This document shows positions 1-64,000 of a stretch of 64,000 nt of DNA, in pieces. The translations under genes were made by a program, and so were the position numbers. This DNA comes from a candidate division FCPU426 bacterium (lineage in GTDB: Bacteria > Oederibacteriota > Muellerivitia > Muellerivitales > DAHXKG01), in the NCBI GenBank assembly GCA_027366525.1, contig DAHXKG010000003.1, forward strand, positions 184,702 to 248,701. Direction: 5' to 3'. The notes beneath the pieces are model-generated. The model ran no database searches and was not told the origin of the DNA. It saw nothing but the letters and a program-made list of their open reading frames with translations. The stretch's first letter is position 1; every line of letters starts with the position of its first letter.

Positions 1-1
1 T

Positions 2-370
2 GGAGAAGTTTGGGATGGATTTTCAAAAAACATGTTTCCCGCCTTCAATTTTTCGTTATGGAGAGCGGCTGGAGCCTTGGGCCTTTTTTTCTTGATAACA
101 ATTTTACCCTATGGCTTGGTTTTTTTTATGCATGGATGGATTGAAGTGGTTATTATTGGATTAATCGGCGTAGAGGAAGTAGTGCGGTGGACTCAGGCTG
201 TTCTATATCAACTGCCGAAAAGCTCAGTTGTATTGCATCCCCTGGGATGTTTGATTTATTTTTTAATTGGATTGAATTCAATCAGATGGTACAAATGGTT
301 AAAAAAGGGTTTTTGGAAAGGTCGGGAAATCACCTCCTCAAGACCAGAAAACCATAAAAAGATTTGTTGA
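2..370 (+). CDS. Glycosyltransferase, C-terminal end (partial)
   Basis: The reading frame is open from base 2, so the start lies outside the window. The visible 122 residues begin GEVWDGFSKNMFPAF, and the tail has hydrophobic membrane segments, then HPLG and a final W-K-G-R-E motif. This pattern is typical of the membrane-bound end of family-2 glycosyltransferases of the HpnB/CrtQ type, which move sugars to isoprenoid or lipid acceptors at the inner membrane. The catalytic GT-A domain would lie upstream and cannot be seen, so the substrate is unknown. The family match is recognition of the tail only. Confidence 0.6.
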   Translation, partial: GEVWDGFSKNMFPAFNFSLWRAAGALGLFFLITILPYGLVFFMHGWIEVVIIGLIGVEEVVRWTQAVLYQLPKSSVVLHPLGCLIYFLIGLNSIRWYKWLKKGFWKGREITSSRPENHKKIC

Positions 371-855
371 AACGCATAACGAATTTTTAAAAACGAAAAA
401 ATGTCAATCAAAAATTTTTTAGAGTCTTCAACATTTAGATAGGCTTCATGTTTTTAAACAAGTTACCTGATCATGTTAATGGTGGGTTTCATTCGGAGTA
501 AATTAGTTTATTTTTACAAAGTGATTTTTATGTGAAATCCAGATCTTCAATGCAACAGTTCACGCGGCAGCCGATTACTGAATCTGATTTGGAAATCTGG
601 GCGTGTCACTAGGTTCATGATGAAGGAAACGTTGCGACAAGTTAGCCAACCAAAACTCCGTGTGATATAAATGTTGTCAAAAGTCATTGTTTATTAATGG
701 GGCAAGTGATATTCTTTAAAAACTTGTCATTGCGTTATTTTCGAAATGCCTTAAAGTTTCCTCAAGAAATGAAATGCTAGTTCGAGCTTTTGATAAAAGC
801 TCAATCCCCGAACGATAAGTGGGGGAAAAATGATGAGAATAGGGAATATATTATT
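371..855. other. Spacer without a recognisable gene
   Basis: About 485 AT-rich bases between the glycosyltransferase end and the ABC ATPase. I see no convincing coding frame, RNA gene or strong terminator. A TTG-started extension of the ATPase back to 790 is possible but has no ribosome binding site. Confidence 0.4.
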
Positions 856-1674
856 ATGATGAATGCTCGTGATTTGAAACCGGTTATTCAGGTGGAAAAC
901 TTTTCAAAAAGTTTTGGATCAGTGAAAGCAGTTGATAATATCAGCTTTCAAGTTATTCCTGGAGAATGTTTTGGGCTATTGGGACCCAATGGAGCTGGAA
1001 AATCGACTACAATTAAAATGCTAATTACATTATTGCCGCCCGATGCAGGAACGGCAATTGTGAATGGATTTTCTATTACCAGTCAGGGTGCTCATGTTCG
1101 GGAATCCATTGGATATGTTCCGCAGTCGCTTTCGGTTGATGGTGTTTTGACAGGCTATGAAAATCTCATGTTTTTTGGAAAACTTTATGGCTGGAGTGAG
1201 AAACAACTCAAGGATCGTGTACCGCTAGTTTTGGAATTAATGGATTTAAAAGAGGCGGCTCATCGTCAGGTTGCACATTATTCTGGGGGCATGGTTCGTC
1301 GGTTGGAAATTGGTCAGGCTATTTTACATCAACCCGCCGTTGTTTTTTTGGATGAACCAACAGTGGGATTGGATCCTGTTGCCCGCCATGCACTTTGGAA
1401 ACATATTCAGGAGTTACGTCGACATCATTTGGTAACTTTGTTTTTAACCACGCATTATATGGATGAAGCGCAGGAGCTATGCTCTCATATTGCCATTATG
1501 AATCACGGAAAAATTGTAGTTAATGGAACCCTACAAGAACTCCGGAAAATAGCGAAACTACCCAAAGCAAGTATGAATGATTTGTTTGTTCGATTTGTTG
1601 GTCCAATTGATTCAGAGAAAGGAGATCTTAATAATGTCTCAAAAATCCGCCGAATCGCTCGTCGGCTCAGTTAG
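856..1674 (+). CDS. ABC-2 type exporter, ATP-binding protein
   Basis: ATPase subunit of an ABC-2 exporter of the DrrA/CcmA/NodI group, which powers efflux of a drug, polysaccharide or lipid-like substrate across the inner membrane. Visible in order: Walker A GPNGAGKST (about residues 43-51), signature YSGGMVRRLEIGQAI, Walker B VVFLDEPT with the following GLDP loop, and the H-switch TTHY. Length (272 residues) is a little short for the family, which often runs to 300 or more. I chose ATG 856 (or 859) because AGGGAA precedes it; the longer frame starts with TTG at 790 without a Shine-Dalgarno. The end overlaps the permease by 41 nt, so the two are translationally linked. The substrate cannot be inferred. 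Confidence 0.9.
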   Translation: MMNARDLKPVIQVENFSKSFGSVKAVDNISFQVIPGECFGLLGPNGAGKSTTIKMLITLLPPDAGTAIVNGFSITSQGAHVRESIGYVPQSLSVDGVLTGYENLMFFGKLYGWSEKQLKDRVPLVLELMDLKEAAHRQVAHYSGGMVRRLEIGQAILHQPAVVFLDEPTVGLDPVARHALWKHIQELRRHHLVTLFLTTHYMDEAQELCSHIAIMNHGKIVVNGTLQELRKIAKLPKASMNDLFVRFVGPIDSEKGDLNNVSKIRRIARRLS

Positions 1675-2449
1675 ACGATGTGGCCCCTTTGTACTTTATT
1701 TATATCATGTTTGGACTATTATTGAGTTGGAAACCTTAAAGATTTTTAAGGATCCAACCGAAATCATTTCTCGAAGTATTCAACCGGCTCTTTGGTTGAT
1801 ATTATTTGGAGAGGCTTTTAGTCGAATTCACATGGTTCCGACAGGCCAAGTGAGTTACTTAGCGTTTTTAACCCCCGGCATACTAGCTCAATCGATTGCT
1901 TTTGTATCTATTTTTAATGGATTAGCCATTATCTGGGAAAAAGATATGGGCATTTTGCAAAAAATTCTGACGACGCCGGTTAAACGATCGGCTTTAGTGC
2001 TTGGAAAAATGTTGGCTTCGACCGTTCGATCATTTAGTCAGTTAATTGTAGTAATTATTGTGGCTTCCACACTGGGTGTTCATTTAAAGTGGAGTTTTGA
2101 TCGCGTGGTGGGTCTTTTGGGATTTACCATTTTAGGATCTGTTTTTTTTACAGGTTTTTCAATGATTATTGCAGCCTTGGTTAAAACTCGCGAACGAATG
2201 ATGGGAATTGGTCAATTAGTTACCATGCCGTTATTTTTTACATCTAGTGCGCTTTATCCCATATCCATTATGCCTAAATGGCTTCAAACCTTAGCGAAAA
2301 TAAATCCATTAAGCTATTTGGTTAATGGACTTCGAGGACTTTTTTTAAGTACGTCCTATGCCCAAGGGACTGATATTGGAATTTTATTAATGGTTTCCCT
2401 ATTGGTTTGGATTTGGGGAACGATTCAATATCCACGATTATTAATTTGA
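1634..2449 (+). CDS. ABC-2 type exporter, permease
   Basis: Membrane partner of the preceding ATPase. The 271-residue protein has about six hydrophobic segments and the ABC-2 core pattern: a long hydrophobic stretch around FLTPGILAQSIAF, then WEKDMGILQKILTTPV (the cytoplasmic coupling region), and a final segment with INPLSYLVNGLRG. Start ATG 1634 is preceded by AAGGAG; an upstream in-frame ATG at 1577 lies deep in the ATPase gene. This is a typical DrrB/NodJ-like permease. Substrate unknown. Confidence 0.9.
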   Translation: MSQKSAESLVGSVRRCGPFVLYLYHVWTIIELETLKIFKDPTEIISRSIQPALWLILFGEAFSRIHMVPTGQVSYLAFLTPGILAQSIAFVSIFNGLAIIWEKDMGILQKILTTPVKRSALVLGKMLASTVRSFSQLIVVIIVASTLGVHLKWSFDRVVGLLGFTILGSVFFTGFSMIIAALVKTRERMMGIGQLVTMPLFFTSSALYPISIMPKWLQTLAKINPLSYLVNGLRGLFLSTSYAQGTDIGILLMVSLLVWIWGTIQYPRLLI

Positions 2450-3142
2450 AGAATAAAATATTTCAATTGATTCAAACCTAGGGATTGTTCTAGTCGGGCT
2501 TGAATATTTCGAAACCAAAGAAGTCTTCAGATGGCATAAAATACGATTCAAAGCATCCTCCAAAAAGCTGTTCTTCAAACAGAAAAATATATTTATCGGG
2601 CATTCGGGTTCACCGGGTTTTTTCCAGAGGGAGCATCATCTTCTTCGCTTAGAGGATGTGGAGACCATGAAACCCAAGTTTATTCTTTTGGGGCTAGGCT
2701 CGGGATACCCATCGGAGGCTCATTATGTCGAGATTCATTTTCCGGAATTTTATTGAGACTTATGTCCATTAGTTCTTGAGTATCGTTTTTTTGAACAGAG
2801 TCGAGTCCATTGAATTTGAATCCGGCTTGTTCATTCCATTAATCATTAATTTTAGAAGGGATCTGTATGAAATCCTTAATTCTAATGGCATTGGCTCATC
2901 GCTGCAGCAACCTGGGTTATTTTATGCGTGGGATGGCGTTTGCTACAAAGCGTTTGAGTTGGGATTTTGTTTTAACATCGTTAAAATGACAAAATAGGAC
3001 ATGAATAAAATCGAAGGGGTTATCGTGAATAATAGTTCTAATGATAATGCGAGTAATTAAACAAAGATTTTTGGAGTAGAAGTGGATACATTCATTTAGG
3101 ATTAAAAATGATAAGAAAATTCATCCAAAAGAATCACTCGGT
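2450..3142. other. Spacer with a possible decayed coding fragment
   Basis: About 690 bases without a secure gene. From about 2565 to 2756 on the plus strand a frame without a start codon reads through LRLEDVETMKPKFILLGLG and ends in a stop; its composition looks protein-like, so it may be the remnant of a lost gene. A second open stretch, 2776-2997 (73 codons), has no ribosome binding site and no recognisable motif. I do not call either a gene. Confidence 0.35.
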
Positions 3143-3469
3143 TTAAGAATGATTGGGAGAAGAGGTTGAGTCGGAAATTTTTGATTTGGTAACATATAAT
3201 TTTTGAAGTGTTTCTAAAGTGGTTTTAAGAACTTTTTGCTCCTCGGAGTTTAGATTATCTTTTGTTTTTTGAGCAAGCGCAACAAGCATGTTGATACTGG
3301 TTCGTGCTCGGGGTAAATTAATTTCTTTGGTTTTCAAAAATGGATTACTTAATTCACCTAGATCCATTTGAGCGGAGGACGCGATCATTAAAATCAAATC
3401 AATCAAATAATAATCTTGAGAATCGGATGAATCCATTGAGTCATTATTTTCAGAGCTATTTAATGCCAT
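3143..3469 (-). CDS. DUF1844 domain protein
   Basis: Small soluble protein of the DUF1844 family (function unknown). The 108 residues have a short acidic, Ser-rich lead and then the family pattern: a hydrophobic helix (LIDLILMIASSAQMDLGEL), NPF, the ARTSINMLVALAQKTKDNL stretch, an acidic EEQKVLKTTLETL helix and a terminal LYV. It lies 9 nt downstream of the lipoprotein gene on the same strand, so the two are probably one transcript. The family is widespread in Deltaproteobacteria, Planctomycetes and relatives. Confidence 0.8.
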   Translation of the reverse strand: MALNSSENNDSMDSSDSQDYYLIDLILMIASSAQMDLGELSNPFLKTKEINLPRARTSINMLVALAQKTKDNLNSEEQKVLKTTLETLQKLYVTKSKISDSTSSPNHS

Positions 3470-3478
3470 GAGATCCCA

Positions 3479-4045
3479 TTAATGAAATAGTTTTTTCCAA
3501 AAATGATGACGCGAGTTCTTCGATTGGAACTTTTTGGGATTTCCTGTAAAGCCACTAATGGGAGATAGCCCGCCGCCTAATGGGGGATTTGATTTAAAAT
3601 TGCCCGGGGGTAAATTTTTGTGATGCTGATTGTGAAGGTAATACCATATTCCTAAAATAATTAAAAGGATCAAAAGAAGAATAATCCATAACCAACTTGA
3701 GGATTTTTCTTTTTTTGCCGTTGAAGAAGAATTAATCGCTAGTGTTGGCATGGGCTGTACGGTAGCTTGAGCATGAAGTGTCGTAGGTTTTTTGGCAATT
3801 AAGTGTTGTCGCATAGGTAAGCGCGAAGTGGACTGTTTATGGGGAATGATTTTTGAAACTGTTGGTTGCGGTTGAGGTGTTGGCGTTGGTTTTACAGGAA
3901 CTTGAAGGCTTGGCATAGAAGCGGCCACCGATGGGGGAGCATTTTTTTCACTTTTAATATTCGATTTACCACAAGCGGGTAATGAAAGGGTAATTAAACC
4001 TGTCAGTAGCAAGGCCCAACGATAAATGGAATTAGAATGTTTCAT
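3479..4045 (-). CDS. Predicted lipoprotein with a second membrane segment
   Basis: I do not recognise a family. The N-terminus is a lipoprotein signal: charged start, hydrophobic stretch, then the lipobox-like LPAC with Cys25. Residues 40-110 are rich in Pro, Thr, Gln and Lys, as in an extended linker. A very hydrophobic segment follows (about 117-136, WLWIILLLILLIILGIWYYL). The tail is basic and Gly/Pro rich. The arrangement suggests an envelope protein tethered at both ends or a misassigned signal. AAAGGA stands 6 nt before the ATG. It precedes the DUF1844 gene by 9 nt. Confidence 0.6.
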   Translation of the reverse strand: MKHSNSIYRWALLLTGLITLSLPACGKSNIKSEKNAPPSVAASMPSLQVPVKPTPTPQPQPTVSKIIPHKQSTSRLPMRQHLIAKKPTTLHAQATVQPMPTLAINSSSTAKKEKSSSWLWIILLLILLIILGIWYYLHNQHHKNLPPGNFKSNPPLGGGLSPISGFTGNPKKFQSKNSRHHFWKKLFH

Positions 4046-4599
4046 AAAATCCTTTATTCATATTTATAATATTGTAACCCAATTTATTAAAAAAATCGAT
4101 CAAGTTAACTAAAATAATGTATAAAAAACAGGGGTACAAATTATGACAAAATAATCTTTTTAAAAAGGAGTCTCGCGATTGTTATTTAAACTGCGATTGT
4201 TTTATAAAAGTGAAAGAATTTAACGTATAAGCAAATGCTAGGTTAGTGAAAATTTTTTATCAAAGTTAGTATCTTAAATCACCATAATATTTTTAGTGGA
4301 AAGTTAAAGCGTGCTTAAAGTATTAGACAACTAGCTAGATTTTAAATCAGGGGCATCAAATTTTTAAAATACTGATAATTTAAACCTTGTTTTAATAGAG
4401 TTGCAAATGCAGTCGGAAGTTTAACCACGATTATTCACATACATTACACTGGTTTTTGTTTTGAAAATTTCAGTTTTTAAATCACTCTGGTTCAAAATAA
4501 ATTGAGTAAAAAAGAAAGCCTCCGACTAAAGTAAAATGGGATGGATGACAGGCCAAAACGACGGTTATTGGCCGTCACTCTTCAAACATCCGGAGGCGC
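4046..4599. other. AT-rich spacer before a transposase remnant
   Basis: About 550 very AT-rich bases with no gene that I can support. Near the right end (about 4558-4577) a short dyad, GACGG-7 nt-CCGTC, lies just before the remnant transposase start and may belong to the original insertion sequence end. I could not identify paired terminal inverted repeats. Confidence 0.35.
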
Positions 4600-5308
4600 A
4601 TGTCGAGGGTACCCCCGACCAGTCTTTTTGCCCAAGTTCTGAAAATCGTGGAACGTTCAATTTTTGAACGGATCGTACGAGAAACGAAGCCGAGAAACAT
4701 GCCAAAGGGTTTAGCTGCTGGGGTCCGTTAGTTTCCATGATGTTTTGCCAAATGGAGACTGCCCATTCCTTAGGTGAAATCAGCCATGGTTTGAAAACCG
4801 CTGTAGGTACTCAATCCTCTGGGACTTCCGTCGGTCTCTGCCAAATCCGTGCTAGCCTATGCCAATTCCGTCAGGCCTTGGCAGGTGTATCAGGCAGTGT
4901 TCAACCGCCCTTTGGGAGAGTATCAAAAGAAAGCCGCTACGCACAAACGAAGTTTCATTTCAAAAGTCCGATCTACAACCTCAATGCCACTACGAGATTG
5001 ATCTTCGTCTTTCGTTATATAACTGGGCGAAGTTTCGCAGAGTCAAAGGGGCGATCAAACTTCATCTTCTCCTAGACCACCAAGGTTATTTACCTTCGTG
5101 GGGATTAGTGAGTGATGGAAAAGCTCATGAGGTCAAAATCGCACAAAAGCTTGATTTTCCAGCGGATTACATCGTGGTGATGGATCGAGGTTATTTGGAT
5201 TTCAACCTTTTAGCTCGTTGACCCCTTCAGAAAATCGGGTGGGCGACTCGAGCCAAGATCAACTTGGCTTATGAAGTAGTCCCCAAAATGCTCATCCCTT
5301 GGCAGTAA
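4600..5308 (+). pseudogene. Decayed IS4-type (DUF4372-like) transposase
   Basis: Pieces of one transposase are spread over all three plus-strand frames. The start (ATG 4600, after GGAGG) gives PTSLFAQVLKIVERSIFER; a shift near 4686 leads to LVSMMFCQMETAHSLGEIS; another near 4812 gives SAKSVLAYANSVRPWQVYQ; a third leads to YEIDLRLSLYNWAKFRRVKG and the DDE-like DRGYLDFN. In-frame stops end it. The order and spacing match IS4-family transposases with a DUF4372 N-terminal domain (ISPepr1-like). At least three frameshifts make it non-functional. Confidence 0.8.
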
Positions 5309-5447
5309 CGTTTTGAAAGACGAATGGGTTCATTTACAGGCTTCCTGCTGCACTCGTCCTATGCGATGAAGTAAGCCATTCATTGTGTGAACAATGATTT
5401 TAAGTATAATTGAAGGGAAGGTTTTTATACACGAGGGAAGGGAAACT

Positions 5448-6110
5448 ATGGAAAAACATACTCCATATTTCAAGGTTTTGGATGCTTTTCAACAGTCTTC
5501 CAGTTGTGGATTATGTCTTCTTGAAAAAGATGCACTGCGTTCTTATCTAGAAGCTTTTTTATATGAAAATGTCAATGATCCTAAATCTCGAGCAATCTTA
5601 AAAGCATCCCGGGGTTATTGTTCTTCCCACACCGATGAGTTAGTCGGACGTCATGATGTTTTAGCGCTCTCCATTTTATATCGCGATCAATGCCTTGAAG
5701 CAGATTCCTTTTTAGAAAAAAATAAAAAATTCAAAAATCAATACAAAAAATGGAATCAGCACGAATTTTGTCCAGCCTGTAAACAAGCCCAACAGATTCG
5801 GAAACATTACCTAGGGATTTTAATCCAGGGACTCCAGGAAGAAGAACTCCGGACGGCCTTTTTAAATCATTTTCAGATATGCATGAAACATTTTTTGTTG
5901 ATAACAGACCAGCTTCAAGATTCTTCTTTTAAAAAACAAATAGTGCAAAAAATGCAGATGCAATTAAAATTTCTGGCTCAGGAGTTGGATCAATACTGTC
6001 AGGACATTCAAAAAAATGCCAATGGAAGTTTATTGGATTCTCCTTATCATTCTTCTTGGAAGCGGGCGATTGAAGCAGTGGCTGGACAGCCTGGCGTTTT
6101 TATTGTTTAA
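5448..6110 (+). CDS. DUF6062 family protein
   Basis: A 220-residue Cys-containing protein of the DUF6062 family (function unknown). The pattern includes an N-terminal CGLC pair (C20, C23), a GYCSSH motif, a CPAC pair in the middle and the closing SSWKRAIEAVAGQPG segment that marks the family. The paired cysteines suggest metal or redox chemistry, but this is inference. I chose ATG 5448 because GGGAAGGG stands directly before it; an upstream ATG at 5394 has no such site. It stands alone, after the transposase remnant. Confidence 0.75.
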   Translation: MEKHTPYFKVLDAFQQSSSCGLCLLEKDALRSYLEAFLYENVNDPKSRAILKASRGYCSSHTDELVGRHDVLALSILYRDQCLEADSFLEKNKKFKNQYKKWNQHEFCPACKQAQQIRKHYLGILIQGLQEEELRTAFLNHFQICMKHFLLITDQLQDSSFKKQIVQKMQMQLKFLAQELDQYCQDIQKNANGSLLDSPYHSSWKRAIEAVAGQPGVFIV

Positions 6111-6515
6111 GAAAATCTGATTTCATTGAATTTTTTTATTTTAATTCACCTACTTAAATTTATTTCAGGACGCTCGCTTCGATTTTTTTCGAACAAAAAA
6201 GATGTATTGAGAGAGGGACATCAGGATTAGGATATAAGTAGTAATGATTTTCTGCTTTGACTTAAAAAAATATAACAGTTCAATCTGCAGTGAAAAGAAG
6301 AATCGGAAAATAATATTAATTTGATTCGACGCTAACTTTTGACGTGGATCAAAACGAGTAAAGACAGGGTCGGCATAGCCGAAATTAAATTAGAATGGCG
6401 GTCATGAGTGAGTTAAAGAAGGAGTTTAAAGGAGCGGAGTGCCGTCTACGTTGAGCTGAACTCAAATTAGATAAACACAAGGGACGATATGGACATCGCC
6501 CATTGTGGGCAGATT
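6111..6515. other. Spacer without a recognisable gene
   Basis: About 400 bases between the DUF6062 gene and the small minus-strand gene. I see no coding frame, RNA gene or strong hairpin here. Confidence 0.4.
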
Positions 6516-6677
6516 TTATTTTCGCAGGCGTTCGACTGAACGTATGGTGATTTCCAGGTTGCAACTGTTGTTTTCCTTACACCATGCTTCACATTTTTCA
6601 GCGGTTTCTTTCTCTGTGTAATGAAGTCCACATTCGTGGCATTGATACAATTCGATTGATTTTTTGAGGTCATCCAT
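6516..6677 (-). CDS. 53-residue Cys/His small protein
   Basis: A short gene in which the minus-strand frame gives 53 residues beginning MDDLKKSIELYQCHECGLHY. It has CHECGLHY, then C-x3-W-C-x5-C (CEAWCKENNSC), a spacing typical of a small zinc-binding fold. The phrase AEKCEAWCKENNSCNLEI resembles short conserved hypothetical proteins I recall from several bacterial and archaeal genomes, so I consider it real. GGAG lies about 14 nt upstream of the ATG. No enzymatic role can be stated; a zinc-ribbon nucleic-acid or protein-binding role is inference. It sits just downstream of the tRNA-Ser pair. Confidence 0.65.
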   Translation of the reverse strand: MDDLKKSIELYQCHECGLHYTEKETAEKCEAWCKENNSCNLEITIRSVERLRK

Positions 6678-6825
6678 TAACTATTTCTCGTCTCCAATTT
6701 TAGAGATACTCGATTTTGCATTGAATAAGTTTAAAACATTTTGATTTCAATATGAACTAGAAAGCATGAGTAAACATGCGTATGAAATGGAAGGCAAAAG
6801 ACCAAATTGTTCGATGAAAAGACAA

Positions 6826-6919
<94 letters not shown>

Positions 6920-6948
6920 TCATGATTCAAGTTGTTTAATAGGATAAT

Positions 6949-7034
6949 TGGCGGAGGGTGCAGGACTCGAACCTGCAAGGGGTTTCCCCCGGTGGATTTC
7001 AAGTCCACTGCCTTACCAGTTAGACTAACCCTCC
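6949..7034 (-). tRNA. tRNA-Ser (anticodon UGA), island attachment target
   Basis: Class II tRNA on the minus strand: acceptor GGAGGGT/ACCCTCC fully paired, anticodon loop GGACTTGAAATCC with TGA, variable arm GGGGGAAACCCC, T-arm GGTTCGAGTCC, discriminator G and encoded CCA. Its 5' half (6996-7029) is the left copy of the 34-bp direct repeat bounding the genomic island, so the 5' end of this working gene comes from the element. The broken integrase ends 7 nt upstream of the tRNA 5' end. Confidence 0.95.
6996..7029. repeat. Left attachment repeat of the island
   Basis: A 34-bp sequence covering the anticodon loop, D-arm and part of the 5' acceptor strand of tRNA-Ser(UGA). It is identical in sequence and orientation to 37937-37970. 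Direct repeats with one copy in a tRNA gene next to an integrase are the usual footprint of tyrosine-recombinase integration. Confidence 0.9.
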
Positions 7035-7041
7035 ATCTCCC

Positions 7042-7816
7042 TCAAACTCTTACAGCACCATCATTTTTTAAAACCATTCGCTGATTGAACACCACTGAAA
7101 CTTCTGGAGTCCTATAGGTGTCCTTCAACTCTTTAAACCGTCTCACTTTGGCCAACGCGTTCTGGCGGTCTTCCCGATCAATCCGGTCGTACTTCCAAAA
7201 GACCGCATAGGTCTTATGTCCGGAAATCGACATAATTGTCGTATCACTTAAACCGGACTTTCTAAAGTTCGTAATCGCATAGTTCCGTAAATCATGGAAA
7301 TGAAAGTTTGTAATATTAGCACGGACGCACGCTTTTAGAAAAGCCGTTCTTGGGTCTTTTATTCTCCGACCCCTGAAATTGAAAACATAGGGATTCCCCA
7401 AAACTTTGGGTATTCTCCTGAAAAGATTTGCAAAATTCTCATCCAGGGGAATTTCCCGTTCTTCCTGTGTTTTGGTGTCTGTGGATCTCGAGGTAGGAAC
7501 GCCTTCCCTTAAATCCACATTCTCCCATTTCAATCCCAGCACCTCACCCCGTCTCATTCCTGTGTCATAAGCCAACTGAACGACTGGCCGGATATGGGGA
7601 GAGCAATGGTCTAACAATCTTTAGGTATTCCTCAGAAGCCAGAGTTCGATTTCGGGAAGTCTCCCGAAACATTTTTAACCCTTCAACCAGATTCCGATAA
7701 ACCTGCCGGTTTAAAACTGCTCTGCGAGCGATCGAGAAAATATCTTTTTTCATCCTTCCGAAAATATCGTGGAAGCCATGGGCATAGGTTGACTCATGTT
7801 TTCTCCTAACGTTCAC
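7042..7816 (-). pseudogene. Tyrosine recombinase/integrase, frameshifted and truncated
   Basis: Two overlapping minus-strand frames form one integrase. The first (7816-7565) has the end of the core-binding region, reading RTLASEEYLKIVRPLLSP; the second (7617-7042) carries the catalytic domain: GMRRGEVLGL with the first Arg, HDLRNYAITN (HxxR), SGHKTYAVFWKYDRI with the second His and the likely Tyr. A frameshift near 7600 separates them. The normal N-terminal SAM-like domain is missing. The catalytic residues are still readable, so loss of function comes from the shift and truncation. It abuts the tRNA-Ser target and is the presumed integrase of the island. Confidence 0.85.
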
Positions 7817-8155
7817 AGCAAGACGTATTATATCAATTAACCCTCCTAAAGAAAGAGGATTTTTGAAAACATTTAAGAAGACGGAAAATCAAACCCTCGG
7901 ATGCACTTTAGGATGGGCTTCAGGTTTTGATTTCCTTTTTCAATAGACCAATCAAATTTTGAAGGAAGGTTTCAGCCAATAACCGGTAATAAGGTTGCCG
8001 CTACTGGTGTCATAATAAAGGACCGTATAAACACGGTTAGCAATCGCCTCGGGGTCATCATCATAAAGATGGTTGTAGGTATGGGATTTGTTTTTATCCA
8101 CTAGGTTGAACTGGTAACCAAAGGAAATACGCCATCAATCCTAGAAAGGCCACGG
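7817..8155. other. Spacer with a minus-strand coding remnant
   Basis: About 340 bases inside the island. On the minus strand, roughly 8135 down to the stop at 7952, an open frame without a start reads well as protein (including DPEAIANRVYTVLYYDTSSG and ITGYWLKP). I do not recognise the family. It looks like the tail of a gene cut by rearrangement. Confidence 0.4.
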
Positions 8156-8714
8156 GTGGGAACCTTACCTGTTCCAGAAGCCGCTTTGAGGGAAGCTGTT
8201 CTCAATGCGGTTATTCACAAAGATTATTCGATCTATACCACTATTCAGATCAGTGTTTATGACGACAAGTTGATGATTTGGAATCCGGGCGAACTGCCCC
8301 ACCAATGGACACTTGGAAAATTGAAAGGCAAACATGAATCCAGACCTTTCAATCCTGATATTGCTAAACGCTTTTTTTAGGGCAGGTATGATTAAATCAT
8401 GGGGTCGTGGGATTGAACGCATATTTGAAGCTTGCCGGGTAGCTAAATGCCCTAAACCTCAATTTCGCCCGGATCATTCAGGGTTATGGGTAGAATTTCA
8501 GTTTCCTAAAACGACGGTAGAAACGACAGTAAAAACACATTCATTGATTTTGGAATATTTGGAAAAAAAGCTGAAAGCGACTTTAGCTGAAGTAGCTTTT
8601 GGAATAAATAAATCGCTACGTGCGGTTGAGCGAGCAGCTTCCAGATTGGTTAAAGAAAATAAGCTTCGTTTTATTGGGTCGCGCAAAGGTGGACATTGGG
8701 AGGTTTTGAAATGA
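8156..8714 (+). pseudogene. RecG-like/AlbA-HATPase regulator, 3' part with frameshift
   Basis: The C-terminal half of a COG2865-type ATP-binding regulator. The first frame has PVPEAALREAVLNAVIHKDY (the E..NA..H N-box of a GHKL ATPase fold) and WNPGELP; the second has RAGMIKSWGRGIERI and a winged-helix tail ending GGHWEVLK. The shift falls in a run of seven T at about 8372-8378; six T would restore one frame. The N-terminal AlbA_2 domain is absent. A related and nearly complete gene lies at 22832-24286, so this is a damaged paralogue. A sequencing error in the T-run is possible, but the missing N-terminus is not explained by it. Confidence 0.8.
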
Positions 8715-8803
8715 AACGGGACCAATTTGAGAGGAAAATAAATATTGATGATAATGGTCCTGGGCGAATTAAGGATGGTCGTTTTTCCCATGAGGGTTGT
8801 TTA

Positions 8804-8917
8804 ATGGCGAATGACTACGAAATCGTAAAACTTTCGCCTGCTAGTCCAGAGGTTTATGAGCAATTAGGAAGCAAGTCAAAGTTTTGGTTGCGCTTGGAAG
8901 TCGATCCAAAACCGTGA
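8804..8917 (+). CDS. Very short unknown reading frame, probably a remnant
   Basis: Encodes 37 residues, MANDYEIVKLSPASPEVYEQ followed by LGSKSKFWLRLEVDPKP, with GAGGG before the ATG. The frame is open further upstream to 8711. Composition is protein-like, but it ends just before a transposase fragment, so it may be the start of a gene truncated by an insertion. No family recognised. Confidence 0.3.
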   Translation: MANDYEIVKLSPASPEVYEQLGSKSKFWLRLEVDPKP

Positions 8918-8989
8918 CTTGTGCGTCTTCAGCCGTCTTTGGAGAATCCTTGGTTTGGAAATTGTAACAGTTTAGGTTCCTCACTTGAC

Positions 8990-9250
8990 CTAGTTTGAAG
9001 TGATGGTCAACATTAGGTTGGCCCGTCTTCTTTGCTCCAACGTCCATTGTTTTTTCGCTGCCCGATTGGCTAAAATTTCTTCCCACCGTCTTTCATAAAC
9101 ATCTATCGGGCTCACGTTTTTCAACGACTCGTACGGTATCCTATTGTACTGCTCTACCGTTTCCTTGATAGCTTTTCCAATTCCGCCGGACTCTGATACA
9201 CCAATCAGATTTACTTCTTCTTTGATTCTCCGATTCAGTTTCTCCAGCAT
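8990..9250 (-). pseudogene. IS3-type transposase, C-terminal fragment
   Basis: The 86-codon frame reads as the end of an rve/DDE transposase: LNRRIKEEVNLIGVSESG, then YNRIPYESLKNVSPIDVYE, which corresponds to the YN..R.H.SL...TP..vY motif of IS3-like elements. The catalytic DDE part is gone and no second orf or inverted repeat is visible. A remnant. Confidence 0.7.
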
Positions 9251-9346
9251 CCTCCTAGGTCTTTAGAAATCTTGGTCGATTCCTAGTTTGACCCACGGGG
9301 AGCTGCTCCTTCAATTCAAATGTGCGAAATATATTCTACGTTATCC

Positions 9347-10918
9347 TTATACTCTGGCTGATTTGATTTTATTAAGACGTACCTTATATCCAAGTCCCTC
9401 CAGCCGTTGATGTGCATTTTTAAGACTTACTTTACTGAAGAAAGGGAGGTCAAGCGGGTGATTCGAGTAGCTGATGATTCCGTAGACTACTTCGTAATCA
9501 TCTGTTCTAGGCCGGGATCTAGGATCTGCCAGTTTATAAGCCGAAGGTAGTTTGTCGTTTACTTTTACCCTAAACTCCGAGTCTCGTGCAAATAGTTCCC
9601 CGGAAACTATCCCCTGAAAAAAAAGATGACTAAGTGGAGCAGAATTACCATATCGCTTTATGTGTATAAGCTTTTTATCTAAAGTGAGAATATCGCAAAA
9701 TTCAATTTGTCCGTGAGTCCCACCATGATAAATTATGTCACGATCCATACAATGAGCCCCGAGTGTGGCCGCCGCAGCTACGTTATAACTCCTTTCATCC
9801 GCTTGTGTACAATTAGGAAGCGTAATACTTGAGGCTACAACCGTCTCATAATCACGTGTAATGTGATTTTTAAACGATTTGTCCACTTGGTACCACTTCC
9901 CATTGTTAAGAACAAATAATTCTTCAACGTGTTCGATTTCTGCGTACGTGCATTTATAAGCAGACCAATGTTCTGAAACGTTATTATTTGCAAGTGAAAA
10001 CATAAAAACGGAGTCTTTCTTTAATGTATCTACGTCCGTCAGTGGAGTTCCCATCTCGTCTAAATAAGAATCCATTCCGATATCGGGGTGGAGATCACCT
10101 CGTGTCTGACGACAATAACGGAAGCCTTCAAGGTCTTCCCAATTGATAACTTCTGGCACAGACATCCATATTTTTCTCAAATCCCGATTTTGAATCTTTT
10201 GAATAAGAATTTCATCGAGCTGACTAATGACAGCCGTATTCTTTATTTCCGCAATTTGGTCTATCCAACCAAAATTGATCTTGTAATCTGTACTCTTGTA
10301 ACGTTCATAACAATGCCTTAAAAAAGCAACTATATTTGTTATATCAACACGAGCAGAAGTTGTAAGAGCATCCTTTCCTGTAATAGTCTTACCAAGAATC
10401 GAATCATTAGTCTTCGCAGTAACAGAACTAATGAGGTCCTGTTCAATATCAATCCCAAATTCACTTGCAGTGACTTCTCGGCCCATTTGCTCACGTGTCT
10501 GTTTGGGGACAGAACCAAGGGTTGTTTTGTCGATGCTTCGAAGGCTTCCGGCATTTGCAGAGTTTAAAACAACTTTGAGCCCGAATCGTTCTTCGATGAC
10601 ATTATCTTTAAGCAAAAACTTTCCGCCCCCAAAGGTAATTGCGAAATACCGCGTCTGATTTTCACAAGTAATAGGAACTAGAAGAGTGCCACGAGCAATG
10701 GATGAAAAAAGAGGAATGTCATTTGGCAAAGCACCACCAAAAAACTTTTGAATCCAATCGGGTTTAAATTGATGCGATTCTGAAAAAATAAAAGTTCCAA
10801 CACCATCTATGGTGGCTCGTTTAGCCTCATCTTCTACAATATTTATAAGATCTGTCTGTTCCGACTTAAGCATATAAACCGAAATCTTGTTTGTTTTGAC
10901 CAGACTTGTTCTTGGCAT
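9347..10918 (-). CDS. DUF6119 (TIGR04141) sporadically distributed protein
   Basis: A 523-residue protein of the TIGR04141/DUF6119 family, whose members occur sporadically and often in defence islands; the biochemical role is not known to me. Family-like segments include the N-terminal KISVYMLKSEQTDL, the middle HIKRYGNSAPLSHLFFQG (a strongly conserved block), and VVYGIISYSNHPLDLPFFSK near the end. The start is uncertain: TTG 10927 has AGGA at better spacing, ATG 10918 is the conventional choice. A gap of about 225 nt separates it from the upstream DUF6527 gene, so it may or may not belong to the ubiquitin-like operon. Confidence 0.75.
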   Translation of the reverse strand: MPRTSLVKTNKISVYMLKSEQTDLINIVEDEAKRATIDGVGTFIFSESHQFKPDWIQKFFGGALPNDIPLFSSIARGTLLVPITCENQTRYFAITFGGGKFLLKDNVIEERFGLKVVLNSANAGSLRSIDKTTLGSVPKQTREQMGREVTASEFGIDIEQDLISSVTAKTNDSILGKTITGKDALTTSARVDITNIVAFLRHCYERYKSTDYKINFGWIDQIAEIKNTAVISQLDEILIQKIQNRDLRKIWMSVPEVINWEDLEGFRYCRQTRGDLHPDIGMDSYLDEMGTPLTDVDTLKKDSVFMFSLANNNVSEHWSAYKCTYAEIEHVEELFVLNNGKWYQVDKSFKNHITRDYETVVASSITLPNCTQADERSYNVAAAATLGAHCMDRDIIYHGGTHGQIEFCDILTLDKKLIHIKRYGNSAPLSHLFFQGIVSGELFARDSEFRVKVNDKLPSAYKLADPRSRPRTDDYEVVYGIISYSNHPLDLPFFSKVSLKNAHQRLEGLGYKVRLNKIKSARV

Positions 10919-11143
10919 AATAGCCAAAATACTCTTTTCCTAAAGAAACACAAGATTGAAAGATTAAGGGGTCAAGCTGGTTAAAACACCAACCCCTTCG
11001 ACTGGTTTGATTGCGGTTACAGACATGTTGTCGATTTATGGGCTTCTACAGAGTGCTTGGCCATTTGGGGTGGTGACAAGCATCTGGTCAATCATTGCCG
11101 TGAGAAGATGGTGTTCTAACCGGGAGATACCTGTCCGCTTTTA

Positions 11144-11668
11144 CTATTTTTTCTTAAAAATTCCACGATTTTTTCCAAAACCCTCAATTGCCTTCCCAGT
11201 GCGGACATGTCTTCTAAAAGAAAGTAAAACTTCCCAAGGCAATTCACTTATGTTTTCCGCAACATCAAAATAGTAAAGTGGTTTCCCTTCTTCCAGTCTC
11301 TCTAAGGTTTTTTTATCCAATTCAACATTATCGGGATTGTCTCCCCACAAATCCTCATAATCACACCAATATATTTTTTCATACCAAACAATAAAATGGC
11401 TGTAACAACCGGATTCTCTAATAACAGAAGGATATAATGTAATTTTTCCTCTTTTTTTGTAAAAACGCCAAGCGGGACCAACACGGGGATCTAAATTAAG
11501 TATTACTTCTTCTCCACAACCACTTGGGCAAAGCAAAATAAACAATCGCGGAATTTTTCTTACTACAAGAACTCCATCACCAGGCTTAATCAATAAAGGT
11601 TTTACGTCATCGCGCGATTCAACAACACCTTTAAATTGAATCTCATTCGCCCTTTGGCTTTCCACCAT
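11144..11668 (-). CDS. DUF6527 family protein of the ubiquitin-like operon
   Basis: The 174-residue protein matches DUF6527: LFILLCPSGCGEEVILNLDP with the CPSGCGE knuckle, PAWRFY, a TLYPSV strand, and a GCYSHFIVWYEKIYW segment with Cys and His that could complete a metal site. This family is known from bacterial operons with ubiquitin-like proteins, E2 and E1/JAB genes, but its role there is not established. It lies 15 nt after the kinase-like gene and is the last gene of that operon. AAGGA precedes the ATG. Confidence 0.75.
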   Translation of the reverse strand: MVESQRANEIQFKGVVESRDDVKPLLIKPGDGVLVVRKIPRLFILLCPSGCGEEVILNLDPRVGPAWRFYKKRGKITLYPSVIRESGCYSHFIVWYEKIYWCDYEDLWGDNPDNVELDKKTLERLEEGKPLYYFDVAENISELPWEVLLSFRRHVRTGKAIEGFGKNRGIFKKK

Positions 11669-11683
11669 TTCCGTGTCCTTAAT

Positions 11684-13147
11684 TCAAAGAGTAGCAAGAT
11701 GAATTATTATTTTTTCAGCAAGCAAATAAATAAAAGATTTTCGAAAATCATCTCTATCAGAACTAGCGACAGTTCCAGAAATACTTAATAATCTCATCGC
11801 TAAAGTAAAACTATACTCTTCTTTTGTAGAAGTTTGTGTGAACGCAATTTCTCTAACCTTCTTTATGCTTTGCCATAGTTTTTCTTCTGTGTCACCAAGA
11901 CCAAGCGTGGTCGGCATTTGAACCATTAAAAATTCCGGAGAATAAATTTTTAAAACAAACTTTTTCCAATCGGTTTTACTTAAGTTTTTACCACCAGGTA
12001 AATTTATTCGTTCAACAGAAATGCTTACTTCTAAAGCCGCACAATCTTCATTAATTGGACCCCAGTCAACCGACGCAAAATCTATAAGTACCGCTTCTTC
12101 GGAACGGACCATTATATTTTTCCCATGTAAATCCCTGTGAATAAGTGTATTTGTATAATTGAAATCTTTGACCTTTATTTGAATTAATGATTTCAGCTCT
12201 TTGGGCGTTATCATCGCCCCCAATTTAATAATTTTTTTAAACCTTTGTAATATTTTTTTTGAGCTAAAATTGCCAGGTTTTCCCTTTGTTTGCGTAGTCT
12301 GTCGTCGCCAACAATTTAAAGTTATATCAAATAAATGATTAATTTCCTTTTTTGCTCTTCCTTTTTGGGCCAAATCTAACAATAAATCAGCATCTATATA
12401 ATCGCCCACAATCAAACCCTTTTCAAAACCCGAAATACATCTTTTTAAGTCAAGATGGGGTCTCAGGTTAAATGGGATAAAATTATTTACATATTTTTCA
12501 TAATTCATTATTTCTTTTTTCTGATTTTCAACACTTTCAATTTTTAAAAAAAACGGTAATGGGATTAGTGGTTTTGGGGCCAAGCCAACTATTTGTCCAT
12601 TGACCTCAAATATTTTTGCTTCGGTTCTCCCACCAGAAAGGTTGCGAACTGTTATCAAACAAAAATCCGAAAAAGCTCTTTTTAATAAAAGTTTTTCATT
12701 TTTCGTTAACTTAATCTTGGAAGATGAGTCATTTATATTCAATTCGACATGTGGGGAGGACATTGGTTCGTGACGGGCAAATATTTCAGCAATTTTAGAA
12801 GGTTTTTCATCCCACAAGAGCGAAAAGTGTTGATGGTTTATAAGCGATGGAAATTTCTCATCTAAAATATCCCTTGTTAATTGGAAATAGAAGTTATTTG
12901 GAACGTGAGCAATAACAAATAATCCATAATCTAAAGCTATTGGTGAAAAGTTTTGTATTCCTTCTAAATATTGTTTTGGTTTATTGCCATGATTAAAAAC
13001 TATTCCTCTGGCAGATGAAAGAGCATTTTTAATCCCATTCAAATTCACACGCTCAAAATCTAGATTTCTTTCTATAAATGGTTCGAGAGAAATATTTACA
13101 GCTGGACCTATCCAGAGTATTTTTTTGCGAATAAATCTTTCATTCAT
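11684..13147 (-). CDS. Kinase/phosphotransferase-fold protein in the ubiquitin-like operon
   Basis: A 487-residue two-part protein. Residues 1 to about 125 look like an alpha/beta domain (ILWIGPAVNISL, GLFVIAHVPN). The remainder resembles the protein-kinase/aminoglycoside-phosphotransferase fold: the catalytic loop LIHRDLHGKNIMV (HRD at about 337-339) and VLIDFASVDWGP, where IDF would supply the metal-binding Asp. I see no clear P-loop-like glycine motif. Start ATG 13147 overlaps the E1 stop by 8 nt; an upstream in-frame start at 13192 is less likely. Its place between E1 and DUF6527 suggests that phosphorylation is part of the system; this is inference. Substrate unknown. Confidence 0.65.
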   Translation of the reverse strand: MNERFIRKKILWIGPAVNISLEPFIERNLDFERVNLNGIKNALSSARGIVFNHGNKPKQYLEGIQNFSPIALDYGLFVIAHVPNNFYFQLTRDILDEKFPSLINHQHFSLLWDEKPSKIAEIFARHEPMSSPHVELNINDSSSKIKLTKNEKLLLKRAFSDFCLITVRNLSGGRTEAKIFEVNGQIVGLAPKPLIPLPFFLKIESVENQKKEIMNYEKYVNNFIPFNLRPHLDLKRCISGFEKGLIVGDYIDADLLLDLAQKGRAKKEINHLFDITLNCWRRQTTQTKGKPGNFSSKKILQRFKKIIKLGAMITPKELKSLIQIKVKDFNYTNTLIHRDLHGKNIMVRSEEAVLIDFASVDWGPINEDCAALEVSISVERINLPGGKNLSKTDWKKFVLKIYSPEFLMVQMPTTLGLGDTEEKLWQSIKKVREIAFTQTSTKEEYSFTLAMRLLSISGTVASSDRDDFRKSFIYLLAEKIIIHLATL

Positions 13148-14474
13148 TTTGTCTTGCGGGCAAAGGCCATTCATCGCCCCGACCAAACGCACCCCTTGGA
13201 GAACAAACTATACAAACTGGGTCGATAGGTGCAGAAGCCGGGCGTAGTTTCCCGGTGATTCCATCATAAGTTTGAAACCTAGCCTTGAAAGGTACACCTG
13301 TAACGAATCCCAAAAACATTGTTATTGCAAAAGAAACCATTGTTGAATTTAGGGAAATTACACTCGGAGCAGGAATGTTATCTCCAATAAAATAAGGATC
13401 TTTTTGTCGCTGAAAAGAAGTCATTAAATCATACCTGATGGCATCCGGGTCTAATGTTCCTGAACAGGTCAAACAACCTAGGCCCGGTGAAAGCATTTGA
13501 GTTCGGCCAGTAATATGAGTCACTTGATGGTTTTGTGCTGTTATGCTCACACCAATATCAATACACGGGATAAAATATTGATAACTTAATTGGTTTAAAA
13601 TTGCTCTACTTCCATGACTATCGGTACAACAAAAAATAAAATCCACATCCTTTAAAAGCAGTGCAACCTTAGCATCCAAAATACTCCCTTTAACTTTTTT
13701 AATCTCTGCCTCATTATTTACAAATTTAATTAGTCGGTTTGCGATATCCACTTTCGGACGATTTAAATCTTTTTTATTTGCCCCCACTACTCGGTTTAGG
13801 TTCGAAACTTCAATTACATCTGGATCGATTAATAAATAATTTTTTACTCCTAAATAAGCCAATTGCTGTATTACTAATGAACCAGTTCCCCCAAGTCCAA
13901 CAATACCTAACTTCAAATCTCTTAAAAAATGTTGCCCCAGGGGTCCAAAGGCACGAATTTGTCTGTCAAATTGTTTTATTTGGCCAAACTTAGTCTCTTC
14001 ATTTGAATGGGACCAAATGTTTGGTCCAACCTCCATCACTCGGATTTTTTTAAACGTTCCTAAAAACCGGGCTGTACAACCATTAGGTCCCACAACTAAA
14101 GCAATATGAGGACCCAAAACATTTCTTTTTTCTAAAAAAACGCATAATGTTTTCTCCCCTTTGTCATCAATAGGTGAAAAACGAGGATTATTTATACTCC
14201 CGGGATGAGTGTGGACAAAAACCAAACCTTTATTATTGAGTTTTGCTTTTTTTACTATTGGAGCTAAAAATTCTGGTTTTAATTGACAATCGACGCCAGT
14301 TTTTTTGAGATAAGCTTCATCCGTCGGTAAATGAATATCATTGACTAGAATTCTAAATCCACTTTTTGTTTTAACAGGGGTAGTTACCAAAATTGCAGCC
14401 GATTCAGTTGAATGACTAAGCAATAAAGTTTTTAATCCAGAAAATACTTGTCCCGGAAATATTAAGTCGTTCAT
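13140..14474 (-). CDS. JAB protease-E1 (ThiF) fusion of a ubiquitin-like system
   Basis: A 444-residue fusion of a deubiquitinase-like and an activating domain. Residues 1-150 form a JAB/JAMM metalloprotease with FVHTHPGS (H88, H90) and the later S100-P-I-D103, the zinc-binding pattern. Residues 170-440 form a ThiF/E1 adenylyltransferase: Q-F-D-R-Q-I-R, nucleotide loop GLGGTG (193-198), LLIDPDVIEVSNLNR, and CxxC knuckles (CLTC, CIVC). Expected roles are trimming the C-terminus of the ubiquitin-like protein or removing it from targets, and activating it by adenylation. The start overlaps the E2 stop by 4 nt (ATGA), indicating coupled translation. Confidence 0.9.
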   Translation of the reverse strand: MNDLIFPGQVFSGLKTLLLSHSTESAAILVTTPVKTKSGFRILVNDIHLPTDEAYLKKTGVDCQLKPEFLAPIVKKAKLNNKGLVFVHTHPGSINNPRFSPIDDKGEKTLCVFLEKRNVLGPHIALVVGPNGCTARFLGTFKKIRVMEVGPNIWSHSNEETKFGQIKQFDRQIRAFGPLGQHFLRDLKLGIVGLGGTGSLVIQQLAYLGVKNYLLIDPDVIEVSNLNRVVGANKKDLNRPKVDIANRLIKFVNNEAEIKKVKGSILDAKVALLLKDVDFIFCCTDSHGSRAILNQLSYQYFIPCIDIGVSITAQNHQVTHITGRTQMLSPGLGCLTCSGTLDPDAIRYDLMTSFQRQKDPYFIGDNIPAPSVISLNSTMVSFAITMFLGFVTGVPFKARFQTYDGITGKLRPASAPIDPVCIVCSPRGAFGRGDEWPLPARQNE

Positions 14475-14854
14475 TGGCTGTCTTTAAGTCTTGTTTGTAT
14501 AACATGAAAAAAGGTTGAAAGATTATCTTGGCTTGGATTCCATTGACCTAAATGCCATGAAAACCAAAGATGCGGAGGTAAATCTAGAGCTTCTGGTATC
14601 GCTTGGAGCTGGGCATTTTTTGGAATACCTCCATTTTTTAGCCTTAAGGTTGGTTCCGCCCAAAAACAATCTGGTTTTGCATATGGAAATCCTACTGGAG
14701 CGATAAATTTAATATCGATTTTATCACGGGACCAGCCAGGAGAGAGTTTTACAGAAGGTACTGTAATTAAATAAGCACCACTGGGAAACTTTCTTTGAAA
14801 AACTTCTGGGCATTCGGATTTTAAAATTGCAAACTGCTCTTCAAAAGGTGTCAT
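14471..14854 (-). CDS. Prokaryotic E2-like (Prok-E2_E type) protein
   Basis: The 127-residue protein matches the bacterial E2_E type of ubiquitin-conjugating fold: a GAYLITVPSVKLSPGWSR strand pair, then FIAPVGFPYAKPDCFW, and the ending WFSWHLGQWNPSQDNLSTF. The only cysteines are C14 and the one in PDCFW; which of them, if any, carries the thioester is uncertain. It is overlapped by 4 nt with both neighbours (ubiquitin-like gene upstream, JAB-E1 downstream). The expected role is transfer of the activated ubiquitin-like protein to a target. Confidence 0.8.
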   Translation of the reverse strand: MTPFEEQFAILKSECPEVFQRKFPSGAYLITVPSVKLSPGWSRDKIDIKFIAPVGFPYAKPDCFWAEPTLRLKNGGIPKNAQLQAIPEALDLPPHLWFSWHLGQWNPSQDNLSTFFHVIQTRLKDSQ

Positions 14855-15147
14855 TTTAAACCAAAAGTTGCCGGTGGAACTGTATAGAAATGACGAATTC
14901 CCTTGTCCTGGTCATTATCATGATCTGCATCACTTCCTGGTTTTAAGTCTACCGTTTGAGTATCTGCTATCTGCTTATCTTCGGAATCTTTATCCCGATC
15001 TTCTAAGAAAAGTTGATACGTATTGTTTGGGCTTGGTAATTTTGATTTTATTTGCGCGCCAGTTAAACTTCGATCTTGGGATTCATATTTTTTCCCATCA
15101 ACATAATAAACATATTTTTCTTTTTTCTCGGATGTATCCGCACTCAT
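14851..15147 (-). CDS. Ubiquitin-like (multiubiquitin-type) modifier
   Basis: A 98-residue single-domain protein of the multiubiquitin type, with KYVYYVDGKKYESQDRSLTG (beta-grasp start), AQIKSKL, NNTYQLFLEDRD and the characteristic tail HFYTVPPATFGLK. It ends Phe-Gly-Leu-Lys, so two residues would have to be removed to expose the glycine if conjugation works as for ubiquitin; the JAB domain next door is a candidate for this. AGGGGA precedes the ATG. It is first in the operon, 4 nt overlapped with the E2 gene. Confidence 0.8.
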   Translation of the reverse strand: MSADTSEKKEKYVYYVDGKKYESQDRSLTGAQIKSKLPSPNNTYQLFLEDRDKDSEDKQIADTQTVDLKPGSDADHDNDQDKGIRHFYTVPPATFGLK

Positions 15148-15463
15148 TTTTTTCCCCTTTGCTCCAAAAATGTTGAATTTATTTGAAGAATTTTTTAACA
15201 GTATAACACAAAAAAGAAGTTTAATTTGATCGCAATTCTCCCTTTGTAAATACTTTCAGGCAAGTTCCCGGCTCTTAAATCAAAATTAAAGCTTCGCTGC
15301 ACGACCACCTCTAATCCCCGGCACTGGCCGGAGATTTCGGTTGTGTCCAGAATGTTTCGCGCATTTTATCAGGATAGGCCTGCGTGGGCCGCAAGTCGTT
15401 ATCTTAATCCGCATTTTTTAAAAGCCTCAAAATAACCCAAAATTATCTTTGTGTTTTTGAAGA
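15148..15463. promoter_or_regulatory. Spacer with a likely promoter of the ubiquitin-like operon
   Basis: About 315 bases separate the two large minus-strand operons. On the minus strand TATACT (15200-15205) lies 53 bases before the modifier ATG and could be a -10 box; no good -35 hexamer is seen at standard spacing, so a regulated promoter is possible. The rest shows no gene. Confidence 0.35.
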
Positions 15464-18400
15464 TCATTCCTTTTCAAAACCCTGGTCTTTAAACTTCAAA
15501 GTTCTACTGTTTTCTGTAACAATTCGGATTACGTTATCCGGCGTTCCATTTGGGATTTCAGCTTCAATTTCAAGCGTCACCTTCAATTTGGAGCCCATTA
15601 ACCCTGCCAAATGGGCAATGACTTCATCTGCCACGCGACTAGCATCCCGTCCCACTCTAGTAGGATCAAGTTTGACTGTTCCATGAAAACGCTTAGGAGA
15701 TGCTAATACATTGGTTCTTGATTTTCCTTCTGGTTTTTCTGACGAATCCGTAGTTAAAGATGGAGAGGCTGTGGAAGATCCTGCTTGAGAAGCCACAGCC
15801 TGTCTTGTCGCAAGTTGTTGGTTGGCGACTTCTGATTTCACCAGAAGCCCTGTATTATCTTCTGGTATTCCAATTCGCTCCCCACACCGCAATCCCTTGA
15901 ATTGTCCGGTAGCCTCGTCTTTGCTTTCGGCATAGGCAAAAGATTCCTGTGCCCAAGTCAAAAGGGTCAACCCACTTGTGATGGCTTCCCGTAAAACCGC
16001 GTTGTTGGTCAAGCGGGGGAGGTAAAGATATCGAGCAAAATCTTCTATAAGTTGTCGAATAGACACGGAATCACCGCGCCAAAGAGGAACATTATCCAAA
16101 TCTAATCGAAGTCTGGTACCAGCTAAGGCCGTCACCAACAGTTCTTCGTTCTTTAACTTCTTACTAGCCCTAGCCGCTAAAGGATCAGTGCCTGTCAGAC
16201 GGATAGCGTTCCATGTGATGGGTTTTTCTGCGTCTATCTGAACCGGCACCAAGAGCCATTGGTAGGCTTCCGGCAAACGGCTCTTGACCACACTATCAGT
16301 TGAATTTCTTTGATTCTCTGCCTGTTTAACTTGATGCGGGTCGAGATTCAAAGCCTCGCTGTCATCAAGTATGGATTCCCATGCCAAATAACGACTGATA
16401 GCTTCTACCAAATCCTGCAAACGGGCTTGATCTACCGCTAAAAAAACCAATGTATTACGGAACAAACGGGGGGTGTTACCCCGATTTTCCAAGATAGCTT
16501 TAGCTTGAGCTTCGGCTTTATTATTTGGGTCTTTGCTATAGGGGTAATCAGAACCCAACACCACCAGCCGTGCATCCATGTCGTCGGGGACATCTTGGCC
16601 GGATTGGGGAGCGGAATGAACTCTTGGAAAATCACCTTTAGTCTTGAGATCAGTTTGTAAACGTTTTTCCAATTCATGTGCCAAGGCATCTAGGTCACGC
16701 CTTTTCTGTTCAGCTCGGTCTTCTGCGATTTTGGTGACGGTAGGTTGGGTGGAATACCAGTAACGAGTTCCATCCTGATAAAGATAAGTTGCGGCGGAAG
16801 ATAAACGCCTCAAAGCATCCCCAAACACAGCAGGAGTTTCTCCAGGCATGACACAACCTAATTTAACCTGACGGTCTTCCAAACCCCGGTTGGCCGCTGC
16901 GGCAGTCGGGGCAGAACCTAAATAAATAGTCCTCGCGACCCTGCGGCAAGCAGCGTATTTTCCCAGGTTTGGCACTTCGCCATCAATACGGCGTGGGAGA
17001 GCATCTGGCCCATCCACATCTTTATCCAAGACCGGAACCCAGTTATCGGAAAGATACCGTGTCAACTCGAACTGAACTTGGGGGTCATCAATGGGGATAT
17101 TCGAGGGAAGAATCAAAGGGTTTTTGTCGTTGTTCTTCCAAAGGCTGTGGATGACGGCGGCCATCAGGCGCAAAACACCGCGAGTCCTTTGGAACTTCAC
17201 CAAAGTGGACCAGTCGATATAAAGTCGATCAAACACCTCTGGATGAATTGGATAAGCTGCCCTCAAGCGTTTTTCGTAATCGGCGTTTCTACATTCAAGC
17301 GGAAATTCTTGGTGTTGGGTTCGATAAAAATCATAAAAACCCTGGGCAACAGTGTCTCTGGCTATAAATTGATTTTTATCGAGGATCGGTTCAAACAAGC
17401 GGCGGCGAACAATCTCAAACCCTTCCTCAGCTCCAGCAGGCCGCCACGATGCCTCCACCCGGCCCACAGCATTCCGCAACCGGGCCAAAGCCACCCGGCC
17501 TCGTTCACCACCGACTTCCACGTCATCGGCCACCGCATGGGGTGAACCGGTTGTATCCGAGGCAGGTAAGCTGATAACTAGAAGGCATTGTTTGGCCAAT
17601 TTAGCCGATTCCGTAAGAGTCTGGGCAAAGGTGAAATGGGTCTCAAAACTTCCTCCCGGAAGATCCGCTTGATCGTGAAGCTGCCTGGCATAGGCTACCC
17701 ATTCGTCTACGAGAATAAGACAAGGGCCATATTCATTGAATAATTCACGCAATGCGTCACCAGGACTCGTAGCCTTTTCATCATCCGCTTGGATACGAGC
17801 AAAAGCTTTCTTGCCCCCTAGTTGCCAAGCTAGTTCGCCCCAAAGGGTTCGTACTACGGTGCCATCTGATTTAACAGAAGGGTTTCCAGGTGAAATTCGA
17901 TTTCCCACCAAAACTACTCGTTTAGCGCTAACAGGTTTATCGGCACCCGCTTGTTTCAATATTTCATCCATGCCGGGAAGTTCCGTGGGTTTGATCCCGG
18001 AAAAAAGATGATAGAGGGCCAGCATCGAATGGGTTTTGCCGCCGCCGAAGTTCGTTTGAAGTTGAATGACTGGATCTCCACCTTTTCCCGTCAGGCGTTG
18101 AAGAGCTCCTCTCAAAAGATGTTTGAGACTCTCGGTCAGGTAAGTCCGTCGGTAAAACTCAATGGGGTTTTTATATTCCTCGCTACCTTCCCCTAAGTGA
18201 ACCTGCCAGAGATCAGCAGCAAACTCGGCCTGCTGGTAATGACCATTAGCCACATCCTTGTGAGGGGTCACCACCTCGCGCCAAGGAGGAAGTTGGTGGG
18301 TGGCTGTACTTTCTATGACCGTTCCAACCGTTTTTCGTTTCTCCTGACGGACTTGCTCATCAAAACGAACCCGGAGAAGCTCCATTTTCATCTTTTCAAT

Positions 18401-18793
18401 ATCTTCTACTTGAGGAGCAGAAACTGCGGCCAATAAGCGTCCCACGGAATCAAACACCCGATAAGCCTCATCCGTGGAAAAGGGTTGTTGATGAGCCCAG
18501 TTATTCTGGTGGTCTATTAGCTCACTGACTAAAGACCTCTCAGCCCTTCCCAAGGTTTTTGCAAAAACTTCGGTCCATTGATTCCACATCACAACTAGAA
18601 GGTTAGTGACATCCCAATTGGGCTTATTCTCTGTGCCAAACAGGTTGGTTTGAGTAGAACCAACCGATTTCTTGGCGATCTCAAACCATTGTTGGGCGTG
18701 CTGGGTACGCATCTCCCGTTCGACAAACGGTTGAAGACCTTCGCGGAGAAGTTCCAATGCTTTACCGACTCGTTCGTGGTTTGTTGATGCCAT
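15464..18793 (-). CDS. Swt1-type HEPN / DUF499 ATPase
   Basis: A 1109-residue AAA-type ATPase of the DUF499 family found in antiphage clusters. The N-terminus (ERVGKALELLREGLQPFVER) resembles the Swt1 HEPN-like domain. Walker A is NFGGGKTHS (about 249-256), Walker B LILVDEW (about 360-366), and a DNA-directed or phage-sensing motor role is usually assumed. The tail (residues 990-1109) ends in a short beta-rich domain after a Ser/Thr linker. It starts 3 nt after the methylase stop and is the last gene of the operon. I do not see the R-x4-6-H RNase motif in the HEPN part. Confidence 0.85.
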   Translation of the reverse strand: MASTNHERVGKALELLREGLQPFVEREMRTQHAQQWFEIAKKSVGSTQTNLFGTENKPNWDVTNLLVVMWNQWTEVFAKTLGRAERSLVSELIDHQNNWAHQQPFSTDEAYRVFDSVGRLLAAVSAPQVEDIEKMKMELLRVRFDEQVRQEKRKTVGTVIESTATHQLPPWREVVTPHKDVANGHYQQAEFAADLWQVHLGEGSEEYKNPIEFYRRTYLTESLKHLLRGALQRLTGKGGDPVIQLQTNFGGGKTHSMLALYHLFSGIKPTELPGMDEILKQAGADKPVSAKRVVLVGNRISPGNPSVKSDGTVVRTLWGELAWQLGGKKAFARIQADDEKATSPGDALRELFNEYGPCLILVDEWVAYARQLHDQADLPGGSFETHFTFAQTLTESAKLAKQCLLVISLPASDTTGSPHAVADDVEVGGERGRVALARLRNAVGRVEASWRPAGAEEGFEIVRRRLFEPILDKNQFIARDTVAQGFYDFYRTQHQEFPLECRNADYEKRLRAAYPIHPEVFDRLYIDWSTLVKFQRTRGVLRLMAAVIHSLWKNNDKNPLILPSNIPIDDPQVQFELTRYLSDNWVPVLDKDVDGPDALPRRIDGEVPNLGKYAACRRVARTIYLGSAPTAAAANRGLEDRQVKLGCVMPGETPAVFGDALRRLSSAATYLYQDGTRYWYSTQPTVTKIAEDRAEQKRRDLDALAHELEKRLQTDLKTKGDFPRVHSAPQSGQDVPDDMDARLVVLGSDYPYSKDPNNKAEAQAKAILENRGNTPRLFRNTLVFLAVDQARLQDLVEAISRYLAWESILDDSEALNLDPHQVKQAENQRNSTDSVVKSRLPEAYQWLLVPVQIDAEKPITWNAIRLTGTDPLAARASKKLKNEELLVTALAGTRLRLDLDNVPLWRGDSVSIRQLIEDFARYLYLPRLTNNAVLREAITSGLTLLTWAQESFAYAESKDEATGQFKGLRCGERIGIPEDNTGLLVKSEVANQQLATRQAVASQAGSSTASPSLTTDSSEKPEGKSRTNVLASPKRFHGTVKLDPTRVGRDASRVADEVIAHLAGLMGSKLKVTLEIEAEIPNGTPDNVIRIVTENSRTLKFKDQGFEKE

Positions 18794-18796
18794 TGT

Positions 18797-21691
18797 TTAG
18801 GATTCCTTACTTTCAAATAGACCGGTTTGTTCATGTGGCACTTTACCGACTTCACGGGCCAAACGGGTAATTTCTGGCCAGCTTTGGACCAAAGCATTAT
18901 AGCTTAAAGCTTCTTGAGATCGTTTCTTGCGCTCACAGATGGAGTAAAGTCTATAAGCCAATTCACGAGCTGTTTCGGCTTTACTCCCGAGTTTGCTAAC
19001 CAGCACTGCCGCCGCCGATTCCCCTTTTGCCAAAACACGTACCAAGTGATGCACTGTTTCCCATGCCGTCAAACGGTCATCCTTAGCGAGATCCCAGTTA
19101 TCCGACAGTTCTTCAGGCTTTAGCAAACGCACCTTCCCACGTTTGGATTCCAGGATTCCGGTCTCTTCTAAGCCATGAACACTTGTGTTTTTGGCTTTGC
19201 TAAGAGTTTCCGCTACCCCATATTCTCCGGCAGCAAAACCTTGTTGTTCAAACCAAGCCAAAGCCCAACGGCTATAGGCATCAAAATCGCCTCCCTGTTC
19301 GGCCAACGTCTCATCCATCACTTGGTTAATCAAAGCCAAGGCTTCTCGAACGGGTACCGCTTTACCTTCCGTATCAATCACTTTTGAAAAACGTGTAAAT
19401 ATCGCCATTCCAGGGCCTATGGAAGCCTGAGCCAAATCCACTGGAGCAATATTGCTCTGTTGTAGTTTTTGAAGGGCTGACGGCAATTCGGACTTCAATT
19501 CTGCCAAAAAATCACGACGTGTTACGGTAGGTGCATCATGATTATTTTTTCTGCAGACCAAAACAACACTCGTTGCTAAAGCCGCAATATTCTTTTTTAG
19601 ATTTCCAGTATATTCAGTTTTTATAGGCCATGTTCCGCTAACAGAAAATCCAGCTGAAATTACCGCATCAAGAAAAGTCTCCCAACCAGTGCTTGCAGTC
19701 CCACCTTCACTTTTATTTTCGGATTGTTTAAAAGCATAGTAAATGGTTACAGGAAATAATAAATGACTCCTTTCCGAAAGACACCGCATTGCATTCGTCA
19801 TCCCATTTAAGAAAAATTTTTCAGCCGCATCTTTATTACCATGTCTATATGGTGTCGCAACTAATTCTTCAGCCTTCGGAACAGCAAGAGTTCCAAAAAG
19901 TTCAGGGAAAATGTTTTTCAAAGATCTACGCAACCAAACATAAAAAAAGTCCGAAAGATCTGCATAGCCAATATTGTCATAGTACGGGGGATCAGTAGAT
20001 ATCAGTTTATTTAAGCTGATTGTCTGTGTTGCTGCGTCAATTTGGTTTGCAAAACTTTTGGGTTTAGCTGGAGCCGTTAAAATTTGTTTGGCAGCTTGGT
20101 CAATGCCTGCTAAATAATTTCCAGAAGATTCGCTAAAAGGATTTGCTTCTGCAAAATCCCAAACCATCGGGAGGGCTTGCCGACCAAAAGTGCTTGTAAT
20201 AGTATCTCGACCACCGTGCCAAGAACATATGGAAGACCAGTAATTAGCCCCTTTATCAATTGCAAAACTCAAATAAACTCCTACCGCATCCGCATAAGCC
20301 GTTGCACCAAGACCACCGTCGGCCAGTGGTTTGGAATCATCGGGCATGCCTGCAGAAATAGCGTCTTTCTTAACTTCTTCACGGGCTTCTTGGATTAAAT
20401 CAGAAAAAGTCGTTAAGGCCACAAGTTGGCGAGAAGTAAATATTTCATGCCAGAATTTAATTCCATAACCACGACCACTCACTAGATTTGGTGTATTCTG
20501 ATTCATTTCTTCTTCTGGTTTCCATTTCGGTTTAGCTTGCCATACTATTGTTTCGTGTCTGGAAGTTGGGCAAAGATATATTCTCCCATTTTTTCCCTCT
20601 GCAACTATTGCCATGAGTTTGGAGCCAATTCGACCTTTCTTCCCTTCTTCTTTTATATAAGAACTTTCTATAGGAACTCCTGACATTAAGCATTTGAAGT
20701 TAGCACCCTGGGCAAGTTTTGTACCGTTTCGGATTTCAGCAATATTTTTAGGTTTACCAACCTTCACATTGAAGTGATACACGCCGTTTTGAATTGCCGG
20801 TTCCACATAGGCTTCCTTGCCAGGTTTGGTCGAGAGCATAAAGGTTGAAGCGAGTGGTACTTCCACTTTTGCAAAAGCAGGATTGGGGCTTTTCACTGTA
20901 CGGGCCCAAAGCCAAGCAATGACCGTTAGCTTTTGACCTAAATAGGGTTTGAGATCAGGCCGTTCTTTCACCATTTCTTTTGTGATTTCAATCTTTGGAT
21001 AGAGATATCCAATTTTCTTTTCCGCCTCATCTCGCATCCATTGACCGTAATAACGAACATCTTCAGCTAACCCTTGAGTTCCTTTCCATGAGCGTTCAAT
21101 TAAATCTTTACCCTTATTAGCCTCGAAGTTAACAGGTGACTTGTCGGCAAACTTGGGTGGTATTTCAATCATGGCCTTGTTAATTAAAACAGCTACGGGG
21201 TTCAAGTCACTGGCATAAGATTCCAAACCCAATCGTTGAGCCTCTAAGGGTAACGCCCCACCCCCAGCAAAGGGATCATGGAAAGCTGGAAGCTTGTCTC
21301 TGTTGAATAACTCTTTTGCTTGCGGATGGTCTGCGTTGTCCGCACAAGTACGCCGCCAGCTATTCCAAATTTCAGTCCTGGCCCTATTTAGAACTTCTTC
21401 GTTGGTTGTGTTTTCCCATTGCACGAGTTCTTCGATGATCTTGAAAAGTCTCTTCCGTTCTTTTTCTTGCGCTTTTTCAGTTGGAAAAAGGTCAGGCCAC
21501 TCCGAAGGATCATCTACCATCTGAGCAAAAATAACCGCCCGTGCCGCCGCCAAAGGCCGTCTCGCCCACCACAAATGAAGCGTGCTCGGATGGCCATGCC
21601 GAATGGATTTTTCTCTTGCGGAAGCCTTATTGATAGTTTCCAAGGGAAGCGCCACTTCAATAAGTTTTTTTCTATTTTTACTTGGATTCAT
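18797..21691 (-). CDS. DUF1156 adenine/cytosine-N4 DNA methylase
   Basis: A 964-residue DNA methyltransferase of the DUF1156 group. The N-terminus has the typical LIEVALPLETINKASAREKS and HLWWARRPLAAARAVIF. The SAM-binding motif is in FHDPFAGGGALPLEAQRLG; the catalytic motif is TDPPYYDNIGYADLS (about 565-579), a DPPY form used by N6-adenine or N4-cytosine methylases. In a defence operon it probably marks self DNA so that the helicase/ATPase/nuclease genes attack unmodified DNA. The ATG overlaps the stop of the preceding 135-residue gene by 4 nt. Confidence 0.9.
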   Translation of the reverse strand: MNPSKNRKKLIEVALPLETINKASAREKSIRHGHPSTLHLWWARRPLAAARAVIFAQMVDDPSEWPDLFPTEKAQEKERKRLFKIIEELVQWENTTNEEVLNRARTEIWNSWRRTCADNADHPQAKELFNRDKLPAFHDPFAGGGALPLEAQRLGLESYASDLNPVAVLINKAMIEIPPKFADKSPVNFEANKGKDLIERSWKGTQGLAEDVRYYGQWMRDEAEKKIGYLYPKIEITKEMVKERPDLKPYLGQKLTVIAWLWARTVKSPNPAFAKVEVPLASTFMLSTKPGKEAYVEPAIQNGVYHFNVKVGKPKNIAEIRNGTKLAQGANFKCLMSGVPIESSYIKEEGKKGRIGSKLMAIVAEGKNGRIYLCPTSRHETIVWQAKPKWKPEEEMNQNTPNLVSGRGYGIKFWHEIFTSRQLVALTTFSDLIQEAREEVKKDAISAGMPDDSKPLADGGLGATAYADAVGVYLSFAIDKGANYWSSICSWHGGRDTITSTFGRQALPMVWDFAEANPFSESSGNYLAGIDQAAKQILTAPAKPKSFANQIDAATQTISLNKLISTDPPYYDNIGYADLSDFFYVWLRRSLKNIFPELFGTLAVPKAEELVATPYRHGNKDAAEKFFLNGMTNAMRCLSERSHLLFPVTIYYAFKQSENKSEGGTASTGWETFLDAVISAGFSVSGTWPIKTEYTGNLKKNIAALATSVVLVCRKNNHDAPTVTRRDFLAELKSELPSALQKLQQSNIAPVDLAQASIGPGMAIFTRFSKVIDTEGKAVPVREALALINQVMDETLAEQGGDFDAYSRWALAWFEQQGFAAGEYGVAETLSKAKNTSVHGLEETGILESKRGKVRLLKPEELSDNWDLAKDDRLTAWETVHHLVRVLAKGESAAAVLVSKLGSKAETARELAYRLYSICERKKRSQEALSYNALVQSWPEITRLAREVGKVPHEQTGLFESKES

Positions 21692-22095
21692 AAAACTTCC
21701 GTTCGAAATGGAAATTTTCCAGGATGCGATTCGGAAACCTGTACTTTTCTCAAAATGGTTCCATCCTTGAAAAAACTGCCGATAAAATCAGAAATGTTCT
21801 CTGATTTCGGTGATTCCTTAGGCTCAAGACTCATAAGTTCGCTACCGTTTCCTTCTCTCATCACCTTCAAAAAGCTCTTCAAAACATCAATTTCTATTCC
21901 CATTATTTGAAAAATCATTCCACGACGGAAAAGCCTAAAAAATCCATACCGCAAGTCTTCCATCCAATCTTCCTCATCGAAAATTAAGTTTTTTGAAATT
22001 TTAGGCCGAATTGTATTGATTCGTACAGCATATTTTTTGGAATCAATTTCAACCACCGGGAACCGAGTTTCTTCCCTCAAATTGTTAAAACCCAT
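21688..22095 (-). CDS. Unknown 135-residue protein of the methylase operon
   Basis: I do not recognise this protein. It is compact, with a beta-rich start (RFPVVEIDSKKYAVRINTIRP), an acidic stretch EEDWMEDLRYGFFRLFRRG and a second half without clear motifs. It overlaps the upstream 234-residue gene by 19 nt in another frame and the methylase by 4 nt, so it is a tightly coupled member of the operon. It could be the second half of one protein split from the upstream gene, but the ATG at the overlap and two clean frames argue for separate genes. Confidence 0.6.
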   Translation of the reverse strand: MGFNNLREETRFPVVEIDSKKYAVRINTIRPKISKNLIFDEEDWMEDLRYGFFRLFRRGMIFQIMGIEIDVLKSFLKVMREGNGSELMSLEPKESPKSENISDFIGSFFKDGTILRKVQVSESHPGKFPFRTEVL

Positions 22096-22781
22096 TCCGA
22101 AAAGCCAATTGGTATGATTAGCCTGTCGAATTGAATGCGTTCGATATTCAATTGTTCAAGCCCATTCTTCAAATTGCGCTTAATTCGAGGGTTTGTATTA
22201 GATGTAACAAAACCACCTTTTGACTCCACAAGTGCCCTTTCAACCGGGTTATTAGAAGTAGAGTGCTTTTCAAAAATAAAATCCGATGTCCTTTTCCTTT
22301 TCAAAGCACGCTTAGCAATAGCAAGTCCATCTTTTTCAGCTGAATTCAAGAAGTCCGAAAACCTGTTTACATAGGCATATCCTTGATCATCTAAAAATAG
22401 CAGGGTCATACTTTGAGCCAGCCTGCCGGACAAACTGGTCCTCGAAAAATCAGTGTAAGTGTTTGACATTCCAGTTGTTAATCTCAAATTATCAGCATTC
22501 CAATCTAAAAGACCTATGTTTCTGATGAAGAATCCGAATGTCGAAAGAGTCCCTAAAAACGGAGAAAAGCGGCTGGCGAAATCAGCCTTCTTCGTCGTAT
22601 GAGCCAAACGCCAAAAATCCAACTGAAGTTCTTTGGTTTCGGGGCTTATCGTCAAAGGTCTTCTTATCTTTCTCCACTTTGATTGGACGGTTTTCTTATC
22701 CAATTCAAAAACGGGCAAACGACTTCGGCCACTCAAAGCGCTTAAAGAATTAAATAAATTAGCAACATCAAAAGGAAACAT
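22077..22781 (-). CDS. Unknown 234-residue protein with PD-(D/E)XK-like motif
   Basis: No family recognised. Near the end, TSDFIFEK is followed after about 18 residues by VESKGGF, then a helix NLKNGLEQLN. The arrangement D...ExK followed by a helix with a conserved Gln is what PD-(D/E)XK nucleases show, so this may be the cutting subunit of the operon. This is inference from a motif, not from family membership. The first 120 residues look helical. AAAGG precedes the ATG by 7 nt; the AlbA-like gene ends 50 nt upstream. Confidence 0.55.
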   Translation of the reverse strand: MFPFDVANLFNSLSALSGRSRLPVFELDKKTVQSKWRKIRRPLTISPETKELQLDFWRLAHTTKKADFASRFSPFLGTLSTFGFFIRNIGLLDWNADNLRLTTGMSNTYTDFSRTSLSGRLAQSMTLLFLDDQGYAYVNRFSDFLNSAEKDGLAIAKRALKRKRTSDFIFEKHSTSNNPVERALVESKGGFVTSNTNPRIKRNLKNGLEQLNIERIQFDRLIIPIGFSEWVLTI

Positions 22782-22831
22782 TAATGACCTTTCTATAATC
22801 AGTTTTTTTGCTTAAATAGGATTCTCGCCTA

Positions 22832-24286
22832 TTACTTGAGCACCTTCCAATACCCGCCCTTGTCCGGTCCGACACGACGTAAAAAATATTTTTTTCTCAG
22901 CTTAGCGATGTTTTGCTCCACCTTTCGATGTGAAATACCCACTTGCTCCGCGACCTCTCTTGCGGGAGCATCTGGTTTTTGCTGAAGGTATGCCATAATC
23001 CGTTCTTGGTTTTTCGTTAATCGATCTCCGACCTTTTTCTACGACCCTTTCTCCGACCCCACCGAGCTCTGAGTCTCGCTAAACCCCTGAACTATTTTAG
23101 CCATAAAGGTAACGATAAGAGACCCCTGCCTCTCCTGGAAAATCGGTGGCTTGGCCCCATGTTTTTGGCACATAGCGATGACCCGATTGGTTCCACGTCC
23201 CCAAACTTCGACAGCCCCCGTACGATGGAATGCCTCGGCGATCAATGGATTGGGCGGTTTGGAATCGTGTTTGCCTGAAAGCTGTTCCAAAGTGATGCCG
23301 GTTGGCAAACGCCCATCGCTGTGAATTTCAATCCGATCATCGAATACCGCAATAGAAACGTAACCGGAATAATAAGAATAATCCCGATGCATGACCGCAT
23401 TGAGGAGAATTTCCCGTAACGCATCCAAGGGCACCGGAAATCGGTCTTCCCGGAATATTTCTCCTTCCGGAAACCTTGCACCCAAAGGCATGGTTCGTTT
23501 CAGGAACTCCATCCCTTCCCGGACCATAGAAAAGGCGTTCATGTGCTCTTGTCGGTTATCCACGATTTCGTCGGTAACTTCGATTCCCCGAAAGCGTCCC
23601 ATCTTGAGGAGACATTGGGGATAGTCTGGAAGGAGTTTCTTGCCGTAAAGAACTTGGGCGGCCTGGGTCAGGATGCCATCTTTTCGCAATCCCAGACGAT
23701 CCAGGATTTCTCCAATATCCCGGCTGGTCTCGGGTGAAATACGGTTCTGCTGGATGGCCAAATCCCGCGTTCGCAGTATTTCCCGGCGATCTAAGTCCTT
23801 CAGGGCTAATCCTTCAGCGGGAAAGTTTTCCCAACGGCGCTTGGAATGGCCGCGTTCAACCAAAAGTTTTTCGTATTTGACTTGGGGCATCCGCTTGGTG
23901 GAACTTCCCACCCTCTCGTAGGCACGACCCTCATAGCTGACAGGTTTGAGATCCTGTCCATCCTCGACTTGGGCCACAATAACCTCGTGGCCCGTCTTGA
24001 GTTTGACACGATGGAGGGAAACATGGGCCGGAGGCTCAAAACGATCCGTGGCCTGGGCAATCTCCTGCAAGGTGCGATCCGAGGCCGTTTGACCATCGAT
24101 AGTGCCGTCTTCTCGAACATCGAAAAGAACCACACCACCTGATCCGTTCAGAAAAGCACAAAGCGTTTGCATTCCTTCCTTCAATTCACTGGTCGAGCGT
24201 TTGAACTCAAGTGTCGAGCCTTCACCCATACGAACAAGAGACTGGAGTCGATGGATAGTAAAAGTCTCTCCCGGAATTTTCTTCAT
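22832..24286 (-). pseudogene. AlbA_2/HATPase/winged-helix regulator interrupted by an in-frame TAG
   Basis: A COG2865-type regulator. Order: AlbA_2 (Schlafen-like) DNA-binding domain with GEGSTLEFKRS, GHKL-type ATP-binding part with LREILLNAVMHRDYS and FHRTGAVEVWGRGTNRV, then a winged helix, REVAEQVGISHRKVEQNI, ending KGGYWKVLK. A TAG codon at about 23039-23041 interrupts the frame in the linker before the winged helix; the same frame continues to a TAA at 22832. The first 415 residues may still be made as a protein without its winged helix. The ATG overlaps the helicase stop by 4 nt. A damaged relative is at 8156-8714. Confidence 0.8.
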
Positions 24287-27200
24287 GAGGGTTCCTCCGC
24301 CTTCTCCAAAAGCTCAGAAAAGTTATAATTGACGCTGGTCACTCCAAAATCAGGCTCACGTTTGAATGGGTTGCGGATGTAATGCACTTTGTGGTTATCA
24401 TCCATGAATTCCACGATGGCGAGGATAAAATCTTCCGGTTTATTCATTGAATAGAGAATTTCATTTCGGGTAACCGTTACTGTATCCGCTCCAGTGATTC
24501 GCCCCTTCACCTCAATAAATCGCAACTTTCCGGTTCCTGGTATTCGGCTCTCAATATCATATCCCAATTTTTCAGTTTCCCTATCTTTGGGATCAAACCC
24601 GAGCTTCCGCTCAATTTCCATAATGATTTCACGGGCTTTAGCGGCTGAGGCTTGGGTATCGGTAGTTGTGGTGGTGGCCTGAGTATTGGACATCTTGGCA
24701 ATGAGGCCGGCAGGAATCACCAGAAGTCCACCTAATACAACGGGTGGCAAAGGTGATAACTGGGTTTCCAGCTTAAGATCTTCCAACCTTTTTTGAAGAC
24801 GGGCTTGCAAGTTGTCAGCACGCTTGCGTGCTTCATTGGAATTTAATCTTGCATTTGCCTTTCCGGCTTGCTCCTGAAGCTTTAAATCTTCCGCCCGATG
24901 ATCCCAGTAATTAATTTCTTTAGTCAATCGTTCTTTTACGGCTGCTTCCGTTTTCTGGATTAAAGCAATCTTCTGTGATCGTATTTCTTCAAAATGGTCT
25001 GGGACAATCTTGCTAATAGCATAGGTTTGGGCTTTTGGTTCAAGTTCTTTAGTAATCCATGTACATTCGGGCCGATTTAGAAAAACTTCTATTTTGGGTT
25101 CTTCTGATTTTAATGGGCGATAATCAAGATAGGGGGCATAATTCAGATGACGGGCATTACCGGCAGCATCAATTTCCACATAAAGCATTTTTTTTGAAAC
25201 TACCCTTCGGTCTCCGGATCGAGTGATGCTTGCATCTTGAATGGCATGTTCCAAATAGAAAAGAATCCTGGGCTGGTCATTTGAATCCAAGTCATCAACT
25301 AAAACTGCGCCCCGTTTTAAAAGATCACGATGTCTTTCAATAATCAGATCAAGGGTTGAATCCAATAATGGATGCCCTGGGCATATAAAAGCTGCTGGGA
25401 TTTGACCCTGAGGAGCAATTAGACACTTTTCAAATGTAATTCGTTCATAACGCGGAACTACTGCTTCACCAATACCTAAAAGCCTATCCCGATTGCGAAC
25501 AGGAGCCGGAACAAAGGATAATTCATAGCGACGTGGTTCTTTCTGCTTGGAATTGCCTCCTAATTGCTGAAAGGCTTCCAAAAAGAACGATTCAATGTAA
25601 TGGGGTTGGAGACGGCGAGCTTCTGCTCGTTCCATTTGTTCACGGATTTTATAAACCCGGCTTACATCCATCACGTCCTGGGCCAAAGCTTGTTCTTCGA
25701 TTAGGGTTTGAAGCTCTTCTTTGTTGAAAGCATTGGCTACCACCTTATTTAAATAAGCTTTTACTTCGGGATTTTCACCATAACGAATGGCTTCAATTAA
25801 CAATTCCCGCAGGGGCTTACCATCAAATACTAATTTCCCCAGCACATCAAAGACCTGACCACCTAAGGCATTTCGCGCTTCTTCTAACTTGCTCAATAGA
25901 GTCAGATAAACTTCACCTTCCCTAGTGCCATCTGCCACCAAGTTCCATAAGTGACAGACTTCGGTTTGACCGATACGGTGAATACGACCAAAACGTTGTT
26001 CAATACGGTTAGGATTCCAAGGCAGATCGTAATTCACCATCAGGTGGGCACGTTGAAGGTTGATACCTTCCCCGGCGGCATCAGTGGCCAGCAACACCTG
26101 AACTAGAGGATCATGGCGGAAAGCTTCCTGGGATTTAGTTCTCTCTTCTCGACCCATTCCACCATGAATAAGGACTACCGCTTCTTGGCGTCCTAAAAGG
26201 CTGGTTGTCTTTTGGTGTAAGTAATTCAAGGTGTCACGGTGTTCGGTGAAAATAATCAATTTTTGATGTGGCGAAGGCTTTGGGGGTGGAATAGATCCAG
26301 AACCGTACGGATCTGGGGAGTCACTCATTTTAGAAGCAAAGATTTCGTGCAAAAGTTGGGATAGTTCAATCCACTTTTTATCTTCACCACTTCTTTTGAC
26401 TGTGAGTGATAAATTTTCCAGACGGGTAAGAGTTTCAATTTCGACCTTGAGTTCAAATATTGAATGGGCAGCTGTCGCTTGATCAACAATCTCGGATTCT
26501 TTTTCTTCTATTTCATCTGATGGCGCGTCATCAATATCCTCAAGGTCTTCATCATCAAGGACCGGGGTGTCTTTATTGATATCTGTGGGAGGGACTGAAC
26601 CCCGTTGAATAAGTTCCAGTTCCCGCAACTTACTTTCAAGACGTTCTCTCCTTCGTTTTAAAGATTGATAAATAGCTTCGGGTGATGACGCAAGCCGCCT
26701 TTGGAGGATGGTTAGTGCAAAACCTACAGTGCCGGAACGTTTATCATTTTGGAGTTTTTCCACCCGGTTAAATTCTTCTCGGACGTAGTTTGTTACTTCA
26801 GCATAGAGACGAGCCTCAATATCCGAGAGTTTATAGGAAATGGTACGGGCTATTCTTTGAGGAAACAGGGGTTTGGCGTCAAATTTAAGAAGATTTTCTT
26901 TCACCATCCGGCGCATAAGATCTGATACATCAGATGTGTGCACACCATCCCTGAACTTTCCTTCAAACCGATCACCGTCTAGTAAGGCCATAAAAAGCTG
27001 GAAGTCTTCCTCTTTGCCGTTATGTGGCGTAGCGGTCATAAGAAGAAAGTGTCGGGTAATTCTTGATAGTTCTTGTCCCAGACGATAACGTTTGGTGTAT
27101 TTAACTTCACCGCCAAAAAAAGTTGCGGACATCTTGTGAGCCTCGTCACAAATAATTAAATCCCATCTGGCTTCAGGTACTAATAGTTTGGCTTGGACTT

Positions 27201-27840
27201 CCTCGTCCCGGCTGAGTTTATCCAATCGGGCAATAACTAGATTGTTTTCAAGAAACCAATTTCCCGTTCGGGATGATTCCAATTTGTCATTGGTTAAGAT
27301 GTCAAAGGGAAGATGAAATCTGCGAAATAATTCATCCTGCCAGTTTTCGGCAAGACTTCCTGGGCATACAACCAAACACCGTTGAAGATCGCCACGGGCA
27401 ATCAATTCTTTAATAAATAAACCCGCCATGATGGTTTTACCGGCTCCAGGGTCGTCAGCCAGAAGAAACCGCAAGGGTTGTCTTGGGAGCATCTTTTCAT
27501 AAACGGCGGTTATCTGATGTGGAAGTGGTTCAACTTCGGAAGTGTGTACGGCTAGAACAGGGTCGAATAAATGGGCTAAACGGATACGATGGGCTTCGGA
27601 AACTAAACGGAAAAGCCCACCATCACCATCAAAACTCCAGGGGCGTCCCTTCTCTGCTATTTCAATGCGGGATTCATCCTGCCGATAGACGAGTTGGTTC
27701 CCAATTTTTCCTGAAGGGTCTTTATAAGTAAGCTCAACTGCATCAGTGCCATACCACTGGATGTTAACTACGGTAATAAGACAATTGGGCAATATGCCAC
27801 TAACGGATGTGTTTGGTAGTAAATCTTCTAATTTTGCCAT
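24283..27840 (-). CDS. SNF2-type helicase with C-terminal DUF3883
   Basis: A 1185-residue superfamily 2 helicase. Motif I is DDPGAGKTIMAGL (about 129-141), motif II IICDEAHKMSA, motif III LLMTATPHNG, and motifs V-VI LLATDAAGEGINLQ and QRFGRIHRIGQ. After a long coiled-coil region, the C-terminus has LRFIEVKGR...TVTVTRNEI, the DUF3883 (PD-(D/E)XK-related) pattern. It is similar in layout to helicases of DISARM-like and other restriction-type systems, where it would translocate on foreign DNA. It is at or near the head of the operon with the methylase and DUF499 ATPase; the nuclease-like gene upstream ends 15 nt before. Confidence 0.9.
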   Translation of the reverse strand: MAKLEDLLPNTSVSGILPNCLITVVNIQWYGTDAVELTYKDPSGKIGNQLVYRQDESRIEIAEKGRPWSFDGDGGLFRLVSEAHRIRLAHLFDPVLAVHTSEVEPLPHQITAVYEKMLPRQPLRFLLADDPGAGKTIMAGLFIKELIARGDLQRCLVVCPGSLAENWQDELFRRFHLPFDILTNDKLESSRTGNWFLENNLVIARLDKLSRDEEVQAKLLVPEARWDLIICDEAHKMSATFFGGEVKYTKRYRLGQELSRITRHFLLMTATPHNGKEEDFQLFMALLDGDRFEGKFRDGVHTSDVSDLMRRMVKENLLKFDAKPLFPQRIARTISYKLSDIEARLYAEVTNYVREEFNRVEKLQNDKRSGTVGFALTILQRRLASSPEAIYQSLKRRRERLESKLRELELIQRGSVPPTDINKDTPVLDDEDLEDIDDAPSDEIEEKESEIVDQATAAHSIFELKVEIETLTRLENLSLTVKRSGEDKKWIELSQLLHEIFASKMSDSPDPYGSGSIPPPKPSPHQKLIIFTEHRDTLNYLHQKTTSLLGRQEAVVLIHGGMGREERTKSQEAFRHDPLVQVLLATDAAGEGINLQRAHLMVNYDLPWNPNRIEQRFGRIHRIGQTEVCHLWNLVADGTREGEVYLTLLSKLEEARNALGGQVFDVLGKLVFDGKPLRELLIEAIRYGENPEVKAYLNKVVANAFNKEELQTLIEEQALAQDVMDVSRVYKIREQMERAEARRLQPHYIESFFLEAFQQLGGNSKQKEPRRYELSFVPAPVRNRDRLLGIGEAVVPRYERITFEKCLIAPQGQIPAAFICPGHPLLDSTLDLIIERHRDLLKRGAVLVDDLDSNDQPRILFYLEHAIQDASITRSGDRRVVSKKMLYVEIDAAGNARHLNYAPYLDYRPLKSEEPKIEVFLNRPECTWITKELEPKAQTYAISKIVPDHFEEIRSQKIALIQKTEAAVKERLTKEINYWDHRAEDLKLQEQAGKANARLNSNEARKRADNLQARLQKRLEDLKLETQLSPLPPVVLGGLLVIPAGLIAKMSNTQATTTTTDTQASAAKAREIIMEIERKLGFDPKDRETEKLGYDIESRIPGTGKLRFIEVKGRITGADTVTVTRNEILYSMNKPEDFILAIVEFMDDNHKVHYIRNPFKREPDFGVTSVNYNFSELLEKAEEPS

Positions 27841-27855
27841 GTTAAAACCTTACTA

Positions 27856-28437
27856 TTAGTTAATTAAATAAAAAGCTCTTCGATATTTTGTGACATCCAA
27901 AACAGTTTCATTGTTTAATTCGGCAAAGTTTCTTTTTTTCCATAAATACCAATGATCATCATGTTTAGAGTGGGCTATGTACATTTTTGCTTTGGGACCC
28001 TTCTTTGAATTGGTGTGGATAGCGGAAAGTATTAAAGATTTAAAAACGGTGATCGGGAAAATGAAAATATTGTCTTTGTAACCTGTTATTGGATCGGCCA
28101 TAACATAAGCTAAAAAAAGATGAGGATTGGAATGTTTAAAATCATCTAAGTTGAAAAAACGCCATGATGTGTAATCGAAATTTTTTCTTTCCCATGCGAG
28201 GGCACAATTAAAAAGTCGTCCGTATTTTATCTGGACTTCAAAATATCGAATTTCACTTTCAGTCTTCTTTCGTAATATCAAATCCACTTTATCCACATCC
28301 AAATACCGAGAGTAGGGATTGAATCCATTTTCAAAAAACTCGAATTTTGCGATTGTCTCTCCAAGAATTTCGTAATGTCCTGCCTTGGAATACTCATTTT
28401 TAGAGCGATTTTTTAATTGGGGTAGTTGGATATCCAT
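27856..28437 (-). CDS. Predicted PD-(D/E)XK nuclease-like protein
   Basis: A 193-residue protein whose family I cannot name. It contains VDKVDLILRKK followed after a short gap by RYFEVQIKYGR: an Asp, then E-x-Q/K type core with a following Tyr, as in restriction-endonuclease-fold proteins such as very-short or homing-type relatives (D...EVQIK). The rest has Trp/Tyr-rich strands. It ends 15 nt before the helicase start, so it probably belongs to the same operon and may supply a cutting activity. Nuclease assignment is inference. Confidence 0.55.
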   Translation of the reverse strand: MDIQLPQLKNRSKNEYSKAGHYEILGETIAKFEFFENGFNPYSRYLDVDKVDLILRKKTESEIRYFEVQIKYGRLFNCALAWERKNFDYTSWRFFNLDDFKHSNPHLFLAYVMADPITGYKDNIFIFPITVFKSLILSAIHTNSKKGPKAKMYIAHSKHDDHWYLWKKRNFAELNNETVLDVTKYRRAFYLIN

Positions 28438-28726
28438 TAAACAATTTTAACCCTTCCCCCCTATTTGGTAAATTGGAAACCGCACGTTCAATTTGCCCCC
28501 AACGATTTATTTTTATGCCTAAAGCCACGTCAGATAAAGTAGATTTAGGGATACGAGTTATCTTGGAAGCATAGTCTAAAAAATAACACAACCTTGAAAA
28601 CAGGCCTTTTATCCCACGAAAATAGGGAACCCGCCGACACCTTTGTCGGTATGCTGACATGACCAAAGGTGGTTTGCTGATGGAATGGGTATAAAAAAGT
28701 GATTGTAGAAACAATTCCTTCAACAA
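28400..28726 (-). CDS. Possible small HTH-like protein upstream of the nuclease-like gene
   Basis: A 108-codon frame overlapping the next gene by 38 nt. The segment YASKITRIPKSTLSDVALGI resembles a helix-turn-helix, but the N-terminal 40 residues are unlike a normal protein and no ribosome binding site is clear; internal ATG 28660 is an alternative start. It could be a short regulator of the operon or a chance frame. Confidence 0.35.
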   Translation of the reverse strand: MLKELFLQSLFYTHSISKPPLVMSAYRQRCRRVPYFRGIKGLFSRLCYFLDYASKITRIPKSTLSDVALGIKINRWGQIERAVSNLPNRGEGLKLFNGYPTTPIKKSL

Positions 28727-28802
28727 TTTGATTAATTTATCTTCACCTAAAGAGTTTGATATTTTCCAAATAACAGAGAACGATATTTTATAACAAATTT
28801 AT

Positions 28803-29129
28803 TTACTGGATAACTAATCTTAAACCAAGTGCCTGAATGATTTCTTGAAACCGCTTAATTTTCCAGGCCTCTTCCGAGTCCTTCAAGATTAATTGAAGCC
28901 GCCATTCACTTAAATGGGCTTTTTTAGCAATTCGTTTCATTCCCCCATTGGCTCGAATGACATCTTGAAACATGAGCTGCATTTCTTCCGGATCTTCTTT
29001 CTTTAAAGCTTGTGTTAAATATTTTCCCTTTTCATTCAGCCCCTTAAGTTTCTTCAAGTCTTTTGAGTTCAATTTTCTTCCTCCTAAGTTTTTATTCTTT
29101 ATAATCTTTTGAAAAACTCTTTGATTCAT
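28803..29129 (-). CDS. Addiction-module antidote-like protein (HI1420 type), no visible toxin
   Basis: The 108-residue protein has the pattern of HI1420-type antidotes: YLTQALKKEDPEEMQLMFQD, a central RANGGMKRIAKKAHLSEWRL helix-turn-helix and the end IIQALGLRLVIQ. These proteins normally pair with a RelE/HigB-like toxin encoded just upstream or downstream. None is visible here: upstream is the operator region, downstream a dubious frame. The N-terminal 35 residues are basic and not part of the usual domain. An orphan antitoxin left after toxin loss is the simplest reading. Confidence 0.6.
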   Translation of the reverse strand: MNQRVFQKIIKNKNLGGRKLNSKDLKKLKGLNEKGKYLTQALKKEDPEEMQLMFQDVIRANGGMKRIAKKAHLSEWRLQLILKDSEEAWKIKRFQEIIQALGLRLVIQ

Positions 29130-29222
29130 CTCATGTTCGAATGTGGTAGGTTATTCGAAAAAGAAACCACAAATAAACAAACGAGTGAAAAAACGATTAA
29201 TTTCTACAAATTCTCAATGTTC

Positions 29223-29316
29223 GAAATTGACTATCGGCAACTATTAAATCAAAAAATATATGAAGTTGCCAATTGACAACTATTAATTATATCTTTTGAA
29301 ATTGCCGAAAGGCAAC
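29223..29316. promoter_or_regulatory. Three 19-bp operator-like dyads
   Basis: Three related 19-mers lie between the divergent antitoxin-like and XRE genes: GAAATTGACTATCGGCAAC (29223-29241), GAAGTTGCCAATTGACAAC (29262-29280) and GAAATTGCCGAAAGGCAAC (29298-29316). Each has an imperfect TTGCC/GGCAA dyad; starts are 39 and 36 bp apart. A half-site (GGTTGCC) follows at 29328-29334. This is the arrangement expected of operators bound by an HTH repressor from one of the flanking genes. Confidence 0.6.
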
Positions 29317-29350
29317 CATTTTATTAGGGTTGCCATCATATAATTCAGGC

Positions 29351-29557
29351 ATGTCACAATATGCTAAAAAAGCTGTCAAAAACTTACGAAAGATGATCGT
29401 AGATAGTGGACTAACGATTGAACAAGTTGCTGTTGGTTCAGGAATCGACAAGGGGACCATATCCCGTTATCTCTCGGGTAAACGGGAACCTAAGGTTTCA
29501 TATCTAGAAAAGATTGCCGAATATTTGAAACAAGACTTTACGAATTTTTTTAGATAA
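29351..29557 (+). CDS. XRE-family HTH regulator
   Basis: A 68-residue Cro/CI-type DNA-binding protein that is nearly all domain: KNLRKMIVDSGLTIEQVAVG, then SGIDKGTISRYLSGKREPK (recognition helix) and YLEKIAEYLKQDF. ATG 29351 is the normal start; a TTG at 29330 would add seven residues and overlap an operator half-site. Three operator-like dyads lie directly upstream, so autoregulation is likely. No ribosome binding site stands out; leaderless or short-leader initiation is possible. Confidence 0.8.
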   Translation: MSQYAKKAVKNLRKMIVDSGLTIEQVAVGSGIDKGTISRYLSGKREPKVSYLEKIAEYLKQDFTNFFR

Positions 29558-29724
29558 TTATTGATTTCCTTTTTCTCGAAAGAATAGAACGCTAATAAAA
29601 GGCATAAACCGCGATGAAGAGATTCACCTTGGTAATATGCATGCCCAAAAAGGTTAAATATTTTTTTAAATCTTTCTTCATTTGCTTTCTCTAAGTATTT
29701 ATTTGCCCTATCTGAAAGGCTCAT
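29467..29724 (-). CDS. Possible small protein downstream of the Abi_C gene
   Basis: An 85-codon frame whose ATG overlaps the Abi_C stop by 4 nt, which favours a real coupled gene. The first half (RANKYLEKANEERFKKIFNL) looks like a helical protein; the second half is antisense to the XRE gene and therefore doubtful. Possibly the original C-terminus was replaced. Function unknown. Confidence 0.35.
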   Translation of the reverse strand: MSLSDRANKYLEKANEERFKKIFNLFGHAYYQGESLHRGLCLLLAFYSFEKKEINNYLKKFVKSCFKYSAIFSRYETLGSRLPER

Positions 29725-30059
29725 CTTTTGATTCCTTTTTCCTCGTAGGTTTGAACAAGGAAAACTGCTAAAGTCCCAGCTAAATTAACTGCCAATGAAG
29801 AATGTCGTTGTGAAGGAGGTGTTGTTGCAATGCCTCTTCCGTGAGCATCACCATATTTATTTCGGAAAGCCGCAAGGCCATCAACGGTTGTTTGGCATCC
29901 ACCTAGAATTTGTTTAATTATCGGGTCATTATGTTGGTCAGGGGCAAGATTCAATTTGAGAGTTGCTTGCTTAAAAAGTTTTGGTAAATCCCAATCCTCT
30001 TCATAAGCCACAGAAGCTTTTTCAAGAATGAATTTATATACGGTTTCTAGCAATGACAC
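29721..30059 (-). CDS. Abi_C (abortive infection C-terminal) domain protein
   Basis: The 112-residue protein consists of just the abortive-infection C-terminal domain: DLPKLFKQATLKLNLAPDQH, IIKQILGGCQTTVDGLAAF, RNKYGDAHGRG and SLAVNLAGTLAVFLVQTY. The RN...H motif resembles a HEPN RNase active site, which would fit an RNA-cleaving effector that halts growth on infection; that is inference. Family members usually carry another domain in front. Here the upstream gene overlaps by 26 nt and may provide it as a separate chain. Confidence 0.75.
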   Translation of the reverse strand: MSLLETVYKFILEKASVAYEEDWDLPKLFKQATLKLNLAPDQHNDPIIKQILGGCQTTVDGLAAFRNKYGDAHGRGIATTPPSQRHSSLAVNLAGTLAVFLVQTYEEKGIKR

Positions 30060-30993
30060 TTACGATCTCTAGGATTTCATTATCTGAGTTTTCTAACGGG
30101 CCCCCATTTTCATCCGCCAAGAAAATATGTTTAACACCACTTTGGGAAACAACTCTTGCTTTAATTTTCTTTACCTCCAAATCATATGGCAAACTTATCG
30201 CCAAACATTTAATTTCACCGGATGCTTTCTGCATTTGATCTGCTTTGGTTCTCAAACTCTCGCTTACATGATGGATTAATTCTCTATTTTTTTGTCTACG
30301 AACAGTACACTCCAAATGACCGAAAAATTCATTTTCAAAATAAATTTCAAAGTCAGTGGTTTTTACTCCTTCTTTTTCTAAAACAAATTTTAAGATTATG
30401 TTTTGGTTTTTCAAATCAAGGGCGACAGAAAATTCAAAACAAACATCCTCAGGATTCAAGGAAGGAGTTAATGCCTTTTTCACTTTGCTTCGAAACAAAG
30501 ATTCATCGTTTTGATCTTTAAGCCAATAAATATAAGAACCCAACTTCCTATAAAAATTAAAAATTATTGACCAAAATATTTCACGAGAATCATTAAATTT
30601 CTTCAACTCCCGAGAATCACGAATTATCGTAAAAAAAGCGGCCCTTTCAGAAACAACCAAATCTTGCCCTGCTTTAGAAAATCCCGCCTGAACAATTCCC
30701 GCGTCTTCTGGTGAAACAGGGATAATTTCATTTAACTTCGACATGTATTTTTCTCTAATGTTTTCTAGGAGCTTCGAGATTTCCTCTGATGATAAATTTT
30801 CACTCGATGAATCAAAATGAATTAATGTTCCTTCTAATAAATCGGAATGGATTTCAAATTCTTCCGAATATTTGGAATTTTTTCCTAAATAATTGTAAAG
30901 AAAAACAATTGAAGAAAACAAATAATCAACTGGATTGCTTTCAGCATTTCGATAGTCTTTTAAAATTTCTTTATCAACAATAACTTCGAGCAT
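30034..30993 (-). CDS. Unknown 319-residue partner of the Abi_C gene
   Basis: No family recognised. The N-terminal 160 residues are helical (YLFSSIVFLYNYLGKNS, EIFWSIIFNFYRKLGSYIYW); the middle is beta-rich with alternating hydrophobics (FEFSVALDLKNQNIILKFVL); the end, from IKCLAISLPYDLEV to EILEIVSVIARNRI, may be a small alpha/beta domain. No nuclease or NTPase motif is evident. The 26-nt overlap with the Abi_C gene implies that both work together, for example as sensor and effector; this is inference. Confidence 0.6.
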   Translation of the reverse strand: MLEVIVDKEILKDYRNAESNPVDYLFSSIVFLYNYLGKNSKYSEEFEIHSDLLEGTLIHFDSSSENLSSEEISKLLENIREKYMSKLNEIIPVSPEDAGIVQAGFSKAGQDLVVSERAAFFTIIRDSRELKKFNDSREIFWSIIFNFYRKLGSYIYWLKDQNDESLFRSKVKKALTPSLNPEDVCFEFSVALDLKNQNIILKFVLEKEGVKTTDFEIYFENEFFGHLECTVRRQKNRELIHHVSESLRTKADQMQKASGEIKCLAISLPYDLEVKKIKARVVSQSGVKHIFLADENGGPLENSDNEILEIVSVIARNRI

Positions 30994-31078
30994 TTAAATT
31001 ATTCCTAATCTAAAGGCAAACCATAGGCTACCTGAATCAAGTTGTTCTGATAGCCGTTGCGAAGCATTAGTTCGTAAT

Positions 31079-31504
31079 TCAATTTCGCACTCCAACTATA
31101 TAAATGCCAAATTTAACCAGTAAGTGCAACACAGTACCAAAAGACTTCCACCAAAGTTTTAAAGCCAAGACATTTTCTGGGTCTATTATTAAGTCGTCTT
31201 TCGATGGACTTAAATTCCGCCAAGACACTTTAGCAAGGTCGGTCTTTTTTGGCAAATACCGACGAACGAGGTCGATTGAATTTTCAACAGCTCCCTTCTT
31301 CCAACTGTGAAACGGGGCACAAAAATATGATTTCGTCCCAAAAGCCCGATTTGTTCTCAAGTGATAGGCATTCTCGGTGCCGTTGTCATAGGTCAAACTC
31401 ATACGAGCTTGGGAAGGAAGGCTCGCTAAAGCATCCTTGAGGCGGCGATTCATATGGGAAGCCCGCACTATAAAAAACGTACACGTGTATACTTTTAGGA
31501 TCAA
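31079..31504 (-). pseudogene. IS30-type transposase fragment
   Basis: The frame carries the C-terminal catalytic part of an IS30-type transposase: MSLTYDNGTENAYH (DNG), SYFCAPFHSWKKGAVENSID and RRYLPKKTDLAKVSW. After that a frameshift occurs; the other frame continues RPRKCLGFKTLVEVF, the usual ending. The N-terminal HTH part is absent. Inactive remnant inside the island. Confidence 0.8.
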
Positions 31505-31639
31505 AAAGCATTATTTTAAGGGGGAAAACAGTCTTTTCGGATGATTGGAGGATGGCCCATTTCTGAAATCGTTATTTAAACGATTCGCCCCTTTGGGGAC
31601 CCTTGGACACACCTGTTTTAAAATCCGCCCCAAATTGGG

Positions 31640-32467
31640 TTAGGAAGTTAAATAAATAATCGCGTTACCCAATTTTGCTTCCTGGGCGATTTCCAACCAA
31701 AGTTTGTCATGTGTTAAAAATTTACAATTTGGTCCTAAGTAAATAAGTAATTCGCGATCGATTAGATCATTATGCTTTGGCGTTCTCATAAATGAACTGA
31801 GTAAATAACCCGCATACATTCTTAAATAATAATTCAGTCTTTCAAAAGCCAGGTTGAATTGATAACCGGACGGTTCCATTTCCAAATTCATTGCTCCATA
31901 TTCACTTAATGCAATTCTGAATCTGCTATTTAGGAAAATATCCAAATATTCTTTGCTGAACACATTTTCTTTCAATTGATTTAGACGCGCATCATTCGGT
32001 TGTAACATCCTTCCGCTTTTACGTGCCGTTAAATAACCAGGTAATAATTTTTTTTTCAGTTCTTCCATATTAGCTATTGCAAATTGGCATGCAGAATTTT
32101 TTTCTTCGCTAAGACTTTTAACCATACTTTCTGCGTCACCAAATTGTTCGTAGGCAAAAAAAACCATTAAGGGTTTGACGCGATCTTCAACCTTAATTCT
32201 GGGCTCATAATTTGGTATTTCCCATGCTTCTGTAAGATGTTCATATGGAGAAGGTAGTATTTCATCAACATCGGCAAATGTTCTTATAACCGCTTGATGA
32301 AATTCAAAGTTTTGGGGATTAGAGGAGGCAATAATTTCTATTGCAGAAAGTGGACTCGCCAAAAGCTTGCCGTATTTTTGCTTAAGATACGAACTGAAAT
32401 ATTTGTTTTGAGCGAGGCTATAGAAAACATTCGTATCAAGTACAGTTCCCACACAATCAGTAAACAT
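31640..32467 (-). CDS. PIN-like nuclease domain protein
   Basis: A 275-residue protein. The start VGTVLDTNVFYSL has the first acidic residue of a PIN domain; the end, HNDLIDRELLIYLGPNCKFLTHDKLW, has the clustered Asp residues and the T-x-D of the PIN active site. The middle 150 residues are helical and longer than usual. PIN proteins are metal-dependent RNases, often toxins. ATG 32467 has AAAGG 5 nt upstream; a TTG farther upstream is less likely. The HTH-membrane gene ends 45 nt before, so these two form an operon resembling a toxin-antitoxin pair. Confidence 0.65.
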   Translation of the reverse strand: MFTDCVGTVLDTNVFYSLAQNKYFSSYLKQKYGKLLASPLSAIEIIASSNPQNFEFHQAVIRTFADVDEILPSPYEHLTEAWEIPNYEPRIKVEDRVKPLMVFFAYEQFGDAESMVKSLSEEKNSACQFAIANMEELKKKLLPGYLTARKSGRMLQPNDARLNQLKENVFSKEYLDIFLNSRFRIALSEYGAMNLEMEPSGYQFNLAFERLNYYLRMYAGYLLSSFMRTPKHNDLIDRELLIYLGPNCKFLTHDKLWLEIAQEAKLGNAIIYLTS

Positions 32468-32512
32468 TTTTGCCTTTCTATTGGATCTTAATGAGCTCAA
32501 GGCACAGTCGTC

Positions 32513-32782
32513 CTACTTGCTCTTCATGGCCGCCTTAAGCAATAGAAAAAGTGCCGCCGCCACTCCTGCCCCAATCAAAATTCCAGCTAGAGTTTTTTGA
32601 ACTTCCTTGTCTTGTGCCGACTTCTCAAAATTTTCCATAAGCATTATTTGATGAGTGTTCGGTTGATATTCTCCACTTTCCCATCGAACTACTGTTATTG
32701 GGTGTGCGCCAAAGAGCTTTCCAAATTGGGCTTGTGTAAGACCCAATTTCTTACGAAGTTCTAAGATTTGTTCTCTGGTCAC
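32513..32782 (-). CDS. XRE-type HTH protein with a C-terminal membrane segment
   Basis: An 89-residue protein starting at GTG with AGAGAGGA just upstream. Residues 1-45 form an HTH (ILELRKKLGLTQAQFGKLFG, HPITVVRWESGEYQP). Residues about 62-85 are a hydrophobic Gly/Ala-rich helix (TLAGILIGAGVAAALFLLL) followed by a basic tail, so it is probably anchored in the membrane. A membrane-tethered repressor before a PIN-like gene is unusual. The promoter region has a long dyad overlapping the divergent promoter. Confidence 0.75.
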   Translation of the reverse strand: MTREQILELRKKLGLTQAQFGKLFGAHPITVVRWESGEYQPNTHQIMLMENFEKSAQDKEVQKTLAGILIGAGVAAALFLLLKAAMKSK

Positions 32783-32793
32783 TGATTCCTCTC

Positions 32794-32872
32794 TTGACAG
32801 CTAGTAGATACTAGTATAGTATCCACTAAATTGCTAGTACCTCTTTATATTCACCGTTGGTTGAGCCAACGG
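32794..32872 (+). promoter_or_regulatory. Promoter-operator and 5' hairpin of the zinc-ribbon microprotein
   Basis: TTGACA (32794-32799) is followed by 17 bp and TAGTAT (32817-32822), a good sigma-70 type promoter for the plus-strand gene. A 12-bp inverted repeat (32802-32813 and 32817-32828; TAGTAGATACTA against TAGTATCCACTA) covers the spacer and -10, as an operator would. In the leader, CCGTTGG (32854-32860) and CCAACGG (32866-32872) form a perfect 7-bp hairpin touching the ribosome binding site GGGGAAAGGAG, so translation may also be controlled. The HTH gene on the other strand is the natural candidate repressor. Confidence 0.6.
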
Positions 32873-32887
32873 GGAAAGGAGAAAACC

Positions 32888-33106
32888 ATGGACCATATAT
32901 GCCCGAAATGCGGGAAGATCGTGAAATATCTCCCTTATGGCAAAATAGCCGCCGCTGGTGTAACAAGTCTTGTCGGTGCAAAAGCGGCTAAAAGTTTTGA
33001 GGGTGTTGTTTTAACGGCGTTGGTAACTTTTGGTATCGGTGCGTTGGTAGATCAAGTTAATAAGACTTGCCCGACCTGTGGGGTTTTGTTTCAAGCCGTA
33101 GCTTAA
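32888..33106 (+). CDS. Zinc-ribbon microprotein with glycine-rich hydrophobic centre
   Basis: A 72-residue protein starting at ATG 32888 after AAAGGAG. It has CPKCGK near the start and CPTCG near the end, which together would make one zinc ribbon. The segment between them is Ala/Gly/Val rich (AAAGVTSLVGAKAAKSFEGV, then VLTALVTFGIGALVD) and may insert into or associate with the membrane. I do not know the family. It is transcribed divergently from the HTH/PIN-like pair over a shared operator and ends in its own terminator. Confidence 0.7.
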   Translation: MDHICPKCGKIVKYLPYGKIAAAGVTSLVGAKAAKSFEGVVLTALVTFGIGALVDQVNKTCPTCGVLFQAVA

Positions 33107-33125
33107 CAACTCCAACCAACCAAAT

Positions 33126-33165
33126 AAAAAGCCCTTGCAAACAAAGCCAAGGGCTTTTTATTTTT
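33126..33165. terminator. Bidirectional rho-independent terminator
   Basis: A perfect 12-bp stem, AAAAAGCCCTTG (33126-33137) and CAAGGGCTTTTT (33148-33159), with a 10-nt loop and T-rich flanks on both strands. It separates the convergent zinc-ribbon gene and the 1213-residue gene. Confidence 0.85.
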
Positions 33166-33181
33166 ACCATCTACATATGGA

Positions 33182-36100
33182 TTAAACGTTGTCCATTCTC
33201 CTTTTATGCTTATCAACAATCCTTTTCGCCTCTGAATCATACTCATCTGCCAAATCTCTTAAAATACTGGCCAAACACGGGAATCCAGCATTTTCAACAT
33301 CATTAGCTTTCTTCCTATAATTTTCAGCAAGGTCATTATCTGCCTTACCATTTGTGTCAACAAAATGAGCTCCACGAGCATTAAATAATGCTGTTCTGAA
33401 TCCCAATCTCATTTCATCGTAATTCTGGTCGTCGAGAACAGATGCGACTTCTTTATGTATCCATAACCCACTTGGGTCTTGTGGACTATGTATCAGTGCG
33501 TGGCCAATTCTTATTAAAGCGACTTCTAAATGACCAGACTCCGTACATGATTTAACAACTGAGTCAATCCACATTTTAAAGTTCTCTGCTACAAAAGAAC
33601 CATCCGGTTTCATGCCAGGGATAATTCGCCACCTTTCGAGCAAAGTGAATGCGTTATTCGCAAGAGCTTTTTCACTTTCCGAATATTCTTTTTTTATTCT
33701 TGGTTGTTTTTTTGAAAAAAACATGAATCGGATCAACTTACAAAACAAATTCGGATCCTCGCTGAGTCGTTGTTCCACAGTGATGGGTTTTACCCTACTC
33801 GAAAGACTATCCAGCATTTCTAGATATGCCCATTCAACTTTAAATAAATCAGTCTTATCTGTACTTGGATCATCTTGGAGAGCTTTAATAACTTCTTCGA
33901 CTTCGTAACTTGTTATAGAACTGACTGGTTCTTTTGATGAGACGCCAGCCAGTAGGGTTTTTACAGCCCGTGATTTATCCAAAGGTTGACCATCATGTAT
34001 TGTTTTGTTAATACAATATATCGCGGCCAAAGGTCTTCCAGCTTCCAACAACCCATCAATTGCCGTTGTAAAATCGCCACTTGCCTGAAAAATATTTGCG
34101 GGAGCATTCTTCCAGTAATCAATCTCTTTATCCCCTAGTAATTTCCTAACCCTTTTCCAAGTTTCGGGCATGAAAAACAAATAGATCAGAAATTTTAATT
34201 TCTGGGTATTGGTCCAACTCTCTTCAACGATTTTATCTACCCATGTCCATTTTTGTATCCAGTATCTCCCCTTGACGTAACCATCAACGAATTGACCTAT
34301 GCTTTTTGAATCAGCGTCCAGGAATTTTGGAATAACAGCCAAATCCGTTGAATCATTACCAGCCATACCAAAAGAAAGTCCGATGTTGTACGGAGATTCA
34401 ACCATTTCAACGAATCGAATAATGGATTCGATTCCACCTTGTCCCCAAATCTCCAATAGAGCCTTTTGCCTTTTTTCTTGTAATTCTTTTTCCTGCTCTT
34501 TATAACTTTTCTTTTCATCGAAGTAATCAAAATTCTTAGTATCAAACAACCTTTGATTTTTCTCCAAAAGGTCCGTTGGTTCTAATGACTTCGCGATTGA
34601 TTCAAGATTAGTAACTACATCTGCTGGTAATGCCCATTTAGCATCGTTGAATCGTTTGTGACGTGCGATAAATGTCATAAGTTGTTTCCACAGTATTGAT
34701 TTTTCATCTTCTGTTTTGCCATTTATTTCATCTGATTGTAAAAGTTTCAAAAATTCGTCAAACGCTGGTCTAGTGAGATGATCCAAAAACGAAATCAATT
34801 CAACCAGTCTTTCAAACCTTTCTTTCGCCATTTCAACTGTCAAATTGGCACAGAAGTTTGAAAGTTTCCAATATTCCGCATTAGGAACCTTTACTGGTTG
34901 ATCTCCTTCAAAACCATCTTTCCATTTAGGTTTATATGAATAGCTCGATGCCGTAGTTTGATTAGGAAGAAGACTTATCAAGAGTTTCCAAGCAACATCT
35001 GGTACTTCTTTCCTCAATGTTTGAAGTGCAATTTTTCTTTTTTCAATCGGTGCTTTTGTTTGCGGCAACCAAGGTAGAAATATTGTTGTGAGAGACCTTG
35101 AAGGACGATTAGCCCAATTTCCACCAGGATCTTTCGATGCCAGGGTTCCAAGAATAATGGTTACAGGAACCAAGTAACGTTCATCCCAAGCAAGAGTTTC
35201 TAAGGCCCAGAGCAATCCAGTGATATATGTTCTGCCAGAAAATCCGCTCCGTTCTTGTGCAAGCAATTCATCAAATGGGCTTGGCGATTGTTTTAAGGCG
35301 ATTTCTACTACACTTAAGAACTCATCCGGAGAGGACTCCGCAAGCAATGGAAGTAAATCGTTGAGGCTTCCCCATATACTCCATTCAACACCTGCCAGAG
35401 TTTTTTTAACCACATGCCGCGCAATAACCTTTGGTTTTTCATTTGTGAAATTGGTTAGTGCTTCCGGCCGACTGCCTAATAAGGACAATCCTTCAGCAAT
35501 ACCTTTTCGAATATTCCTGGATTGCGTTAATACTTTCTTTTTGGAACCGGCCATAAATCTTTCCTCCGGTTTCAAGTCAAATTGAAGGTCCCTTTCTTTC
35601 AAAACTTTAACTGCTACTTTGCCTAAAGCTTCCAAGTGTTCATCAAATATCCAAGAGCCTAACGATAACCACAAATTCAATCGATCTGAAACAACCCATA
35701 TTCCATTTTTAAAGGAAAGGGGGCTCCCATCTTTTTGAAAGAGTATTCTTAGTTTGGCAATCCAATCGTCATAACCATCCTTCCATAACAGGCTAATAAC
35801 TTCTTTGTCTGAATCTGAATTTTCATTCCAAGAGCCAACAAGATTTGCAATTGCCAACGCTTGAGCATTTTGGTCTCTACTCCAATCAATTTTTCCTGGT
35901 AGTAGAGGAGGTTCTATCAGTTCGGGTGGAACTGTTTCTGTAGGTTTTTTTCGAAACAAGTTCTTAATTTCATCGGACAAAGAATCAATAGTTATTACAC
36001 CGGCGTTCTGATTTGCATCAGAAATCTCTTTTACTAACAGCGCCCAAAGGCTTTGAGCATTTTCTTGCGATATTTGTCCAATATGCGAAAGAATCAATGA

Positions 36101-36823
36101 AAGATTTGTGCTAGAGGGACTATCTAAATCGGAACCAAGTAAATAAAAGTGTTTGAGGAAATCGAAAAATTGTTCGTCCGAAATGTCAGTATTGTTGTTT
36201 GCTTTTTTTAGTTGGTCACGAAATGATTTTAATTTTCTCTGATTTTTAATGCCAAAGAACTTCGCTTTTTCTGTCTTGTTCAAAAAATCTTTTACATCTG
36301 CGGCCGACCGGGCAATATCAAGAATTCTTCTTACATCAACTGATGCCTTCGAAGACTCTGTAATAAGCGTGATTGAATCTCTTCCCTTAATAAATGTCGT
36401 AGGATTATTGAAATCCTTCCATGCCGCTGAAATCACTTCTCCGAACACCTTGTTACTATCTGTAAAAGAAACAGTATGTTTAATCTGCCCGAGAATTCGC
36501 CGGGGCCCACCATTGTCATTGGACTCAATAAAAACTATTAGGTCATCGATGTTATATCCATCTACTTTTCCTTGTAATCTGATTTTTACGATTCTTCCTG
36601 GAAAACAAGAAATATTTCCTCCGGTAAGCATCAAAACAAGGAATGATGCTTGGACATTTTCTTCAAAATGAATTCCACCGCCACCTGTTGAGAAAGGGTT
36701 GCTAAGTTTTTTTAATTGCGAGCCCTTTTTTTTTACTTGACGTGTTGGTTTATTTCCGAGTCGCATTATTTTTAGGGGTCGCTTAAGATTTTTTTTGTTT
36801 TTATTATTTCGTTTTTTGGGCAT
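33182..36823 (-). CDS. Large defence-type protein with DUF4297-like nuclease motif
   Basis: A 1213-residue protein. After a basic tail, STGGGGIHFEENVQASFLVL and YNIDDLIVFIESND, RRILGQIKHTVSF give the D-D...Q-x-K-H arrangement of the DUF4297/Cap4-like branch of PD-(D/E)XK nucleases (about residues 46-120). The remaining 1000 residues are mostly helical, rich in Trp and Leu, and resemble a long solenoid-like sensor. I see no Walker A or B, so it is not an obvious AAA/STAND ATPase of the Avs type. It stands alone between a terminator and the island's right edge, and may be a single-gene defence system; this is inference. Confidence 0.65.
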   Translation of the reverse strand: MPKKRNNKNKKNLKRPLKIMRLGNKPTRQVKKKGSQLKKLSNPFSTGGGGIHFEENVQASFLVLMLTGGNISCFPGRIVKIRLQGKVDGYNIDDLIVFIESNDNGGPRRILGQIKHTVSFTDSNKVFGEVISAAWKDFNNPTTFIKGRDSITLITESSKASVDVRRILDIARSAADVKDFLNKTEKAKFFGIKNQRKLKSFRDQLKKANNNTDISDEQFFDFLKHFYLLGSDLDSPSSTNLSLILSHIGQISQENAQSLWALLVKEISDANQNAGVITIDSLSDEIKNLFRKKPTETVPPELIEPPLLPGKIDWSRDQNAQALAIANLVGSWNENSDSDKEVISLLWKDGYDDWIAKLRILFQKDGSPLSFKNGIWVVSDRLNLWLSLGSWIFDEHLEALGKVAVKVLKERDLQFDLKPEERFMAGSKKKVLTQSRNIRKGIAEGLSLLGSRPEALTNFTNEKPKVIARHVVKKTLAGVEWSIWGSLNDLLPLLAESSPDEFLSVVEIALKQSPSPFDELLAQERSGFSGRTYITGLLWALETLAWDERYLVPVTIILGTLASKDPGGNWANRPSRSLTTIFLPWLPQTKAPIEKRKIALQTLRKEVPDVAWKLLISLLPNQTTASSYSYKPKWKDGFEGDQPVKVPNAEYWKLSNFCANLTVEMAKERFERLVELISFLDHLTRPAFDEFLKLLQSDEINGKTEDEKSILWKQLMTFIARHKRFNDAKWALPADVVTNLESIAKSLEPTDLLEKNQRLFDTKNFDYFDEKKSYKEQEKELQEKRQKALLEIWGQGGIESIIRFVEMVESPYNIGLSFGMAGNDSTDLAVIPKFLDADSKSIGQFVDGYVKGRYWIQKWTWVDKIVEESWTNTQKLKFLIYLFFMPETWKRVRKLLGDKEIDYWKNAPANIFQASGDFTTAIDGLLEAGRPLAAIYCINKTIHDGQPLDKSRAVKTLLAGVSSKEPVSSITSYEVEEVIKALQDDPSTDKTDLFKVEWAYLEMLDSLSSRVKPITVEQRLSEDPNLFCKLIRFMFFSKKQPRIKKEYSESEKALANNAFTLLERWRIIPGMKPDGSFVAENFKMWIDSVVKSCTESGHLEVALIRIGHALIHSPQDPSGLWIHKEVASVLDDQNYDEMRLGFRTALFNARGAHFVDTNGKADNDLAENYRKKANDVENAGFPCLASILRDLADEYDSEAKRIVDKHKRRMDNV

Positions 36824-36929
36824 TTGTAATGATCAATTTTTTTTTAGTTTTGTTTCTCTTCATCCGGGTTTCTTCCGCGACACCGTATTGTTTGTCGAGA
36901 CCTTGATGTTTAGATACATAATGATATCT
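36824..36929. other. Short AT-rich spacer
   Basis: Upstream region of the 1213-residue gene; presumed promoter location, but no clear hexamers and no ribosome binding site are visible before its ATG. Confidence 0.3.
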
Positions 36930-37598
36930 TTAGACTTTTTCTAATTCATTCTTTATTTTTTTTCTTGGTTTCGTTGTTACATAAAATCCTTTTTGACGCC
37001 AAGATTTGGTTTTGGTATAACCCATTTTAATACCAACATTAATACAGTTTTTGTAATTCATGGCATAAGCCATTGCATCTTTGTTATTTTGAAGGTGCCA
37101 TACTTAAATTAACAATAACCCATTCATTTTTTGATATTTTTGGTCCATGGAGAAGGACTCTTGACTGGATGCTTTAAGTTGAATGGGGCGGGAAATGTAT
37201 TTTGGATTTTGTTTTTCTTGGTCCAAGTACGCAATAAGGTCAATACCATGATCTCGAATAGGACTTGCAACTTCAATTCCAGCCTTCATTAATTCGTTAA
37301 TGATCCAATTACGCCCTAAAATTTCCACTACTTGAGATTCAAGACGATTTGGTTTGAGAAGGAAAAGGGGACTAGGAGGACATCTCCAAAATCGTAGCTT
37401 GTCGTAGATGGCATCTTCAGGGTTATCCCAGACCCAGGCAAAAGACTTTTCGGAGAGCTTGGACGCGACTCTAGTCAATTGCCAGTTTGATTCCTCGTGG
37501 CCCAAGAATTCCACGAAATCCTCAACTTCGTTGATCTTGTCAGCCGAAAGGACTTCAATTTTCTTGATAAGTGTCATCACGTTTTTTCTAGTATACAT
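36930..37598 (-). pseudogene. Antitoxin-nuclease-like fusion with an in-frame stop
   Basis: The first 65 residues resemble a DUF2281-type antitoxin (NKINEVEDFVEFLG-like helix, then SFAWVWDNPEDAIYDKL). The frame then passes through WRCPPSPLFLLKP, probably former non-coding sequence, into LESQVVEILGRNWIINELMK, DHGIDLIAYLDQ and RPIQLKAS, a PD-(D/E)XK-like protein. A TAA stop (37104-37106) interrupts it where related proteins seem to have Tyr in YVWHL; the same frame continues with VWHLQNNKD and MGYTKTKSW to a stop at 36930. Probably an antitoxin gene fused by mutation to a nuclease-like gene, later broken. Confidence 0.6.
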
Positions 37599-38079
37599 TT
37601 ATTCAATTATACCCGCTACCCACACATTCTCAAAAGTCGAAAACTAAAAATCATAAAGGGGTTTATATTTGCTTTTATTCGGAGATGGCATCCCTCTATC
37701 GTTTCTGGAATCCATACTTGATGTGCGAATAGGGATGATGCCATCGGGTTAAGGTGTCCTATAGGAGTCCTTTGTATCCATTGTTAACCATCCTTTACCG
37801 TCAGAAACCGTCAAAATCCATCAATAAGAAAAAGGCTCCTGTTGGCATTAGTTATAAAACCATTGCAAACAAAAGTCTTTATTTTGCTGGGGAACAGTAA
37901 ATTTTAAACTAGGAAATGGGTGGAAAGGCTAAAAGTATTTCAAGTCCACTGCCTTACCAGTTAGACTAACTCTCCTAAAATGGTTTAAAGTTGCTTTTAT
38001 GGTTAGAAGCCTAGGTACTAAAAATCGCCTGAAAAATCATTTATGAAAAGGAACATCTCGTAAATTGAAGAAAATTACA
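37599..38079. other. Island right boundary region without a gene
   Basis: About 480 bases with no supported gene. It contains the right attachment repeat at 37937-37970. Beyond it (37971 on) the host sequence resumes; the first bases on the minus strand would extend the tRNA 5' acceptor as GGAGAGT. Confidence 0.5.
37937..37970. repeat. Right attachment repeat: orphan 5' half of tRNA-Ser(UGA)
   Basis: Identical over 34 bp to 6996-7029 in the same orientation. It stops after the anticodon loop, lacking variable and T arms. The adjoining acceptor strand reads GGAGAGT rather than GGAGGGT, giving one mismatch to the 3' half left at the other end, so this copy has probably drifted since it stopped being used. 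Confidence 0.9.
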
Positions 38080-39066
38080 TTAGTCGCGATTAACCATCTT
38101 TTGCATGGTTTCATTATAACGATTGCCAGCAATGGGGATAGAATCCAGAATTGCTTGAATTTCAGCAAGATCAGTTTGAGTTAATTGAAATTTTACGGAC
38201 TGTGCATTTTCTTCTAAATGGTGTACTTGAGTAGTTCCTGGAATTGGGACAATGTCGGATCCTTGATGAAGCACCCAAGCAAGAGCGATTTGTGCAGGAG
38301 TCATTTTTTTAGAAAGCGCAATTTTTTGAATCGCATGAACCAAGTGAATATTTTTTTTGAAGTTTTCTCCTTGGAATCGCGGTAAGGTTCGTCGCATATC
38401 TCCTGGTGTAAAATCCTCGGGTTTTTGAATAGTTCCTGTTAGAAAGCCTCGTCCAACAGGACTAAAAGCAACAAGTCCAATATTTAATTCACGTAAGGTG
38501 GGAAGAATAGTTTCTTTTAAGTTAAGTTCCCAAAGTGAAAATTCGCTTTGAAGCGCGGTAATCGGAAAAATCGCATGGGCTCGCCGAAGAATCTGAGAGC
38601 CGACTTCACTTAATCCCAGGAAGCGCACTTTACCGTCTCGAACCAGTTTAGCCATGGCGCCCATAGTTTCTTCAATAGGCGTTTGAGGATCCAAACGATG
38701 CAGGTAAAGTAAATCAATTACATCGGTTTGAAGACGTTGAAGCGATCCCTCTACGGATTTAAAAACGGCTTGAGGAGAGGCATCTAAGTTTTCAGGACTA
38801 CTTTTTCCATTTTTCCAAGCAAACTTGGTAGCAATAATGACTTGATGTCGATGATGCTTTAATACTTGTCCAATAAGCTCTTCGTTAAGGTAAGGTCCAT
38901 AAGCCTCAGCGGTGTCCCAAAAATGGATTCCAAGCTCTAAAGCACGTTCTAGAGTTTGAAGATTATTTGATGTATGCGAGGGGCCGTAACTATAATTCAT
39001 TCCCATACAACCTAATCCAATGGCAGAAACTTCTAAACCTTGATTTCCTAATTTGCGCTTTTCCAT
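38080..39066 (-). CDS. Aldo/keto reductase
   Basis: A 328-residue NADPH-dependent aldo/keto reductase. The catalytic tetrad is readable: Asp and Tyr in WDTAEAYGP, Lys in IIATKFAW, His in LLYLHRLDP. The NADP-binding C-terminal VPIPGTTQVHHLEENA is also present. It fits the YajO/YghZ-like branch that reduces small aldehydes or ketones; the substrate cannot be told. ATG 39066 follows AAGGGAA and an adjacent GTG. It lies 24 nt after uppP and may be the last gene of that operon. Confidence 0.95.
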   Translation of the reverse strand: MEKRKLGNQGLEVSAIGLGCMGMNYSYGPSHTSNNLQTLERALELGIHFWDTAEAYGPYLNEELIGQVLKHHRHQVIIATKFAWKNGKSSPENLDASPQAVFKSVEGSLQRLQTDVIDLLYLHRLDPQTPIEETMGAMAKLVRDGKVRFLGLSEVGSQILRRAHAIFPITALQSEFSLWELNLKETILPTLRELNIGLVAFSPVGRGFLTGTIQKPEDFTPGDMRRTLPRFQGENFKKNIHLVHAIQKIALSKKMTPAQIALAWVLHQGSDIVPIPGTTQVHHLEENAQSVKFQLTQTDLAEIQAILDSIPIAGNRYNETMQKMVNRD

Positions 39067-39090
39067 CACGGGTTCCCTTTATAAAAAAAA

Positions 39091-39948
39091 TTAGTGTATC
39101 AAATGAAAACCAAAAACGACTACCGCGGCGAACAAACAATAAACTCCAAAAATGCCCCACCGGTTTGATTTTAACCAAGAGGAAAGCCACTTTAAGGCTA
39201 ATAATCCTGCTAAAAAGCTAAAAATCATGCCGAAAAGGCTCGGGTAAAAGAGTGACCCTAATTGAGCATAGGAAATTCCTTGAGTTAAATGGATTTTTAA
39301 AACTCGGTAAACTTCACGCAGAATAACGGGAGGGGTTAAAAGCAGGGCTAATGCGAAACTGAATTCTTCACCCACCATTTTATCGATGCCAAAGATTAGG
39401 GCAAGTGAGATGGTGGCGCCGGATCTGGAAAATCCTCGAAAAGGCAACGCCAGACCTTGGATCAAACCGATCCAAAGTGCTTCTTTGAATCCCAGAGGAC
39501 GGGAGGTGGTATGTTTTTTTTGTTTCCAGGCAGCATAAAGAATTAAAATTCCACCGGCCACTAATGAAATTGACATAAGAGTCAGATTTCCGAATAGACT
39601 TTCCACTTGAGGATGGGCCGAATGGCGTAAAATAACTTTTTCAATCAGAATCAAAAAAAAGATTCCCAACATACCCGTTGCAAAGGTAGCGAGAACCAAT
39701 TGTTTGATAAATAACCAAGTTTGAGCAGACGATTGAAAGTAGCGTTTTTTCCAGTCATTCCAAAAATAAATTAAAACGGAAAACATGGTTCCCGTATGGA
39801 GCATGACGAGAAACAGGGTCATTTCAGGCCGGGTTGGATTAATGCCCATTAGTTTTTCAGCAACAATGACATGTGCCGAACTGGAGATGGGAAGAAGTTC
39901 GGCCATACCTTGAATAAATGCCAAGACAATAATTTGTAAAAAATTCAT
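39091..39948 (-). CDS. uppP: Undecaprenyl-diphosphatase
   Basis: A 285-residue integral membrane phosphatase that recycles undecaprenyl diphosphate for cell wall synthesis. Conserved motifs: GMAELLPISSSAH near the N-terminus and PFRGFSRSGATIS in the second half, which form the active site, with about eight hydrophobic segments. The first motif is usually GxTEfLPISSSgH; here Met-Ala replaces Leu-Thr. GGAGG stands 4 nt before the ATG. It is 50 nt downstream of the dCMP deaminase gene. Confidence 0.95.
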   Translation of the reverse strand: MNFLQIIVLAFIQGMAELLPISSSAHVIVAEKLMGINPTRPEMTLFLVMLHTGTMFSVLIYFWNDWKKRYFQSSAQTWLFIKQLVLATFATGMLGIFFLILIEKVILRHSAHPQVESLFGNLTLMSISLVAGGILILYAAWKQKKHTTSRPLGFKEALWIGLIQGLALPFRGFSRSGATISLALIFGIDKMVGEEFSFALALLLTPPVILREVYRVLKIHLTQGISYAQLGSLFYPSLFGMIFSFLAGLLALKWLSSWLKSNRWGIFGVYCLFAAVVVFGFHLIH

Positions 39949-39998
39949 GTCGCCTCCAAAAATTTTGATTTTTTAACCATACATGGAGATTGAATCGA

Positions 39999-40463
39999 CT
40001 AAGGAGCAGTCAGCTCTATTTTTTGAAGCTTGATTTTTAGTTTTTTTGAAAAATCAAAGATACGTTCATCCCGATAAAATTCACCGTAATAAATGGTGCG
40101 CATACCGGTATTGGCAATCATTTTGAAACAATTCCAGCAGGGTGAAGCCGTAATATAAATTTCACTTCCTTCGAGTCGAACCCCATGACGAGCGGCTTGA
40201 ATAATGGCATTTGCTTCCGCATGGATCGTTGCAATGCAATGGCCCTCGCACATGAGATGACCGACATCATCACAATGAGGCATACCCTTGATACTCCCAT
40301 TATAGCCGGTTGATAAGATGGTTTTTTCTCTGACGATTACGGCGCCGACATGTTTTCGATCACAAGTGGAACGACTAGCGACTTCTTGAGCAATATTCAT
40401 GAAATAGTCATTCCACCCCACGCGTTGCTTTTTTTTAGTCGGGGTGCTTTTGTTTTTTTTCAA
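39999..40463 (-). CDS. dCMP deaminase family protein
   Basis: A 154-residue zinc-dependent deaminase, probably dCMP to dUMP for thymidylate synthesis. The zinc/catalytic motifs are IHAEANAII (HAE) and ASPCWNCFK (PCxxC), and an additional structural His/Cys site (CDDVGHLMCEGHC) matches ComEB-type dCMP deaminases. The start gives a basic lead and then GWNDYFMNIAQEVASRSTC, the normal N-terminal pattern. It starts 1 nt after the stop of the DUF2156 gene, so the two are co-translated. Confidence 0.9.
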   Translation of the reverse strand: MKKNKSTPTKKKQRVGWNDYFMNIAQEVASRSTCDRKHVGAVIVREKTILSTGYNGSIKGMPHCDDVGHLMCEGHCIATIHAEANAIIQAARHGVRLEGSEIYITASPCWNCFKMIANTGMRTIYYGEFYRDERIFDFSKKLKIKLQKIELTAP

Positions 40464-40464
40464 A

Positions 40465-41394
40465 TCACGGCCTCACAATTGAGGGATCAATGGCATAGAC
40501 AAATAATTTTTGGCAAGGATGCCACGTTTGCTTGGCATAAGCCAAAGTTTCTAAAAATTCCGCATCGCCGGTATTGACAAACGGAAAATCCAGGATCCGA
40601 TTACAAACATTTACAAATATATAAGTCGATAATCCTTTCAAAGTCAAGTCGGTAATTTCAAAGTAAATGCCGAAGGTATTTGAGGAAAGAGGGGAGCCGA
40701 TCAAGTAAGCCGATAAGTGTTGATTCACCCAGACGACCCAGGCGTGGAGTCCCCAGTCTTCAATATGATCGAGTGCAAGTTCGTGAGCCCATTGCGAGGA
40801 CTGCATCATTTGAACGGCTTGGGGATGGGACTGGCGTTGAATTTTTTGTTGATACCAGTTGGACCAAAGGGTTTTACAGGCGTTAAGATCTGATTTTAAA
40901 AAGGGTCTAAAAAGCAAGTTGTGATTTTTTTCGAGATGATTTTTTTCAGCACGTCGAGAACGGTAATGGTTGCCTTTCAAAGCAGCCAGTTGCGTAGTTG
41001 GATAAAGATATTCAAAAAAAACAGGACGGATATTATAGCCCCAGGCCATGACTTGGGGTTTTTGGTTTTCGGTAAGTCCCTCAATACGGGAAATTCCTGG
41101 ACCCGGGCCATTCATTTTTTCCATAAACTGAAAAGCCAATTGCAAAGCATCGAAGGTTAATGGTGTTGGCAAAATGGGACAATAAACATAGTTGCCGTAT
41201 TGTGCGAAGATCCAGTGTGTTTGGCTGGATTGAGAATAGGACCAATAATAATGGAAGGCTTTGCCCCAAGTCAGAAAGGAGATCAGGGAGGACGCAAGGG
41301 ATGGAGATGGAAAAATCGATTTCAAATCCTCCCAATGATCTCCAAGTGGCTCACTGCGATCAAAATAGTTCGACGCAAGAGAGAGAAACGACAA
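40465..41394 (-). CDS. DUF2156 (phosphatidylglycerol lysyltransferase C-terminal-like) protein
   Basis: A 309-residue double GNAT-like protein of the DUF2156 group, starting at TTG. Recognisable parts: the substrate-loop PVFFEYLYPTTQLAALKGNH YRSRR region, the Y-R-x-R basic motif and WVVWVNQHLSAYLIGSPL with GIYFEIT and NVCNRILDF near the end. Membrane-bound relatives (MprF) transfer Lys or Ala to phosphatidylglycerol; soluble members like this one have unknown acceptors. It lies between the NERD and deaminase genes with gaps of 11 and 1 nt. Confidence 0.8.
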   Translation of the reverse strand: MSFLSLASNYFDRSEPLGDHWEDLKSIFPSPSLASSLISFLTWGKAFHYYWSYSQSSQTHWIFAQYGNYVYCPILPTPLTFDALQLAFQFMEKMNGPGPGISRIEGLTENQKPQVMAWGYNIRPVFFEYLYPTTQLAALKGNHYRSRRAEKNHLEKNHNLLFRPFLKSDLNACKTLWSNWYQQKIQRQSHPQAVQMMQSSQWAHELALDHIEDWGLHAWVVWVNQHLSAYLIGSPLSSNTFGIYFEITDLTLKGLSTYIFVNVCNRILDFPFVNTGDAEFLETLAYAKQTWHPCQKLFVYAIDPSIVRP

Positions 41395-41405
41395 GGTTTT
41401 GGAAC

Positions 41406-42158
41406 CTAAGAAGTTTCATTGGTAAGCAAGCGAGCAATTTCCCGGCGTAATCCATAACTTAATCGATGGGCGCGTGTGGGCGGATGATAGTTTTCCAGGT
41501 ATTTGGGAAGATGATCAAGGGTGACCACCCCATGCTCGGCACTGGTGACGGAGGAAGCATCTCCCTGGGGATGCGCAAAAACCACAATACCTTGAATCCA
41601 GATTTGAGAACATTCTTGGGCCCATCGCGGCGTTAAATGGGATTCGAGATAACTTCGAAGATGATAAATTTGAGTCGCCACTTGTTTTAAAGGATTGTAG
41701 AATCCGCGTTTGTAACGCGAGCGGGTTTTTCGGGCACGTTTATGAAGCGTCCATTCGCGATCATCGGGCAATCCAATAATTTTTCCTCGGAGGTATTTTG
41801 TTTCGATACAAAAGATCGCTTGGTGGGTAATGAGACAATGATCAATTTCACGCATTTTATGTCCGGATTCGAATTGGATGGAGTGAATCACGCGTGCATC
41901 CATTGTGAGGTTGTCTAAAATTTTAGCGACCAAGGCTTCGCCTTCGGATCCTTTGCCCACAATTCGATTGCGATGACGAGCGACTTTAAAACTCCAAATC
42001 GCCCCAATAAGCAGGATGCACGAACCTAAAAGCCCCCAGGGCCAAAAATAAAAACTCAAACCGATGGCGACTGCTAAAAACAAGAACGAAATCCACCGCC
42101 ATCGCATAACCCAGCGAATAGCTCGGGGTGGACGAAGCTGGCGTAAAGTTGCAACCAT
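41406..42158 (-). CDS. NERD-domain membrane protein
   Basis: A 250-residue protein with two hydrophobic segments (about residues 22-60) followed by a NERD (nuclease-related) domain: GSEGEALVAKILDNL, MREIDHCLITHQAIFCIETK and RGKIIGL. The IDH...E-x-K arrangement corresponds to a PD-(D/E)XK-like core. The role of NERD proteins is unknown; DNA processing is inferred. AAAGG precedes the ATG. Gap 3 nt to the upstream YkgJ-type gene. Confidence 0.85.
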   Translation of the reverse strand: MVATLRQLRPPRAIRWVMRWRWISFLFLAVAIGLSFYFWPWGLLGSCILLIGAIWSFKVARHRNRIVGKGSEGEALVAKILDNLTMDARVIHSIQFESGHKMREIDHCLITHQAIFCIETKYLRGKIIGLPDDREWTLHKRARKTRSRYKRGFYNPLKQVATQIYHLRSYLESHLTPRWAQECSQIWIQGIVVFAHPQGDASSVTSAEHGVVTLDHLPKYLENYHPPTRAHRLSYGLRREIARLLTNETS

Positions 42159-42161
42159 AAA

Positions 42162-42686
42162 TTAATTACCTTTCTGAATCGATAATGGACGAGTCAAAAT
42201 CACTTCTTCTTGAAATGGAGCCACAAAGCTTAAATGTGATGCAATGAGTTGTGATTTCAAAGGCTGTTCAAGATAATTTTGGATCCAATCCAAATAAGCG
42301 GGGATACGCGTGGATTCCTTCTCCGATTGGATTTCCGGACACTTCGTATCCAAACCAATTAAAATACCGGTTTGATTGGGATTCCACATAACCACCACCG
42401 GGTAGATGGAACAATCGAGAGGTCGTGCATGATAAATCTGACACGTGTGATCCGCATGATGAAAAAAGGAACATTGGTAACCATGTTGACAGGTTGTTAA
42501 GGCTGCTTTGGTTTCAGAGGATGAATCCCGAAAAAAATTCGAGGGCAGTTGGAGATGTTCAATTTCCGCGCGTTCTTCAGGAAAGAAAAAAGGGGATAAG
42601 GGAGATTGTTTTTCCGGAAAGCGACAACAAACGGGACAATTTAAACAAACGTCACTCGCAATCAATTGAGGCACCTGAGGATTCAT
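42162..42686 (-). CDS. YkgJ-type cysteine-cluster protein
   Basis: A 174-residue protein with the zinc- or iron-chelating CxxCxxCC cluster (CLNCPVCCRF) near the N-terminus and a second cysteine set, CSFFHHADHTCQIYHARP with LDCSIYP, as in the YkgJ/UPF0153 family. Function unknown. It lies 28 nt after the small membrane protein gene, and is followed after 3 nt by the NERD gene. Confidence 0.85.
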   Translation of the reverse strand: MNPQVPQLIASDVCLNCPVCCRFPEKQSPLSPFFFPEERAEIEHLQLPSNFFRDSSSETKAALTTCQHGYQCSFFHHADHTCQIYHARPLDCSIYPVVVMWNPNQTGILIGLDTKCPEIQSEKESTRIPAYLDWIQNYLEQPLKSQLIASHLSFVAPFQEEVILTRPLSIQKGN

Positions 42687-42714
42687 TTTAGTATGTACTC
42701 ACTTGGTCAAATTG

Positions 42715-42909
42715 TTAAAAATTATAAATGCCAATGCCAATGATAAATAAGCTTCCAATAATTAATAGAGGGGCGAGGGTCATGGAGCCTTTGGCTAGAA
42801 CCATATAGCCAATAACCATGATGCCCACTCCAATCGAAACGGCAAGTTTACCCCAAAAATTCCATTTGGGACCCCCGACGGGGTTTTTGGGTTTTTCAGA
42901 ATTTGACAA
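42715..42909 (-). CDS. Small two-helix membrane protein
   Basis: A 64-residue protein. I prefer TTG 42909 because AAGGAG stands 9 nt upstream; a TTG at 42927 would read through that site. Two hydrophobic segments (LAVSIGVGIMVIGYMVLA and LAPLLIIGSLFIIGIGIY) with MTLAPLLI between them resemble the small DUF3098-like proteins found in several phyla. First gene of the operon that runs to uppP and perhaps to the aldo/keto reductase. Confidence 0.55.
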   Translation of the reverse strand: MSNSEKPKNPVGGPKWNFWGKLAVSIGVGIMVIGYMVLAKGSMTLAPLLIIGSLFIIGIGIYNF

Positions 42910-43207
42910 TAGTTCGATCTCCTTCAATCATCCATAAGCATGGCTATTAATTTTTGAAATAATTTTTTAAAATACGATTCATTTAAAATTTATAAAAACG
43001 ATTAGTATAAAAACTAGTATACAAATCTTTTTATGATTATTCACTGTAAAAAGTCAATACACAATGATAAATTGATCCTGAAGCCATTGACCCCTAAATC
43101 AAGAGTGAAGCATCAATTTTTAATCGTTCAACCTAATCTTGAGCATAGCATTGAATCCAAAGTCGATGATTTAATATAAAGATTCCAGGCATTCAGAAAG
43201 AGGATCC

Positions 43208-44416
43208 ATGACCCCCGCGATTCACTTGGTCACCAGTATGTTGTATTTGATTCTTCTTTCACGAATTTTGGGCCCGCTTGTTGGACGGTTGGGCCAGCCG
43301 CCTTTAATTGGGGAAATTTTGGCTGGCATTATCTTAGGGCCGGCATTGTTGCACTTAGTTTTACCGACGGTGGCTTTGCAAGGGGTTTCCAAGCTGGCTT
43401 TATTTCTCATCATGTTTTCCGCAGGATTGGAAATGGATTTTTACCGGGTCTTGAATTCATTTAAACTCAAGAATGTGTTTGTTGCCCTGCTGGCCTTTTT
43501 TATTCCTTTAGTCTTGGGATGTTTGACGGGTAAACTATTCAGCCTCCATACGACCCAGGCTTTGTTTTTAGGATTATGTATTTCATTAACGGCATTACCG
43601 GTCACGTTGAAAATCCTTGAAAATTTCAATCTTTTACAAACAGAAATGGCGCAATTAGCAGTTTCGGTTTCCATTCTTAATGATGTCATTGCGTTGATGG
43701 CATTGGGGGTTTTAATTGTTTTGCCGGAGCAGAAGAGTTTGGCCACCACCATAAAAATTATTCTTACGACGTCTCTCAAGTTGGCTATTTTTAGCGGCTT
43801 AATTCTTTTAATTTATCAAATGTTGAAGTGGATGAAACGCTGGGTGAACATTCAGAAATGGATGGATGATTTAGTGCGGGTCTTTGGCCCCGAAGCCCGC
43901 TTTAGTTTAGCCGTCATTTTTGTTTTGATGTTTAGCACCGTCAGCCAAAATTTGGGCTTTCATTCCCTTATTGGAACTTTTTTTGGAGCGCTTCTGATTG
44001 ATCGGAACATTTTTGGGATCAAGCATTTTTCCAGGCTGGAAGAAACGGTAAATTCTATTTCAACGGGATTCTTAACGCCCATTTATTTCGCCTTTTTGGG
44101 CTTAAACTTTCAGCCGTCTAAAATTACATCCTGGGTTTTATTAGTTGTCATTATTATCGTTTCGTTCGGTAGTAAACTTTTTGCAGGATATTGGGGAGGA
44201 AAATTTATTCATTTATCTGAAACGGATGCCTGGGGATTGGGCGTTATTCTGAATGGGCGCGGTATTATGGAATTGGCAGTCGCGAATATTGCTTTGAGCA
44301 GCGGCATGATTGGGTATAACCTTTTTTCAATTCTTTTACTGGTGGCGATTATCACCACGTTGGTTACGCCGTTTCTTTTTAAGCGATGTTACACGCTGCC
44401 CGTTCGTGAGGCGTAG
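43208..44416 (+). CDS. Cation/proton antiporter (CPA2 type)
   Basis: A 402-residue membrane protein of the CPA2 (KefB/NapA-like) sodium or potassium/proton antiporter family. About 12 hydrophobic segments are visible. Family-typical parts are GRLGQPPLIGEILAGIILGP, LFLIMFSAGLEMD, the core SVSILNDVIALMAL with the ion-binding Asp (N-D), and LGVILNGRGIMELAVANIAL. No C-terminal KTN/TrkA-N domain, so no ligand gating of the Kef type. AGAGGA precedes the ATG. It stands alone. Confidence 0.9.
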   Translation: MTPAIHLVTSMLYLILLSRILGPLVGRLGQPPLIGEILAGIILGPALLHLVLPTVALQGVSKLALFLIMFSAGLEMDFYRVLNSFKLKNVFVALLAFFIPLVLGCLTGKLFSLHTTQALFLGLCISLTALPVTLKILENFNLLQTEMAQLAVSVSILNDVIALMALGVLIVLPEQKSLATTIKIILTTSLKLAIFSGLILLIYQMLKWMKRWVNIQKWMDDLVRVFGPEARFSLAVIFVLMFSTVSQNLGFHSLIGTFFGALLIDRNIFGIKHFSRLEETVNSISTGFLTPIYFAFLGLNFQPSKITSWVLLVVIIIVSFGSKLFAGYWGGKFIHLSETDAWGLGVILNGRGIMELAVANIALSSGMIGYNLFSILLLVAIITTLVTPFLFKRCYTLPVREA

Positions 44417-44456
44417 ACACCATCGGTATTTTAAGCAGGTAGGGTTTATATTCCGA

Positions 44457-45737
44457 CTACAGTGTAGGGGCTTTTAAAATTTCAAGTCCATGACAATAGG
44501 GTCTCAAGGCTCGGGGAATAACAATGGATCCATCTTTTTGCTGGAAATTTTCTAGAATGGCAAGCCAAGTTCTTCCAATCGCCAATCCCGAGCCATTGAG
44601 CGTGTGAACATAATTGGGCTTAGAGGCGGCCTCTTGCCGATAACGAATATTGGCTCGCCGGGCTTGAAAATCCGTGCAATTAGAGCAACTGGAAATTTCC
44701 CGATAACTATTTTGACTAGGCAGCCACACCTCTAAATCATAGGTTTTAGAAGAGGCAAAGCTTTTATCGCCAGTACACAAAAGAGTGACCCGATAGGGTA
44801 ACTCCAGTGCCTGAAGGATTCGTTCCGCATCCTGCGTCAGGGATTCCAGGGCTTCAAAGCTTTTTTCAGGTTCAACTAATTGATAAAGTTCGACTTTGTC
44901 AAATTGGTGTAAGCGAATCAGCCCTTTGGTTTCTTGACCGTAACTTCCCGCTTCACGGCGATAACAAGGACTATAGGCCACATATTTGCGGGGAAGAAGG
45001 TTTTTAGAAAGCACTTCATTTCGATGTAAATTCGTCAAAGGGACTTCCGCTGTGGGGATTAAAAACAGTTGATCCTTTTCAATGGCAAAGGCTTGATCAA
45101 TAAATTTGGGAAATTGTCCAGAGGCTTCCATGCTTTCTGCCGTGACCAGATGGGGAACGGTGACTTCGATATAATTGTTCGCCAGATGGGTATCAATCAT
45201 GAAATTCATTAAGGCTCGTTCGAGTTGAGCCCCTAATCCTGTTAATACGGCAAAACGAGAACCGGACATTTTGGAGGCTCGTTCTAAACTCAAAATGGAT
45301 AAACGATCACCCAATTCGGTATGGGTTTTAGGTTGAAAAGACAACGTGGGCGGGGTTCCCCAATGTCGAATAATTTGATTGGCGGACTCATCCCGACCAA
45401 TAGGAACACTCGGATGTGGGAGATTGCATAAGGTTAATTCCAATTTTCTGAAATCCGATTCGACGGCGGCGATTTCATTTTCCATCCCTTTGATTTCTTC
45501 CGAGAGTTCCTGCAGTTTGGGAAGCCAGGCGGAGACATCTTGGCCTTCTCGTTTTAATTTGCTAATTTCCTCCGAGGCTTTGTTTTTTCTGGATTTGCGT
45601 TTTTCGACGGAAGTGGTGAGATCACGACGACGGCGTTCTAAATCCAAGTACAGCGATAGATCGACTGTTGAACCGCAGTTCGATAAGGTCTGACGAACCT
45701 CGGACTCGTGTTCTCGAACAAACTTGGGATCAAGCAT
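44457..45737 (-). CDS. serS: Seryl-tRNA synthetase
   Basis: A 426-residue class II synthetase that charges tRNA-Ser. The N-terminal 110 residues form the long coiled-coil tRNA-binding arm (rich in Glu, Lys, Arg, Leu). Catalytic motifs are readable: IPTAEVPLTNLHRNE, motif 2 SPCYRREAGSYGQETKGLIR, and motif 3 GSGLAIGRTWLAILENFQQ. Length and order are normal. It stands 68 nt downstream of the MTH1187-type gene. Confidence 0.97.
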   Translation of the reverse strand: MLDPKFVREHESEVRQTLSNCGSTVDLSLYLDLERRRRDLTTSVEKRKSRKNKASEEISKLKREGQDVSAWLPKLQELSEEIKGMENEIAAVESDFRKLELTLCNLPHPSVPIGRDESANQIIRHWGTPPTLSFQPKTHTELGDRLSILSLERASKMSGSRFAVLTGLGAQLERALMNFMIDTHLANNYIEVTVPHLVTAESMEASGQFPKFIDQAFAIEKDQLFLIPTAEVPLTNLHRNEVLSKNLLPRKYVAYSPCYRREAGSYGQETKGLIRLHQFDKVELYQLVEPEKSFEALESLTQDAERILQALELPYRVTLLCTGDKSFASSKTYDLEVWLPSQNSYREISSCSNCTDFQARRANIRYRQEAASKPNYVHTLNGSGLAIGRTWLAILENFQQKDGSIVIPRALRPYCHGLEILKAPTL

Positions 45738-45805
45738 GGATTCCTTCCTAAAAATGGTGAAATTTTTATCATTCTCAATTGCCAGCAGACCAATGACGAT
45801 ACGGT

Positions 45806-46102
45806 TTAGAGTTTCTTGAGGACCGAATCGATTTTATCAATAGGACGTTGTTGTTTGTCCCTGCGATCATCGAGTTTAATGACCGTATAAACACGCCGAA
45901 TTCCATGCGCCAATGGAATTTTATGTAAGATGGAAGCCAGTTTTAAAAGGTTATCACTGGTACCCGTTATAATAGTTCCCATGGCGGTAAGTTCAAAAGG
46001 TATTTTTTTCTTTCTCAAATACTTGATGATTTCAGCAATGTAGGGACTTACTGAAGTTTTTCCAGTCCCTACCGGGAGAATGGTCAGTTCCATCATAGCC
46101 AT
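45806..46102 (-). CDS. MTH1187-type thiamine-binding family protein
   Basis: A 98-residue protein of the MTH1187/YkoF-like family, whose members form beta-alpha folds that bind thiamine or related ligands. Matching parts: MELTILPVGTGKTSVSPYIA, MGTIITG and the terminal HGIRRVYTVIKLDDRRDK. AGGTGG lies 6 nt before the ATG. It is followed by serS (68 nt) and is divergent from the carbonic-anhydrase-like gene. Confidence 0.85.
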   Translation of the reverse strand: MAMMELTILPVGTGKTSVSPYIAEIIKYLRKKKIPFELTAMGTIITGTSDNLLKLASILHKIPLAHGIRRVYTVIKLDDRRDKQQRPIDKIDSVLKKL

Positions 46103-46295
46103 AAGTAACCACCTAATTCTATTATTAAGGATATATAATAATGAGCGCTATTTTATACGTAAACCACCAAAAGGCAAAGATTTCTTTTGTGGGGTTGTGA
46201 AGAAAAGATACGAAATTTGTTCTAGTCGAGAAGGGATTGCCATATACTATAAAACTGGTAATCAATCCCAAAGCACACGGATGAAGGAGGGGGTA

Positions 46296-46967
46296 ATGAA
46301 ATGGAATGGTTGGCAGTGGATGTTAGGGGGGTTTTTGATTTTAGCAGCTTCAGGACAGGCACAATCCATAAAACCAAACGTGTTAAAGCAGATTCAGCAT
46401 AAGCAAAACGTGATTATGAATGAATTGAAATACGGCAATACCCATTTTTCAGGACCGACGCGAAAAAACAATCGTCCCAAGATCATGGTTTTAATGAGTT
46501 CGGGGTGTTCTGCAAGTGCGGAACAAATTTTTCATCTGCCCGCTAATGAGTTATATGTCAATCAAATTTGGGGGGATTTGGTCAGCAAGGTGCTTTTGGG
46601 GAGTTTGGAGCATGGTGCTAAGGTTCTTCACATTCCAGTACTTATTGTCATCGGTGATCGTGCAAGTAGTGCGGTTAAAGCAGCTATTCGTGAAGTGGAT
46701 AATCCAAGACCTTACTGGCGATCCCCTAATATGAAAGCGGCTATTCAACAATTGGAATTTCCAGTGCGTGAAGTCAGTTTGGGTGTTTTAAAAGGACAAA
46801 CTCGCTTAGAAGCGGCAACGCAGGAAAATGTTCAAAATGTGATTCGGGAAATTTTAGAACAAAGTCCCGCTTTATGGCAAAGACGCATTGTTGGAACCTT
46901 GAAAATAGAAGGTGCCATTTATTCCAATCAAACGGGAAAATTAACATGGCTTCCTCCGGTTCCTTGA
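46296..46967 (+). CDS. Exported beta-carbonic-anhydrase homologue without zinc ligands
   Basis: A 223-residue protein with a signal peptide (hydrophobic WMLGGFLILAASGQAQS) and the beta-carbonic anhydrase fold: IMVLMSSGCSASAEQIFHLP in the position of the usual CxDSR block and VLIVIGDRASSAVKAA in the position of GHxxCGA. By this alignment the three zinc ligands (Cys, His, Cys) are Ser, Asp and Ser, and the Asp-Arg dyad is Gly and Ser. It is therefore predicted not to bind zinc or hydrate CO2 and may be a binding or structural protein. ATG 46296 follows GGAGGGGG; upstream in-frame starts lack a site. ald follows after 10 nt. Confidence 0.75.
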   Translation: MKWNGWQWMLGGFLILAASGQAQSIKPNVLKQIQHKQNVIMNELKYGNTHFSGPTRKNNRPKIMVLMSSGCSASAEQIFHLPANELYVNQIWGDLVSKVLLGSLEHGAKVLHIPVLIVIGDRASSAVKAAIREVDNPRPYWRSPNMKAAIQQLEFPVREVSLGVLKGQTRLEAATQENVQNVIREILEQSPALWQRRIVGTLKIEGAIYSNQTGKLTWLPPVP

Positions 46968-46977
46968 GAGGTTACGA

Positions 46978-48072
46978 TTGATTGTTGGAGTTCCTAAAGA
47001 GATCAAAGACAACGAGTATCGCGTCAGCTTAGTACCCGCCGGAGTAGAAGAACTGGTAGTTCAAGGGCATGACGTGTGGGTGGAGGCTCGTGCGGGCGAG
47101 GGCAGCGGCATTGCCGATCACATGTTTAAAAAAGCGGGCGCTCGTATCGTTCAATCCCATGCATTGATTTTTCAAAAAGCAGAGTTGGTTTTAAAAGTCA
47201 AGGAACCGCAACCCGAGGAATACCATTGGCTTAAACCAGGACAAGTGGTTTTTGGCTATTTCCATTTTGCCGCATCGCGGACACTCACTCAGGCCATGAT
47301 CCAAGCCCGCATAGTTGCCATTGCCTACGAAACCATCCGGCTTCCCAATGGCGAGCATCCGCTTTTAATTCCCATGAGTGAAGTTGCGGGAAAAATGGCT
47401 GTTCAAGAAGGCGCGAAATATTTAGAACGCTCGATGGGAGGGCGAGGATTACTTTTAGGCGGCGTAACGGGTGTTCAACCCGCTAAAGTGGTGGTTCTAG
47501 GTGCGGGGACGGTTGGAACGCAAGCCGCTCGGATGGCGGCAAGCTTAGGCGCTCAAGTCATCCTGATGGATCATAATCTGGCTCGCCTAAGACTTTTGGA
47601 AACAACCTTGCCTGAAAATGTTGTATTGTTAGTATCCAATCGAAGCACTATTCGGGAACAAGTTTTGGAAGCGGATTTGTTAATCGGGTCGATATATGTG
47701 GATGCTGAAAAGGCCCCTCGATTGGTTTCGAAAGAATTGGTTCAACAAATGAAGCCCCGATCGGTTATTGTGGATGTTGCCATTGATCAAGGAGGGTGTA
47801 TAGAAACGTCGCGACCGACCACCCATAGTCATCCCGTGTATGAAAAATTTAAAGTCATTCATTATTGTGTCACCAATATTCCAGGTGCGGTAGGCATGAC
47901 TTCAACGTATGCCTTGACGAACGCCACCTTACCTTTTGTTTTGAAAATTGCTCAGGATGGATATAAAGTAGCGATGCAAAAAGATCCGGTGTTAGCCACC
48001 GGGTTAAACCTGGAATGGGGTGAAATTAAACACCCGGTTCTTCAAAAGATTTTTGAAAAACGATCAAAATAA
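46978..48072 (+). CDS. ald: Alanine dehydrogenase
   Basis: A 364-residue NAD-dependent enzyme that interconverts L-alanine and pyruvate plus ammonia. Typical parts: IVGVPKEIKDNEYRVSLVPA at the N-terminus, the catalytic Lys and His region (LVLKVKEPQPEEY; GYFHFAA), the nucleotide loop VVVLGAGTVGTQAARMA, and VVDVAIDQGGC. Length is normal. The start is TTG, with GAGAGG 6 nt upstream. It closely follows the carbonic-anhydrase homologue, probably in one transcript. Confidence 0.95.
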   Translation: MIVGVPKEIKDNEYRVSLVPAGVEELVVQGHDVWVEARAGEGSGIADHMFKKAGARIVQSHALIFQKAELVLKVKEPQPEEYHWLKPGQVVFGYFHFAASRTLTQAMIQARIVAIAYETIRLPNGEHPLLIPMSEVAGKMAVQEGAKYLERSMGGRGLLLGGVTGVQPAKVVVLGAGTVGTQAARMAASLGAQVILMDHNLARLRLLETTLPENVVLLVSNRSTIREQVLEADLLIGSIYVDAEKAPRLVSKELVQQMKPRSVIVDVAIDQGGCIETSRPTTHSHPVYEKFKVIHYCVTNIPGAVGMTSTYALTNATLPFVLKIAQDGYKVAMQKDPVLATGLNLEWGEIKHPVLQKIFEKRSK

Positions 48073-48094
48073 TCAAACTAGGACACCAACAAAA

Positions 48095-48817
48095 ATGCCC
48101 AATGTTTTTCTAACCGTAAGTATTGGAGCTGTTTTGCTATATCTGGCCACGCTGGGGACGGGCTATGTTCAGCAAATAGGCTGGTTGGCAGCGGGGACCC
48201 ATATGTTGGTTGGCTTTTTTATGGCTCTCCTCATGGTTTTACTGCAATGTTTAATTTTTGGCTTTTTTATTGGGAGCGGGAAATCCGTCAAAAGAGTGGT
48301 GGAAGAATATCAATTGGATGCTCAGTGGAATGCACGAGAAAAAGAATTCAAAAATCGATTATATCCATGGTTGATGATTGCCATTGTCGCCATGATGGCC
48401 GCGGCGATCGTGGGAGCTGGAGTTGCGGCAGGAGCCATTGCCTTATGGATTCATCAAGTTTCGGTATGGGCGGCTTTAGGACTCAACTTGGTAGCACTTT
48501 GGAAATCGTATCAAGTGATTGTTGAGAATGTTCATCTCATTCATGACATTAACCAAGAAGTTCAGAAAAAAATTTCACATGGAGGGATCACTAAAAAAAC
48601 ATCTCCAGCAACTTCGACCTCTTCAGAAATAACGACGTCAAAACCGGTACAGATGGGACCCTTACTTCATTTTATTGGATTGACCCTGATTGCTTTGGTA
48701 GTTTATATGAAGGTTGTGATGGGGCAACGTAATTTTCCATGGATTGTTCCATTGATTTTAGCAGGCGTTTGTTTTGGTATAGGATGGTGGATTCAAACAA
48801 AAACAAAATTGAAGTAA
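48095..48817 (+). CDS. Unknown membrane protein
   Basis: A 240-residue protein with about five or six hydrophobic segments: VFLTVSIGAVLLYLATLG at the start, LVGFFMALLMVLLQCLIFGF, an Ala/Gly-rich pair in the middle (AMMAAAIVGAGVAAGAIAL) and two at the end. The loop at 165-195 is Ser/Thr rich. No family recognised. Start ATG 48095 lies 23 nt after ald, whose operon it probably joins; an in-frame start inside ald is less likely. Confidence 0.6.
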   Translation: MPNVFLTVSIGAVLLYLATLGTGYVQQIGWLAAGTHMLVGFFMALLMVLLQCLIFGFFIGSGKSVKRVVEEYQLDAQWNAREKEFKNRLYPWLMIAIVAMMAAAIVGAGVAAGAIALWIHQVSVWAALGLNLVALWKSYQVIVENVHLIHDINQEVQKKISHGGITKKTSPATSTSSEITTSKPVQMGPLLHFIGLTLIALVVYMKVVMGQRNFPWIVPLILAGVCFGIGWWIQTKTKLK

Positions 48818-48866
48818 GCATCCAGTGCATTTTTCAACACATCCTATAGTTAACGAGGAACTCAAG

Positions 48867-49586
48867 ATGGACTATTTGAAAATCTGGCGACATGAGCAAC
48901 GATTTCATACACAAGCAGGATGGTTAAACAGTTATTTTAGTTTTTCGTTTGATCAATACTTTGATCCTGCACGAATGCAATTTGGATCCTTGCGTGTATT
49001 CAATGATGACACCATAGCTCCGGCATCAGGATTTCCCATGCATCCCCATCGGAACATGGAGATTCTTACGTATGTGTTACAAGGGACACTTGCACACGAG
49101 GATTCAATGGGCACCCAAGGACGTATCCATGCTGGATCAATTCAACGGATGAGTGCCGGAACCGGCATTTTACATTCAGAAATGAATCCTGATGAGACGG
49201 AACCCGTTCATCTCTATCAAATGTGGTTTTTGCCCCACACGAAAGATCTCAAACCGGAGTATGAGCAGAAGGACTTCTCTTGGGACCTGCCGCTGAATCA
49301 ATGGATGGCATTAGCATCGGGATCAGAAGAAATTTCAAAAAAATCTAATACCGTATTTATTCATCAGGATTTGACGCTTTGGACTTTACGGTTGCAAAAG
49401 TCTCATACGATGCCGTATCACTTAAACCCCAATCGAAAGGCGTATGTTCAGATTATTCAAGGAAAAATAAAAATCGAAGATCAAACGTTAAAGGCAGGGG
49501 ATGCCGCCGAGATTGCGCAACTGACTTCGTGGAATTTTCAATCGGTGGATCCTGAAAGCCGAATCTTATTGATTGATCTAGTTTGA
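48867..49586 (+). CDS. Pirin family protein
   Basis: A 239-residue bicupin of the pirin family. The metal-binding cupin motif is seen in FPMHPHRNMEILTYVLQGTL with the two His and a Glu, and AHEDSMG; GRIHAGSIQRMSAGTGILHSE is the usual second half. The C-terminal cupin is more divergent. Bacterial pirins are metal-dependent, some with quercetinase activity; the role here is unknown. ATG 48867 with GAGGAA 6 nt upstream is chosen. Confidence 0.9.
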   Translation: MDYLKIWRHEQRFHTQAGWLNSYFSFSFDQYFDPARMQFGSLRVFNDDTIAPASGFPMHPHRNMEILTYVLQGTLAHEDSMGTQGRIHAGSIQRMSAGTGILHSEMNPDETEPVHLYQMWFLPHTKDLKPEYEQKDFSWDLPLNQWMALASGSEEISKKSNTVFIHQDLTLWTLRLQKSHTMPYHLNPNRKAYVQIIQGKIKIEDQTLKAGDAAEIAQLTSWNFQSVDPESRILLIDLV

Positions 49587-49601
49587 ATCAATCGCGTTGT
49601 C

Positions 49602-50909
49602 CTAAGCTGGCAGAAGAATTCCGGCTTTTCCCCATTTTTCTTTGGGTGGATTAAAATAACCAAACCGGATGGCGGGAAATTGAGAATGAATCGTTTTAAA
49701 TAGGGTATCGATTCCTAATCCAGGGCTATCTGGTTTTCCTACGGTATTCAAGTAGGACTCCGGATCAATATTGAGGTTTCTCATTTGAATAAAATCCACT
49801 TGGGTTATTTCAATTAAATGTAACAGAGCTTGAATTTCATCCGCTTGATCCGAAATTCCTGGGAAAATAAAATAATTGAGAGAAACAAATAGGTTGTGTT
49901 TTTTAGCAACTTGAATACTGCGAATAACATCTTCAAAAGAATAATTGAGTGGCCGGTAATAGGCGTTGTAAATGGATTTTCGGACACTATTGAGTGAAAC
50001 CCGAATGGAGTTTAATCCAGATTGGGCCAGACTTTCAATTTTCTCTGGCATACTCGCATTCGTGTTTAGATGGAGTGTGCCTTGTGGGGTTCTTGTTCGA
50101 ATGAGTTGCAATGTTTTTTTCAAAAGTGAAAATTGCGTTAAGGGCTCACCTTCACATCCTTGACCAAACGAAGCAATGGCCATCGGGACCTGTTCAAGGT
50201 GAGGAACGATGATATCCGCAATTTCCTCGGGGGTTGGTGTTTGATGAAGACGATTCATGGGTGAATGAGGTAAATCATCAGGCTGTAGAGAAAGACATCC
50301 CACACACTGAGCATTACATCCCGTCGAGGTTGGCATGGGTGCTTCAAATCGTTGATGAAAATAGTTGCGAGCGGCAGGACAATGATACTCAAAAGCACAT
50401 TTAATCATTTGGGTGAGGAACGTATTATTTGGAAATTGATGGCGGTCCTGGGCGGCTTTCTGATTCATTTGGTTTGGATTAAAATATTTAAGATCTTGAC
50501 GAATATCGGGATCTACGCGTAATGCCGGTACAAAATATTGTCCATGGTAATATCCCACCGGACTATAGGCATTTAACGGCAGGGGATCAGATTTTTGGGA
50601 TAATTGATAAGCAACAGTTGCGCGAAGCGTATAGGCAGGCGCTACAAATGCACAAACAGCTTGAAAATCATCGAGAATAATAAATTTTTTCTGGTGACTA
50701 TCCCAACCGATGGGAGTGCGATGAGGCAACAAGAAAAGATCACTTCCAAAGGGGAGTGGAATCCAGTCTTGAGGATTTAATAAAACTAAATGGCCTCCAG
50801 ACATTCCACAAGCTTCTAAACCGGGTGCATCAAATATTTCTCCCGATTCTTTTGCATATAATAAGCGAGGGTGGAAGGCCGTATTTTTTTTTTGAATCTT
50901 TTGAATCAT
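49602..50909 (-). CDS. Radical SAM protein
   Basis: A 435-residue iron-sulfur enzyme. The radical SAM cluster motif is CNAQCVGC (about residues 198-205, Cx3Cx2C), followed by FGQGCEGEPLTQ (SAM-binding region) and INTNASMPEKIES/GLNSIRVSLNS. The first 190 residues are an unusual N-terminal extension without a recognised domain. The product is unknown. It is convergent with the pirin gene, the ends 15 nt apart. Confidence 0.85.
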   Translation of the reverse strand: MIQKIQKKNTAFHPRLLYAKESGEIFDAPGLEACGMSGGHLVLLNPQDWIPLPFGSDLFLLPHRTPIGWDSHQKKFIILDDFQAVCAFVAPAYTLRATVAYQLSQKSDPLPLNAYSPVGYYHGQYFVPALRVDPDIRQDLKYFNPNQMNQKAAQDRHQFPNNTFLTQMIKCAFEYHCPAARNYFHQRFEAPMPTSTGCNAQCVGCLSLQPDDLPHSPMNRLHQTPTPEEIADIIVPHLEQVPMAIASFGQGCEGEPLTQFSLLKKTLQLIRTRTPQGTLHLNTNASMPEKIESLAQSGLNSIRVSLNSVRKSIYNAYYRPLNYSFEDVIRSIQVAKKHNLFVSLNYFIFPGISDQADEIQALLHLIEITQVDFIQMRNLNIDPESYLNTVGKPDSPGLGIDTLFKTIHSQFPAIRFGYFNPPKEKWGKAGILLPA

Positions 50910-51035
50910 GGGACCTAATCTCTGGGATCATTCAGATATAAAGGACTCTATGTTAGCATAGGGCATCATAATGTTGACTAGATTTATATGGTTGTTTTTT
51001 TAAAAAAAAGTATAATACATTTGTATTCTACTTAA

Positions 51036-52241
51036 ATGGAGTCATATGTGCAAAGGCTAATCGCTCATATTGATATGGATTGTTTTTTTGTTTCATGTGA
51101 ACGAAAGCAGGATACGACTTTAAATCATCAGCCCGTGGTGGTTGGAGGTATTCATCGGCGCGGTGTTGTTTGTTCAGCTTCGTATGAGGCACGACCTTGG
51201 GGTATTACGGCAGGCATGCCTATTCAGCAGGCAAAAAATCGATGTTCTAAACTTCGTATAGTTCCACTTCACCCAGAACTCTATCAACGCTATTCACGAA
51301 AGATTTATGTACTCTTAAAATATTGGGCTCCTAAAGTGGAATATGCATCAATTGATGAATTCTATTTGGATCTTTCGGGATGTGAACAGATGTATCAACA
51401 AAGTCCTCAAGAACTTTCCAAACAAATTCAACAATCAATTTGGAATCGAACTGGATTATCTTGTAGTGTTGCCATGGCTTCTAATAAATATGTTGCTAAA
51501 ATTGCAGTTAAAACTGTCAAACCCCAGGGGATTCAATATGTTCCTGATGGAGAAGAATCTCGGTTTTTATCCAAGCTCCCCATTGCGCGACTCCATGGAG
51601 CAGGACCTCAAACGTTATCTATTTTTCAAAAAATGAATATAAAATTAATTGGAGATTTATTGCCCTGGTCGTTGAGGCAATTGCAAGGTCATTTTGGGAA
51701 ATTGCGGGGTCAATGGATTTACGAATCCGTTCGAGGAATTGATCACTCGGAAGTTCAAGAAAAATTTGTTCGCAAAAGTATTAGTTGCGAAACAACATTT
51801 GAAGAAGATATTTTTGAAAGGAATGATATTGATTCACATTTATCGTGGTTATGTGAACGCACATGTTATCAATTGAGAGTGCAGCGGTTTAAAACAGAAA
51901 GCGTGAGTCTTAAAGTGCGATTTTCAGATTTTGAAACAATGATTCGATCTAAAAAAATTGATGCCACCGATTCAGAAGAAAGAATATTTAAATCATTGCA
52001 ATGGATTTATCAATCGATAAGCTTTCGAAAAAAAATTCGACTTTTAGGAGTCCAATTAAAAGATTTAATTAGACCCACACAAGAAAGTTTTCCTGATCTC
52101 GAAGAAATTCAGCATAACAATCTTCATCCCTATATTGATCAAATTAAAAAAAAGTATGGATTTTCTAAAATTATGCGACTATCGTCCCTAACTCATTTTG
52201 ACAAAAAGGAAGGGAGAAACAATACAACACATGAGCATTGA
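51036..52241 (+). CDS. dinB: DNA polymerase IV (Y family)
   Basis: A 401-residue translesion polymerase. Motifs: IAHIDMDCFFVSCERKQD (metal-binding Asp and steric gate), GVVCSASYEARPWGI, and VEYASIDEFYLDLSG (SIDE), then helix-hairpin-helix regions and a little-finger domain ending before the C-terminus. SIDEFYLD differs from the common SIDEAYLD by one residue. TATAAT at 51011-51016 is a good -10 box, 20 nt before the ATG; there is no obvious ribosome binding site and no clear LexA box. It stands alone. Confidence 0.93.
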   Translation: MESYVQRLIAHIDMDCFFVSCERKQDTTLNHQPVVVGGIHRRGVVCSASYEARPWGITAGMPIQQAKNRCSKLRIVPLHPELYQRYSRKIYVLLKYWAPKVEYASIDEFYLDLSGCEQMYQQSPQELSKQIQQSIWNRTGLSCSVAMASNKYVAKIAVKTVKPQGIQYVPDGEESRFLSKLPIARLHGAGPQTLSIFQKMNIKLIGDLLPWSLRQLQGHFGKLRGQWIYESVRGIDHSEVQEKFVRKSISCETTFEEDIFERNDIDSHLSWLCERTCYQLRVQRFKTESVSLKVRFSDFETMIRSKKIDATDSEERIFKSLQWIYQSISFRKKIRLLGVQLKDLIRPTQESFPDLEEIQHNNLHPYIDQIKKKYGFSKIMRLSSLTHFDKKEGRNNTTHEH

Positions 52242-52528
52242 TAGTTAAAATTTTTCAATGAGCAAAATACCATTGGGCAAGATGAAATGAATCAAACCGC
52301 ATAGCCTGTTGAGGGAGATTTTAGGTTGTTGTGATGGTCTTCGTTTGATTCGGGCACATTGAAGGTCAGCTAAACCGTGAATGATGTACTTGAATTTTTT
52401 ACTTCAATAAAATAAATGCCTCAGAATAAAATTTCTATGGTATTGTTGGCATTATTTAAAAAATATGTTAGTATGTTAAAATAAGACTTTTTTTATATTG
52501 AGAAATTTGATAAAGAAGAAAGGTTGTA
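52242..52528. other. Spacer before the transposase remnant
   Basis: About 290 AT-rich bases. No gene, RNA or strong terminator seen. A weak dyad (CATTGA/TCAATG) directly after dinB could be a terminator stem but lacks a T-tract. Confidence 0.35.
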
Positions 52529-52843
52529 GTGAAAGTCAAGAAAGACGCCCTTCGCGTGATTTTTGACCCGAGTCTGAAACTGAAGTTTCACGATGTAAAG
52601 GTTGTTTTTGATTTGACGACTACGATAGAAATTTTTGGGGATCGATGGAGAGCGAGAACCAACAAAATACAACAATAACACTTTCAGTCAGTATTTATCC
52701 ACCGGTTTGACAATGAGGCACCAACTGTATCGACTCACGTTGATATTGAAATTGGAGATGATTCGTTACTGAAATTTTCGATCAGACGTTTTTCTAGGAT
52801 GGCAGATCTTCATTTGGTAGAAACTAGAATATTTGAAATTTGA
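52529..52843 (+). pseudogene. IS1380-type transposase remnant
   Basis: The plus frame from GTG 52529 reads KKDALRVIFDPSLKLKFHDV, which corresponds to the N-terminus of IS1380-type transposases (LRVIFD..LKLEFHG.KVTSD). It meets a TAA at 52676-52678; the same frame continues with FQSVFIHRFDNEAP and SRMADLHLVETRIFE, weakly like the following LLRQSV...L..ED/NDA and RFE blocks. Most of the gene is missing. It lies between dinB and the CRISPR locus and marks the junction. Moderately sure for the first part, unsure for the second. Confidence 0.55.
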
Positions 52844-52884
52844 AGTAGCAAAGTCACTTAAGAAATCTAGATAATAGGTTGCCT

Positions 52885-53907
52885 ATGTTGAAGAATAATT
52901 ATACGGAAATCAAAAAATCGTTATCATTTTCTTCTGAGATAACTTCTATTCCAATTTGGCCTCTGCAATTTTCTGTCATTCGCTTCGTTTTCCGAGTAGA
53001 AGCAGATATGCCCGTTGGTACGGTGCCGAGTGAAGTTTTCAGAGGGGCTTTGGGTATCGGATTGAAGACGGCTTCCTGCCATCGAGGCCAAGACTGCAAG
53101 GTTCAGTGTGAGGCGTATATTCCTTGTGCTTATGGTTATCTGTTTGAAGGACGTCATCCTAAGAAAAATTTTTTACAATTAAACCAAGAAGTACCAAGGC
53201 CTTTTGTGATACGTGCGTCAAGTTCAGAGCTTCATGGAATTTTTCGCAAAGATTGTGTTTATGCAATTGAATTAATTTTATTTGGTGATGCTTGCAATTT
53301 TGTTAAAGAGTGTTTCGAAGCCTTTCAAGTCCTAGCACAACAAGGAATGGGTCTTAAAGAAAGAGCTACTTTTGTTTTTATAAAAATTGAATCATTAACG
53401 ACGAATGGGCGATGGCAACTACTTCAGGCAAGTGAAATTTTAGAAAAAAGAAATGCACCTCCACTCTTAACTGTACAAGACATCTTGTCTTGGGTTGGTC
53501 CAGTTCCGGATCAAGTTACATTAGTTTTTTATACTCCATTAGCTTTGAAATCTGATGGACAATTGGTAAAAAAACCTACTGCCGGACAATTACTACGTCG
53601 TCTTAGAGACCGCGCCAGTAGTTTAGGAAAACTTTATTGCAGCAAAACTTTGGAAAATTTTGATTTCAAAGCATTTGGAAATCAAGCAGATATGCTGAAA
53701 TCTTCTTGGCTTAGCTGGGAATGGAAAGAAGGAAAAAGATTTTCATCTCATACGAAACAATTTCATCCGGTTACAGGAGCACTAGGGATGTTAAAAGTAG
53801 ATGGAAATCTCGCTCCATTTTGGGGTTTACTATCGTTAGGTCAATATGTGCACGTTGGACGTCAAACTGTTCTTGGACACGGCGGATATTATTTAAAAAG
53901 GAACTAA
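52885..53907 (+). CDS. cas6: CRISPR pre-crRNA endoribonuclease Cas6 (RAMP)
   Basis: A 340-residue repeat-associated RAMP of the PF10040 type that would cut the 37-nt repeat transcript to crRNAs. Recognisable: FRGALGIGLKTASC near the start with Cys pairs (CHRGQDCKVQC) as in this subfamily, then WKEG-type beta strands and the glycine-rich end LSLGQYVHVGRQTVLGHGGY. Catalytic residues of Cas6 are poorly conserved and I cannot assign them. ATG 52885 (AGG 8 nt upstream) is preferred over TTG 52879. cmr1 follows after 2 nt. Confidence 0.85.
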   Translation: MLKNNYTEIKKSLSFSSEITSIPIWPLQFSVIRFVFRVEADMPVGTVPSEVFRGALGIGLKTASCHRGQDCKVQCEAYIPCAYGYLFEGRHPKKNFLQLNQEVPRPFVIRASSSELHGIFRKDCVYAIELILFGDACNFVKECFEAFQVLAQQGMGLKERATFVFIKIESLTTNGRWQLLQASEILEKRNAPPLLTVQDILSWVGPVPDQVTLVFYTPLALKSDGQLVKKPTAGQLLRRLRDRASSLGKLYCSKTLENFDFKAFGNQADMLKSSWLSWEWKEGKRFSSHTKQFHPVTGALGMLKVDGNLAPFWGLLSLGQYVHVGRQTVLGHGGYYLKRN

Positions 53908-53909
53908 TT

Positions 53910-54944
53910 ATGGAAAAACCTTGGGCAATATGGAAGTTGAAGGTCGAGGCTCACTCTCCTTGGCTGCTCCATGGGGCAAAACCATCGAAATTGGACACAG
54001 CATTTTATTCATTAAGGCCTTCTGCTTTAAAAGGACTTATAAGGTTTTGGTGGCGAGCATTGAAGGGTGCAACTTTGGATATAAAAGAGCTTTTTCAAGA
54101 AGAATCTGAACTCTTTGGATCTGCTGGAGCAGAAAGAAAAAATAGAGATCAAACTCAATTTCAGAATCATCAAGACTTTGGGTCTGCTGAAACAGAAGAT
54201 AAAAATGGAAATCCACAACAAAGCCTTATTTGGTTCAAGGTACGTGATGGTGGGACGGATGTAAATGAATATCCTATTTTAGCTCACTCCAAAGATGGAA
54301 ACAAAATAAGGAAGGTTGATGCAATTGAGATAGGCAATCAGTGGCAAGTTGACCTTTATTTTAAGAAAACTATATTCACAAGAGACTATAAGAGTGTACT
54401 TTATGCATTGGAATTAGTAAATGCTTTTGGTGCTTTGGGTCAAAGAGCCAATCGAGGTTTTGGTTCAGTAGGTTTGAGTTCCGAATCTTGGGAAGGAATT
54501 CCTACTGAAGCGGAAAAATATTTTACAAAAATAAAAGATAGCTTTAAAAAGTTGAAGGATTGCACGATGACTGGCAGCTCAGAACTAGAACGATATTTGA
54601 AGGATCTTTTTTTTGACGAAGAGCCTGAAAAGGACCCCTCACCATTTCCGATCTTCAAACAAGGTTGTTTCTTTATTGGTAAAGTCCATTTCTTTTCTGG
54701 GAAAGATTTCGAAAAAGTTCTCAGGTCTATGCCGCACTTGGTATCTAAACTGGAACCATGGAACGGTTGGACATCTCCAACAAGGCAGGCATCTTCTTAC
54801 CGCATAAAAATATATCAAGGGATAAATGGATATTGGGTTGTCCCCTATCTTTTCCGCCATTGTTTAGAGAAACCATTGAAAAACACGCACCAAAAAGTTT
54901 TTGAACATATCGAAAAATGTTTCAAAGAAGGGAGCGAGAAATGA
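53910..54944 (+). CDS. cmr1: Type III-B module RAMP Cmr1
   Basis: A 344-residue RAMP of the Cmr complex that helps to hold the 3' end of the crRNA and target RNA. The N-terminus has the usual LKVEAHSPWLLHGAKPSKLD, RPSALKGLIRFWWRAL and the Cmr1 pattern SALKG with RFWWRA; NAFGALGQRANRGFGSVGL follows, and the region SPTRQASSYRIKIY toward the end. ATG 53910 is 2 nt after cas6; it overlaps cas10 by 4 nt (ATGA). Confidence 0.9.
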   Translation: MEKPWAIWKLKVEAHSPWLLHGAKPSKLDTAFYSLRPSALKGLIRFWWRALKGATLDIKELFQEESELFGSAGAERKNRDQTQFQNHQDFGSAETEDKNGNPQQSLIWFKVRDGGTDVNEYPILAHSKDGNKIRKVDAIEIGNQWQVDLYFKKTIFTRDYKSVLYALELVNAFGALGQRANRGFGSVGLSSESWEGIPTEAEKYFTKIKDSFKKLKDCTMTGSSELERYLKDLFFDEEPEKDPSPFPIFKQGCFFIGKVHFFSGKDFEKVLRSMPHLVSKLEPWNGWTSPTRQASSYRIKIYQGINGYWVVPYLFRHCLEKPLKNTHQKVFEHIEKCFKEGSEK

Positions 54945-57526
54945 TTCAAACTCATCCTGATTTTTGGAAATATAAATTAGCCATGTTCTTTCATGATCCA
55001 CCAGATAAGGCCTATGATATTTTAGGTCATGAAAAACGAGCTGACTACTTGCGTCAACTTCATTTGGATTCAGCTTTTCGTGAAACAAAAGGAGAAGCGA
55101 AGGCAGCTGATTGGATTGCCTCGACGATGGACCGAGTCCCTATGGCCAAAGGACCTGATTACTATGTGAGTTGGAACAAAGGTGCCAAAAGAATTATCTA
55201 TCATCCTTTGGGGGGAGATTCAAAAGAGATCAGTCTTAGTTCAGAAGAAGCCCAACGCACTTCAGTAACTGTTTCAGAACGTTTGTGTACTGGTGTTTGG
55301 GATGAGAATCAAGCCAGGGAAGCTTTTCTATATCATTGGCGATTTTATCGCAAGGCCCTTATTGCTGAACATCCGGATTGGGCCTATCTTCCTGCCGACA
55401 CCCGGTTGCCGGACCATACGATATGGGATCATATGGACATGACTAGTGCCTTAGAAGGGGCTTTCCGAGATCCTAGGACGGGACAGCGAACAACTAAACC
55501 TGCTTTTCTCACTTTTTCTGTAGGCCCTGTCCAGGATTTTATAGCGGCAGGGCGCAAACTGCGTGACTTAAAAATGGGCTCTTTTCTCATCTCTTACTTA
55601 TCCTACATAGCTGCCGAGGTTGTTGCCAACACGATTGGTCCTGATGCGGTGATTATGCCTTGTCTATGGGATGTAGAACTTTATGATCGATGTCTCAAGG
55701 AATGGTTTGATAGCATTGAGAGAGGTAGCAATCAAGATTTTGCTTCTAATGATGAAGCACTATTCCAACCCGCAATACCTAACAAAATATTAGCCTTGGT
55801 ACCAGACTGTGCTTCTTTGGATCTAGCGAAGCAGATCGAAAAAACTGTTCGAGAGGAGTGGGGGAATATTTGTGAAAAGGTTCGTTTATTCATAAATCAA
55901 AAGGTAGAGAAGCCTTGGAAGAATCAATGGGCAAAAAATTGGGACAAACAGATTCAAGAGGCTCTAGAGATCACTTGGTCGACTTTGCCATGGCCGGGTG
56001 AAGAGCGCAAAGACAGTTTTCAATGTCTTTCAAAATATCTGGAGAATTGGAATTTGGATAAGTCTTATCAGTGGGGTGTAAAAATTCGTGAAGTTCTAAA
56101 AGGTTTATTAGAAGACTACATGACTTTGGAAAATCGTCACTGGGGTGATGCTTATGCCGGTCTTTATCAAGCTGCGGTTGCTTTTTTCGATGCTCAAAAG
56201 CAGGCTCGGTTAACTTTCTCAACCAAAGGAGATAGTCGACCTAAGAGTGTCTTAGATGGTCGTCGTGAAGCTATGGGTCCCGATACGAATAGAACTCAAT
56301 TCCGTGAATTTTGGAAATCTTTGTCCAAAAGCTTTGGAACTTCGCAACTACGTGAGAACGAATATCTTGATGCTGTTGGTTTGGTGAAACGATTTGGATT
56401 GAAGAGCTATTTTAAAGAAGAGTTTAATGTCAAATCTGAGGGATTTGATTCTATTGCCGATGTTTGCCTTGCATCGATCGAAGCCGAATTGAAAACGATT
56501 TCTGACTATGTTTCGTTAAGCGAAACCTTGGATGCTGATGACTTGAAAGATCAATTACTCAATCAGAATTGGATTCAAAAAGATAAACGGGTCAAATTAA
56601 TTTTAAATGTCATTCGTCAAAAAAAGCTTTCCCTTTCTCCCTATTATGGTCTTTTAGTTATGGACGGTGATCAAATGGGAGCATGGATTTCTGGAGATCA
56701 TCCGAATATACCAACGATTTTGGAGAGCCATCACCCAGACTATCGAAAAGCATTAAATTTAAAAATTAATCTGGAAGAACTTAAAATAAAACGTCCTAAC
56801 ACGCCATCCCGACATCGGGCACTTACTAGGGCGTTGACACATTTTTCAAAAAATCAAGTTCCAAAATTAGTCAAAAAACATAATGGACTTTTGGTCTATT
56901 CTGGGGGTGACGATGTATTGGTATTGGCACCATTGGATCGAATCCTTCCACTAGCTTTTGAAATTCGATCGGTTTTTTCAAGTTTTGAGTGCATGGGTTC
57001 AAATGCAAGTTTGAGTGCTGGGTTAGTAATAGCTCATTATCGAGAACCTTTGTCACTCGTCTTGGCTGAAGCCCGACAGTCGGAGAAAGAAGCCAAAAAT
57101 CTAGGTCGTGATCGTTTAAGAATTAGTCTGATGAAACGATCGGGTGAAGACCCCAGAGTGACCATATCTCTCAAACAGAATCACGCCCAAGAAACATTGA
57201 AATTAATAGATCAAACTATTACAGCTTTCAAAGAGGCAGATCTTTCGCCTCGTATTATTCGATCTTTGAATGAATTTTTGAACGATTCAGACTTGTGCCA
57301 ATTAGTTGTAGAAGATAAATCTTTTCAAACTTCCATTAAATCTTTATGGGTGCGAGAATTCAAACGCCATAGCCGAGACAACAAAGATGATGCAGGCTTT
57401 GGTTCACAGTGGTTCAACTATGCGCAGAGCGCTCTTGGAGAGGGTGATCAACTATCAGAAGTCGTCAAAATTCTGGGGTTATGTAGTTTTATGTCAAGAG
57501 GGGGTAAAAAAAATGAAAACTTATGA
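54941..57526 (+). CDS. cas10: Cas10/Cmr2, cyclic oligoadenylate synthase subunit
   Basis: An 861-residue Cmr2-type Cas10. The N-terminus contains FHDPPDKAYDILGHEK with an HD pair like the DNA-cleaving domain. The first palm has LLVMDGDQMGAWISGDHPN; the second palm has VYSGGDDVLVLAP, GGDD at residues 655-658, the catalytic motif for making cyclic oligoadenylate from ATP when target RNA is bound. The retained GGDD fits the downstream CARF gene. The start overlaps the cmr1 stop by 4 nt. Confidence 0.95.
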   Translation: MIQTHPDFWKYKLAMFFHDPPDKAYDILGHEKRADYLRQLHLDSAFRETKGEAKAADWIASTMDRVPMAKGPDYYVSWNKGAKRIIYHPLGGDSKEISLSSEEAQRTSVTVSERLCTGVWDENQAREAFLYHWRFYRKALIAEHPDWAYLPADTRLPDHTIWDHMDMTSALEGAFRDPRTGQRTTKPAFLTFSVGPVQDFIAAGRKLRDLKMGSFLISYLSYIAAEVVANTIGPDAVIMPCLWDVELYDRCLKEWFDSIERGSNQDFASNDEALFQPAIPNKILALVPDCASLDLAKQIEKTVREEWGNICEKVRLFINQKVEKPWKNQWAKNWDKQIQEALEITWSTLPWPGEERKDSFQCLSKYLENWNLDKSYQWGVKIREVLKGLLEDYMTLENRHWGDAYAGLYQAAVAFFDAQKQARLTFSTKGDSRPKSVLDGRREAMGPDTNRTQFREFWKSLSKSFGTSQLRENEYLDAVGLVKRFGLKSYFKEEFNVKSEGFDSIADVCLASIEAELKTISDYVSLSETLDADDLKDQLLNQNWIQKDKRVKLILNVIRQKKLSLSPYYGLLVMDGDQMGAWISGDHPNIPTILESHHPDYRKALNLKINLEELKIKRPNTPSRHRALTRALTHFSKNQVPKLVKKHNGLLVYSGGDDVLVLAPLDRILPLAFEIRSVFSSFECMGSNASLSAGLVIAHYREPLSLVLAEARQSEKEAKNLGRDRLRISLMKRSGEDPRVTISLKQNHAQETLKLIDQTITAFKEADLSPRIIRSLNEFLNDSDLCQLVVEDKSFQTSIKSLWVREFKRHSRDNKDDAGFGSQWFNYAQSALGEGDQLSEVVKILGLCSFMSRGGKKNENL

Positions 57527-58688
57527 AATTACGGCACAAGACAGACTTTTTTTTCGGGATGGTCGCCCTTTTGAAGCTGGTGTAGATCATGGAGCTATTT
57601 CTCGTCCATATCTGCCTGGCTCAGTTCTCTATGGTGCCTTACGTAGCCAATTAGTACTAGGGACTGCGGCAGTGGGACAAGAAGCAGCTTGGATCAACGG
57701 CTCCCAAAATGAAACACCTGAAAAAATCCTTGCAGGATCTTCGGACATGCTTGGAACCTTACGAATCATTGGTCCATGGGTTAAACGTTCAAAAGAAGAT
57801 CTTTTTCCTCAACCTGCAGACCTTTGGGTGGTAGAAGATCAAGGAATTTATCATGCCTATCCTTTTGAAAAACGCGTCCATTGGCCGGGTGCGAAAGGCA
57901 CATTAGATTCATTGGGGCTGGAGCCCCTTTTTTCTTCAAGCGACAGCAAGGGAAAAGAATCACGAGTCTATTTGACAGAAAATCAGATGCACCATTATCT
58001 TTTAGGAGAAAAAATTGAACCCTTTAAATATGAATCCCTCTATGATTTTGAAGAAGTGGAAGGAATTGGTCTTGATAGGAACTGCAACTCAAAAACGGTA
58101 ATTGAGGGTGCTCTTTTTGGTGTTCGCTTTCTTCGACCTAGAGTTGGGGTGAGTTGGAGGTTTCAGGCTAATCTCTCAGGTTTAGAAAAAGGTCTTTCTC
58201 AACAAAGACTCCTGCGTTTGGGTGGAGAAGGACGTGTGGTTGAGCTTTCAATTATTGACACATCTTTGCCCTTTGAAGGAATAAAAAAGGAGCTAGCCAA
58301 CCGTTTGGGTAGTAGATTCAAATGGGTTCTTCTGACTCCCGCATTTTTTGGCAACGAGGAATTAAATCGGCCAGCTTGGATGCCCTCTTGGCTTCGTTTT
58401 GATGATGAGGACAAGCATTGGATTGGACAAATACCTGACATATCAGTGAAGGTGCGCTTAGTATCGGCTGCTATACCAAGAGTAGAATGGGTTAGCGGGT
58501 GGGATATGGCAAAGCGATGTCCTAAGCCATCCTTACCCCTAACTCCCGCCGGCAGTGTGTTTAATTTTGAAATTTTAGAAGGTGAAATGGTTCAAACGCT
58601 GGAGACTTTACATTTCAAATGCCTCAGCGATCACTTTGTCGAAGCCGGATATGGCTTAGGCATTATAGGAGGAATAAAAGATGTCTAA
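57513..58688 (+). CDS. cmr3: Type III-B module protein Cmr3
   Basis: A 391-residue RAMP that binds the 5' tag of the crRNA next to Cas10. Typical: ITAQDRLFFRDGRPFEAG and RPYLPGSVLYGALRSQLVL near the N-terminus and the Gly-rich RLGGEGRVVELS; the C-terminal end contains EAGYGLGIIGG. It overlaps cas10 by 14 nt and cmr4 by 8 nt. ATG 57513 is chosen because upstream starts lie within the cas10 frame. Confidence 0.9.
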   Translation: MKTYEITAQDRLFFRDGRPFEAGVDHGAISRPYLPGSVLYGALRSQLVLGTAAVGQEAAWINGSQNETPEKILAGSSDMLGTLRIIGPWVKRSKEDLFPQPADLWVVEDQGIYHAYPFEKRVHWPGAKGTLDSLGLEPLFSSSDSKGKESRVYLTENQMHHYLLGEKIEPFKYESLYDFEEVEGIGLDRNCNSKTVIEGALFGVRFLRPRVGVSWRFQANLSGLEKGLSQQRLLRLGGEGRVVELSIIDTSLPFEGIKKELANRLGSRFKWVLLTPAFFGNEELNRPAWMPSWLRFDDEDKHWIGQIPDISVKVRLVSAAIPRVEWVSGWDMAKRCPKPSLPLTPAGSVFNFEILEGEMVQTLETLHFKCLSDHFVEAGYGLGIIGGIKDV

Positions 58689-59529
58689 ACAGATTCATTT
58701 GATCCACGCTATTAGTCCCTTGCATGTGGGAGGAGGTACAAGTTTGGGGTTGGTAGATCAACCAATTCTGCGGGAAAAACATACCAGTTTTCCATATGTA
58801 CCTGGTTCGGCTCTCAAAGGAACGTTTCGTTCTTGGTGGCACTTGAGTGTGAAAGATAGAATTCAGGAAGACAAAATCTTTGGGCCCATGGATGGCATCT
58901 CGGACAATGCAGGAGAAGTGATTTTTGGAGATGCGTCGTTGTTACTTTTACCCATTCGATCTTTCAGGGGAGTCTATGCCTTAGCCACAAGCCCGTTAGC
59001 TTGGAATCGACTACATCGTGCTGCTCCCCATCGCTTCCCATCTTTAATCCAAGTTGAGTCAGGTAAAGCTCAAGTCTCTCCTAACACCAAATTGATTAGT
59101 CCAAGTGGAAAAGTCATTCTAGAGGAATTCGATTTGATTTCAGAGAAAAAATCTGAAGTTGATCAAATGACTCAGGCATTGGATAAATTTCTAAACAATC
59201 AGGTTGCGATTGCTCTTAATGAACATTTAGTTGTGCTTGAAGATGAGGATTTTCAATTTTACGCTCGGCAAGCCTGTGAAGTGCAAGCGCATGTACGAAT
59301 AAATTCTGAAACCAAGACTGTGGAAAATGGTGCTCTTTGGTATAGTGAATATCTGCCTGCTGAAAGTCTTTTGTGGACCTTTACGGCACCGCGCATTGAA
59401 GAAAGGGGAGAACCTCATCAAGCCTTGTTAGCCAAGGTTAAAGTTGGAGCTTTGGCTCTACAGTTAGGTGGAGACGAAACAACTGGCAAGGGCCAATGCT
59501 TGATTACTACCCAAGAGGTAAACCAATGA
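58681..59529 (+). CDS. cmr4: Type III-B backbone RNase Cmr4
   Basis: A 282-residue RAMP that forms the helical backbone and cuts target RNA at 6-nt intervals. It has SPLHVGGGTSLGLVDQPILR with Asp26, the position of the known catalytic Asp in this family, and FPYVPGSALKGTFRSWW; LQLGGDETTGKGQC closes it. All match Cmr4. Cmr5 overlaps it by 4 nt (ATGA). Confidence 0.95.
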   Translation: MSKQIHLIHAISPLHVGGGTSLGLVDQPILREKHTSFPYVPGSALKGTFRSWWHLSVKDRIQEDKIFGPMDGISDNAGEVIFGDASLLLLPIRSFRGVYALATSPLAWNRLHRAAPHRFPSLIQVESGKAQVSPNTKLISPSGKVILEEFDLISEKKSEVDQMTQALDKFLNNQVAIALNEHLVVLEDEDFQFYARQACEVQAHVRINSETKTVENGALWYSEYLPAESLLWTFTAPRIEERGEPHQALLAKVKVGALALQLGGDETTGKGQCLITTQEVNQ

Positions 59530-59930
59530 GTACAAATAACAACAATCTTGTTAGTTCTGAAAAACAACGAGCAGCTAATGCAGCTAAGTGTATTCAGGAA
59601 AATAGTAACGATGTTAAATATATTGGACATGCTAAATCACTTGGTACTTTGATCCTGAGCAATGGTTTAGCTCAAACCATAGCTTTCTTGAAAACCAAAA
59701 ATGAGTATAAGAAACTTGAGGAAGATTTATCAAACTATGTTACTCAGCGTCTAAATGTATCAACCAATTTATTGAACTATTTGCTTGCAGTCAATACAAC
59801 TGCTTTAAATATGAAACTGGCTACCGATGAGGCTTTAGCTTGGGCAGTTTGGCTTAAAAGGTTTGCTCAGGCTCAAGAGTCAAAGGGAAAAAAGGAAGAA
59901 AAAAATGAAACCTCATCAGTCGAACGATAG
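59526..59930 (+). CDS. cmr5: Type III-B small subunit Cmr5
   Basis: A 134-residue helical small subunit. Recognisable: EKQRAANAAKCIQEN at the start, YIGHAKSLGTLILSNGLAQT in the middle, and ALAWAVWLKRFAQAQ at the end, all in family positions. It overlaps cmr4 by 4 nt and cmr6 by 26 nt. Ends with TAG, which shows that TAG functions as a normal stop here. Confidence 0.9.
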   Translation: MSTNNNNLVSSEKQRAANAAKCIQENSNDVKYIGHAKSLGTLILSNGLAQTIAFLKTKNEYKKLEEDLSNYVTQRLNVSTNLLNYLLAVNTTALNMKLATDEALAWAVWLKRFAQAQESKGKKEEKNETSSVER

Positions 59931-60768
59931 TCAAGAAGAACAACGGCGGTTGCCTTGGTACTTAAACGAAAGCGAAAAGCCAGATAATTTGTCTTTGGCC
60001 TACGATAAGTTTACATATTGGAACATGGGTGGGCAGAATCCAAATAAGTGTAAAGATGCTCTCGGGAAATTTGTTGATCATGCTTCAGGGGATCTTATAG
60101 TAAAGACTATGTCAGTGGTGAAGGATCAATATTTGAAGAATTTTTTTGTTTATCAACAGTCGCTTGAAAAACAGGGATATTTTGTAAAATGTTTTGAATT
60201 AGAACTAGCTGCCCCTTTAGTTATAGGTTTAGGAATTCAACATGTACTGGAAATTGGTTTTATGTTTCATCGAAGTTATGGTATTCCTTATATTCCAGGA
60301 TCGTCTCTAAAAGGGTTAACTAAATCTTATTTATCAGCAGTGAATAAAGAAAATTTAAATCAAATATTTGGGCAAGAAAAAAAAGAAGGAGACTCTGGTT
60401 TTTCTGGAAATGTTGTTTTTTGGGATTCCTTTCCAACAAACTGGTTTAGCAAAAATTTTTTAGAAGAAGATATTATGACTCCTCATTTTGGGGATTATTA
60501 TACCCAACAAAAGTTACCAACTACAAACATGGCGGTAATCCCTATATCATTTCTTCGAATCAAGCAAGGAACTTGCTGGAACTTTAGGGTTTCTTCACGT
60601 TTACCAGGCCAAGAGTATCAATCTTTAGTGGAGCAAGCCAAAGGCTACCTAGAAGAAGCTTTGAAAGAAACAGGTTTAGGTGCTAAAACCGCTTTGGGTT
60701 ATGGATGGTTTAAAGATCCATCATCAAACCCTTCTACTTTAGCACCAAATAAAAATCGGAGAATTTGA
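59905..60768 (+). CDS. cmr6: Type III-B module RAMP Cmr6
   Basis: A 287-residue RAMP that caps the backbone near the crRNA 3' side. It has LAAPLVIGLGIQHVLEIGFM, GIPYIPGSSLKGLTKSYL and LGAKTALGYGWFKDP, which are the Cmr6 glycine and RAMP motifs. Internal ATG 59905 was chosen because the longer in-frame start lies deep within cmr5. It is followed after 1 nt by the CARF gene. Confidence 0.9.
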   Translation: MKPHQSNDSQEEQRRLPWYLNESEKPDNLSLAYDKFTYWNMGGQNPNKCKDALGKFVDHASGDLIVKTMSVVKDQYLKNFFVYQQSLEKQGYFVKCFELELAAPLVIGLGIQHVLEIGFMFHRSYGIPYIPGSSLKGLTKSYLSAVNKENLNQIFGQEKKEGDSGFSGNVVFWDSFPTNWFSKNFLEEDIMTPHFGDYYTQQKLPTTNMAVIPISFLRIKQGTCWNFRVSSRLPGQEYQSLVEQAKGYLEEALKETGLGAKTALGYGWFKDPSSNPSTLAPNKNRRI

Positions 60769-60769
60769 T

Positions 60770-61858
60770 ATGTCAGAATATATAGTTATTTCAACAGTTG
60801 GGACTAGTTTCCTGCGTAAAAATTTTGGATTGTTGGCAAATCCCCCTGCCAGTCAATTGAATAAGGTGTCAAAGAAGGATCCTCGAGATCGCGAATGCGG
60901 TTCTGAAATCAATTCGATCCACTTAATTTTGGCCAAACAAAATTGGGATTTGCAGTCAACACGATTATTCTTTTTGGTTTCCGATACTGAGGAAGGAAAA
61001 TGGATGGGAAAGTTTCTAGAGGCTTATTATTGTGATAAAGCCTTATTGGCAGAAGCTAAATTGGTTGGTGGCTTAACGCATTATGATCCAAAAAAATTTT
61101 CGCGTACAGGCTTACGTAATCTAGTATTGGAACTTTCTAAAATTGTTTGTGATAGAATCAATACGGATGAAGCAAAGAAATATTGTGCCATTAATGCAAC
61201 TGGAGGTTACAAAGCTCAGATAGCTTTTGCGGCTGTTGTGGGGCAAACTCTGAATTTGCCAGTTTATTACTTGTTTGAAGAGTTCAATGATATAATAAAG
61301 CTAGAGCCTTTACCAATTGATTTTGACCGAGATCTTTGGATAACTCACTATGGTCTTTTTTCTAAATTGAGCAAAGAAGAGGCAATTCTTGAAAATGAAA
61401 TCGATTTCAAAGAAGTGGATTCCAGAGTTCGAGATCTTTTGGACAAAACCGATATAGATGGAAAATATTATTTTGCTATGTCTCCCATTTTGGAATTAAT
61501 GCATCAAGGCTTTTTAATGCGTTGGCCGCAGAACGTAAAATTGGCTTCTTCTTCAATTCCCTTGGGAGAACGAGTACAGCTTAAACCGAGTGAGATGCCC
61601 CATGCACCTAAAGGCACAAAAGAGTTTGCAGAAAAATTGGCTAAACTGGAATTTATTAAAAAAATCTCAAGCATTAAGTTTGTCAATGCTCTCCAGACAC
61701 ATGTACTTTCGCGGCGAGATACAAAAGAACCAGGTGAAATTCAAGTGCAGTATGCCGATCAAAATAAAGGTATAATCCTGGCACTCAAAACTACAGCTAA
61801 AAACGATGAAGAATTTGACTTGGCTCGTGAATGTGTTGCAAAAGATATAAGCGATTGA
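60770..61858 (+). CDS. CARF (APE2256-type) accessory effector, possibly with RelE-like C-terminus
   Basis: A 362-residue type III accessory protein. The first 180 residues match the APE2256-type CARF ligand-binding domain: VISTVGTSFLRKNFG at the start and CAINATGGYKAQIAFAAVVG, then the final strand LPVYYLFEEFNDIIKLEPLP. Such domains bind cyclic oligoadenylate made by Cas10. The C-terminal 100 residues carry HVLSRRDTKEPGEIQVQYAD and ILALKTTAKNDEEF; they lack a HEPN R-x4-6-H motif and might be a RelE-like RNase as in CARF-RelE proteins, which is inference. Gap 1 nt after cmr6. Confidence 0.75.
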   Translation: MSEYIVISTVGTSFLRKNFGLLANPPASQLNKVSKKDPRDRECGSEINSIHLILAKQNWDLQSTRLFFLVSDTEEGKWMGKFLEAYYCDKALLAEAKLVGGLTHYDPKKFSRTGLRNLVLELSKIVCDRINTDEAKKYCAINATGGYKAQIAFAAVVGQTLNLPVYYLFEEFNDIIKLEPLPIDFDRDLWITHYGLFSKLSKEEAILENEIDFKEVDSRVRDLLDKTDIDGKYYFAMSPILELMHQGFLMRWPQNVKLASSSIPLGERVQLKPSEMPHAPKGTKEFAEKLAKLEFIKKISSIKFVNALQTHVLSRRDTKEPGEIQVQYADQNKGIILALKTTAKNDEEFDLARECVAKDISD

Positions 61859-62100
61859 ATTAACTTATATAAGCTTAACGATTGATATGACACGAGCTGA
61901 TTAAAGTGATTGAATGTAGAGCGCACTTTAACTTTGAAATTGAATAAAGCTTCAAAATATAAGGAAAATAGTGTTCAGGCACAGTTAGACTGCTAATTTG
62001 AAATTCATTTTAAAATGATATTTAAACCCAATAAAATTTTTATGGCGCATAGATTTTCTTAATTTCCACTGCTGAATCTAAGTTTAAAAGGAGAAAAATT
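61859..62100. other. Spacer between effector and adaptation genes
   Basis: About 240 AT-rich bases before cas1, probably containing a separate promoter for cas1-cas2, though no hexamer pair stands out. AAGGAG lies just before cas1. Confidence 0.35.
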
Positions 62101-63291
62101 ATGCTTAAGAAGATATTGTTGGATGATTTTGGTCTTTCTTTACATAAGAAATCCGAAAGATTAGTTATTAAAGGTAGCCATTTTTGGATTGGACGAGAAA
62201 AAACGGCTAACCAAATTGAATTGAATTTAGGTTTAAAACAGGAACCCATATGGGTGGAAATAGGTTTTAAAAAAAATGAAAATAATTTTGCATCGCTAGC
62301 AGAGATTGAACGAAATCGTGAATTGAAAACAGAAACAAAACGTTTTCGCTCATCTGATATTTTGGCTGAGATACCCTTTGATCAGATTGAACAAATTTTG
62401 ATTGCTTCTCGCGGTGTTTCTTTGACTTCAGATGTACTCGAGAATGTAGCTGAAAAAGGTGTTTATTTAGCGTTTATGACGCCCACCGGAGAACCTTACG
62501 GATTGTTTTTATCTCCTTTCCAGCATGAAACAGTCGAAGTAAGAAAAATCCAGTTTCAAATTACTGAAAATGACAAAGGTATACAATTGGCTAAAGCAAT
62601 TGTTCTTGGAAAAATGAAAAATCAGGCGAACCTATTGAAATATTTTGGAAAATATATACGCGAAAAAGATGTTGATCGTTGGGGAAAAATGGTCAAATGT
62701 ATAGAAATGATTGAAACACTTCAGGTAAAGGTAAATGAATTTATTTTAGAGGGAACCATTGGGTCTTCTAGAGAAAAACTTATGGGATTTGAAGGTGCTG
62801 GATCGCGATCTTATTGGGAAGCGGTTCGATTATTAATGGAAGGTTACATTGATTTCCAAAGTCGTATAGGTCATGGTGCTACGGATATTTTCAATGTAAT
62901 GTTAAATTATGGTTATGGTATTCTTTATTCAAGAGTGTGGTCTGCTGTAGTTTTGGAAGGGTTAGAACCTTTTGCTGGTTTTTTGCACGTGGATCGATCA
63001 GGGAAACCCTCACTTGTGTTTGATCTAATTGAAGAATTCCGACAACCAGTAGTTGATCGAGCACTCCTTTCCATGGTTAGGTTAGGACAAAAAGCTGAAA
63101 TCCAAAATGGTGTATTGACTCTGAAAAGTCGAAAAATTATTGCAGAAGCAGTTTTATCAAGACTTAGAGCAGAAGTTGTTTTCAAAAATCTTAGAAGCTC
63201 TCTTGACGATATAGTGCGGCTTCAGGTTGGCAAATTGAAATCTTGTTTGCGAAATGAAAAGCTTTATGAACCTTACCAATTTGTTTGGTAA
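62101..63291 (+). CDS. cas1: CRISPR integrase Cas1
   Basis: A 396-residue metal-dependent integrase that inserts new spacers. The catalytic residues are seen at Glu231 (FEGAGSRSYWEAV), His296 (GFLHVDRSGKPSL) and Asp308/Glu311 (LVFDLIEEFRQP). The N-terminal beta domain is longer than in many Cas1 proteins, with about 80 residues before FRSSDILAEI. AAGGAG precedes the ATG. cas2 follows with an 11-nt gap or slight overlap depending on its start. Confidence 0.95.
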   Translation: MLKKILLDDFGLSLHKKSERLVIKGSHFWIGREKTANQIELNLGLKQEPIWVEIGFKKNENNFASLAEIERNRELKTETKRFRSSDILAEIPFDQIEQILIASRGVSLTSDVLENVAEKGVYLAFMTPTGEPYGLFLSPFQHETVEVRKIQFQITENDKGIQLAKAIVLGKMKNQANLLKYFGKYIREKDVDRWGKMVKCIEMIETLQVKVNEFILEGTIGSSREKLMGFEGAGSRSYWEAVRLLMEGYIDFQSRIGHGATDIFNVMLNYGYGILYSRVWSAVVLEGLEPFAGFLHVDRSGKPSLVFDLIEEFRQPVVDRALLSMVRLGQKAEIQNGVLTLKSRKIIAEAVLSRLRAEVVFKNLRSSLDDIVRLQVGKLKSCLRNEKLYEPYQFVW

Positions 63292-63302
63292 AATTGAGAC
63301 AC

Positions 63303-63602
63303 ATGGAAGAGACCCTTCATATGATCATTTACGATATAGAAGATAATAGGATTCGCTATAAAATTGCAGAAGTGTGTAAAGATTATGGATTAGATAGGAT
63401 CCAATTATCTGTGTTCGCTGGGATGTTGGCACCTGAAAAACGAAAAAAACTATTTGATGATCTTAAATCTAAACTGGGCAAAGAAACTTTTGGAAGAATA
63501 ATTCTTGTGCCAATATGTCATAAAGATATTGAAAAAAAATTAGAAATCATAGAATATGGGAAAAGTGTTAAAAAAGAATTTTTCGCAAATCCAAGTACTT
63601 AA
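63303..63602 (+). CDS. cas2: CRISPR adaptation protein Cas2
   Basis: A 99-residue Cas2 that dimerises between Cas1 pairs. MIIYDIEDNRIRYKIAEVC and YGLDRIQLSVFAGML are diagnostic; the metal-binding Asp is in YDIED. The start is uncertain: TTG 63285 overlaps cas1, ATG 63303 or ATG 63321 (giving MIIYD directly) are both possible. It lies directly upstream of the array. Confidence 0.9.
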   Translation: MEETLHMIIYDIEDNRIRYKIAEVCKDYGLDRIQLSVFAGMLAPEKRKKLFDDLKSKLGKETFGRIILVPICHKDIEKKLEIIEYGKSVKKEFFANPST

Positions 63603-63669
63603 ATGGAATAAAAGTAGTTTGCAAAATTTCGGACTGAAAATGGTCCAATTACCTGTGAAATTTGAAGGG
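63603..63669 (+). promoter_or_regulatory. Short leader of the CRISPR array
   Basis: The 67 bases between cas2 and the first full repeat. It contains GGACTGAAA at 63631-63639, the same as the 3' end of the repeat (GGACTGAAAG), suggesting a leftover of an older, decayed repeat or a leader anchor sequence. No long leader is present, though a promoter for the array could also lie inside cas2. Confidence 0.5.
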
Positions 63670-64000
63670 GTTGCAGGTAATTCCCCAATGAAGAGGGGAC
63701 TGAAAGCTGTCAGATCCTGTTTGATCGAATTTTCAAGCGACCTGTTGCAGGTAATTCCCCAATGAAGAGGGGACTGAAAGTTTTTAATTTCCTTCGTGAG
63801 TGCCTTCTGTTTTCTCCGTTGCAGGTAATTCCCCAATGAAGAGGGGACTGAAAGTGGAGTTTTCATATTCAATATAATACGTGTTGGGGTGTTGCAGGTA
63901 ATTCCCCAATGAAGAGGGGACTGAAAGTAAACCTCCTCCTTTGCAATCACTAAAGCATAATCAGTTGCAGGTAATTCCCCAATGAAGAGGGGACTGAAAG
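63670..64000 (+). CRISPR. CRISPR array, 37-bp repeats, cut by the window end
   Basis: Five identical 37-bp repeats at 63670, 63744, 63818, 63891 and 63964, separated by four unique spacers of 37, 37, 36 and 36 bp. The repeat starts GTTGCAGG, ends GGACTGAAAG and carries a short dyad CCCC-8 nt-GGGG that could form the Cas6 stem. The last repeat ends exactly at base 64000, so the array continues beyond the window. All spacers have an ordinary composition; none matches anything I noticed elsewhere in the window. Confidence 0.98.

Follow-up and report, generated by a model that had tools for sequence, protein, structure and literature searches.

Ubiquitin-like conjugation of the E1/E2/JAB type occurs in bacterial defense islands, as in CBASS Cap2/Cap3 and Bil, and crosstalk between kinases and ubiquitin is regarded as a eukaryotic hallmark. 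The papers defining another bacterial system, Bub, are reportedly Gong 2025 and Ye 2026. Bub corresponds to class 6e of Iyer, Burroughs and Aravind (2006), in which a polyubiquitin-like protein (PolyUbl), an inactive E2-like protein, a JAB-E1 fusion, and a metal-binding protein are encoded together; no kinase is named there. A link between phosphorylation and Bub is already known in another form, since CapK, a kinase of the unrelated GHKL type whose gene precedes Bub operons, phosphorylates a winged-helix repressor and controls transcription (PMC13373217, available portion). According to the same portion of that article, protection against phage by Bub operons has not been shown so far.

Here we describe a kinase-bearing subtype of the Bub operon. 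It lies on the minus strand at positions 11144-15147 of the window, the 64,000-nucleotide stretch that was analyzed, and its genes follow the order Ubl (ubiquitin-like protein), E2_E, JAB-E1, kinase, and DUF6527. The Ubl (14851..15147, 98 aa) is a single Multi_ubiq domain (PF14452; 34.2 bits, cutoff 24.5), and the E2-like protein (14471..14854, 127 aa) matches Prok-E2_E (PF14462; 35.9 bits, cutoff 25). These are followed by a BubCD-type JAB-E1 fusion (13140..14474, 444 aa; ThiF 129.8 bits, cutoff 28.1), a two-domain kinase (11684..13147, 487 aa; APH 26.7, cutoff 23.2), and a DUF6527 protein (11144..11668, 174 aa; PF20137, 60.2 bits, cutoff 23.6). The kinase also matches TCAD9 (PF19974), for which its score is marginal (43.1 against a cutoff of 40 over the whole protein; 30.2 for the best stretch in the genome search). 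Successive genes overlap by 4 nt (Ubl/E2), 4 nt (E2/JAB-E1), and 8 nt (JAB-E1/kinase), and a gap of 15 nt separates the kinase gene from DUF6527. The kinase ATG, at 13147, lies upstream of the JAB-E1 stop codon, and the 8 shared nucleotides are ATGAATGA. Upstream of the Ubl start is a purine-rich stretch containing AGGGG. Five packed genes with these identities had been proposed in a preliminary description of the DNA, and the coordinates, the Pfam matches, and an intact JAMM motif bear this out, as they do the 8-nt overlap, which has exactly the same length in seven other operons. A chance assembly is not a plausible source of this gene set, given the series of curated-family matches and the identical order at about 20 other loci.

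The operon has the Multi_ubiq Ubl, the Cys-less E2-like protein, the JAB domain fused to E1, the 3' DUF6527 gene, and the gene order of Bub/class 6e, in agreement with the earlier remark that this combination is known in bacteria. It differs from Bub in having an APH-fold kinase between JAB-E1 and DUF6527, a winged-helix tail on DUF6527, JAB-E1 proteins that form their own clade, and a Ubl that is often single-domain and ends in VP[PK]A[TN]FG. Compared with CBASS Cap2/Cap3 and Bil, the operon has a JAB-E1 fusion, DUF6527, and a kinase, no cyclase gene, and an E2 with an invariant Ser but no Cys at the usual place. Like CapK and CapS, which control Bub and CBASS operons, it ties a kinase and a winged-helix protein to Bub; however, the CapK gene lies upstream and specifies a kinase of the GHKL type (PMC13373217, available portion), whereas the window kinase has an APH fold and is encoded within the operon. 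We rejected an identification with CapK, as there was no match to GHKL, STAS, or HTH domains. In the literature on Bub that was examined, partly in excerpt and with Gong 2025 and Ye 2026 aside, no such operon kinase is described, and an earlier notice is possible. Each part is known, and the fixed combination is apparently new within that literature.

The kinase gene across genomes

The preliminary description regarded the kinase-like gene as an unusual insertion and asked whether it occurs with such operons elsewhere. In a neighborhood survey, its close homologs lay in the operon at every intact locus found. In genome contigs, a search model built from operon-borne kinases, and thus favoring such members, recovered 19 relatives, 17 of them strong, and all 17 strong homologs lay in the five-gene order with the kinase in the same slot. 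At these JAB-E1/kinase junctions the genes overlap by 1 to 14 nt or are separated by 2 to 8 nt; one of the kinases (L017) is frameshifted. The result agrees with a search of 72,556 plasmids in which the window protein was the only query. This gave 12 records, comprising only loci of this five-gene type and one decayed remnant. Every intact plasmid locus inspected had the order Ubl, E2, JAB-E1, kinase, DUF6527, including L005 and L006, where the E2 is present though unannotated; in L003, JAB-E1 is divided between frames. A Deinococcus plasmid contributed one more five-gene locus. The other records come from Bradyrhizobium plasmids; their scores equal that of L004, and JAB-E1 adjoins the kinase in them. 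What stands of the earlier claim is therefore the APH-fold gene inside a Bub/6e operon. The gene is a fixed member of a subtype rather than an inserted oddity, and synteny rejects an insertion unique to the window genome.

Carriers include alpha-, beta-, and gammaproteobacteria, Acidobacteriota, Deinococcus, and the window genome, and the kinase-bearing operon is rare. Among 45 genomes of the window phylum, the kinase was found only in the window genome. For two other carriers, random samples drawn from their class or phylum yielded no second kinase; a JAB-E1 search of a class sample turned up diverged proteins but no second close relative. Neither the kinase nor JAB-E1 had relatives in viral contigs, nor did JAB-E1 in phages, and a viral origin was rejected on these grounds. 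The two weak relatives (L025 and L026) lie outside Ubl operons. In both, TCAD9/APH follows a receiver domain at the N terminus, which Pfam recognizes in L026 and sequence motifs indicate in L025.

In a tree of 40 JAB-E1 proteins, all 21 from kinase-bearing operons fell in one clade (support 94/96), and kinase presence required 2 label changes, compared with 13.6 in shuffles. Pairwise distances of the five proteins were strongly correlated, most of all for the kinase and JAB-E1 (r = 0.964, equaled in 0 of 1,000 permutations). The kinase evolves faster than its neighbors, with a mean identity of 34% against 45-47% for the other genes. The simplest reading is that the kinase was gained once and that the whole cassette then spread. 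The same clade includes one truncated Roseomonas plasmid copy (L045) that lacks the kinase; its 5' end is cut beside an IS21 element, and DUF6527 directly follows JAB-E1. An Ochrobactrum plasmid remnant (L061) is similar, with JAB-E1 and DUF6527 pieces and no kinase. Because these decayed copies keep JAB-E1 and DUF6527 pieces without it, the kinase may be dispensable in some settings.

Conjugation proteins, kinase, and DUF6527

The window Ubl ends in VPPATFG-LK. Relatives have endings of the VP[PK]A[TN]FG type in which the Gly is followed by 0 to 4 residues, so that trimming by JAB would be required in some operons and not in others. We compared Ubls from kinase-bearing and kinase-less operons for conserved Ser/Thr residues specific to the former, and none stood out clearly. 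The Thr of an LTG motif was considered as a phosphosite candidate and rejected. That position is Ser or Thr throughout and is often Thr in kinase-less Ubls as well, which means that it is not specific to kinase-bearing operons.

The E2 lacks Cys at the usual catalytic position, and WFSWH stands where the Cys motif would be. Within this motif, Ser99 is invariant across the kinase-bearing E2s compared; most kinase-less Bub E2s have WSRH instead. A Ser-linked E2 intermediate would agree with the biochemistry of Bub. The JAB-E1 protein comprises an N-terminal JAMM isopeptidase and a C-terminal ThiF/E1 adenylation domain, and it matches the E1-E2 models of PADLOC. Its Prok-JAB score is under the cutoff (15.0 against 25), and the JAMM motif (H-x-H...S-x-x-D, at residue 88) is intact, as are the GLGGTG loop and the CxxC pairs at 334 and 421. 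The best PDB match is Citrobacter BubCD (9ea4, 5.4e-32), which spans both domains. A Citrobacter koseri protein in our set (L058) is without the CxxC pairs.

The kinase consists of a receiver-like alpha/beta N terminus (residues about 1-125) and an APH/TCAD9-family kinase (about 140-487), with APH and choline kinase matches beginning at residue about 144. Its AF2 model (pLDDT 86.7, pTM 0.84) has an APH fold (Foldseek, 2.8e-8; VIA Z 16.8, 3.7 Å over 259 residues). This model, together with TCAD9 and APH profile scores above cutoff, upholds the kinase/phosphotransferase fold that had been predicted. All 16 kinases scanned matched both Pfam families (TCAD9 at E < 0.01), and the Lys, Glu, HxDxxxxN, and Asp set (K202, E212, H337, D339, N344, and D356) was invariant in 16/16, which suggests that catalysis is under selection. 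The N-terminal region alternates beta and alpha elements like a receiver, with no Pfam match and no Asp after beta3, and comparing its profile with the L026 receiver produced no signal. Relative to L025 and L026, with which it shares both Pfam profiles and the presence of an N-terminal domain, the window kinase thus lacks a detectable receiver signature and acceptor Asp. It also differs from the TCAD9 family in residing in a Ubl operon instead of a vWA-MoxR system; no vWA-MoxR-VMAP domains were seen among the window neighbors scanned.

DUF6527 is modeled (AF2 pLDDT 90.8) as a beta-rich core bearing Cys and His residues, followed by a C-terminal winged helix (about 112-174). Winged-helix matches in Foldseek reached a TM(target) of 0.84, with E values of only 0.015 or worse. 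The tail is found in the kinase clade and is absent from the kinase-less Bub operons compared. The association has exceptions in both directions, as the Deinococcus operon has the kinase and a DUF6527 without the tail, and L045 keeps the tail and is missing the kinase. As DUF6527 is encoded last in the operon, we infer that it is the metal-binding protein Y of class 6e (Iyer 2006). A literature text search returned no mention of DUF6527.

Possible roles of the kinase

A kinase gene that belongs to the operon itself, and keeps its slot even between remote bacterial lineages, points to cooperation between tagging and phosphorylation in this Bub subtype. Our leading reading, to which we assign a probability of roughly 0.4, is that the operon, carried on a defense island, is a module for responding to stress or phage and that the kinase gates tagging by protein phosphorylation. 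The JAB domain would trim the short tail past the C-terminal Gly of the Ubl and later strip the Ubl from targets. The E1 domain would adenylate the Ubl, and the E2, which has an invariant Ser close to where the Cys usually stands, would hand it to targets, with DUF6527 and its winged helix perhaps steering the transfer. The kinase, which would be translationally coupled to JAB-E1 by the gene overlap, would phosphorylate a pathway protein or a target, and its receiver-like domain, without a phospho-acceptor, probably senses or docks. Gating by protein phosphorylation is favored because the kinase has been co-inherited with the E1 and has kept its catalytic residues. A narrower version is possible, if doubtful: in an immune or stress module of five fixed genes, conjugation would be licensed by a dedicated kinase that phosphorylates the modifier, its enzymes, or the target being tagged. 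In principle, such a kinase would correspond, in bacteria, to PINK1-ubiquitin or phospho-degron control. A compact five-gene operon present in several bacterial phyla would make kinase-Ubl coupling testable, and it would supply a working context for DUF6527 and TCAD9-type kinases.

APH-fold enzymes frequently act on small molecules. The substrate here may likewise be a small molecule instead of a protein, and for this reason we only infer the connection between phosphorylation and modification that the preliminary description had envisaged. The kinase could instead be an effector acting on a nucleotide, metabolite, or drug, or a growth-stopping enzyme, that is switched by Ubl tagging. Its nearest folds are small-molecule kinases, namely, choline kinase, APH(2''), APH(4), LicA, and others, and low-molecular-weight substrates have been proposed for APH kinases of conflict systems (Burroughs 2020). 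We nevertheless consider this rather unlikely. The substrate does not follow from fold alone, and YihE, an APH-like protein kinase, is also matched, though weakly. Moreover, effectors would often be swapped between operons, whereas this kinase was co-inherited with JAB-E1.

The remaining alternatives are less probable than an effector. With its winged helix, DUF6527 could join the kinase in switching transcription of the operon, as an internal analog of CapK/CapS. The two traits share one clade, the genes are adjacent, and phosphorylation of a winged-helix repressor by CapK offers a precedent (PMC13373217, available portion). Several kinase-bearing operons, however, already have upstream WYL or HTH plus IrrE regulators, which weakens the case, and the pair comes last in the gene order. 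Since the Deinococcus kinase occurs without a winged helix and the L045 winged helix without a kinase, we view such a switch as improbable. We hold it still more improbable that the kinase is chiefly a structural partner (an adaptor or E3-like protein) or the protein that the Ubl pathway mainly modifies, with catalysis secondary; its faster evolution and extra receiver-like domain, which would suit docking, fit this idea, but the catalytic residues are invariant in every kinase compared. As for a chance neighbor or hitchhiker, for which only the rarity of the operon speaks, the survey refutes it. The gene occupies the same slot across phyla, often with a short overlap, and is co-inherited with JAB-E1.

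Genomic surroundings

The kinase-bearing subtype is probably related to defense or stress. In the window, the operon lies inside a 31-kb tRNA-Ser island, just downstream of a complete HmaABC defense system (HmaC, 15464-18793; HmaB, 18797-21691; HmaA, 24283-27840). Between HmaB and HmaA are an AlbA_2/Schlafen protein (23039-24286) and two small unmatched genes. The island is delimited on the basis of an integrase at 7042-7617 and two identical 34-bp direct repeats. The first (6996-7029) lies inside tRNA-Ser(TGA) at 6949-7034; the second (37937-37970), at a distance of 31 kb, sits at the margin of a partial 5' half of tRNA-Ser. The tyrosine integrase spans 7042-7816 in two overlapping frames, with the catalytic domain in 7042-7617 and an apparent N-terminal part in 7565-7816. 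It looks frameshifted, so the island may be immobile. Adjoining the operon on the same strand is a DUF6119/TIGR04141 "sporadically distributed" protein (9347-10927), and elsewhere in the island a 1,213-residue protein (33182-36823) has no match in Pfam or PADLOC.

No upstream regulator of the WYL or IrrE type was seen in the window. Among its relatives, WYL proteins precede the operon in L022 and L024 and HTH plus IrrE proteins in L019 and L005, resembling the controllers known for Bub and CBASS (PMC13373217, available portion). CBASS genes stand beside L004 and L006. Directly upstream in three further loci (L009, 1051-4494; L014, 1193-4504; L016, 1531-4917) is a fusion of an IrrE-like peptidase, a UvrD helicase, and a PD-(D/E)XK nuclease, which is possibly a sixth gene of the operon and a DNA-damage sensor. 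Finally, diverged JAB-E1 genes occur on two haloarchaeal plasmids (L049 and L059), and that of Natribaculum (L049) has vWA and MoxR genes close by.
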